From Ectocarpus siliculosus (Eukaryota; Sar; Phaeophyceae; Ectocarpales; Ectocarpaceae): DNA of 42,902 bases. The stretch spans positions 726,473 to 769,374 of the forward strand of contig FN649736.1 of the NCBI GenBank assembly GCA_000310025.1, written 5' to 3'. This document shows, in pieces, positions 1-42,902 of the stretch; the stretch's first letter is position 1; each line of letters starts with the position of its first letter. The translations under genes were made by a program, and so were the position numbers. The notes beneath the pieces are model-generated. The model saw only the letters and a program-made list of their open reading frames with translations. It did no database searches and was not told where the DNA came from.

Positions 1-3
1 AAA

Positions 4-38
<35 letters not shown>

Positions 39-40
39 CC
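1..40. other. Poly-C contig edge
   Basis: After a short AAAGGGG the sequence is about 30 consecutive C residues. The far end of the window is a matching G-rich homopolymer. This looks like an assembly break at homopolymers and not a biological terminus; no telomeric repeat is present here. Confidence 0.7.
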
Positions 41-88
41 GCACGTCGCCCCCGAAACGGCTCTCACCCCGCTATTTTGTTTTGGAAG

Positions 89-632
89 ACCGTGCCGGAC
101 TGGAAAGACCGCATGTTCGAGGCGGCGGGATCGTACTCGAAAGGCCTTGGGAAGAGGACTAAGGAGTTCACCAACGATGTCAAGGTAGGCTTTTTCGCCG
201 GGGAGCGTTCCCCCCTCAGCGTATCGCGGCTGGTAGTGACGGCACCAAACACACACAATGAAAGGGCCAAAGAAGCGACACGGCGCTCCAGTGTTCAGGT
301 CTTGGTTCTAAAAGCTCAATCGCGCCCCCACGGCGCTTCGCGCTTGGTGAATGCCAGAGCGTGGTTAGGTGAGAACACGGCGTGCTCCGTCCCGGCTTTG
401 TGGGGATGCGAGGCCAATGGCCTTATGACTACACGGCATGCACGGCTATGAGTACCCCGCCCGGATTGACGTTGGCGTTTTTTTGGTTCTCCCGCCTCAG
501 GAAAAACACAAGGACGCTTCACCGCTGATCGTGGAGGCGTCGGAGAAGGACGGTGGGCTGTACGAAGTGTATCGCTCTCTTGAAGTCATGCAGTCCTGGC
601 GTAGACCAGACTCAGAAGAAGCGCATCATTAG
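89..632 (+). CDS. 3' end of an unrecognised gene (last two exons)
   Basis: Two exons fit together: 89-184 (acceptor after TTTTGGAAG, donor AAG|GTAGGC) and 501-632 (acceptor CCCGCCTCAG, stop TAG at 630-632). Both junctions are phase 0. The encoded tail is hydrophilic and charged; it begins TVPDWKDRMFEAAGSYSKG and ends RRPDSEEAHH. No domain is recognised and no membrane segment is visible. The gene starts outside the window, and the first exon could extend further left into the poly-C tract. The 316-bp intron contains one copy of a dispersed repeat whose second copy lies at 1012-1140. Splice phase and clean exon ends support a real gene; the product is unknown. Confidence 0.55.
329..461 (+). 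repeat. Dispersed direct repeat, copy 1 (intronic)
   Basis: About 130 bp, recurring in direct orientation at 1012-1140. Shared runs include GGCGTGCTCCGTCCCGGCTT and GGGATGCGAGG. This copy lies inside the intron of the gene at 89-632. No terminal repeats or target duplications were found by eye. Confidence 0.7.
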
Positions 633-1011
633 TAGCTTGGCCCCCGCGTGAAGCAATCAACTATACAGCAGTAGACCATGCCTTGTGTGCCTTGTGTGTA
701 GCGTGTTTGTTTGCCATTGATTCCGTCAGGGAGGGGCGGGGTTGGCGTCTGCTGGGCCTACCGAGCGGGGTTTTCCACTCGAACCGACGATTGTTGGGTG
801 TGTTGGGAGGGCCTTGGGTCTTGATTGCGGAAAGTTTTCGGTGCAGATTCGGTGCAGATTGGCTCATTCATGTAGTGGGATGACATGCCGGGAGTTCGAC
901 CCCCGGCAGGTTGTTCTTTTTTCCCACCCCATGCACAGCGGAAGTAAGCACAATATGCCGAACACCCTTAGCAGGATGCCGCGCGCCCTTCATGCGACTC
1001 GCCGAATACCT

Positions 1012-1140
1012 CACGGTGCTTCGTGCTTGGTGATGTGAGAGCCTGGTCCGGTGAGAACCCGGCGTGCTCCGTCCCGGCTTTGTAGGGATGCGAGGTCAAT
1101 GGTCCATCGACTACGGCATGCACGACCATAAGTACACCCA
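1012..1140 (+). repeat. Dispersed direct repeat, copy 2
   Basis: Diverged direct copy of 329-461, downstream of the first gene. The two copies differ by many substitutions and small indels, so the duplication is not recent. Confidence 0.7.
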
Positions 1141-2612
1141 GGCACAGCGGGGGTTTCCCAAAGTCCGTGTTGGCTGTGGTTACACCCGGGGACAGAGGGC
1201 GTGGCGGTGGAGCGTTCAAGGGCAAACACGCGACGAGAAGAGGGGGGTAGACACCAAGCGTTCGTCTACCGCCGCGTTTTACGACCTGTGATGAGGATGT
1301 TGGTTGTGTTCTGCCTATCTTGGGACGAGGTTTGTGTTGTGTTGTGTTGGCGGCACAGTAGAGAGGCTTGGGACTAGCGGACAACACTCGCTTAAGTTTG
1401 GTTTTCTCGTAAATATGCGGACTTGAAACCGTGGCCGGTACTACTGTATTTCTGTGCTCCCTTGTCGGGGACGCGTCTTGTACAGCGCACTCCTGATGTG
1501 TTGGTTTTGGTCCTTGAGTCTGGGATGGCTGTAGCTGTTGCCTTAAACGTGCTGCACAGCTGTCCGTCGAATGTCCCGTATATATGTATGTATGGAGTCC
1601 ACGATAGGCAGTTTGTTTCCTGACTGCGTGTGCATTATGCGTTGCGCAATCAGGCAGCTGCAGCTACGAAAGTTTCGGGTGTAGACAGCAGTTCCATCGG
1701 AGGTTGGCGTAGATGATAAGGTGTGCGTGTTTTGGTTCAGGTTGGGTGCATTTGCGAACAAGCTACATATGCATACGTACCTATTAGTAGATCTGCATAT
1801 TCCAATGTAAGCGTATTTCCTGGGCTCATGAGGTGTGCTTTGCGTTGCACAGAGTGGTACGAGGTGTACAAGTTGCATGAGAGTACAATCGGTATTTCCC
1901 TACAATTGTTTTTTCGGGAGTGGGAAACGTAGCTCCTCGTTACAAGCAGTAGCAATCGGGTGGTGATCGAGTGTGTGTGTGTGTGTTTTTTTTTTTTGCA
2001 TTTGTTGTGGGCCCCAGTTTACTCTTGTCTTCTCGCAAGAGTACACTTTTTCTGGACACAGGCCACCCCCCGGCGACGGCAAAGTTCTTTTTGGTTTAAT
2101 ATGAACTAGTATTTTATGTAGGAATTAGTATACGGGGGTTCGTTCACGAAAATAAGATCGTTACCACGGTGCCCCTATGAAAAGTATTTATCAAATAGAC
2201 TGCCCGCACGGCCTCCGATTTCGATTAGTAGGCCCATGTGTGTGTGTGTGTTTTTTTTTTTCGCGTGTCCCTTATTCTTCTCGGTATATATTTGACGTAC
2301 CAGCTGCGTGACATACTGGAGGCGACGGGAGGAACGTTGATGCACAAACGAGATGTTCAATGTTTTTCTGTTTATGCTTGCCCTGGGACAAGCTGCCTTC
2401 AATCTTCAACTTTGCATCACGAGAGGTCACAGCACAGCAGTGCTTCCTTCCTCTCTGTTGTACTCGCGGCTAAATAGCCGCTTTCCGTCACATGCACTTC
2501 TTTACGTGAAGCTTCCCTAGAGCAAACTCTATCCCCAAATACCGATGTCACCCATTTCTTCTCGTCTGCACGATGCAGCCCCCCGTAGCCTTCTTCCTGC
2601 TGGCCCCGGCTA
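1141..2612. other. Intergenic, no gene seen; two (GT)n-Tn microsatellites
   Basis: No exon set with consistent splice phase was found. Two similar simple repeats, a GT run followed by a T run, lie at about 1970-1999 and 2236-2262. They could be poly-T tails of old retroposed copies or independent microsatellites. Confidence 0.5.
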
Positions 2613-2879
2613 CAGAGGAGTTTGCTCCACCATACCGTAAGGTTGCGAGTCAGCGCACAGGGGTGCGATCGATTTTCAAAGCGCAATTTCTCCACAACCA
2701 GGAGGGTGCGAGCGCCAACTGCTACAATACTTCTCCGGAAAGCTCTCGATGAGATATTTCCCCACTTTTCGACAGTGGTAACCTCCTGGTTGTTGTGGAG
2801 AAATGACGCTTTGAAAATCGATCGCACCCCTGTGCGCTGACTCGCAACCTTACGGTACCCGGTTTAGCAGAGGAGTTTG
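2613..2879. mobile_element. Foldback/MITE-like element flanked by a 12-bp direct repeat
   Basis: The exact 12-mer CAGAGGAGTTTG is at 2613-2624 and again at 2868-2879. Between them, 2625-2867 is a long imperfect inverted repeat. The left arm, roughly 2634-2705, contains CCGTAAGGTTGCGAGTCAGC; the right arm, roughly 2770-2857, contains its complement. An inner pair (ACCAGGAGG / CCTCCTGGT) extends the stem. The arms pair over about 70 bp with few mismatches. There is no coding capacity. This is consistent with a non-autonomous foldback transposon with a long target duplication. Confidence 0.6.
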
Positions 2880-3255
2880 TATCCAGCATAAGCGTGTAGC
2901 TTTCCTCTGGTAATTTTCCTGTAGGCCGGCCCTTCCGTCGAATGCAGAAATTTCTGAAACCACGCCGTAACCTTCTTTTTGGACAGGGCATTTCCCCGCA
3001 CGAAAAAAACAAACAGTTGTCGACCACAACAACGCGCATCCGCCGCACACTTGTATCACTCTTCTCCCCTCCCCCACTCCACTCTTCAGGTCTCTACCCT
3101 TTACCTTCCTCCATCGCCACAAGCCAAGGCAACTGGATCCTCGTCCATCTCTCTCGAGTCCGACACCCAGCACTCGAAGCCATCTACTGCTCTACCCACT
3201 CCTTGGAAAGCATCTGCCCTTGCCAAGGTTTAGCCTAAGAAGACTACACGAAAGG

Positions 3256-6200
3256 ATGAGCTGCAAATTTTTCGCTTCGGTCGGCCTGATGGCTCTGGTC
3301 GACACAGCGGCCGGCAACTACGTGGAGTACACGACCTATGAGAACGGCGGCTGCGTAACTGCTCTCTCCGTCAGCGTCTACACCGGAGTGCCAAGTGAGC
3401 CAACCGTAAAAATCTAGTCTAAAGTCTTCTTTGACAAACGCGCTGCTTTCGTGTGAGCAAACCGTAAAATCTCCAGTTCAAGTCAACGTACAGACAGCAC
3501 CGAGGTTTGGTTTGGTACCTGGCGCGTTCACTCGGCATTATGGTTTGATTCACACCTCACATGCGCGTGCCTCATCCTGCCAGCCGAACTTGAGTACTCC
3601 CTATCACCGCTCGCCCAGGCAGCAGCAGCGACAGCCTTGCAGGATGTGGTGCAGCGTATCGACACATCCCGATGTTGAGCCTAGAGGATATGATGTCCCG
3701 TGGGATATCCGTATGATCATTTGTCATTTTTCATGACACATCCATCCATCACTGGTTTACACACCGATCACAACCAAGCTCTTTCCGAGTTTCGTAGGTC
3801 CCTCCCAAGCGAGACGCGCTTTGGGCTTAGCCTTGTTGTCTCCACGACGGTGGTTGGGTGGGACTTGTACCAGGTAGTTCCCAATTTGCTGCTGTGTTCG
3901 CGGAAAATAATATGAATTTTTTTAAAAAAGCATGGGGTTGAAAACATGCGTCGTTTGTACTTTCCGGGCTTCCGGACGGAAGCATAAATTTATCTGCTGC
4001 GGCGAACTCCGCGCATGCAATCGCTCCGAAAGAGTCTGTCGAGGCACAGCCACATGCTTGTAATGGCTCCAGAACAATGTCCATCACCAAGGTGTGCATG
4101 TATCTCGGCATCCGAACTCTTTCAGCGGGGCTGCACCAAAGCACATGTGTTGAACATCTTATACGTGTACTCTTTGTTCAACCATTTCTTGGTTCGCACG
4201 GAGAGAACCCGACAACAAACACCGATGGGGTGAAACCCCGACAGCGTGCGGTGCGGGGAAAATCACATACTGCTGTATGTAGGCTAGCAACGTCGATCGG
4301 GCGGGGGTAATAGGCCTCGGGTACGACTCGGAACCTTACAAGTAGTCTATCTGTAATGCTGTACTAGGTGCACCAGGCACCCAGGCGTGTCCCCGATGGG
4401 CTCGACGAGGATGCGACCGGTTTGTGTCCGTTGATGCCGGCACACACTCTTGCGAAAAGTAAGATCCAAAGTTTGAAGTATTTCCACGCCGTGGGAAAAA
4501 ATAGAATATAAACGAATGATTCCGGGAAGAGGCATGGGATGCTGCATACCACACCGTCGCGAGCACCAGCAGCACCTTAGACATAGCATCTTGGCGGCTA
4601 GCATCTTGGCGGATAGATGCGGCAGGCTCACCACTTACCCGCCACACTTAATCGCTCCCAACCCTGCCTATTTCCCACGGCGTGATAGCAAGCAGTGGAC
4701 ATTACCCGCAACAGAGGAGCCGTTGACATCGATTCACACGATACAACCAGCAGCAACCATAGGAGCAGCCCGATGGGCTTGCCTCAAATCAGGTTTGTCT
4801 TCCAAGACAGCAGTGCGGCGGAAGCAACCCGTGATGAACCGATCCAGGGCAACCATCCTGAGAACGCACAGCAGTAGTAGACGACGCTCACGCCCTCGAA
4901 GGTTTCTCTCGATCCGTGTCCCGAGGGGCGTGGGCGATCGTCAGATCGTGTGTGCGTGGGAAGCTACATGTGCTTGTTGGAGCACCACCGAACCGGCGCG
5001 ACTTTATGAAATAATATAAAACATGTACTCATTTTTGTGATGTTGAAGCTTTCCCGACACCCGTCCTTTTCAATAACGTCGCTCCTTCTCTTCGTACTCC
5101 TACCTGCCTGTCCTCTCTCCGCCAAACACAGCGGTCAACGGCGTGCAAACCGCAGACATGTGCCTCGAGTACGAGGGGACCGCAGAAAGCACCAGCGTGG
5201 CGTCCAGCCTGACGGACCAACAGGGTCTCCTCTCGCTCATGCACGTGTGCAACACGACCGACCCGGGACAGCTGACGAGCACCTGGTACTCCACGGACGA
5301 CTGCGACGAGACGGCCGTGGCCTACGAGTTCAGAGAGGATGCGACCTGCGGCGTTTCCTGCACGGATGTTGGTGAGAGCTTCGTACGAGATATGTTTTTT
5401 CTGTTGCCGTGCGACAACGCTGTGGCGGAAAAGTAATGGCTGGCGAGCGCAACAGGTGTTTTTGTGCCATCGATACTTTGAAGGCTCGATCGCTCTACCC
5501 AAACAAGAGGCTGCCAACGCCGATCGACCATGTGCAAGGACAGCTCTCGATGAGATAGGTCATCTCGAAATCACCCTTTGTCGGTATTTGGCAGCGTCGG
5601 GCTGTGAAACAGTCGAGATTTGAAAAGCGATACACCTGCGTGGCGTCGCTTGCACTGAATGAACGGCATTCATTCTAGTCTAGTCCATGTCTTGTACAAT
5701 ACGCTTTGTTGGGACTACCGGTTCTCTTTGGGTAGCCCGTCCGAATCAATAGAAATAACCGACCAGAAAACCACCACCTCATCACCAAGTCCCGCCCCGC
5801 CGAACTCGACACCAGAGCCTGACTATGGGACGGACGACTTCGAGGAGGCCACGATAACTTTCTACGACACTTCCGACTGCAGCAATGCCACGGACACCGA
5901 GGTCTACGCCATGGCCGATCTGTACGAGCTCTATGAAGTGGCGGACGGGACGTCTTGCAGCGCGTCGGGGGACTTCGACCTATACACGGTCATCCAGTGC
6001 AGTGACGGCTCCCCTGCCGCGGTGTACTACGAGGTACGCATACCCAGCCGTAGGTTCCCCGTTTTTCTCTGAAAGATCAGAGTTCTTGCATGTGGGTGCG
6101 TATTTCTAGCCGTAAATTGTATGCGAATGAATGGATGAGACAGACGTCCATACTCCAAACAGGGGACGAATAAGTGTAAAGTTGGATGGCGCTTTGATAT

Positions 6201-6783
6201 TCCTGTATGTGTCTTCTCCTGATTGGATACTCGCTCGCGCGCTTGCTTTTTCTGCATCGGCAGAAAGCAAGGCGGTTCACTCGTGTTACAGTGCGTAACA
6301 TGCTTGGGTCACCGTGTTCGCTTCCTGTAGGAAAATGGGAAGACGACGTCTCACCTGGGCCCTTTTGGAGCAGTGGGTTGTGCGTACCAACCCCCGTAAA
6401 TTACGTTCATGAGCCGTCCTGTGAAGCTGCCGTGACACGTTTCTGATATGTCAACCCCCCGGAACTCACGCACGGTAATGCCGTTCTTCTGTGAACCGCT
6501 TCAGGACGCCACCTGTGCCGGGGACGCCGTGGGCATGACCTACAACCCCGGGTGCGCTGCCGTCCCCAGCAACGGCACGTACCCGGGAGACTATTTCATG
6601 GCGGAGTGCACGGAGGAGACCGCCGCGGTTGAGGACGACGATACGGAGGTTGAAGAAGACGGGGCCACCAACTCCGCGTTTTCTCGCTTCGGACTCGGGT
6701 CCACGCCCGCATTCTTCGTGTCATGTGGCGTTGCGGCTGCCAGCGTTGCTATAACAACCAACGTCTTCTTTGCCCGTTTTTAA
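3256..6783 (+). CDS. Secreted/surface Cys-rich protein, four exons
   Basis: Exons 3256-3394, 5132-5371, 5753-6033 and 6505-6783 join with phases 1, 1 and 0 and encode about 312 residues. The start ATG at 3256 opens a hydrophobic signal-like leader (FFASVGLMALVDTAAG). The body is acidic and Thr/Ser-rich with many spaced cysteines (for example YSTDDCDETAV, FYDTSDCSNAT, NPGCAAV), and segments of exons 2 and 3 resemble each other loosely, as if from internal duplication. A Ser/Pro/Thr linker begins exon 3. The C-terminus ends in a hydrophobic stretch (AFFVSCGVAAASVAI) and a short tail, suggesting a GPI signal or membrane anchor. Donors are CCAA|GTGAGC, GTTG|GTGAGA and GAG|GTACGC; acceptors are CACAG, AATAG and TTCAG. 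No named family is recognised. Secretion is inferred from the leader and cysteine content. Confidence 0.7.
3395..5131 (+). other. Intron 1 of the secreted-protein gene
   Basis: This 1,737-bp intron has no convincing exon. Near its start a donor-like segment is duplicated (GTGAGCCAACCGTAAAA at about 3395 and GTGAGCAAACCGTAAAA at about 3455), giving a second potential 5' splice site. A short tandem duplication (AGCATCTTGGCGG) lies near 4590-4615. Confidence 0.5.
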
Positions 6784-7364
6784 TCGTGGTGTGACCCTGG
6801 GTCCGTGAGTAGGGCGAGCATGTTTTTTGCTTGCCGGTTGTTCAAGGCTATTTTATTCTGTTGTTTGTGGTGGTGCTGTGGTTGTTGTCGAGGTTTGATG
6901 CTTGGCCACGCGGGTGACAAGCAGGTTTAGTTGGTTCCGCAAACAAAGTTGCTGGCAGTTTTCGTGAAAACGAGGGGGTGTGAAGATTATTAGGGTGACC
7001 CTCGCGGTCCGGTGCTCGCGCAATGGCTGAGCCCCCGCGTGTAGAGTTTGTTGTGGGGTCAACATTGCTGCCGTGCACTCATTACATATCACAAGAAGGC
7101 TTGTTGGTGGCCAGGAGTGGCCTGACAACCCACCGTAATTTGGTTGCCTTATATAGAAATAGTATTTGTTTTGGTGATTGTGAGTATGTTCAGATCCCGC
7201 GTGCCTTGTGCCGGGCGGCTCCAGCGAGCTCTTGCGGTATGTAGGTAAAGTGGTCCGATTATATATGGCACGGCGTGGCCGCCACAATGTAGTGCTGCCG
7301 ATCGCCCTCTTGTGCCTGAATCGGATGTGGCCTTTGTTTGATTCGAATGTTATTCGCGCGGAGA
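6784..7364. other. Intergenic, nothing recognised
   Basis: No exon chain, RNA gene or repeat boundary is seen. Homology to the duplicated segment at 32156 onward starts at about 7365. Confidence 0.4.
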
Positions 7365-7919
7365 TTTGTCGTGTTCCGCCCCATTGATGCTTGGCGGCTA
7401 GGCTACACCTTTCCAAGGTACAAAGACAAGTGTATTCTATTGTATTTGAAGCATTGATCGCAGTCACACAGGAAGAAGTCTCCACCGTTTGCTGTTGATG
7501 CTTGTCTTCTTGAATTGCTGCTACGTTCTGCGTCGTTTGACTGAAATATCGTCGGGGCAAAACAGACAGCTTGGTGCGACCCGGGCCTGAGTGACTCGCT
7601 GGTTGTCGTGCTCGTTGTCGAGGTGGTTGATGGAACTGACGATAGTCTTGTGAGTTCAAGCTGCTGTGGTGGAAAGCCGACATCAGCATCACTGTGTCGA
7701 GCTGATGATGCATCTACCCGTAGGCGGGAAAGGTGTGCCGGCTAGAGATTGATGTTGCGAGCACAGATGTGAGCTCGAAGTAGCAGCGGATGGTATGAGG
7801 TTCAAACAACTCCGCGAAGAAGAGAGGGCCTCCCGGGAAGACACTATACGGAGTGGGAGAAGCTAAAAGAACTGCGAATAAGTTCGATGGAATTACGTGG
7901 AGTACATTTTCTGGGAACA

Positions 7920-8158
7920 TTGTGCGTGAGGCCGGCCATGAGCTGCTCAGACGAAAGCTCTTTCGAGAGCATGGGTTCAACAGTTGTGCTCTTGCTTGTC
8001 TATCTTCTATCTACCGTAGCACAACCAACGTGGGTGTACCTGAAAACTGTTTCTTTGCTGCATATATGACATCGAAATAGTTGTTTTCGAGCAGCAGCGT
8101 TTTCCTCAATTACACGTTGGGATGTCGACGCGGCTTAAAAGGAAGAGCAGTGAATTAT
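7920..8158. mobile_element. 239-bp insertion absent from the paralogous copy
   Basis: In copy A the string AACA (7916-7919) is followed by 239 bp, then AACA again (8159-8162) and CGAATCGGACGGGATG. In copy B the same point reads GGGAACAGCGAATCGG with one AACA and no insert. This fits an insertion with a 4-bp target duplication. No clear terminal inverted repeat is seen, so a deletion in copy B remains possible. Confidence 0.45.
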
Positions 8159-8270
8159 AACAACGAATCGGACGGGATGTACACACGGCGCCGGCATCGG
8201 TCCAGGGGCAACCGGGGGAACTTGTGCTGATTTCATAGCACGACGAGCGATCGGCAATCGGTACATAAGA

Positions 8271-8633
8271 TTGTTCTACTGCAGCAAAGAACAAAACATC
8301 GATGAGCACCTCGCAATACTTCACGCCAGCGCGGAAGTTGTACAGGAAACACGGAGGCAACCTACACGCCATGGCGCCATCACACCACCATATCACGACA
8401 TAGGCAGGCCTCCAAACGCACTTGTTGTTGCCGGAGTCACGCTGATACGGAGTATTCCCGAAAAGAACACTTGCCCTCCATGCTCGACAGTAGTGGGATT
8501 CCTCTTGACCAACCCTCCACCGTTGTTAGAGCACGCACCAACAGGCTACGAAGCAATCATCAGCCCAACACACAACATGAATGAGCCCCACTTTATTTAC
8601 CACCTCTCACATCCACGTTCAAAAGGCTTTTAG
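8271..8633 (+). pseudogene. Relic ORF of unknown function, paralogue of 32529-33344
   Basis: This 120-codon open stretch matches the middle of the 272-codon ORF in copy B, with conservative changes (for example DEHLAILHAS here and DDHLDIFHAS there). Here the upstream part is broken: a short length difference near 7845-7855 shifts the frame, and the 239-bp insert at 7920 separates the halves. No domain is recognised. It could be a relic gene or a non-coding repeat that happens to be open. Confidence 0.3.
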
Positions 8634-8743
8634 AATAGATATGATAGGTCCAACTTGCAACCAAGCACATTCGGAGCTTCCCGCAAAGCTCCTGGACAAA
8701 CAACCATTGCTTTATGTCTCAGCATGGTAAACATTCACTCCCC

Positions 8744-11700
8744 TTACTTCCTCTTCCCTAGCTTTGAATCACACCACGGGTCCCTTCGCAAGGGGTCGAA
8801 GCAACGGGCACAATTCCTCAACGAAACGTCCAGGGTTGCCCGGGCGGCGTCTGTGGCCGTACCGGCGGATGTGGTCATGTCCGTGATCTCCGCTCTTGCA
8901 GCGTCAACGAGGGCCTCCGAAGAGGCCATGACCGCGAGCAAGGCGGCGGCGTCGGCGGCGGCGTCGGCGGCGGTTTCTTTCGTGAAGGTGACGGCCCGCG
9001 CCGTTTGCTCGGCGACGACCTTGCGCCGCGCGTTTGCCCCGGGAGACTGGTCACAGCTGGAGCAGACCCAGCTTCCCTCGGGGATGGCGTCGAGGTTTAC
9101 ACAGGCGGCATGGAACCCTGCCATCACAAGATTGTAACGGGGCGGAAGGAAAATATGACAAAATGCGTTGGCGACGCGGAGGTCAACGCCAAGTTTACCG
9201 CAAAATCCAATTTTACGGCAGGTGTTTTGATTGAAAGCATGATTGACAATCAATTTGTTCGTAAATCTGCAAGCGGCACGGTCGCCTACGGCAATGGGGG
9301 TACCAGTGACAAGTAAGAGCAGATCGTCTGAGACTGGACGGTTTAGAAACCCAACCCGCACCCTGGCACTAAGCCCAACTTGACCCACGGAGGAGGTGTA
9401 CAGCCAAGCAACGGTTTTGGTAGTATCTTTATGTTGAGGTACTTGTTTGGTGCACCCAAAACACGACCCGAACAGGCACGTGAGTCTCGACAAGGAAGTG
9501 CTGATGATATGTCCACTCACCCTTGCTGCATGCGCCCTCGCAGTACACCAGCAGGCCCTTTCGGTGGCACCTGTGGCAACACTGACAAAGAGGAACACGC
9601 GCAACCAAGACATCAAAAGTGGTAGGAATTGAGCGCTACACATAGACCGTGTATGATGCTGTGGGTTTCTTGTGTCCAAAGATTTGCGCGTTGTTGCGTG
9701 GGTTGCATGTCAAACGCTGAACGTGTACAGGCCCAGAGCGCGGGACGCATATTCCGGCAAATTCATCTTGGAGCAAGCGAAGAGGACAACCTGTTGTCTC
9801 GAATGTGCTGCATGCATGCCGAAGACGCCACAGCTTCGTACTTACTTCGAGTTTGTCGTTCCTGTGTTGTGTCATGTTGTCCGGGCGGACGACGACCACA
9901 AAGGCGGCGCCATAGAGTCAACCGGCAGACCGGCAACACAGAGATAGGACGGCCACGGGAGGGGGGCGAACCACAAGGTTTAAAACACCGTGGTACGTGG
10001 CGGTGGATACCATTATTAGACTACAGCAACAAAATATCCGCCGGATGGCGGCCCGTTTGGTCTGGTGCGACGATCGATTCGGTCCCAAGTTGTGCAGGAA
10101 ACAAAGATGCGATTTGATCATATGCTAAGGAGACGAGATTCGAGAAGCAGGAACAGAGCAACGAAGGCGACAGTGCCTCCTTCTTCTGTGGGACGACAGG
10201 GTTAAGAACGCCGGAAATGGACAAGAGGATCCGGGCGATTGTTGCGGGTGTTTTTTTGTACTCTCCACCTGAAAAGGCCGTGAGCGGCGGTCATCGAGCG
10301 CAGGAAGGCACAGGTCAAATCTTCCCAGTCACTTCACCCCCGCCATCGAGCGTTATTCTTGCAACGGTCCCTCAGCAGTTGACTCACCTCGCAATTTTGA
10401 CCACTTCGTCGTACTTCTTCGATGTCTTAAGGGCGAGATAGGCGGGACCTGTCTTCCACCCGCTGTTGTAGCGCGTGCTGCACTCGCCCGCGGTGCGCAT
10501 GATAGACTGAGAGTCGAAGTGGCATTGGCGTACGGGTGGAAAACGGGGAGGCTTAGCCTGCGGTGGGTTTGGTGAACACTAGCAGAAACAAAAAGCACAG
10601 TTGGCGTCTTCACGCGTATGTTATAGGATTCAGATGTGTAGACGAAACCAGACTTCATCACGCGTGCATACCACTACACTTGGCGTTGTCGGCTTATTCG
10701 TACGGTGTTGTCTGGCTTGGTTGTGTCTTGGCGCGGTTTGGTGCTTTAGACTGCTGCTGCAGTTTTTTGCGCTTTCGCCCCAACCACAGCTTAGCTTTGC
10801 CTCGCTTATCGGTATGTCTCAATCTAGCGTCGGCTCATCGGACTCCGCTTCGGCGAGCCCTGAGCATTCTGAACGTTCGCGTTCGCCGGTGTCACCGCCT
10901 CGCGTAGCGACCTTCGGGTCCCCGGCAGCTGGCCGTCAGGCCACACAGCTGCTGCTGTCTTCGGACGGTGCTCGTGCCGCTGACCCTGTTGCCGATGCCG
11001 CTCGTTTGTCAGAGCTTCGCGCTCAACGCATTCGGGAGAGGTTCGCCTCGCCGGCTTCGGTCGACGCTAACCCCGTGGGTGCTGTCCTCAAACCGCCAGC
11101 ACCCACACCTGGAACTTCGGTTTCTGCCTCTGTGTCTTTGGGTGTACAACAGCAGTCCGTCTCGACGGCTGCTGGTGATGAGCTTTCTGAATTCCCGCGT
11201 GAACCACGTGTCGACTCGAATTTTCCTCTCGCCCCATCCACCGTTGAGCACCCTCCTCTTGGGACCGACATCGGTTTCGACCATGTTGCTGGCCCTGTAG
11301 TACAACGCTTGTCCAGTCGCTCGGCTTCTCGCAGCACGTTGCAGTTCGACTATACAGTGCCGGCGATTCCCCCTTTTTCTTCTCGTAGCGATCGTGTACA
11401 AGCAGCGGCTCGCGCTCAACGGCTTCGTGACCGTCGTGCATCTGCTCCAGTGACATCACCGCTTGCAGATTCCGCCGCATCACCACCCACTGTTCCAGTA
11501 GTTTCGACTACACGGGCGATTTCGATTGCCTCTGGTGCACTCCCCACAGTAGCTTCGTCTACCCCAGCTCTTTCGGTTGATTCTACTGCATTTGATCCCG
11601 TGGTTTCGCCCACACAGGCCATTTCGTTTGCCTCCGATGCTTTAGCTTCAGTAGTTTCGACTACAGGTGCAGTTTCGGCTGCTAACGTGCCTGTCCCTGC

Positions 11701-14700
11701 GGTCTCGACTGCTGTAGGTGTGTTTGCCTCCATCCCTTTAGCTCCGCCGCTACCAACAGTTTCGACTGTTCGCGGTGCTGCTGCCCCACCTTTGCGTACC
11801 GTTTCGACGCTGCGTACTGCTGTGACGTCTGCCCCCCCACATGCCTATCATGTTCCCACTACTAGTGCACCTGTCTCTGCGGTTTCGACTGCTGCACGTG
11901 TACTTTTGCCCATTCCATTAGCTCCGCCCCTGCCCACAGTTTCGACTGCTGGCGATGCTATTATTCCTGCAGCTCCGCCTCTTCGCACCGTTTCGACCCT
12001 GCGTACAGTGTCGTCTGCCCCTTTCCCCGCTCACACTACTTCCACACAGAACCCTGTGTCAGCGGCTTCGGCTGCTGTAAACACCGCTGTTTCTATGCCA
12101 GTAGATACGCCTCTGCTCGCATTTTCCACAGATTCACGTGTTCACACGGCGGGTTTCGATCCTACCGTTTCGACCGACTCTGCCATGCTAGCTCCTGCTT
12201 CGGCGCCCCTAGCTGCGACCTCGGTTGTTTCAGCAGTACCCTCTGCCCCTACCCCACCCCTTTACCCTTACGCCGTGCCCCCACCCCCCCCCATGCTTTC
12301 CTCTTCGCATGAACGTGCTGCTACGGCTGATGCTTTGCATCGTCTCGAAATCGCAAAGCGCTATAATCGCCATCTCCACGGCCTTCTTAGCACCATGGTG
12401 ACCACGACTCCGGGCCCCAAGCACGAGCCGACATCTTCAGCTCGGCTTTCGACTCCCGAGCTTCGGGATTCCACCACCGGTGGCGGAACAAGGTCTGCAG
12501 TCACCGGCCGGCCGGCCGAGCCTGTCTAGATGGTCCTACCCCCCTCGGCTTCGGCCACCACCGCTGCTTCGGCGGCACCCTCGGCTTCGGCCACCACCGC
12601 TGCTTCGGCGGCGCCCTCGGCTTCGGCCGCCACCACCTGCTTCGGCAGTACCCCCGGCTTCGGCCACGGCTTCGGCCGCGGCTGCAACTTCCGGGCTTGG
12701 CCACGGAAGTGGCCATCGCGTTGCCGGCGGTCGCCACCATACAGGAGGCGGTGGATGTGGCTAACGCCTCCCGTCCGGATCTTCGGTATCTGGCCGGCCG
12801 TTTCCTCGCTGGGATGCGGACGGCCAACGCCCGTGCCACTGCTCCGGTGGTGTACCCTGGCTGCAGCGGTCCGCCTTTAGAGGCTTCCTATGTATTCCAG
12901 CAGCCGGCGCCGGGTCGTGTCAAGCAGGTGCAACCGAGTCGGGAGAGTGGTCCTGGTAGCTCGGGCGAGGAGTCGGGCTGGAGTTCGGCCGGAGCATCGC
13001 GTCGACCCCCGGCGCCTTCGTCCTCTTCGGTGGGTGGTATCCGGGAGAGAAAGGTGGCCAAGCGTGGCGGGGATGGCGCTCGTGGCTCCAAGAACAAGAG
13101 CAAGACCGGTTCCGGCTCGGACACCAGCTTGCCCCGCAAGCCAGGTCGTCAAAGGCAAGTAGTTCCGTCCCTCATGGACGCGACTTCGGATGCTCGTTTC
13201 TTTTTGCGTGATGATTTTGACCTTCCGGCTTCGGCCCCCCCCGTTTCTTCGGAAACTCGTGTTGCGTTTTCGAACCTTCCGGCTCGGCCCCCCCCGTTTC
13301 TTCGGAAACTCGTGTTGCGTTTTCGAACATGCCACCGGCTTCGGCCCCCCTCGTTTCTTCGGAAACTCGTGTTGCGTTTTCGAACATGCCACAGGCTTTC
13401 GGCCCCCCCCGTTTCTTCGGGAACTCGTGTTGCGTTTTCGAACCTTCCGGCTTCGGCCCCCCCCGTTTCTTCGGAAACTCGTGCTGCGTTTTCGAACATG
13501 CCACAGGCTCCGGCCCCCCCCGTTTCTTCGGAAACTGTTGCACCTCCTGTTTTTTCTACCGCTGATTATGCTGTAGGCTCAGGAATCGCACACAACCCCG
13601 GGTTCTCAAACCCCACCCCCCCTTCGACTTTTGTGCCCGTACAAGATGTTCATCATGTTGTACCGTCTTGGGATCGTGTTCCGCCTGCTGCTCCTTCGGT
13701 TGCAGCTGCTGCACCCCCTGTCGTTTCGGATGACAGTGTCTTGCCACTTTCTTCCAACATTGCACATGCTCGTCAAGCCACAGTAGATGCGGCTGCTTCG
13801 GCAGTTCGCAAGGCTCACGTAGTTACTGTCCAACGGGCGTACATCACTCTGAACTTGAAAAAAGTTGGAAATGTCGCTACCATGCCCTTCCCTTCAACTT
13901 TGTTGCCTGGGGACGGCTACCAACAGCTCATCCGCACAACACGAACGGCCTTGTCCGACATATTGTTGCTGTGTGATGACCAAAGCGAAGGGTTGGACAG
14001 TACTGATTACGTGCCTGGATGGGAACGGCCTCTCGAAAAGAAACTTTCGGGTGCGATCACCCCTGACAAGCCCTCTACTGCCGATCTTGTCCTTTCCATC
14101 GCTGATTACTTTCAGCAGGTGAAGAGAAGCTTGGACGGCGGCGCCACCGGACCAGAAGCTTTTCAGTTGCTGTTGCGTCATCTTGCGGAGCAATTTGATG
14201 TCGGCGACCGTCAAGAGTCGTTTTTGAGGCTTCAACAATTTGGAGTAGCAGATGGTACTTCTTTCGCGGATTACCTTCGTGCTTTTCGTTTGTTGGTTTC
14301 GTCTGTGACAGGCTCTGAGCGTACTTTGGCCCCTAGCGTATCCATGGTTCTAGAAATAGTGCGGCATTCGGTCTGCAAGCAATTTCCGAGTTTGTCTCCG
14401 ATTTTGTACCCGGGTGCTCTGGCCACGGCCGTCACTCCCTTTGCGTCGATTGCGGATATGTGGGAGGCGTTCGCGCCTCTAGCGACAAGTAAAACCCCGG
14501 CTATCGGCGGTTCATCTTATTTTTCGTTGTCTTCGGCGCGTGGTTCCTCGCAGCCTCGGCGGTCCCAACACCGCGCCCCCGCGCCTTCGGGCCAGTGGGC
14601 ACCAGGTTCAGCTCAGAACCCTGTAGTTTTGCCGGTACAATCGCACGATGCTGACCCTTTCACACGCAACTATGATTCTTGGCCTGCTTCGCAAGCCGAT

Positions 14701-17700
14701 TGGTCTGGTGTATACGCTCTCACTTCTAGCTTTCGCAACGCGGAGGATCCTTTTTTGTGGACTCCTTTGTTGACACAAGAGGCTCGTTCGCAAGCCTTCC
14801 GCGAAAACAGGAATCGCTGTCTGAACTGCTCGGGTGAAGACCATTCCATGAAGCAATGCGTTGCACTGTTCACGAATTCTAGTGGGTTGTTGAACCCCGA
14901 GTTGGGTCTCCTCAATGACGATTCTGCTGCTTTTAGACGTTGGCAAGGCCGTATGCGGTCTTTTCGACGAAAAAGTGCGGACAACCGCCAAAACAATCAG
15001 GGTAGACGCCACCAGCGCTCTTCCTCTTCGTCCTCTCAGCGTCGAAACCACGCTGGGAATCGCCGTTCCGACGGTGGTAGTTCCCCTCACACTCATCAGA
15101 CACAATCGCACAACAGTGGGTATGCCCCAGGAAATTCTGCGGGTAACTCTCACCCTCAGCAACACCCTTCGATCAACACCAACCACACTGGTGCTCTGTC
15201 CCTCTATCAACCACAAACACATGCACACACCGGTCCTTCGTCTGGCATCATGGTTTCGACCAATCACAATGCCCGTCAACCTGGCAACTTTCAAAATGGT
15301 GGTCGTTCTCGCAGCGGATGACTCATCGGTGGCGGTTCGCTTACTTCCCCCGGACCGCCTTCAGCATCTTCGGGGACCTCGTCTCGTTCTTCACAAGACG
15401 CTCGTGTGTCACGCTCTGTTGCCCCTAATACTTCGGTTTTATGCAACAACGACAATACTTCGGTATCTGTCGCGCCGTCACACACTGTTGCCTCTAGCAC
15501 TTCGGTCCTACGCAACGATAACCACACTTCGGTGATTGTTATCCCTTCTGGTACTTCGGTGCCGCACAATAACAACCATACTTCGGTATCCGTTGTTTCT
15601 CCCAGTGTCGATCAGGTCGGTATCCAGACATACGCTCTCGTCCCACCTTCTACATCGCACTTATCATCTGCCACCTCTGCGTCTCTGCCTCTTCGGACTG
15701 GCGCTCCGTCAGAAATTAACCAGTCTGGCGCGAGTGCTGTCTTGAGGTGCGGGAACAGAACCGTAGGACCCTCGGGGCCATCGAGTACCGCTCGTTTGTC
15801 GGGCACCGTTCGTTCGCTCCCCCCGTCGTCTGTAGATCAGACCGGCCGTAGCCATGCGCTTTGGACGATTGAAGAGGAATCGCCTGAATTGGTTACCTCG
15901 GGTGAATCTTCGGATACGCTCAACTCGTCTGTGCTCGCTTCCGTTGAGGGTTCGCCCTCGATTGTTGCACCGGTAGCTAACTTGACTGGTTCCGACCGGC
16001 AAGTTACAGGGTCAAATTCGCCTGGCTTCGAATCGCGTTGTTCTCTTGGTCCTGACCGCCGAACATCATCAGATTCCGCCACGATATATTTCGACCATGG
16101 GTCGTCTTCGGACGCTCCATCCCTTCCGACGCACGCTCGCCCCACGGCGCCCGATACCAGGCCGCCGCGACCGACGTCGACAGTGTTGACACCACCGCTT
16201 CGGGAGGACCCTCCTGGAGTGACCTCCGAACAGCCGGCGGTCTCGCGTACCTTGTCACGGAGGAATGGCCAGGAGCACCACGCCCGGTGTGGTTCTTTAA
16301 CCGACCCGGCCTTGGCGGCCGTTCCTAGCGAAAGCAGCCTGTTGAATGACACCTTACGAGGCGTTTCTTCAGGTTTAGAATTGGGGCGCACCCAGCGTGA
16401 TGTCGCTGGCCCAATTATTGCGAACAATTCGACTCCCGTCGATTCTTCGCCGGTCTCTGACATACCCGAGACCGTCCTCATGGACGCTCACGCCGTAAAT
16501 TACAATGCGGGCGTTCCGGCTGCCTCCGCTTCGGCTACACCAGCTTCGGCTGCCACCTCAGCTTCGGCTGATCGCACTCCAGGTGTTTCGACTCCTGCAG
16601 TTCCCGCTGTCTTCGACCCGTCTCACGAGTATTGTACTCCTGACATGGTCTTCTTTTGGCAGCCCCCCTCTCCCTTTTCCCAATGGACCCCGTCGACTTT
16701 TGTGGTCGATGGAGTGGTGTACTCGTGTGCTGAGCAGTTTTTCGCTGCGGAAAAAGCTCGTCTTTTCGAAGACCATTGCGCTTTACAAAACATCATGCGC
16801 GTGTCCGATCCTGCCTTACACAAGAAGTTTGGCCGTGGTGTCCGTGGTTTCGACCCATCTCTTTGGGAACACGAGCGCGAAAATATTGTGCTCACTGGCT
16901 CTTACGCAAAATTTAGTCAAATTCCGAGTTGCGCGAGCATCTTCTCGGATCTGGCGACAAAATCCCTGCCGAAGCTAGTCCCTACGACCGTATTTGGGGC
17001 ATTGGCCTTCAAGCCGATGATCCTGACGCTCTATCCACCTCTCGATGGCGTGGCCTCAATTTGTTGGGCAACGCCCTTCAACGAGTACGCAGTCTTTTGC
17101 GATGCAATGCCCCGCCACCCGAGCGCAGCTCTCGTTTGCTGCCCCCCAACGACCACGTTTCGACGTCGTCTCAACATAACGCGGTTTATGAAGTTAGCCC
17201 TTCTACACACCAGCGTCTTCGGATGGCCTCAACCCCTCCGTCGACTGAACGATTCGCGTCGTTTTCACAATACGCTGCGAATGTTCCATCGGATCATGAC
17301 ACCGCTGTTTGGGCCGTGTCTTCCGGGTGCCCTCAGCCATCCTCTTCCTCTTCTTTGCTTCCTGAGCAAGGTCCGGATTTAGTTGATGGTGTTGTTACCA
17401 TCGATGATGACTCTTTCACCACCCAAATCCTCACTCACAGTGGTTCAGCTTCTGTTCAGTTTGGATGTGTTGCTCTTTTAGACACGGGTTCCCCGCAGTC
17501 TTTTATTAGTGCATCTGCGTGGGAATCCATGAAAGCCGCTTCGGCCGCTTCGTCGTTGTCTGAGAAACAAACCCAACCTCGCTGTTGGGGAGGTTTCGGC
17601 GAATCTGCTCCACTTCAAACTTCGACTATTGTCCGTTTGAGCGTGCAGTTTCTTCGCAAGCGCCTTCCTACTTCCTCTCTCGCTGTTTGGGCGTACGTTG

Positions 17701-20700
17701 TTCCCGATGGTGTTATGCATCATGACGTGCTCCTTGGGAGAGACAGTTGGATGCGGTTTAGCGACCGCTCTTACCGCACTTTGCGTGCCAAACGCCCTGG
17801 TGACCGTGTTTTTGGTGAGCTTACCCTGGCTCAGCATAGCAGTTGCGGTGCCACCGCATTTGCTCACGATTTGTCTTCCACAGATGGTAACTACCAGCTT
17901 CGCTATGCTGGAAAACATTCCGTCCAACTTCACCCTGAACATAGCCTTGTTCCGGTTAATTTGGTACGCAGCGATGGCTCTCCAGCCCTCGTGGGTAACT
18001 ATCTCGTGGTTATGCTTCCACAATGTGCTATGTTTTCTTCCGAGGAACACTTTGTGCAAAATGGTTGCCAACGACTCCCGCTCGCGGGTATCTCTTCACT
18101 CGAACCAGGCGACGTTCTGGGTACAGCTTCGGCTCCCCTTCTTCGCGTGCCTCTCAGTGCTGTGTCTCGCCACAGTTTGAGCGATGGTCTTCAATCTGCG
18201 GCTCAAGATCCCACCACTGCTTCGGGCAGCTGGGTTCCGGGTCCTGTTTCGACAGATGGCATTGATTCGTCTGCCACGCATCGCATTGATGACCCCTTCG
18301 TGTATAATTTGCATGAGCGACCCACGCCGTCGCAAAGCGGCAAAGAGGACCCTGGTTCTGCCAGTGCTTCTCTTTCGTCGCCTCCGCCTGCTCTTCTCGA
18401 GCGGTTGGCGTCTGAACAACGTCAGAGTTTTTCCCGCGTGTGGGATAAGCTCCCCTGCCATCTCCGTGAGATTTCCTTCGATCTCCATGGTCCGGGTTGG
18501 ACTCCAGATGTCATCACTCAGCTTGGTAACGTCTTGTGCGACTATCATGATGTCTTCTCGAGTTCCCCCACCGACTTTGGATCTTGTCCGCTTTTTCCTT
18601 TCAAGCTTACAGTTCCTCCGGGCAGTGCACCCGTCACATCTCGTCCATACCGCGTTAACCCCCCGGTGGCGAAACAAGTTGACGCGATCCTTGATCAATA
18701 TCTTGCGGCTGGTCTGATCCAACATTCGACCTCGCCCTACTCGAGTCCTTTGGTAGTCATACCGAAGAAATCTGGTGGTGTTCGCATCACTGTCAACTAT
18801 CGCAAGCTCAACAAGCTTTGTGCTTTGAGCCAGCTTCCGATTCCTCGAGTTGATGATACTTTGGACAAGTTGTTGAAAGGGCGAATTTATTCCCTTTTCG
18901 ACATGAAGTCTTCATTCCACCAAATCACGGTTCACCGTGATACAATCCCTTTGACGGCATTCGTGACGTCTTCCGGGCTTTTTGAGTGGTTGAAGATGCC
19001 TCAAGGCAGTTCTGCTGCCCCTGGGTGGTTTTGCAAGGTGGTCAACGAAGTCATCAAAAATCTCCACGGTGTTGCATCGTACTTGGATGATTTGATCGTT
19101 TTCGACGACAACCCTGCTTCTCATGTTGATACCATGCGCGCTCTGTTTGAACGCTTGCGCACACACAACTTGAAACTCACCCCACCGAAGGCCACCATTG
19201 GCGCTACCGAAGCGGATTTCCTCGGCCACACCATTTCCCCCGACGGTGTTCGGCCTAACGGGGCCAAGGTTGCGGCCCTCGCCAAAATGCCCATGCCTAA
19301 GGATGTTAAACAACTTCGCTCTCTTCTCGGCAGCCTCAGCTACTACCGCAAGTTCCTTCCCAACATGGCTACGCGAATTCGACCTTTGACCACTCTTCTC
19401 AAGAAGCAGGCGACGTTCGCCTTCACCCCTGCCATGGAGCAAGCTGTTCGCGTCCTGCTGTCTGAGTTGGCCAACCCTCCTGTCTTGGTTTGTCCAGATT
19501 GGGATGCCGTTACGGACGGCTCGCGACCTTTTCGCCTCTACTGTGATGCTAGTCGCGATGGGTTCGGCGGGACTCTCGAACAAGAACAGCCGGATGGCTC
19601 CATCCGGCCCATCGTCTTCATCAGCCGAGCTACTTTGGACTCCGAACGTCATTGGACTCCCCTCGACCTCGAGGCGGGTAGCATCGTATGGTGCATCAAA
19701 CGACTCCGCGGAAATTTGTGGGGCACGAAATTTCGCATTTTTACCGACCACAAATCTCTTGAGCATTTTGCCAAGGTGGGGGAGAACAATGCCCGCGTTC
19801 AGCGTTGGCTTGAATTTCTTACCGCCTACAATTACACTCTCGAGTACCGCAAGGGTTCCGCAAATGGCAACGCTAATTTCCTCTCTCGCCTTCCGATCGA
19901 TGCGGCGGAATGTGACCGATCTGGTCGCAGTCGCTTGACACCGGATGACGATGAGGAGAGCGTATTCTTCATCCGTTCTTGTGGCCTTACGCCTTCTGGC
20001 CATCGCGCCGTGGGTGTTGGCTTGGGTGGGCTCGTCCCCACTTCCCCGACTTCGGTCTTGGGTGGGCTGGCCCCCTCTACAGATGATTTTGTCGACTTCC
20101 GTCGGCATGGTCCACGTCTCTCGCCGTCAGGCCTTTCGTCTCCGCCTGGCGTCTGGAACATCGCACCCTGGCCGTCTAACAACTCCCGCGGGTTGTCTCC
20201 TTCGCTACGACGCCTGTGTGGCAGGACCCTCGATTGGTCTGGCTCCTTACATTCTTCGGTGGAGGACATTTTGGCTCTCGAGCCCGAGTCTTCGCCGGCC
20301 GTCTCGCCGACTGCAGCATCACGACGGACTCTCGACCCTACTCAACTATTTTCCACGCGAACTCGCCGTCGCACGGCGGTTGTGGCAGGCACGCCCCTCC
20401 CGCCCGTGGATTATGGTTTCTCTGAGGACCCGCCTGCTCCTACTCGGATTTCCGCTTCGCCCAGATCGTTTCGACGTTCCCCGCCTGCACAATCAGCATC
20501 GACGGCGCCCCCCGTTTTGACCAGGTTGGTTTCGGCTCCTGGTGCTGACACTTCGATCCCAGACCTCCATACGCCTCTGGCTCGTGGAAGGGATCTTGCG
20601 TCTTCGACGCATCCTGCAACTTCGGCTGCTCCTGCCCAGCAGTCTTCTGCTGCTCCCGATTCTTCGGAATCTTCGACGCATTTGGTTTCGACCACTTATA

Positions 20701-23700
20701 CGCCTTCGTCTTCGGTTTCCGCTGCTACTCTGCCTTCGGGTGGATTGCAGCCGGAGCCTCAGGAATCGGCCCCCTCTTCTATCGAGGCGGCTTTACATTC
20801 CTCGGCAGATTTAGCCTTCCGGGCGTCTGTCGAACGTTTCTCGCATGCTGATTGGGCTCGCGAGCAACGTAACGAACCTGTTTGTGATGCAGCTATTCGT
20901 TTCATCCTTCTGGGTCGGCCTTCGGCTCTCCCTCCGGATTTCCTGGATCATCTTCCGTCCGCTCGTCGACCCCCTCTGTCGGAGATTCGTGACCTGTCTC
21001 ACAAAGGCCGGTTACATGTTGACGATGATGGTTTGGTCTTGCTTGTTCGCAAGCAAACAGCGCCCCCGTCGTCTACGACCACACGTCCTGGCGGGCGTGC
21101 TGCTCGCCTTCTCAACGACGAACCCATTCGGATTTATGTTCCCATGCTCATGCGTCCGTGGATCATGCAAGCCTGTCACGCTGATGCATCCTGCCACCTC
21201 GGTGCCGCTCGCACGCTTAGCATGCTGGAACGTTTTTATTGGTGGGTTGGCATGAGTGTTTGCACGAAGTGGTGGGTACGGCATTGTTTGCGATGCCAAG
21301 CTCGCAAGTCATCTCGTCAAACGCCTCGATGGCCTACTTTGTGCCTTCCGCTGCCTTCGGGCCCTGGTGTATCGGTGAGCGTCGATTATTTCGGTCCCCT
21401 CCCGTTGACACCGCGCGGAAACACATATATTCTGCTTTTCACTGATCGTTTCAGCCGCCGTGCTGACATGTACGCGGTTACGGCTGCAGAATTCACCGCC
21501 GAAGGCACCGCTGACGTACTTGTCAATCGGTATATCCCTTTATGGGGTTGCCGTTTGAGTCTCTTGTCTGATAATGTCTCTCAGTTTTGTTCCAAATTGT
21601 CGCAGGCTGTATACGCCCGTCTGGCTATACGCAAAGTGGCTACCAGCTCTTACCATCCCAACGGCAATGGGGGTGTGGAGCGCGTCAATCACACTATGGC
21701 TCAGATGTTGGCTATGGTCGTCAATGAGAGGCAAGATGATTGGGACATTCATTTGCCGCACGTTGAGTTTGCCTACAACAATTCGGTTAGTGCCGCTACT
21801 GGTTTGGCGCCCAACGAGGTGCATATGAACCGACTGCCACGCATGCCGATGACGGTTTTTGAGCATCCATATGCTCGAGGCCACCAAAGCTTGCATCGCG
21901 ATCAACTTGAGTATTGCGATCTTGCTGCTGATCGCCAACGTCGTTCTTACGATTTAGTTCGCGAACAGCACAACCTGTCCGTTTCGAGGATTGAGCGGCG
22001 TAACTCCGCCCTATCGGATGCTTTGCGCAAGGTCCCCTCATACACCGTCGGTGGATGGGTTTGGGTGTACAACACCGAATCTACCATTCGCCAAGGTGTT
22101 CGTTCAGGCACGGATGACAAGGTCCTCAAGGCTAAGTTGTCTTTCCTGTGGACTGGTCCGTTCAAGATCTTGGCCGTGGGTCCGTGTCCTGACGCTCCCG
22201 ACGGTTGTCCTCTGGCTTCCAAGTTACTGTATTTGGATCTTCCATCGGATCTGTCGGGTCCGGACTCGAAAAACCGTGTGTCAGTTGCGCGTTGCAAGCC
22301 TTGCGCTAATCCGCATGACACTGAAGACTTGCCTCGGTTCCTGCCTGCCGGCCTTACACCGTATGTGCTAAACTCCTATGCGAATAAATCTCCTCCCTAC
22401 CATGTTACGGAAGACGACGTGTCGACTCCGGTCGAACGTCTCGAGGTTGACCGCATTAGTGGCCATCAGTCTGTTCGTGGCCGTGGTGGCACCATCGCTG
22501 TTTTATACCAAACGCATTGGAAAGGTCTTCTTCGTCCTTCTTGGGAACGTGAGATGGACCTCCAGCATTCCAAGCCCCACATTCTCCGGTACTGGACGGG
22601 TTCGCCTGATCAACATCGCCAAACGAATCGTCGCTATCGGGCGATGCGTATTGGTGCGGCCACCCGCGAGATGGCGCGCGCTAAAGGGGAGCGAGCTTTG
22701 CCTTCGGGTTATTCGCTCGTCTCTCGTTCAACTTGGGACCGTCGCTTCGCCAATACTCCGCTACCTGCAGGCGCCTTCTTCTGGTACAAAGCTCGCGATG
22801 GATTCTGGTGGTTGGGCAAGATTACTGGACCGCCTCTACCGTCCGACTTCTACGTCGTCCGCTTCTTGGACGATCCTGGCCCTGTCAAGCTCACCCTTCC
22901 TGATGTTCGCTAATCCACCGCTGAAACCGCCGTCTCCGGATCCTGGTGCCTTCAAGTTCACAGCGGCAGTGCCCTTTTTAAGGGGATCCTTCGCAACGTC
23001 GACATGTCGCGTGGTGACCCCGGGGCTGATTCGTTGCCTGATAACGTGGCGCGCCCCCATTAAGACGACGTGCTAGTTGTCTTGGCTTTCTGTTGTTTTC
23101 AGCGTTGTTTGGGTTGCTTTTTAGCCTTGGTCGGTTTTCGCTTTCTCCTCGCTTTATTTTGTGCCTTTAGCGTTTGGTCACGACCTGTAGGTGTTTCGCG
23201 CCCATTGTTGCCCCTTCTACACTGCCGTGGCGACTGCGTGAATGGCGTATCTGATCGTTTTCTTACGATACCGGTCTTGTTGTGGTTCCTACAGTGATCC
23301 TTTCTTTTTTGTCGTTTTGACGACCTTTGTTTTTCTTTTCTGTTTTTCTTCCTTCTTTGTGTTTTCCTTTCTTTGGTTCCGACCTTCTTCCGGTCGTCGT
23401 AGGCTTTTCTTAGCCCCGTCAGTTCCTTCCTGTCTGTGTCTTTTTGTCGTTTTAGAAGTCAAACGATGGTCTTGCGACTCATCGAGTGAGAGGTGTGGGA
23501 GGGTGAATTGTGCTGTTTTGGAGCTCCACATCCTCGATACTTTCATTTAGAGACTCGACAATTGCTTGTCAAGACTCCGAGGTTTTACAGTATCTGCGTA
23601 TGAGAACCTCCAGGATGGGCTAGTGTTATAGGATTCAGATGTGTAGACGAAACATAGAAGAGCTTGGTTCCTTCTAGAAGGCGCGGAGAGATGTAACTCT

Positions 23701-26617
23701 CCGCGGAAGGATAAAAAGCAGGGGACAGGATCTAGTAGCCCCTGCTTGTGCAGAGGATCCTGTGCCCCTTGGTGTCATTCCTACCGATACCCAAGGCAAC
23801 AGCTACTGCTGCTGCTGTTCTACAAGAGTAACAACAAGTGAGTTCTTCTTCACGGGTCAACCAGACTTCATCACGCGTGCATACCACTACACTTACCCTT
23901 CCTTTAAAAATTCCCACGACTTACAGCGTTTGTTTTGTGTACAACACCCTCCCGTCAGATTTTGATTGATGTTGCCCATTTCATGGAAGCATCCGCAAGT
24001 GACGGGAATTCTGGTTGCAGTCCCTCCATTGATGCATGTTTGCTTCGGCTAGCCTATTCCACGGAAGATCGTTTCTCACCACTTGGGGGTTAAAATAGAA
24101 GGAAACACCTTCGTTCTAGAGGTCGGGACCTCGTTGGCATGAAGAATTCAATATTACCTACAGTAGCTTTGGTTCTAGCGCCGGAGGGAAAAACAACTCC
24201 CCACAGATTACCCCATTCGGCCCATAGATGAATATTCTCTAGCCCGCACCTGCTGTCCCAACCTCTCCGAAATTGCCGAAAAGTCTTTCCGGCCATTGGA
24301 GACCATCGCTATCGAGAATAGCTCGTTCTCGGTCTCCGTCCACTGACGCTGTACACAAGTTGATGTCCCGTCCGTTTCCAGCTCGTGGAGTTGCCCTCTG
24401 GCCGACCTAAACCGCTCGTACACTGATGTTCCCGATTCCCGCGTCCGGTAAACAACTTCTAGGCACTGGTCGGGGGTTGCGGAAAGCGAGTCCAAACACG
24501 ACCACAATGATTGTGGGTTGTTGGAATAGCGTTGGCGGGGGAGGGGTGGCGAGACCGAGAGACGGGGTGTGGAAATAACTACCCGAAAGACCTTCGATGC
24601 TACTTCAGGAAAAATTAAACGAAATATGAGACATAAACGTGTGTGGCCATTTATGGTATCAGACACTATCATAACCTTAACAGCGTAAATATCTGACATG
24701 GAATGACCGCGTTTCGCCAGATGGACCCAGCTTCAATGATCGATCCTGATTGCCCCCCCCGTACCCTTCACTGCCCTAAGCTTGACTGCCCGTGTTTCTC
24801 CTACCCGGTCTACTGGGATCCGTCCTTTGAACTCGTGGACCAGGCAGTTGGCGCACATGATGAACAACTCTTTTTCCTGCCGCAGGAAAGAGCGATGGCG
24901 CGCATCAACAATTCACTCACGTGTTCGCGAAAAGAAACGCGTGAAGTGGTAGCTTCTAATAATCTATTGTCAGTCGTTACCATCATTTGTTTGATGTATT
25001 GCCAATGTGCTCTTCTTCCCGTCCCCCCGCACGTGCGCCACACAGGCCTTGGCCTCGTCCGTACCTTCTGCTCTTGTGTGGAATGGTCCCCGGCTGCCGT
25101 GGGCTTGACGGCGGCCCAAATCTGCCTGCAGGTAGCCGCCCTCGCCGCAGATGATGCTGTTGCCGGCGATGCCTCAGGCCGAGAAACTGGCATGGTCTCA
25201 AGTTCCGGTATGGCCGCCTACCAAGAGGAAGGGGAAAGTACGGGTCAGGAATGGCACACCGCATCCGCATGTTCTTTCGTCAGGGTGAGACTTGGTACCA
25301 CACTATCCATCTCCTGGCCCGTAGGAGATTGCAAGTTGCTCTGAGGCTGCGATGCAAATGAACAGCGGACGCACCATTGATATTGTCGTCAAACTCAGCA
25401 CTGATGGGCTGCTAGCTACGGGAGACCCTAACAATCAAGGTGCACCCAAGGCCAGGAACCCGTGCGCTGCTGAAACGTTCACTCACTGCAATCACCCTCA
25501 GTTCCACGGTGTTACATATACAGATAGATCGTAACTATTCGCACACGCATGACTTCATTTCGCGGCTTCTACTTCACGCATCACCTGGTATGCGCCTCCA
25601 AGCCGCCCAGAGTACTCTTCCTCCTCCGTCGGCGTTGACGTCCCGGGAGCCGGTGACAGCGATGGTTGAGGCGTCGACGTTGTGACGGTCTGTGGCGAGG
25701 ACAACGTGTTGGACAGACGGAGAAAAATCATGCACATGTTACTACAGTAGTTCGACGACAACATCATCAACAGAAAAATGAGATACACGTATGCAAATGG
25801 GAAACAAACGCGATACACTGCGGATAGCGCCTTCGCGCCAGGGGCATGAGGACGACATACTCGGAAGGTACCAAAACCAGATCCCAATTGTAAATTGTGC
25901 GTTGTTCTGGTACTCCTGGAGTTCATGACAGCAGCAGTGAGTTTACCCCGGTGCGGTTGGGTTCCCTCGGGTGATATTACTAGGAAACATGAATACAAAC
26001 ACAGAAAGGCTACCCGTTCGAGGTAAGACCACAGTCGAACGGCGGGATGTGTTGAAGTCTTTACAGTGAATGGCGGGAAAACGGCTGGGTACTGGGCATA
26101 TTTGGAGTCTATTTAACCCTATACGCTGAAACATTACTATCAGTGATGCCGGCAGGTGCTAGTCACAAAATCACTGCTTAGGTACACACGCCACAGGACA
26201 TCTCCCCCGTAGTTTTCTCTATTACGGGTCAACGACAAAAATATCGGGGAGAAACCCTCCGTTATGTCGTGTGTTGTAACATTCTGCCTTCACAGGAACA
26301 CGTCGCAGTCTCTTGACAACTTGGTGGATGTTATGTATTTCTCCTGTTGATCTACGATGCACGGCAAAACTTCTAAATAAATCGAGGCGGATCAACTCCC
26401 CTGCGTCTTGCTCGGTTGGGTGACGCGTCTAGCCCCTGTCGGCTCGCTACTGTAAGCATCACTTTTCGAATGCGATGTCACCTTTTGTTTCGTCGCCTTC
26501 CTGCCCCTGCTCTTGACTCTGCCTTTGCCCTTGCTGTTGTCCGTGCCCCTGCCCTTGTCCCCTCCCCTCGGCGCCATGACACCCTCCTCAGCCGCTGTAG
26601 GTAATGCGCACTTTGGG
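8744..26617 (-). CDS. ELM2-SANT-PHD chromatin protein, interrupted by a retrotransposon in an intron
   Basis: Minus-strand exons that join in phase: 26617-26482, 25689-25585, 25217-25065, 24876-24765, 24578-24250, 10506-10388, a possible 16-nt microexon 9861-9846, 9581-9521 and 9117-8744 (stop TAA). An internal ATG at 26577 could start translation and would give about 454 residues; a further in-phase upstream exon is possible at 26965-26819. Domains in order: a basic Gly/Lys-rich N-terminus; an ELM2-like start (GRLGGAYQ joined to AAIPELE); SANT split by an intron (QWTETENELFSIA, KDFSAISERLG, then RTAGECSTRYNSGWK); and a C4HC3 PHD finger (CHRCHRKGLLVYCEGAC, GFHAAC, WVCSSC). An Ala-rich helix and a short tail follow. 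ELM2-SANT proteins usually bind histone deacetylases and PHD fingers read histone tails, so a nuclear corepressor role is inferred. The N-terminal end is the least certain part. Confidence 0.7.
9521..9581 (-). CDS. Exon: first half of the PHD finger
   Basis: Acceptor TTTGTCAG, donor AAGG|GTGAGT. It encodes the first two zinc-ligand pairs (CxxC, eight residues, CxxxC) and ends in phase 1. The next exon, 9117-8744, opens with GG and supplies GFHAAC plus WVCSSC, completing C4HC3 spacing exactly. The intron between is 403 bp. Confidence 0.75.
10388..10506 (-). CDS. Exon: second half of the SANT domain
   Basis: Acceptor CGACTCTCAG, donor GCGAG|GTGAGT, phase 0 in and phase 2 out. It encodes the third SANT helix (TAGECSTRYNSGWK) and a following basic segment. 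It is the first exon on the far side of the retrotransposon. A paralogous, frame-damaged copy lies at about 33930-34040 (+). Confidence 0.7.
10619..10678 (+). repeat. 5' LTR remnant (60 bp)
   Basis: Begins TGTTATAGGATTCAG and ends CCACTACA. It equals the first 30 and last 30 bp of the 3' LTR with no mismatch; 208 bp between them are missing. The junction AAC occurs at both deletion ends in the intact LTR (23651-23653 and 23859-23861). The lost part contains the TATA-like box and both strong hairpins. Confidence 0.9.
10681..10693 (+). promoter_or_regulatory. Candidate primer-binding site
   Basis: TGGCGTTGTCGGC starts 2 bp after the 5' LTR. TGG pairs with the CCA end of a tRNA, as expected. 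The priming tRNA would end GCCGACAACGCCA; which tRNA that is cannot be told from the window. Confidence 0.5.
10814..12529 (+). CDS. Ser/Ala/Pro/Thr-rich ORF upstream of gag (likely gag N-terminal region)
   Basis: 571 codons from ATG 10814 to TAG 12527-12529. The product is low-complexity, rich in Ser, Ala, Pro, Thr and Val, with repeated VSTA/TVST-type units and TTCG-rich codons. An RIRERF-type basic patch lies near the start. No enzyme domain is seen. Directly after the TAG the same frame continues through a 36-bp tandem repeat, so this is probably the disordered N-terminal part of gag cut off by a stop, though a separate leader protein is possible. The frame is also open upstream of the ATG, into the LTR remnant. 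Confidence 0.6.
   Translation: MSQSSVGSSDSASASPEHSERSRSPVSPPRVATFGSPAAGRQATQLLLSSDGARAADPVADAARLSELRAQRIRERFASPASVDANPVGAVLKPPAPTPGTSVSASVSLGVQQQSVSTAAGDELSEFPREPRVDSNFPLAPSTVEHPPLGTDIGFDHVAGPVVQRLSSRSASRSTLQFDYTVPAIPPFSSRSDRVQAAARAQRLRDRRASAPVTSPLADSAASPPTVPVVSTTRAISIASGALPTVASSTPALSVDSTAFDPVVSPTQAISFASDALASVVSTTGAVSAANVPVPAVSTAVGVFASIPLAPPLPTVSTVRGAAAPPLRTVSTLRTAVTSAPPHAYHVPTTSAPVSAVSTAARVLLPIPLAPPLPTVSTAGDAIIPAAPPLRTVSTLRTVSSAPFPAHTTSTQNPVSAASAAVNTAVSMPVDTPLLAFSTDSRVHTAGFDPTVSTDSAMLAPASAPLAATSVVSAVPSAPTPPLYPYAVPPPPPMLSSSHERAATADALHRLEIAKRYNRHLHGLLSTMVTTTPGPKHEPTSSARLSTPELRDSTTGGGTRSAVTGRPAEPV
12542..12650 (+). repeat. 36-bp tandem repeat with frame slip
   Basis: About three units beginning CCCTCGGCTTCGGCC. 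The first two are 36 bp; the third is 37 bp. The extra base moves the open frame from that of 10814-12529 into another frame, and a second shift near 12690 brings in the main gag frame. Confidence 0.7.
12697..15321 (+). CDS. gag: Gag polyprotein (capsid and CCHC zinc knuckle)
   Basis: Open for 874 codons; 12697 is only where the frame is first clearly coding (a TTG), not an established start. The N-terminal third is low-complexity with a ~55-bp tandem repeat at 13228-13545. A globular capsid-like region follows at about 13800-14500 (DVGDRQESFLRLQQFG, SFADYLRAF). A retroviral zinc knuckle, CLNCSGEDHSMKQC (14818-14859), has exact CX2CX4HX4C spacing. The C-terminus is Ser/Arg/Asn/His-rich. The ORF ends at TGA 15319-15321, but the same frame stays open beyond it for another 2 kb, so the stop separates gag from the NADAR-containing segment. 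Gag packages the element RNA. Confidence 0.8.
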   Translation: MATEVAIALPAVATIQEAVDVANASRPDLRYLAGRFLAGMRTANARATAPVVYPGCSGPPLEASYVFQQPAPGRVKQVQPSRESGPGSSGEESGWSSAGASRRPPAPSSSSVGGIRERKVAKRGGDGARGSKNKSKTGSGSDTSLPRKPGRQRQVVPSLMDATSDARFFLRDDFDLPASAPPVSSETRVAFSNLPARPPPFLRKLVLRFRTCHRLRPPSFLRKLVLRFRTCHRLSAPPVSSGTRVAFSNLPASAPPVSSETRAAFSNMPQAPAPPVSSETVAPPVFSTADYAVGSGIAHNPGFSNPTPPSTFVPVQDVHHVVPSWDRVPPAAPSVAAAAPPVVSDDSVLPLSSNIAHARQATVDAAASAVRKAHVVTVQRAYITLNLKKVGNVATMPFPSTLLPGDGYQQLIRTTRTALSDILLLCDDQSEGLDSTDYVPGWERPLEKKLSGAITPDKPSTADLVLSIADYFQQVKRSLDGGATGPEAFQLLLRHLAEQFDVGDRQESFLRLQQFGVADGTSFADYLRAFRLLVSSVTGSERTLAPSVSMVLEIVRHSVCKQFPSLSPILYPGALATAVTPFASIADMWEAFAPLATSKTPAIGGSSYFSLSSARGSSQPRRSQHRAPAPSGQWAPGSAQNPVVLPVQSHDADPFTRNYDSWPASQADWSGVYALTSSFRNAEDPFLWTPLLTQEARSQAFRENRNRCLNCSGEDHSMKQCVALFTNSSGLLNPELGLLNDDSAAFRRWQGRMRSFRRKSADNRQNNQGRRHQRSSSSSSQRRNHAGNRRSDGGSSPHTHQTQSHNSGYAPGNSAGNSHPQQHPSINTNHTGALSLYQPQTHAHTGPSSGIMVSTNHNARQPGNFQNGGRSRSG
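13228..13545 (+). repeat. ~55-bp tandem repeat in gag with offsetting frameshifts
   Basis: About six units of CCGGCTTCGGCCCCCCCCGT plus TTCTTCGGAAACTCG and GTGTTGCGTTTTCGAAC. They encode SAPPVSSETRVAFSN. Unit 2 lacks one T (GGCTCGG), so units 2-3 read in another frame (RKLVLRFRTCHR). Unit 4 has an extra T (GGCTTTCGG) and restores the frame. Confidence 0.85.
15322..17382 (+). CDS. Gag-pol linker and N-terminal two-thirds of a NADAR domain
   Basis: In frame with gag across the TGA at 15319. The first 1.3 kb encodes a low-complexity Ser/Thr/Pro-rich linker, with a 57-60-bp TSV/NHTSV repeat near 15430-15600. From about 16629 it becomes a NADAR domain: FFWQPPSPFSQW, FVVDGVVYSCAEQFFAAEKA, FGRGVRGFDPSLWEHEREN and AKFSQ. 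These match the hallmark NADAR elements: the EQ...K helix, the GR motif and the W..R segment. Homology stops at 16920, where the domain continues in the next frame; the residues after KFSQ up to the stop at 17382 are out-of-frame. NADAR proteins act on ADP-ribose/NAD-related N-glycosidic bonds; DarT-linked members remove ADP-ribose from guanine. A role in the element is unknown. Confidence 0.85.
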   Translation, partial: LIGGGSLTSPGPPSASSGTSSRSSQDARVSRSVAPNTSVLCNNDNTSVSVAPSHTVASSTSVLRNDNHTSVIVIPSGTSVPHNNNHTSVSVVSPSVDQVGIQTYALVPPSTSHLSSATSASLPLRTGAPSEINQSGASAVLRCGNRTVGPSGPSSTARLSGTVRSLPPSSVDQTGRSHALWTIEEESPELVTSGESSDTLNSSVLASVEGSPSIVAPVANLTGSDRQVTGSNSPGFESRCSLGPDRRTSSDSATIYFDHGSSSDAPSLPTHARPTAPDTRPPRPTSTVLTPPLREDPPGVTSEQPAVSRTLSRRNGQEHHARCGSLTDPALAAVPSESSLLNDTLRGVSSGLELGRTQRDVAGPIIANNSTPVDSSPVSDIPETVLMDAHAVNYNAGVPAASASATPASAATSASADRTPGVSTPAVPAVFDPSHEYCTPDMVFFWQPPSPFSQWTPSTFVVDGVVYSCAEQFFAAEKARLFEDHCALQNIMRVSDPALHKKFGRGVRGFDPSLWEHERENIVLTGSYAKFSQIPSCASIFSDLATKSLPKLVPTTVFGALAFKPMILTLYPPLDGVASICWATPFNEYAVFCDAMPRHPSAALVCCPPTTTFRRRLNITRFMKLALLHTSVFGWPQPLRRLNDSRRFHNTLRMFHRIMTPLFGPCLPGALSHPLPLLCFLSKVRI
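16629..17105 (+). other. NADAR domain split by a -1 frame change
   Basis: Both halves are recognisable and abut without loss: the upstream frame ends AKFSQ and the downstream frame begins NSELREHLL. The pol frame has a TAG at 16914-16916 and homology leaves the gag frame by 16920, so the change sits within 16917-16922 (TCAAAT). It fits loss of one A from an A-run. Total domain length is about 157 residues, normal for NADAR. Confidence 0.85.
16920..22913 (+). CDS. pol: NADAR C-terminus and Pol polyprotein (PR-RT-RH-IN-chromodomain)
   Basis: Open to TAA 22911-22913. The frame first resumes NADAR (SPYDRIWGIG, WRGLNLLG); counting then runs from the TTG at 16929. Aspartic protease: DTG at residue 185 and DVLLGRDSW. 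RT: FDMKSSFHQI and YLDD at residue 718. RNase H: CDASRDGFGG near 871 and TDHK. Integrase: H/C zinc-binding region (HADASCH, CLRC), then D1486 (VDYFGPL), D1548 (LSDN) and E1584 (GGVERVN), exact DD35E spacing. Chromodomain near 1834-1890 (VERLEVDRISG, WKGL, SWERE). SH3/Tudor-like C-terminus near 1945-1994 (WYKARDGFWWLGKI). A Ser/Pro-rich spacer separates RNase H from integrase. No internal stop is present and all catalytic residues examined are intact. There is no ATG at its head, so expression would need continuity with gag. Confidence 0.93.
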   Translation, partial: NSELREHLLGSGDKIPAEASPYDRIWGIGLQADDPDALSTSRWRGLNLLGNALQRVRSLLRCNAPPPERSSRLLPPNDHVSTSSQHNAVYEVSPSTHQRLRMASTPPSTERFASFSQYAANVPSDHDTAVWAVSSGCPQPSSSSSLLPEQGPDLVDGVVTIDDDSFTTQILTHSGSASVQFGCVALLDTGSPQSFISASAWESMKAASAASSLSEKQTQPRCWGGFGESAPLQTSTIVRLSVQFLRKRLPTSSLAVWAYVVPDGVMHHDVLLGRDSWMRFSDRSYRTLRAKRPGDRVFGELTLAQHSSCGATAFAHDLSSTDGNYQLRYAGKHSVQLHPEHSLVPVNLVRSDGSPALVGNYLVVMLPQCAMFSSEEHFVQNGCQRLPLAGISSLEPGDVLGTASAPLLRVPLSAVSRHSLSDGLQSAAQDPTTASGSWVPGPVSTDGIDSSATHRIDDPFVYNLHERPTPSQSGKEDPGSASASLSSPPPALLERLASEQRQSFSRVWDKLPCHLREISFDLHGPGWTPDVITQLGNVLCDYHDVFSSSPTDFGSCPLFPFKLTVPPGSAPVTSRPYRVNPPVAKQVDAILDQYLAAGLIQHSTSPYSSPLVVIPKKSGGVRITVNYRKLNKLCALSQLPIPRVDDTLDKLLKGRIYSLFDMKSSFHQITVHRDTIPLTAFVTSSGLFEWLKMPQGSSAAPGWFCKVVNEVIKNLHGVASYLDDLIVFDDNPASHVDTMRALFERLRTHNLKLTPPKATIGATEADFLGHTISPDGVRPNGAKVAALAKMPMPKDVKQLRSLLGSLSYYRKFLPNMATRIRPLTTLLKKQATFAFTPAMEQAVRVLLSELANPPVLVCPDWDAVTDGSRPFRLYCDASRDGFGGTLEQEQPDGSIRPIVFISRATLDSERHWTPLDLEAGSIVWCIKRLRGNLWGTKFRIFTDHKSLEHFAKVGENNARVQRWLEFLTAYNYTLEYRKGSANGNANFLSRLPIDAAECDRSGRSRLTPDDDEESVFFIRSCGLTPSGHRAVGVGLGGLVPTSPTSVLGGLAPSTDDFVDFRRHGPRLSPSGLSSPPGVWNIAPWPSNNSRGLSPSLRRLCGRTLDWSGSLHSSVEDILALEPESSPAVSPTAASRRTLDPTQLFSTRTRRRTAVVAGTPLPPVDYGFSEDPPAPTRISASPRSFRRSPPAQSASTAPPVLTRLVSAPGADTSIPDLHTPLARGRDLASSTHPATSAAPAQQSSAAPDSSESSTHLVSTTYTPSSSVSAATLPSGGLQPEPQESAPSSIEAALHSSADLAFRASVERFSHADWAREQRNEPVCDAAIRFILLGRPSALPPDFLDHLPSARRPPLSEIRDLSHKGRLHVDDDGLVLLVRKQTAPPSSTTTRPGGRAARLLNDEPIRIYVPMLMRPWIMQACHADASCHLGAARTLSMLERFYWWVGMSVCTKWWVRHCLRCQARKSSRQTPRWPTLCLPLPSGPGVSVSVDYFGPLPLTPRGNTYILLFTDRFSRRADMYAVTAAEFTAEGTADVLVNRYIPLWGCRLSLLSDNVSQFCSKLSQAVYARLAIRKVATSSYHPNGNGGVERVNHTMAQMLAMVVNERQDDWDIHLPHVEFAYNNSVSAATGLAPNEVHMNRLPRMPMTVFEHPYARGHQSLHRDQLEYCDLAADRQRRSYDLVREQHNLSVSRIERRNSALSDALRKVPSYTVGGWVWVYNTESTIRQGVRSGTDDKVLKAKLSFLWTGPFKILAVGPCPDAPDGCPLASKLLYLDLPSDLSGPDSKNRVSVARCKPCANPHDTEDLPRFLPAGLTPYVLNSYANKSPPYHVTEDDVSTPVERLEVDRISGHQSVRGRGGTIAVLYQTHWKGLLRPSWEREMDLQHSKPHILRYWTGSPDQHRQTNRRYRAMRIGAATREMARAKGERALPSGYSLVSRSTWDRRFANTPLPAGAFFWYKARDGFWWLGKITGPPLPSDFYVVRFLDDPGPVKLTLPDVR
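22914..23623 (+). other. Non-coding 3' region of the retrotransposon
   Basis: About 710 bp between the pol stop and the 3' LTR, T-rich in part, without a credible ORF. The polypurine tract expected just before the LTR is weak: GGATGGG at about 23613-23619 is the best candidate. Confidence 0.5.
23624..23891 (+). repeat. 3' LTR (268 bp)
   Basis: TG...CA ends. It contains a perfect 9-bp hairpin (CGCGGAGAG 23682-23690 / CTCTCCGCG 23697-23705), a 7-bp hairpin (GCAGGGG 23718-23724 / CCCCTGC 23739-23745) and a TATA-like ATAAAAAG at 23711. The outer 30 bp at each side match the 5' remnant exactly. Confidence 0.92.
23711..23718 (+). promoter_or_regulatory. TATA-like box in the 3' LTR
   Basis: ATAAAAAG between two LTR hairpins, in a plausible U3 position. 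The matching segment of the 5' LTR is deleted, so the element's own promoter is probably lost. Confidence 0.35.
23892..24137. repeat. Segmental duplication, copy A right part (intron of ELM2-SANT-PHD)
   Basis: Matches about 33582-33815 in inverted orientation, for example CTTCGTTCTAGAGGTCGGGA against its diverged complement. Together with 10618 leftwards it forms the occupied version of the retrotransposon target; the copy at 33.8 kb is the empty version. Confidence 0.8.
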
Positions 26618-27711
26618 CTGGGGGTAGGGTGGGACGGATCTTCAGCGAATTCGCGCTTTGTAGATATGGACCATATGTAGCAGAAACTGATTCGGGGAGT
26701 GAGTGTGCGCCCAAGATTGACCGGCACGCGGCGAACACGATCATGTGCGTCGCATGAACAAGAGCAACGAAATCAGTGCCCCTGGTCATCAGCTAACGAA
26801 AGGTCATCCACCATTTACCTCGAGAAGGCTTCCTCGAACATGGTTGCCTTGGTGATCGGGTTGATCGGGTGCCAGTGCTTCCTCACCATCCACCCCACGG
26901 CACCGTTGCCGGCGGGGCTGCATGCGGATAAGTTGCATTGCTGCAGCTCACGTCGTTCTTCTCCCCTGCAGCAAGGAGGCGGCCGAACGGAAGGAACATA
27001 GGGAATGGAGCGGGAGGTAGTGGCGGGGTCACAACTCACTGTTCTTGGAGTTGTGAACGAGAACGTAAATTTTCTGTACGAGATACAAAGTGAAACTGTC
27101 CAACGCAATTTTCGAATAAAGCCTTTGGTTCCAAAAGATGTTGCAACAATTTCCATTTGCCCATAGGCAACAGGAGGTCCTGTCATCTTTTCGTATGTCA
27201 GCAAACAGTAGCCGACCACTTCATGCTGCTTCGGAGCTGGAATTCCAGACATACGTACTCAAAGAGTATGAATACTCCGAGGTATGCCCCGCACAGCCGC
27301 GAGACGTAATGCCGTTTCGCTACGATATAGGAAACACCCAAACAACCAATCCGGCTGAGCGACGTTACGATTCACAAAGAAAGACATCGGCAGTTTTCCA
27401 GCATGCAAGCCACTGCTGTCGAACCTTGCTTCTCGCAAAAAGCCACGCAGCATGGGAAATGACTGGTACTAGTGGACGACATTGCCAAGCTTGAATTAAC
27501 ATGAAACCGCCGGCGTCCATCCAGCTCATCTGATTGTAATGGAAAAGTGTTTCTACATAGTTTGCCCGACATAAAAATGACCAGATCCACAAGACGACTA
27601 CCATGATTCAAGATTTAAGGAGTGGAGGGGGGTAGGTTAGCAGTTTTTCAATGATGTGGTGTTGTCAGCAAATCCGACGAATGAATACCGGCGAGTGCGT
27701 GTCGACTATTA
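26618..27711. other. Upstream region of the ELM2-SANT-PHD gene, possible 5' exons
   Basis: A minus-strand segment 26965-26819 (acceptor GCTGCAG, donor TCGAG|GTAAAT) is in phase with the exon at 26617 and could be an upstream exon. An alternative donor inside it (GGATG|GTGAGG) also fits in a different frame. A GTGAGT donor lies near 27032. The start of the gene cannot be settled from sequence alone. No other gene is recognised here. Confidence 0.3.
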
Positions 27712-28303
27712 GGGCTGTTTTACCCGTGGCGATTTTTTTCCAAATTTCCAAAATATTCGTTCCAAAAACACACGGAACGGCGATTTGCGGCGCCCACACA
27801 TCATTTTCCTTTTGGGAAAATTTGGAAATTTGGAAATCAGTAGGGTGCGAAGGTGTACCGATTCTGGTAAAAGTCAATCGACGGATACCCTGCGAATCGG
27901 GTCCTCCTTAACACTCTCCACCCACAGAATTTACCCTCAACTGGGAACCTCTTGTGGCCAGGACGGGTAATTCGATGGAAGTGTCACAAGGTTCTTTATA
28001 GGATCGATTCCAAGAGGTGTTCTCAGGACTGACACACATTATGTCCATGGGAAAATGTCCAAGTCAGGAGAAAAAACGTGCACCCAAGGAGATTCGAACC
28101 AGTATCCTGCCGCTGACGCCACATGCGAAGGTGTACCGATTCTGGTAAAAGTCAATCGACGGATACCCTGCGAATCGGGTCCTCCTCAACAAGGGGCCGA
28201 AAAATTTGGAATGGTTCGTTCCAAATTTTTGGAATCTTTCCAATTTTTATTTTTTGGAAATTTGGAAAATTGGAGCGAAATAGCGCTGCGTTTTAAACGG
28301 CCC
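27712..28303. mobile_element. Harbinger-like MITE (592 bp)
   Basis: Flanked by TTA on both sides (27709-27711 and 28304-28306). The ends are GGGCTGTTTTA and, on the other strand, GGGCCGTTTAAAA; further in, CCAAATTTCC-type sequence repeats on both sides. TTA target duplications and GGGC-GTTT termini are typical of PIF/Harbinger (Tourist-like) elements. No transposase is present. A ~61-bp direct repeat (GCGAAGGTGTACCGATTCTG...) lies at 27847 and 28125. Confidence 0.65.
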
Positions 28304-28419
28304 TTACAGTAGATGATTCATTTACAAATCTGCTACAATATATTGTACACTTATCAACAGTACCAGGGACTTGAAGGTAGCGCGCCTCACATACGTATAT
28401 GTACTGAAGCACCATCAAA

Positions 28420-29240
28420 CTGTGACACGTGTTATTTTACAGTAAAGATGTTGCACTGTTCGTTTTGCACGTCCTTCAACCCCCCACCTACTTCGTGCCA
28501 GCGACGACGTTATTAGACAAAGTCTACACTCCATATATAATAATGTAACCTACTTGTCTAATTCTAGGTAGCCAGTAGTCTTTGATCACGAGATATTCTG
28601 GAGTAAACAATAGTGGCTTCTCTGTTCTCAAACATTAATAACAAGACAAGAAAGGAACTGTCCTTAGAATTCTAGTTGTTGGACAGTTCGTTTTACACGT
28701 TCTTCCCCCCCTCCCCGTGTATTTTGTACCAGCGACAACTAACCGGTAACAATCTATTAATAAATTAGTCTACACTATATCTAATGATAGATCGAAATTG
28801 TTTGCGAGAAAGAGAAGAACTGCCCCTATAATACTAACTTGTGGTTAGACAATTCGTTTTATCGCTCCTAACTCCCTCCTTACTTTGTACCAGCGACAAC
28901 TTTAGACAAAAGTTAGACCCCATGATATATATGTCTAGTAAATCCTAATACCGGGTACAGTACAACCTATAATAGCCTGCACTAGTAGTTTTTTTCTATT
29001 TTTTTCTCTTCACGTTAAACTCGTGTCAGTCACTAATCTTTAAATCTATGCGTAGCAAAGACGCGGTCCGTGGTCACAACAAATGCTAGAGCCATCAGAA
29101 GTAGTGTAGTGGATACACATTAGCAAGAGAGGAACTGCATTAGAATACTGCCACCAATTCGTTGGTTGTTGTACCTTTCGTTTTGAACGTTTTCTTCAAC
29201 CCACCCCCTACTTTGTACCAGGGACAACTACAGTATAGAA
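28420..29240. repeat. AT-rich diverged tandem array
   Basis: Four related units share TTCGTTTT, a C-rich patch, then ACTTTGTACCAGCGACAACT-like sequence, with TTCGTTTT at about 28459, 28687, 28853 and 29177. Several are preceded by an AGGAACTG...AGAATACT block. Unit spacing is irregular (228, 166, 324 bp). The composition is clearly more AT-rich than the neighbours and no coding is evident. Confidence 0.6.
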
Positions 29241-29369
29241 AAAAGCCTAAAGTACACTACTACAAAAACAACAAGAATACAGGAGGGTACCACTGTACTG
29301 CACCTAGCCTACACTCTACTCTAGTCTAGTATATTTTCACGTATAATTCTGGTGTATACATCTAATCTA

Positions 29370-29476
29370 TCTCGCCTGGTGGAAGCTCCGGCTGATGATC
29401 TGCCACCCGAGTTACTCGCCATTATGATCAGCAAGCTGGTCGTGCAGAACAGATTGTCCTGTAAGCTCGCACTGTA
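29370..29476 (+). pseudogene. Possible F-box-like remnant
   Basis: A short plus-strand stretch reads DDLPPELLAIMISKL followed soon by a stop. The LPPELL...I pattern resembles the start of F-box motifs. It is too short to support a gene and has no continuation. Confidence 0.2.
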
Positions 29477-29642
29477 AATCGTGGCAAAAGTGGGTAGATG
29501 CAAGGTGTAAGGGTGACTGTCAGGCTCATGATCTTATTAGGGGTTGGGCCGCCGTGCGTGGACGTTTCAAAAATAATTGATCAGCGTCTTAGTCTGTCTG
29601 TCTGTATACGTTTCGTATTTCATTAAACGTTGTTGCCCTTCG

Positions 29643-29999
29643 ATGTCGTCCACAGACAACGGCACTACTTTGGGACTCGATTTTGAATTCCTCATGCATG
29701 CACGGACACATTGTATGTTCGTTGGCCAGCCTTTCACATCATCACCGCAAGAGCTTGACTTGGCACGCGTCCAACAAGTCGAAGACTCGATCTATTGTAG
29801 TATCGGTGGCTCGGCATGTATATCCGCCGCGTTTCAACGACTATATCCCGGTTTCGTTCTCGTACCAATTCGGCGAGACCACGTTTTGCGACTCTGTTGC
29901 AGCTTCCGAGGTATCGTACAACTCACGCCTCCATCCGCTTATCTCACACGTTTCCTTCCGTGGGATACTCAACCGCAAACGATGTACATCAGACTGTGA
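29643..29999 (+). other. Conserved ORF in repeat array 1 leader, unknown function
   Basis: Begins MSSTDNGTTL and runs 118 codons. The counterpart at 35377-35682 keeps the frame with substitutions, including synonymous ones (CAA/CAG). The copies part after RRDHVL: array 2 has two more bases there. After that, array 1 stays open in the frame array 2 leaves. No family is recognised; it may be a decayed transposon gene. Confidence 0.3.
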
Positions 30000-30300
30000 A
30001 AATCTCATCGCGCTCCCAAAGAGGACGAAAATCGTTTGGAGAGGTTTCGTGTGGCATCATCAAAGCGCCGTAGTTTCGCAGGGTTGTCTGTGTGCCTCTC
30101 TTTGTTTTGGCAGCGTCGACGGCGCCAGCGGCTGACGAGATATATGTATCGTCAGTATCGTCGACCACCACTCATCGCTCTTTGTCTATCGACGTTTTCT
30201 TTGACACGCGCAGCATGTGTGACTACTGTACAGCTCATCTCAAAAATATCAACGCAACAGGGGTCCGAACGTTCATTTTTTCCACTACAGTAGTCTCATG

Positions 30301-30314
30301 GCCCTAACCCTAAC
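30301..30314 (+). repeat. Short telomere-like repeat
   Basis: CCCTAACCCTAACC, two units of the TTAGGG complement, at a place where sibling repeat units read CCCTCTCTCT. It is too short to imply a telomere fusion. Confidence 0.4.
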
Positions 30315-30477
30315 CGATGTGTCCTTCACCTGATAGCCTATGGCGCACGATGTCCGCTAGTCCTTCAATGACAGATAGAACTACTCGTTGCGTCCAGATG
30401 GACTCCTTCGCTAAGACTAAGAAGATGTTGTCCGTGTCGCGCGTCGCGAGTGATCTGTTGGGCGGAGGGGCGGGTCA

Positions 30478-30727
30478 TATTCGTGTGAGTGCGCATGTAG
30501 TCGGATCTGTAGCCGAGATGACTGTTTCAGGTGCCCTGCACAGAGGTATGCGTTGGGTAGTACAACCAAAGAATGATTGTGCGGAGCCCCCACGTCAGCT
30601 GTCGTGAGCGTGGCACTCCCTGCTCTTTCCCCCCAACCTGGTGTGAGTGATAACAACCATCTAAAAACGTCAAGCACTACAGCCACTACAAAGACAACAA
30701 GGGCATACCACTTAGGGTCGACGAATA
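30478..30727. mobile_element. 250-bp TIR element with 5-bp target duplication
   Basis: GGTCA at 30473-30477 and 30728-30732 flank a 250-bp insert with ends TATTCGT and ACGAATA. Sibling units at about 31258 and 36208 have a single GTCA at this spot and no insert, so the event is directly visible. No coding capacity. Confidence 0.7.
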
Positions 30728-32528
30728 GGTCAGAGTGAAAGTGGCAAGTGGGGGAGCCCGGACTACGACCAGATCCGGCTCGTAAATTTCGCCTCTTTCT
30801 GTGTGAACCTTCAGTTGCACCGAACGATGCTTTGCGACCACAACACGGGACCCTTGAAATATCACGTTGTCGAAGAGCGACATTCAGACTGTGTACAGTA
30901 AGGTTTGACATATTCGCGCGAACAGTTTCCACACCCGCCTGAGTTGGCAACTTGACGACAGAAAACAGCCGCGGGACAGATTGCACTTGGTGTCCGCCTA
31001 TCAGCTGCCTCTGTCTTTCTACACAGCAGTGCTTGATTCGCAACACAACGCAACATGGGGTCCGAACGTTGACTGCTTTCACTATAGGCCCTCTCTCTGT
31101 CACCGATGTTTCCTTCGCCTGATAGCCTATGGCGACGATGTCCGCTAGTCCTTCTATGACAGATAGAACTACTCGTTGTGCCCAGATAGGTTCCTTCGCT
31201 AAGACTAAGATGTTGTCCGTGTCGCGCGTCGCAAGTGATCGGTTAGGTGGAGGGGAGGGTCAGTGTGAAAGTGGCAAGTGGGGGAACCCGGACGACGACC
31301 AGATCCGGCTCCTCAAATGCACCTCTTTCCGTCTGAACCCTCGGTTGCACCGAACGTCCGAGTTGCACTGAACGTCTGAGTTGCACCGAACGATCTTTAC
31401 GACCACAACACGGGACCCTTGAAAATATCACGTTGTTCAATGGCGGCATTCAGACTACAGTAATGGTTTGACCAAATCGCGCGAACAGTTTCCACACCAA
31501 GAGAATGAAAGTTGACGACAGACAGATAGTTAATGGCAGCGGAACAGATTGCACTTGGGGTCCGCCTATCAGCTGCCTCTCTCTTCTATGTATTTGCCGC
31601 CTACTTGGCGCCTTGTCGACTTTCGCGCACTACTTGATTCGCAACACAACGCATATGGGATCCAAACGTTCACTGTTTTCACTTCAGTAGTCCCATGGCT
31701 CTTGTCTCTGTCACCGATGTTTCCTTCACCTAATACCCTACAGTAAGGCGCACGATGTTTGCTTGTCCTCGGATGATAGGACCTCGGTCTTGACCCCAGA
31801 CAGGTGTACTCGTTGCGCCCAGAGAGGCTCCTTCGTTAAGATGTTCGCCTTGTCTGTGTCGCGTGTCGCACGTGATCCATTACGTGGAGGGAAGGGTGAG
31901 TGAGAAAGCGTTTTAGTAGGGGAGGCCCTGACTATGACCAACATTCGGCTCCAAAAATATTCGGCCTATTTCCGACTGAAGCATTATGTGTACCATACCG
32001 GGATCTCTCGCATGTAGCTCCCATCCCGAATACTATACTACCGACGTAGTGATCAACTCACCTCTCACATTCACTTAGAACAAGTGTTGCTGTTGTATCC
32101 GAATTGCATCGAAGAATCTTGTTTGATTTCATTGGTACTTCCGAAACGACCTGCCGTGTTTTGCCCAATTGATGCTTGGCGGACAGGCTACAACTCTCGG
32201 CGTAGACAATAAACAATTAATGGGCGCATTGGCCGCGGCCACACAGGAAGAAGTCTCCACCTTTTTTGTGGTGCTTGACATTTTGAATAGCTGCTCCATT
32301 CTGCGCCGTTGGCCTGAAATATTGTCGGGGCGAAACAGACAGCTTGGTGTAGCGACCCGGGCCTGAGTGACTCGCTGGTTGTCGTGCTCGTTGTCGAGGC
32401 GGTTGATGGAACTGACGATAGTCTTGTGAGTTCAATCTGCTGTAGTGGAAAGCCGACATCAGCATCACTGTGTCGAGATGATGATGCATCTACCCGTAGG
32501 CGGAAAGGGTGTGCGGGCTAGAGATTGA

Positions 32529-33344
32529 TGTTGCGAGCACAGATGTGAGCTCGAAGTAGCAGCGGATGGTAGGAGGTCCAAACAACTCCGCGAAGAAGAG
32601 AGGGCCTCCCGGGTAGACACTACGGCGTGGGAGAAGCTAAAAGAACTGCGAATAAGTTCGACGAAATTCCGTGTGGAGTACAATTTCTGGGAACAGCGAA
32701 TCGGACGGGATGTACACACGGCGATATCACCGCCCGGCATCGGTCCAGGGGCAACAGGGGGAACTTGTGCCGATTCCATAGCACGACGAGCGGTCGGCAA
32801 TCGGCACGTAAGATTGTTCTACTGCAGCAAAGAACAAAACATCGATGACCACCTCGACATATTTCACGCCAGCGCTGAAGTCTTACAGGAAACACGGAGG
32901 CAACCTACACGCCACGGCGCCATCACACCACCATATCACGACATAGGCAGGCCTCCAAACGCACTTGTTGTTGCCCGAGTCAAGCTGATACGGAGTATTC
33001 CCGAAAAGAACACTTGCCCTCCATGCTCGACAGTAGTGGGATTCCTCTTGACCAACCCTCCACCGTTGTTAGAGCACGCACCAACAGGCTACGACGCAAT
33101 CATCAGCCCAACACATAACATGAGCCCCAATTTCAGTACGAACCCTCACATCCACCTTCCAATGGCTTTTAGAAAGGATATGACAGGGCCAACTTGCAAC
33201 CAAGCACATTCGGAGCTTCCCGCACAGCTCCCGCACAAACAACCACTGCTAAATAACTCAGCATGGCATACATGCACTCCCCTTACTTCCTCTTCCCTAG
33301 CTTCAGATCACACAACGTGTCATTTCGAAAGGGGTCGAAGGTAA
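32529..33344 (+). CDS. 272-codon ORF of unknown function in copy B
   Basis: Open from just after a TGA (32526-32528) to 33344, with an AG acceptor-like site near 32541. The first half is charged and probably helical (KQLREEERASRVDTTAWEKL, FRVEYNFWEQRIGRDV); a Pro-rich middle follows (NTCPPCSTVV, LLTNPPPLLEH). The paralogue in copy A is frame-broken and interrupted by a 239-bp insert. The end of the ORF runs into the left arm of the palindrome. No domain is recognised. It may be an old transposon gene or a chance open frame. Confidence 0.3.
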   Translation, partial: CCEHRCELEVAADGRRSKQLREEERASRVDTTAWEKLKELRISSTKFRVEYNFWEQRIGRDVHTAISPPGIGPGATGGTCADSIARRAVGNRHVRLFYCSKEQNIDDHLDIFHASAEVLQETRRQPTRHGAITPPYHDIGRPPNALVVARVKLIRSIPEKNTCPPCSTVVGFLLTNPPPLLEHAPTGYDAIISPTHNMSPNFSTNPHIHLPMAFRKDMTGPTCNQAHSELPAQLPHKQPLLNNSAWHTCTPLTSSSLASDHTTCHFERGRR

Positions 33345-33560
33345 GGGCACAATTCCCTAGACGCTTCGTTGAGGAGTTGTGCCCTTGCCTTCGATCCCTT
33401 ACGAAGGGAACCGTTGTGTGATCTAAAGCTAGGGAAGAGGAAGTATGAGGAGTGAATGTTTGCCATGTTGAGATACTAATAATTGGTTGTTTGTCCATGA
33501 GCTGTGCGGGAAGCTCCGAATGTGCTTGGTTGCAAGCTGGCCCTATCACGTTACCTGTAT
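33170..33560. repeat. Near-palindrome with ~185-bp arms
   Basis: The left arm (to about 33356) and right arm (from about 33375) are inverted copies of the end of the PHD gene plus its downstream flank; both hold GCACATTCGGAGCTTCCCGC or its complement. Only about 18 bp separate them. A small perfect hairpin, CCTGTATACTTACAGG, sits at the right edge. Confidence 0.8.
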
Positions 33561-33929
33561 ACTTACAGGATGTCGTCAACGAGGTCCCGAGCTCTAGAAC
33601 GAAGGTGTTTCCTTTTATGTTAACTCAAGTGGTGAGAAACGATCTTCCGTGGAACAGGCTAACCGGGGCTGTGCATCAATGGAGGGGCCACAACCAGAAT
33701 TCCCGTCATTTGCGGGTGCTTCCATGAAATGGGCACACTAATACTAATTCTGACGGGGGGTTGTTGTACACAAAACAAACGCTGTAAGTCGTGGACATTT
33801 TTAAAGGAAGGGTAAGCATGAAGACGCCAATGTCCTTTTTGTTTCTGCTAGTGTTCATCAAACCCACCGCAGGCTAAGCCTCCCCGTTCTACCCGTACCA
33901 ATGCCACTTCGACTCTCAGTCTATCACGC

Positions 33930-34040
33930 GCACCGCGGGCGAATGCAGCACACACTACTACAGCGGGTGGAAGACAGGTCCCGCCTATCTCGCCATAAAC
34001 AAACGAAGAATTACAGCGAAGTGGTCAAAATTACGAGGTG
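33930..34040 (+). pseudogene. Paralogous SANT exon copy
   Basis: Inverted copy of the exon at 10506-10388. It keeps the CTCAG acceptor and a GTGAGT donor and encodes TAGECSTHYYSGWK, but one base is missing after the CTCGCC shared with the gene, so the frame is lost near its end. Confidence 0.6.
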
Positions 34041-34449
34041 AGTAACCTGAGGGACCGGTGCAAGATTCAAAATCGATGGCGGGGGTGAAGGGATTGGGAA
34101 GATTTGACCTGTGCCTTCCTGCGCTCGATGACCGCCGCTCACGGCCTTTTCAGGTGGAGAGTACAAAAAAACACCCGCAATCGCCCGGATACTCGTATCA
34201 TTTTCCGGCGTTCTTAACCCTGTCGTCCCACAAAAGAAGGATGCACTGTCGCCTTCGTTGCTCTGTTTCTGCTTCTCGAAGCTCGTCTCCTTAGCATATT
34301 GTTAGATCACCTCTCTGTTCTCTGCACAACTTGGGACCGAATCGATCTTCGCACTAGACCGAACGGGCCGCCATCCGGCGGATATTTTGTTGTTGTAGTC
34401 TAATAAGTTTATCCACCGCCACGTACCACGGTGTTTTAAACCTTGTGGT

Positions 34450-34580
34450 TCTCAAGAGGACCAACCTTCGCAGTACACCAGGGGGCCTTTTTGGTGGCAC
34501 ATGTGGCAACCCTGACAAGAGGACCAACCTTAGCAGTAGACTAGGAGGCCATTTTGGTGGCATATGTGGCACCACTGACA
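34450..34580 (-). pseudogene. Tandem duplicate of the PHD half-exon
   Basis: On the minus strand the PHD first-half exon and its TTGTCAG acceptor occur twice, about 63 bp apart: WCHICHQNGLLVYC followed by a stop, and GCHMCHQKGPLVYCEGW. Zinc-ligand spacing is kept in both. Neither has a proper donor or continuation. Confidence 0.65.
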
Positions 34581-35249
34581 AGAGGAACAACGCGTAACCA
34601 CCAAGACATCAGGTTGTAGGAATTGAGCGCTACACATAGACTATGATGCTGTGGGTTGCTTGTGCCCAAAGCTTTGCGTGGATTGCATGTCAAACGCTGA
34701 ACGTGTACAGGCCCAGAGCGCGGTACGCATGTTCCGGCAAAGTCATCTTGGGGCAAGCAAAGAGGACAACCTGTCGTCTCGAATGTGCTGCATGCATGTC
34801 GAAGACACCACAGCTTCCTACTTCGAGTTTGTCGTTCGTGTGTCGGGTGATGTTGTCCAGACGGACGACGACCACAAGGGGGCGCCGCATAGTCAACCGG
34901 GAGATATGGATCGCGTGCCAGGACCCAATCAGACCAGCAACAGAGAGACGGGACGGCCACGGGAGGGGGGCGAACCACAAGGATTAAAAAACCGTGGTAC
35001 ATGGCGATACCTTTATTCAGCAGCAAAACGTCCGCCGGGTGGCGTTCCAATTGGCCGGGTGCGCTGATCGATTCGGTCCCACGTTGTATACAGGACAGAG
35101 GGGCGATTTTTTTACAACATGATACAGTACAATACACGTACAGGAGAGGTGATTCGAAAAACAGAGTCAGAGCAACGAAGGCGAAAAGGCCCTCTTCTTT
35201 TGTGGGACAGCGTTCAGAATGCCGGAAACGGACAAGATGACAAGATGAC

Positions 35250-36825
35250 ACGATGTCAAGCTCATGGTCTTAGGGATTGGGCCGCCGTGCGTGGACGTTT
35301 CAAAAATAATTGATCAGCGTCGTACTTCTGTCTGTCTGTGTACGTTTCGTATTTCATTAAACGTTGTTGCCCTTCGATGTCGTCCACAGACAACGGCACT
35401 ACTTTGCGACTTGATTTTGAATTCCTCATGCATGCACGGACACCTTGTATGTTCGTTGGCCAGCCCTTCACATTATCACCGCAAGAGCTTGACTTCGCAA
35501 ACGTCCAGCAAGTCGGAGACTCGATCTATTGTAGTATCGGTGGCTCGGCATGTATATCCGCCGCGTTTCAACGACTATATCCCGGTTTCGTTCTCGTACC
35601 AATTCGGCGAGACCACGTTTTGGACGACTCTGTTGCAGCTTCCGACGTATCGTACACCTCACGCCTCCATCCGCTTGTCTAACACGTTTCCTTCAGTGGG
35701 ATACTCAAACGCAAACGATGTACATCAGACTGTGAAAATCCTTATCGTTCTCCCAAAAGAGGATGAAAATCGTTTTGAGAGGTTTCGTCTGGCATCATCA
35801 AAGCGCTGTAGTTCGCCTACCAGGTGCCTCTCGTTGTTTTGGCAGCGTCGACGGCGCCAGCGGCTGACGAAATATACGTATCGTCAGGGTCGTCGACCAC
35901 CACTCATCGCTCTTTGTCTATCGACGTTTTCTTTGACACGCGCAGCATGTGTGACTGCTGTGCAGCTCATCTCAACAATACCAACACAACAAGGGTCCGT
36001 TCCCTGTTTTCGCTACAGTAGCCCCATGGCCCTCTCGCTCACACCGATGTTTCGTTCACCTGATAGCCTATGGCGCACGATGTCCGCTAGTCCTTGCAAT
36101 GACAGATAGAACTACTCGTTGCGTCCAGATGGGCTCCTTCGCTAAGACTAAGATGTTGTCCGTGTCGCGCGTCGCAAGTGATGTGTTGGGCAGAGGGGAG
36201 AGTCAGAGTGAAAGTGGCAAGTGGGGGAGCCCGGACTACGACCAGATCCGGCTCCTCAAATTCGCCTCTTTCTGTCTGAACCCTCGGTTGCACCGAACGG
36301 TTCTTCTCGACCACAACGCGGGACCCTTGAAATATCACGTTGTCCAAGAGCGACGTTCAGACTATGTACGAACAGCTTCCACACCTAGAGTTGGAAAGTT
36401 GACGACAGAATGGCGGCGGGACATATTGCACTTGGTGTCCGCCTATCAGCTGTCTCCCTCTTCCACTTGCCGCCTACTTGGCGTCTTGTCGATTTTCGCG
36501 TACCACTTGATTTGCAACACAACACAACAGGGTATCCGAACGTTGACTGTTTTCACTACAGGCCCTCTCTCTTTCACCGATGTTTCCTTCACCTGATACC
36601 CTAAGGCACACGATGTTCGCTGTAGTGAATGATAGGACCTCGGTCTTGACCCAAGACAGGTGTACTCGTTGCACCCAGAGAGACTCCTTCGTTGGGATGT
36701 CTGCCTTGTCCGTGTCGCGTGTCGCACGTTGTCTATTAGGCGAAGGAAGGGTGAGTGAGAAAGTAGCAATGTAGGGGACGCCCCGACTACGACCAGATTC
36801 GGCTTCAAAATTATTACGCCTATTT
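35250..36825. repeat. Repeat array 2
   Basis: Direct, diverged copy of array 1 (leader at about 35268 onward, units at about 36047 and 36579). It lacks the 250-bp TIR element. Its distal end is separated from the rest of the unit (37846 onward) by a 1,020-bp insertion. Confidence 0.75.
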
Positions 36826-37845
36826 AAGAAATGTGTGAAATGTCGAGGTGCCCTGTACCCAAGGGTCGTCTGCAGGCGGTTAAGCCTGTGTGCAGTCGCC
36901 AAGACTGAAGTTGGTATCATGGTTGGGACTTTCGGTATTGCCTGCCGGTGGCACCGGAGACTAGCTCAGTCGCAGAGTTGAGATGTTGAGGGATAGTTGG
37001 GAGTGAGCCTGGTGGGGCTCGCAACACCTCGTGATCTCCCTACAACTTAATTCCTCTGACCAACCATCAATTCATTCACGAACTACATGTTACGTTTCCC
37101 AAACGTCAATTATCACACCGCACCTACGATAGCAAACACACAGCTGCATCTACGGTAAGCTACCTTGGGGAGGGGATCGTTTTTATTTCTGAAACCAGAC
37201 CCCGCGGGGGGAAATTGGCGTACCGCGGGGGGTAGTATTTTTTTTTTCAACGCTACCCCGGGGGGAAGCCCGAAGCCCCCCCCAGGGGGTTGTCCAAAAT
37301 AATTATGGTCCACACACCACACACATAGAGAGTAGCGAAACTGAGATGGATGAGGTCTACGAGCAAGAGTTCAACAAGCAGAGGGGGGAGGAACGTCAGA
37401 GCAACAAAGACGAAGAGAAAAAGACAGCAAGGAGGGCAGCAGCTGGGGGAGTTTGTCTCGTCCTGCGAATGATTCCAAGAAGAGGAAGGACCCGCCTTCC
37501 AGAGAGTACCCGCCAGCTCGAAGAGCAGATCTGCAAATGATTTTTCCGTCCCATATCATGCTTTTTGTGCTCCGCGATGCAACAAGACCGACTCAGAGAA
37601 TAAGGGGAATACATCCCCCCCGGGGGGAACTCGTGGGAAAATGGTACCCCGGGGGGGAACTGACATACCCTGGGGGATTTGTTTTTTTGTCGAAAACGAT
37701 CTACCCCGGGGCTAAGTCAATGAACTCATGCTTCCAGGCCGAAAAGGTAATGGGGGGGGGGGGAACTCCAACCCGGGGGGGAAACTCCGTAGCTTACGGC
37801 ATTCTACTACACACATCCTACAGCAGTATAATACGCATTTCAACA
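36826..37845. mobile_element. 1,020-bp insertion with 7-bp target duplication
   Basis: CCTATTT at 36819-36825 and 37846-37852 flank the insert; array 1 has a single CCTATTT at the matching place. Near the ends TGTGTGAAATG and CATTTCAACA look like an imperfect inverted repeat. Inside are a tRNA D-arm-like CTAGCTCAGTCGCAGAG (about 36961), clusters of CCCCGGGGGG-type motifs, and a short lysine/glutamate-rich ORF at 37346-37540 (MDEVYEQEFNKQRGEER) of uncertain meaning. The element class is unknown. Confidence 0.55.
37195..37790. repeat. TACCCCGGGGGG motif clusters
   Basis: At least eight variants of TACCCCGGGGGGAA (for example GTACCGCGGGGGGTAG, CTACCCCGGGGGGAAG, GGTACCCCGGGGGGGAAC) occur in two groups, 37195-37290 and 37615-37790, inside the 1,020-bp insertion. 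Each is nearly self-complementary. Confidence 0.6.
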
Positions 37846-38080
37846 CCTATTTCCGAGGGAAGCCACTGTAGACTATCTGTATCATACCGAGATATCTCGT
37901 ATGTATTGCTTTCATGCTGAATACTACTTGAAGTACTACAGACCTAAAGATCAACTTACCTCTCACGTTCACTTGCATAGAACAAGTGGTGTTCATGTCA
38001 GTTCTCCCAGATTGATCCTACAGTACAGTAATTGCAACGCACATCCGAATTGCATCGAACAATTACTACAAGACGGAATG

Positions 38081-40113
38081 TTTACGACAGGAACATGGAA
38101 CCCTTTATTTTCACACTATTCTACAGGCATTGGAAGGCTCAGTGGGCGGCGGGGCGCAAATCGCAAGGCGGAAGCGGGAAGGAGTGCAACGTACGAGCGA
38201 GCAACTACAGAAGCATGGAGAAGCGGACGGAACAGGTGGTGTCGACTGTTCGTAGCGTCGAAAGCGGTGGCGAGTTGAGGAAGTCTTGGGGAACGTGTGC
38301 GTGCGCCGTCGAAAAAACACCCAAGGACGTATTTCAAACATGCGTATCTCAGCACAAAGTACAAACATTTTCAACCGAACCACGGTCGATGGCATCATAC
38401 GACTACACTTTACATAATGTAGGGCAACATGTTTTGGCATTTTCTCGTGTACCTTGACAAGGGTTTGGATTTTAACTCCGCGGGCAAAGTAATGGTTGCC
38501 AGGTTTCAGAAGGCATCGGGCGCACAGTTCCACAGAGAGAGAGACGATGAACCAGATTCAGCCGTGGCAAGGTTGGGGTCCATCGGAAAGACGAGAAATC
38601 GCGTAACGGGAGAGTGAGTGGCAGCCACGCCGGAACCAACTTGCCGTGTTCGTCCAAGCAAAGACATGAGCGAGCAGCACAGGACCGTGCACCTCGCCAC
38701 CACTCTCATAACCGCGGACATGCAGTCGGGGGGGGGGGGGCGGGCGGCAAAACAGTGGGGGCGAACCGCCAGTTGATGGGCCTCTTGGGCAGTAGCGGAG
38801 GGGACCACGGCACGACATGTGGAGAGGAATGTCAGGGATACGGAGGAGGGACAGGGGTGACGTTTCTGAGCGCGACCGCCGCAGCATGTATCATGGGATG
38901 GGGCGGCATGTGACGAGTGTGCCGAAAAAAAGGCGAATGAATGCGCGCATGGGGCATACACGGGGAAGAGCGGCGGGTTGGCGAAGCCAAAGTCAGGATG
39001 AAGGGGTCGGAGGTTACATTCCAAGAGGGTTAATGGCGATACCAAGAAGAACTGGACAGGGGGGGGCGGAAGACGGGGACCTATCGGCCGGCAAACCAAC
39101 AATGAAACGAGAGGGCGGGCCACGTATTCATACGATGATCGGGCAGGGAGGGCAGGGGAGGATGACAAGGATGGGATACTACAGCCAAGGGAACAGGTCG
39201 AAACGCCCAAGACGGGGAGAGATTCCTCGACCATCTTACTCACGACGACCGCTTGTAGACGAGAAACAAAAAGGAGCAAATAATTCGGTGGTCTGTTTCC
39301 GCAAGGGGGGGAGGAGAACATTCCGAAAATGCAGTTCTGGAAATGAGGGAAATCTCGAAAACGGGACCGCAGAAAAAAACGCACAACAATCAAGTCAAAA
39401 ACCGACTTTGTGGGAAACTGCGACAACAACAACAAAAAAACGATATGCAGAGCCAGACTTCTTATTGCTGAAGGAACTGAATCTCCCCAAAACGTGGCTT
39501 CAGAACACCAGCAGCAACAACAACATGTCGGGAGGCAACGGTGCAGAGCGAGAGAGAAAAAATACTCACCCAAGGGTTCATTCAGCACGTCTTGTCCGCA
39601 ACCAAAAGGTCAACTCCAACGCGGCCGGCAAACTCTGACGCTCGACTTTCCTTAGCAAACGACATGAACCTCACGGGGTACTGCTGGCACCATTCTCGCT
39701 CTACCGTGGGTGTCTCGGCGCTAGCGAAAACTGCTCAGCGTGTATGGACCGTAGAAGGAAGAGGGCTGCGCACGCGTAACTACTAGCGAACACTCGCACG
39801 CAGCTATCATTGACCAGCTGCACTCCCGCGGAGTGAAAAAGTACCTTGGGTCATGGTATGCGTAGATAGCACACAGAAGTGTTGCAGCGCGCAGACACTT
39901 CGCGGGTTCCCGAATGACGTAGAGTCAAAGGCGACATCGCACAAACCCTGCGACCCGCCCTACGCCCCACCAGAAATGCGATATGCGAGGAACGGCAAAA
40001 AACACAGCGCGGCCGTGCTACAAGGCAGAAACTTGGGTGCACCTCCAACGCAAGCGCGGGACTCAGCGGCAACCTCCAACGCGCTAGGTAGGGCCCCGTC
40101 CTTTCACGGCCGT
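38081..40113. other. Gene-poor, purine-skewed stretch
   Basis: The plus strand is strongly purine-rich, most clearly at about 38.6-39.6 kb, with G, A and AC runs. This creates long open frames on both strands (360 codons on minus, 273 on plus) with unbalanced composition and no domains. No gene is called. Confidence 0.45.
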
Positions 40114-42866
40114 CTACGAGCTGCCGCTTGCGGACGGGAAGACGGGGTCCCCAGTCTCCAAGTCCAGCATTCGTTCCTCGTCACCCAACACCCTAGGAGG
40201 CCCTCCGGCCTGGGGACAAACGGGACAATTCAAAGACGTGTGCACTGTTGGAGTATTTGTTGTGTGAGGGGGTGGGGGCGGTACGGAGGGCCGAAACAGG
40301 ACTCCGCTTTTCGCAGTAACCGTGAAAGAGAAAACAGCAACGGGACGAAGAAGCGTGTTTTTTTCAGCGGCAGAGATTGAGAGGCCACGGGGGGGGCAAC
40401 GGAACCGTAGCAACAGCAGTCTTCTCTGTTCTTCCGAGTCCAATCGTTGTTCCGACTACATCCCCTACCGCGGCCGGCCTTTCAGCATCTGCGCATATTC
40501 CGCACGCATCACGCAAACGAAGCACCACCTGGCGTCAACTGAAGAACAGCTCGGAATACCTACTACGCTGTGGTGGCACCCCGCACCCTTTGAAGCGTTA
40601 GGAACGGCTGCACTCTGGCGACACCTTCGATATCAACTGTTGTATTATTTCATATATGTCACCTTGGTGTAGTAAACCATCTTGACCTCTCCCACGGTGG
40701 GGGTTCTCCCGGTCTTCAAACACGCCTCGTACAGACCCTCGGGCAGACAAGCGTCCGCTTCCCTCGCTGCTTCTAGCGCAGCCGCGCTGTTAACGTACGC
40801 GCCACTGGTGCTAGTGCTGCCGTTGCTGAGGGGCAACCGGGTGTGGCCACCAGAGGGTACATACGCGCGAGAGCACAGACAAAGTATTGTTTGGTCAGGA
40901 CTCGGGAAACGAGCGCTGTGGGGGACATGATACAGGCATGTGATGCGCCTCTCACTCCTGCCCATGGGTAACGCATGAAAAGAAGGATGAGAACACGGTA
41001 AGTGCGACGCGTGCGTTACATTGCGTACCGTGAGAAATGTAAATATTCTACTTCTATCTTGGTTGGCGTGACTGCTGTGTCGAGCGGGCGGCATACGGGA
41101 AAAAAAATGCCAACCGATGAATTATGAACAAACTCCCAACGCTGGACGATGTCTCGCAAGCCAACGCTAGACGATAGAAACAGGAAATGGGAACGCGGTG
41201 GTGGCTTATCTCGCTGAGAAGACTTCCACGCCAGCGTAGGCCACCTAACCACAATACCACCCACGAGCAAGAAGACAACGTACGTCAACCGGCGCGACGA
41301 AGCAGGAGAAAAAGGAACAGGCACACGAAAAACCCAGCCAAAAAAAAAAAAAATGACCGCTATGAATATAGTCGGGTTGCCCCCAATAGTCAAGGTACGA
41401 TATGTGCCAAGCGCTTTCAGCAGGGCACCCTCACTTTTCATACTTATTCACCGTCTTGACTAGTTCTATCTGCGCCAGCCAATTCAACTGCACAACACCC
41501 GGCACCCGCACTATCAGGGGGCCCGCACAATAGAAGGCACCCCCGCGAGAAAGGGCACCCGACAACGGTACCTGGTCGAGGAGCCCGCCGGTGCCGGGTA
41601 AAACCTCAGCAGGAGCGCCAAGAGCTCCGCCGAGTCGCCCGCAAGGTGGTAGACGACCGCGTTGGGCCCCGCGTCGAACGTGTACGCCGCGCGAATCTCG
41701 CCGTGGAAGGCGTTGTAGGCGTGGACGATCCGAATGACGGACCTGCACAGGCCACAACAAAGCCAAGAATGTCGGTCATAAGCGTGTGGTGTCGGTGTTA
41801 AGCTTGTCGGCTTCGGTGAAGAGGGGGGCAGAGGAGGCAAGAGGGGCGTATGGGTTTTTCGACGATCCGAACGACGGACCTGAACAAGCCACAACAAACA
41901 AGCGTGAATGCTTCGGAGGGGAGGGGGCAGGAGCGCGGAGGTGTGGGGGTGAACCCAACGATACAAACACCGCCCATTATCGATATTGATTGGGCATGAC
42001 TATCAAAGCTTAACACAGGTAATGCATGACTACTCCGGAACGATGCTATTTTTTGAGACAAAAGAAAGGACCTCGTACTACGGCAATAGCCCATAGCAGC
42101 AGCCTCAAGTTCGCAATACTTGCCGCTAGCCCGACAACAACATGGTTACCCATCCTGGATGTACACCACACATTCAGCATCGACGAGTTCACATCCGCTT
42201 CATAGCCGTCGGGCACATTCAACAGAAGCCCCAGGAACTTAACCGTGCGAAAATCCTGCGGGAATCATTTGCTGCTTCTACCTTGCGGTGCGTGCTCCCA
42301 GAAAAACGGCGGGATTGGACGCAACGGGACATTTTTCAAGGAGATGGAAGAAGTGTGTGTGACCGGGCTATTCCGGTCTTACCTTGGTACGAGAAGATTC
42401 AGCACCTGGTCCGCTGGATCCAGCGGAGGCCAGACGTTCTCAAGAAACGCGGCGAAATTGACACACCGTCCCGCCGGTCTTTACGCCCCGTCTGTCTTTA
42501 CGCTGTGGCCGCCTTGCTTTCAGCTGCAACTGCCTACACTACCGCCGCTTGCCCGTGACACGAACCCCAGGTCCCGAAAATAGGTTGACTGGGTACTGGG
42601 TAATCCCAAACACATAAAACATGAGCGAGCGGGAACAGACAGGCAACCGTGCCCGCGATCAAGATTCGCAGCCAATCAAGGGCGGCTGAGGCAGGAAAGC
42701 AATCTCGCACCCACCTGCTGACGTCGTTCATATAAAATATGGGGGGGTAGGTGTCTAGGCAGGTGGCGTGGAACTGATTGCTGTCCTGCATGGTGATCTT
42801 GCCGAAAGTTGCGAAGTCCTTCTCCAGGTAGGCCTTCTCGATCTCCGCTAGACGGGGCTCCACTAC
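40114..42866 (-). CDS. MVD: Diphosphomevalonate decarboxylase, C-terminal half
   Basis: Exons on the minus strand: 42866-42715, 41742-41572, 40825-40663 and 40209-40114 (stop TAG), joined in phases 2, 2 and 0; 193 residues are visible. Diagnostic GHMP-family sequence: MQDSNQFHATCLDTYPP, YMNDVS joined to RSVIRIVHAYN, AAYTFDAGPNAVVY, VKMVYYTK, and a tail with GGPPRVLGDEERMLDLETG. The enzyme makes isopentenyl diphosphate from mevalonate 5-diphosphate with ATP, in the cytosolic mevalonate pathway. The family is about 400 residues, so the N-terminal half lies beyond the G-rich window edge. Donors are GTGGGT, GTACCG and GTGACA; acceptors are TGTGCAG, CCCTCAG and CCCCAG. The first exon may extend further upstream. 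Confidence 0.9.
41722..41903 (-). repeat. Duplicated 3' splice site in MVD
   Basis: The acceptor plus exon start at 41722-41760 recurs almost exactly at 41860-41900, upstream on the gene strand. Using the outer copy reads SVVRIVEKP and soon reaches a stop; the inner copy gives the family sequence. Confidence 0.7.
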
Positions 42867-42869
42867 CTG

Positions 42870-42902
42870 GACCGGGGGGGGGGGGGAGGGGGGGCGGGGG
42901 GG
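42870..42902. other. Poly-G contig edge
   Basis: G-rich homopolymer with single A and C interruptions. On the MVD strand it reads as a C-rich tract directly before an AG acceptor, so part may be a genuine polypyrimidine tract, but the assembly ends here. Confidence 0.6.

What the first reader, a model, noticed from the sequence alone, without database searches (positions are those of the whole stretch)
16629..17105. NADAR domain built into a Ty3/gypsy retrotransposon between gag and protease
Seen: hallmark NADAR strings (SCAEQFFAAEKA, FGRGVRGF, SPYDRIWGIG, WRGLNLLG) lie between a CCHC gag and a DTG protease, in the collinear order of the polyprotein. Known: NADAR proteins handle NAD/ADP-ribose derivatives, and some reverse ADP-ribosylation of guanine. 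Inference: the element may use it to remove host ADP-ribose marks from its RNA, cDNA or capsid, a counter-defence or NAD-metabolism role. I cannot say whether this arrangement has been described.
Basis: partly seen in the sequence, partly recalled or inferred. Interest (0 to 1): 0.9.

Follow-up and report, generated by a model that had tools for sequence, protein, structure and literature searches.

The report
NADAR domain in brown-algal retrotransposons
A family of jumping genes in what is very probably a brown-algal genome carries a conserved enzyme-like domain that in other organisms removes ADP-ribose from nucleic acids; the pairing was published in 2025, but what the element uses it for is still untested.

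Summary
In detail: a NADAR domain (PF08719) lies between gag and protease of a 13.3-kb Ty3/gypsy-type element (window 10619-23891). It is not private to this copy. Of 150 NADAR hits in the same 189-Mb genome, 126 lie just upstream of a related reverse transcriptase, in at least five families whose synonymous sites are saturated while NADAR keeps about 59% amino-acid identity, more than protease. Catalytic residues (E43, K50, E125 in published numbering) are kept in 47 of 47 copies read. So it is an old, selected, YbiA-type domain at the N-terminus of Pol. This copy is broken: the domain changes frame inside and the 5' LTR is internally deleted.

The arrangement is in print: Dinatale et al. 2025 (PMC12477816) report it for one Ectocarpus Gypsy lineage. 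Not found there: gag and pol share one frame across a single UGA-C (36 of 36 junctions located, 47 copies searched), followed by a covarying hairpin/pseudoknot candidate like retroviral readthrough signals. NADAR would then be made only within Gag-Pol and packaged with RT and integrase. Best guess: it erases guanine ADP-ribose from element RNA or cDNA; nucleotide or flavin clean-up is the main rival. No activity was tested.

The parts
10619..23891 (+). Whole Ty3/gypsy-type element (family F1), TG...CA ends, 4-bp flanks CGTA/CTTA (3 of 4 identical, read by eye)
   Evidence: Empty-site copy of the surrounding repeat at 33401-34300 (reverse) aligns up to 10618 and again from about 23892; ends read from sequence
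10619..10678 (+). 5' LTR, 60 bp, equals the 3' LTR minus about 208 internal bp
   Evidence: 100% identity over 30 and 36 bp to the two ends of the 3' LTR
23624..23891 (+). 3' LTR, 268 bp
12391..15321 (+). gag open frame (stop to stop), ends in TGA
   Evidence: no Pfam match
14818..14859 (+). CCHC zinc knuckle CLNCSGEDHSMKQC of Gag
   Evidence: sequence; same motif type in the other four families
15319..15321 (+). in-frame UGA between gag and pol, followed by C
   Evidence: TGAC at 36 of 36 junctions located among 47 copies of five families
15331..15359 (+). candidate hairpin S1 (arms 15331-15339 and 15351-15359), 9 nt after UGA
15346..15376 (+). candidate pseudoknot stem S2 (15346-15350 with 15372-15376)
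16651..16944 (+). NADAR, N-terminal two thirds (frame of 15322-17382)
   Evidence: PF08719 E 1.8e-20
16920..17102 (+). NADAR, C-terminal third (frame of pol ORF 16917-22913)
   Evidence: PF08719 E 6.4e-15
17370..17756 (+). aspartic protease region (GPDLV...LLDTG...LLGRDSWMR)
   Evidence: conserved block in five families; weak PF13650 match, E 0.093, below its cut-off
18759..19235 (+). reverse transcriptase
   Evidence: PF00078 E 1.5e-25
19521..19829 (+). RNase H
   Evidence: PF17917 E 1.9e-29
21138..21659 (+). integrase zinc-binding and core
   Evidence: PF17921 E 4.6e-13; PF00665 E 1.5e-6, 28.8 bits, below its cut-off of 32.6
22443..22595 (+). possible C-terminal chromodomain
   Evidence: PF00385 E 0.005, 17.2 bits, below its cut-off of 25.1

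Best explanation
SHOWN: the domain is an old YbiA-type NADAR at the N-terminus of Pol in at least five families of one Ty3/gypsy-type lineage, with its known catalytic residues intact and under purifying selection. INFERRED, fairly strong: ribosomes read through a single UGA-C helped by a downstream hairpin/pseudoknot, so NADAR is made only in the minor Gag-Pol product and is packaged with protease, RT and integrase, at enzyme dose, in the particle where the RNA is copied into cDNA. INFERRED, moderate: inside the particle it works as a ribosyl N-glycosidase that removes ADP-ribose from guanine bases of the element's RNA or new cDNA, lesions that would block reverse transcription or mark the copy. 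The modifying enzyme (a host ADP-ribosyltransferase) is not identified. By function this would be a counterpart of the dUTPases that some retroviruses carry in Gag-Pol (comparison from general knowledge).
For: NADAR is present across the families: 126 of 150 NADAR hits pair with a listed RT hit, and at least 5 of the 24 RT hits left over, the window's own among them, also have a NADAR match upstream on the same strand (coordinates). NADAR is an island: mean identity between family representatives 58.6% against 54.5% for protease, 66.8% for RT and about 30%, with many gaps, for the two linkers. Synonymous sites are saturated or nearly so between families (pS 0.74-0.90, pN 0.23-0.35). Variants shared by at least two copies are 11 nonsynonymous to 25 synonymous against a neutral 77% nonsynonymous (p 3e-9). 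E43, K50, K75, R79, W89, E125, D130 and W133 equivalents are kept in 47 of 47 rows, R93 in 45 of 47. The last-strand residue is Glu (YbiA type), not the Asp of the BC4488/DarT1-linked or His of phage NADARs. NADARs reverse guanine ADP-ribosylation on DNA and RNA in published assays. Junction TGAC at 36 of 36 located; S1/S2 in five of five family representatives at 0.9-3.6% chance each.
Against: No activity, expression or particle data. No DarT or KptA/Tpt1 match in the genome, one partial Macro match and four short PARP matches, although a six-frame search is weak where genes have introns. All five domains score 139-151 bits against the riboflavin-intermediate N-glycosidase model TIGR02464 (cut-off 73.7), so the sequence does not prefer ADPr-guanine. 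The D86 equivalent, which touches the adenine-side ribose, is not kept. The NADAR tree by itself does not firmly unite F1-F3 with F4-F5, so more than one acquisition is not excluded. Within families F2 and F3, pooled pN/pS is 0.47 and 0.50 (F1 0.11, F4 0.12, F5 0.30). Single-sequence folds of the junction are not unusually stable (z -2.05 to 0.68), S1 is disturbed in F1 copy L030, and the pseudoknot criteria were set after seeing the sequences. For Tca2, another element with UGA plus a potential pseudoknot, the junction did not suffice for readthrough in yeast (abstract). The 47 rows came from the better-scoring hits, so they lean towards conserved copies; 4 of them have a stop inside the domain.
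Confidence: 0.45

Rival explanations
1. Metabolite clean-up: the domain is a YbiA-like N-glycosidase that destroys reactive riboflavin intermediates or damaged nucleotides near the reverse-transcribing particle, a nucleotide-hygiene enzyme unrelated to defence.
For: All five families exceed the TIGR02464 cut-off about two-fold; a packaged house-keeping enzyme has precedent in retroviral dUTPase (general knowledge).
Against: No clear reason why a retrotransposon would keep an enzyme for a small-molecule pathway that the host can serve itself; the host appears to have its own stand-alone NADAR gene (two exon-sized matches within G000:C24:2125206-2127003).
Confidence: 0.25
2. Signal removal: the domain acts in trans on soluble NAD- or ADP-ribose-derived immune messengers, as proposed for phage NADARs.
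For: Proposed for phage NADAR and Macro domains (PMC9503650, passages).
Against: A domain made only by readthrough of a stop codon would be scarce and particle-bound, a poor fit for clearing a diffusible signal (inference); the same paper favours macromolecular targets for eukaryotic RNA-virus NADARs.
Confidence: 0.12
3. Targeting: NADAR binds ADP-ribosylated chromatin or RNA without needing catalysis and helps choose insertion sites or genomic RNA.
For: Gypsy-12_Ec32, the published NADAR example, is also reported to carry a putative chromodomain on integrase (PMC12477816; weak match here).
Against: The three residues that published mutants show to matter for catalysis are invariant in 47 of 47 rows, more than a pure binder would need; NADAR sits at the far end of Pol from integrase.
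Confidence: 0.1
4. Passenger: captured domain with no benefit, kept by chance.
For: Many copies, including this one, have stops or frame changes.
Against: Saturated synonymous change with 59% identity, and shared variants 11 N to 25 S.
Confidence: 0.03

Closest known systems
NADAR-carrying Gypsy lineage of Ectocarpus (e.g. Gypsy-12_Ec32), Dinatale et al. 2025, PMC12477816
   Same: [quoted passage not shown] putative chromodomain after integrase in Gypsy-12_Ec32; almost only bacterial best hits outside Ectocarpus (passages)
   Different: I could not compare sequences (supplements not open, element sequences not held). The words 'stop codon', 'readthrough', 'frameshift' and 'catalytic' do not occur in its main text, so the UGA junction, the pseudoknot candidate and the catalytic-residue count appear to be additions
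NADAR of Phytophthora nicotianae (taken to be PDB 8bau) and E. coli C7 NADAR, guanine ADP-ribosylhydrolases (PMC11543638)
   Same: E43, K50, E125 and most ADPr-contact residues
   Different: Stand-alone or toxin-linked proteins, with N-terminal extensions; retro NADARs are fused into Pol; D86 is not kept
Myxobacterial YbiA (Chondromyces crocatus YbiA-YarT antitoxin, PMC11125620)
   Same: YbiA type; six of the ten best bacterial loci for the retro NADARs are Myxococcota
   Different: Bacterial antitoxin beside an ART toxin; no Pfam-recognised ART in the element ORFs scanned. C. crocatus itself was not compared
NADAR in Tx1 LINE ORF1 of Pacific oyster (PMC12477816) and in polyproteins of some animal RNA viruses (PMC9503650)
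   Same: NADAR carried by a replicating RNA-based element (passages)
   Different: Different element classes; the oyster ones are reported as divergent hits
Stop-codon readthrough retroelements: Tca2 of Candida (UGA plus potential pseudoknot, PMC2194720, abstract); gammaretroviruses (general knowledge)
   Same: gag and pol in one frame, one stop, hairpin or pseudoknot several bases downstream
   Different: Ty3/gypsy-type lineage; UGA followed by C in five of five families; readthrough not measured

Membership tests
NADAR superfamily (PF08719) | profile match over the curated cut-off across the whole domain | tested here: met
   window in two pieces, both over cut-off; 150 of 150 scored genome hits over cut-off, 103 of them with at least 425 nt and RT 1.3-1.8 kb downstream
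YbiA subfamily of NADAR | Glu in the last strand (E125) rather than Asp or His | tested here: met
   47 of 47 rows; criterion from PMC11125620 and PMC11543638
Guanine ADP-ribosylhydrolase | E43, K50, E125 equivalents | tested here: met
   47 of 47 rows
Guanine ADP-ribosylhydrolase | removes ADP-ribose from guanine in DNA or RNA | not testable with these tools
   needs an enzyme assay
Riboflavin-intermediate N-glycosidase (TIGR02464) | score above the equivalog-domain cut-off | tested here: met
   139-151 bits against 73.7 in five of five family representatives; activity not tested
Ty3/gypsy (Metaviridae) LTR retrotransposon | gag with CCHC, then PR-RT-RNase H-integrase in that order between LTRs | tested here: met
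   LTR pair 60 and 268 bp; integrase core below its own cut-off in this copy
Ty3/gypsy (Metaviridae) LTR retrotransposon | RT falls among Metaviridae in a tree | not tested
   no RT tree was built; order of domains and Pfam matches only
NADAR-Gypsy lineage of Dinatale et al. 2025 | NADAR at the N-terminus of Pol | tested here: met
NADAR-Gypsy lineage of Dinatale et al. 2025 | chromodomain after integrase (reported for Gypsy-12_Ec32) | tested here: inconclusive
   17.2 bits against a cut-off of 25.1
NADAR-Gypsy lineage of Dinatale et al. 2025 | sequence identity to the named families | not tested
   their sequences are not held here
Stop-readthrough gag-pol | gag and pol in one frame across one leaky stop | tested here: met
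   20 of 41 loci listed have a CCHC gag frame running straight into the stop before pol, in all five families; TGAC at 36 of 36 junctions located. Leakiness itself not measured
Stop-readthrough gag-pol | stimulating RNA structure downstream | tested here: inconclusive
   S1 and S2 in five of five family representatives with changed but pairing bases; fold energies ordinary

The most novel reading that the evidence does not exclude
Brown algae ADP-ribosylate guanines in nucleic acid of invading or mobile elements, and this Ty3/gypsy lineage has kept for a long evolutionary time a packaged eraser of that mark, delivered by UGA readthrough into the particle. It would be a retroelement with a built-in counter-defence against nucleic-acid ADP-ribosylation, for which I know no tested precedent, and would point to an unknown ADP-ribosyltransferase defence in stramenopiles.
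Probability: 0.25. Interest if true: 0.88.

Novelty: already known. Interest (0 to 1): 0.5.

Why it matters
The core arrangement is in print, so the find itself is a confirmation. It still matters: an ADP-ribose-processing type of enzyme kept by selection inside a retrotransposon's Pol makes the question of what NADARs do outside bacterial toxin-antitoxin pairs directly testable, in a lineage with more than a hundred natural copies and at least five diverged families as replicates. The UGA readthrough reading would fix where the enzyme acts (in the particle) and narrows the possible substrates to the element's own RNA and cDNA.

Tried and rejected
Rejected: recent host insertion into this copy only. 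Not supported: simple capture of the present host NADAR gene; in the tree the stand-alone genes of Pylaiella (P0010), E. fasciculatus (P0012) and an unnamed EukProt species (P0009) form a separate group with full support, and the deeper branching among retro, host and bacterial NADARs is poorly supported, so donor and number of acquisitions are unresolved. Led nowhere: gene neighbourhoods of seven of the nearest bacterial loci gave no clear partner gene. RT hits without a listed NADAR were examined as possible NADAR-less families: 8 of 24 were fetched (L049-L056). Five match F2 or F4 at about 85-97% over the part held and look like truncated or internally deleted copies (L051, L052, L053, L055, L056; L056 keeps 42 residues of NADAR). 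The others, L049 (54-64% to the families), L050 (79% to F1) and L054 (94% to F5 over one stretch of 109 residues), are partial and undecided. None of the 80 viral-collection NADAR loci kept (of 264) holds this RT. The DNA alignment of the junctions (A4) misplaced the 3' arm in F4 and F5, so pairs were read from script output and not counted with the pair-counting tool. Structure prediction could not be run: nine tries, always busy. Of 48 loci read, L059 was left out of the 47-row counts because of an insert inside the domain. RT rows for one search were limited to 20 copies open through RT. The Python scripts only waited.

Full report
WHAT IS THERE. The one fused protein found with the window's own Pol is from Ectocarpus sp. 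CCAP 1310/34 (P0001, 84% over 83% of the 70 residues searched, the NADAR C-terminal third), and the genome's apparent stand-alone NADAR gene matches Ectocarpus fasciculatus P0012 at 71% and 89% over two exon-sized pieces (within G000:C24:2125206-2127003, minus strand). A brown alga is therefore very probable. The element spans 10619-23891. A copy of the surrounding repeat without the insert lies at 33401-34300 on the other strand and places the ends. The 3' LTR has 268 bp; the 5' LTR has only 60 bp, identical to its two ends, which fits a recent insertion with an internally deleted 5' LTR.

THE OBSERVATION. Pfam NADAR matches at E 1.8e-20 and 6.4e-15 in two frames. The domain changes frame at about 16.92 kb in this copy; the six other F1 copies read do not change frame there. 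Gag ends in TGA at 15319-15321, in the same frame as the following ORF.

HOW GENERAL. A genome search scored 150 of 230 NADAR candidates, all 150 over the cut-off; an RT search scored 150 of 502 candidates and listed 150 hits at 59-100% identity. 126 of the 150 NADAR hits have a listed RT hit downstream on the same strand, 122 of them 1.38-1.80 kb away. Both lists were capped, so these are lower bounds. Of the 24 RT hits left without a listed NADAR, at least five, the window's own included, do have a NADAR match in the search with P0012. The copies that I read fall into five families; RT identity to the window in them is F1 97-99%, F2 70-72%, F3 64-68%, F4 61-62% and F5 60-63%. Further groups may exist among the unread hits, for example RT at 88-92%. 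Ten related NADAR proteins from unnamed ENA records (P0016-P0031, one clade) are at most about 56% identical to the query; three of the ten (P0019, P0026, P0030) continue into the same protease region (best E 8e-14, 2e-9 and 3e-10), so the arrangement very probably exists in a second genome.

SELECTION AND CATALYSIS. Between one representative per family, NADAR keeps 54-68% identity (mean 58.6) with 0-2 gap columns; protease 49-67% (mean 54.5), RT 63-73% (mean 66.8, without F3), linkers about 30% with many gaps. pS is 0.74-0.90 and pN 0.23-0.35. The closest pairs agree between NADAR and RT (F1-F2 and F4-F5), which fits inheritance along with Pol, although the NADAR tree alone does not firmly unite F1-F3 with F4-F5. 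Within families, pooled pN/pS is 0.11, 0.47, 0.50, 0.12 and 0.30 for F1 to F5; variants seen in two or more copies are 11 nonsynonymous to 25 synonymous and singletons 73.5 to 52.5, against a neutral share of 77% nonsynonymous (p 3e-9 and 2e-6; transition bias ignored). RT in 20 copies gives 3 to 6 and 14 to 24; NADAR in the same 20 copies 7 to 14 and 11 to 11. The alignment to 8bau, read with the residue roles in PMC11543638 section 12, maps E43, K50, K75, R79, W89, R93, E125, D130 and W133; that 8bau is the P. nicotianae protein is my reading, since the residues named in the paper fall at its chain positions with a constant shift of two. All are kept in 47 of 47 rows except R93 (45 of 47); D86 varies. 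The 47 rows are among the better-scoring hits, those that I could fetch; one further locus (L059) was dropped, and 4 of the 47 have a stop inside the domain.

THE GAG-POL JUNCTION. In 20 of 41 loci listed, from all five families, a CCHC gag frame runs without a break into a single stop and on into pol. Searched with flanks only, the junction was located in 36 of 47 copies and reads TGAC in 36 of 36; in the other 11 it was not found, mostly because the stretch held was too short. Copies within a family are close relatives, so five is the honest number of independent cases. In each of five family representatives a hairpin starts 8-9 nt after the UGA, and its loop can pair with bases 9-12 nt after the hairpin. 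Read by eye from those calls, the pairs are kept although bases change: first pair C-G in F2 and F3, T-A in F4 and F5 (absent in F1); third pair G-C, G-T or A-T; loop pairing CTCCC/GGGAG-like in F1-F3, CGGT/ACCG in F4, TGCACAC/GTGTGCG in F5. Per family, 0.9-2.5% of dinucleotide shuffles and 0.9-3.6% of sliding windows meet the same criteria, but the criteria were set after looking, fold energies are ordinary (z -2.05 to 0.68) and one F1 copy, L030, has a damaged stem. I rate readthrough as likely and the pseudoknot as probable. 'Stop codon', 'readthrough' and 'frameshift' do not occur in the main text of Dinatale et al..

ORIGIN. A tree of 69 domains puts the retro NADARs near brown-algal host genes and bacterial YbiA-type proteins, without firm deep branches. 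A myxobacterial YbiA (C. crocatus) hydrolyses guanine ADP-ribose and neutralises the ART toxin YarT (PMC11125620, passages).

MECHANISM. Shown: conservation, selection, catalytic residues, order of domains, one-frame UGA-C junction. Inferred: readthrough, packaging with Pol, and action on guanine ADP-ribose of element RNA or cDNA. The strongest counter-evidence is that TIGR02464 (riboflavin-intermediate N-glycosidase) is well exceeded by all five domains, and that the genome searches found no DarT, no KptA, one partial Macro and four short PARP pieces; these six-frame searches are weak where genes have introns.

LITERATURE. Searches in the open PMC library: NADAR+retrotransposon (104 papers, 20 listed), NADAR+ADP-ribosylation+guanine (30, 15 listed), NADAR+YbiA (11), brown algae+retrotransposon+NADAR (2) and 'NADAR domain'+Gypsy (1). 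Among those listed, the one that I found to describe NADAR in Gypsy elements is PMC12477816 (abstract, outline and passages read); it suggests a role in processing the RNA intermediate. PMC7290008 (Phytophthora parasitica satellites, one occurrence of NADAR) was listed and not opened. Subscription papers and supplements were not searched. Readthrough with gag, retrotransposon and pseudoknot (13 papers) gave Tca2 (PMC2194720, abstract) as a precedent for UGA plus a potential pseudoknot. Claims about dUTPase and gammaretroviruses are from general knowledge.

VERDICT.

Noticed in passing
window 15319-15376; L019:1049, L032:1127, L028:1298, L041:1325: In-frame UGA-C at the gag-pol junction followed by a covarying hairpin/pseudoknot candidate in five of five family representatives, like retroviral readthrough signals.
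   Followed up: yes
G000:C24:2125206-2127003 (-): Apparent stand-alone host NADAR gene, two exon-sized matches to Ectocarpus fasciculatus P0012 (71% and 89%); P0012 and its kin are separate from the retro NADARs in the tree.
   Followed up: partly
PMC7922944, Esi0017_0056: A stress-induced 391-aa Ectocarpus protein with a NADAR domain that raised stress tolerance in Arabidopsis; its relation to the retro NADARs or to the host gene was not tested, as its sequence is not held.
   Followed up: no
P0016, P0019, P0021, P0023-P0027, P0030, P0031: Ten closely related NADAR proteins from unnamed ENA records; three continue into the same protease region, so the arrangement very probably exists in a second genome.
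   Followed up: partly
window 10619-10678 and 23624-23891: The 5' LTR is a 60-bp internally deleted version of the 268-bp 3' LTR.
   Followed up: partly
window 7496-10618 and 32269-35109: The element sits inside another repeat that has a second copy in the window; part of it (33401-34300, reversed) serves as the empty site.
   Followed up: partly
G000:C3:3913787-3914242 and G000:C489:435177-435536: Open frames of 10887 and 6365 aa reported around NADAR copies; possibly runs of N read as open, not checked.
   Followed up: no
window 10583-12529 and 12391-15321: The gag region lies in two overlapping long frames; whether this is a defect of this copy or the normal layout was not checked.
   Followed up: no
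F2 copies L012, L013, L016, L022: Four F2 copies have the same frame offset between the UGA junction and NADAR, two of them (L012, L016) with the same upstream stop; perhaps a defective subfamily that was still copied.
   Followed up: no
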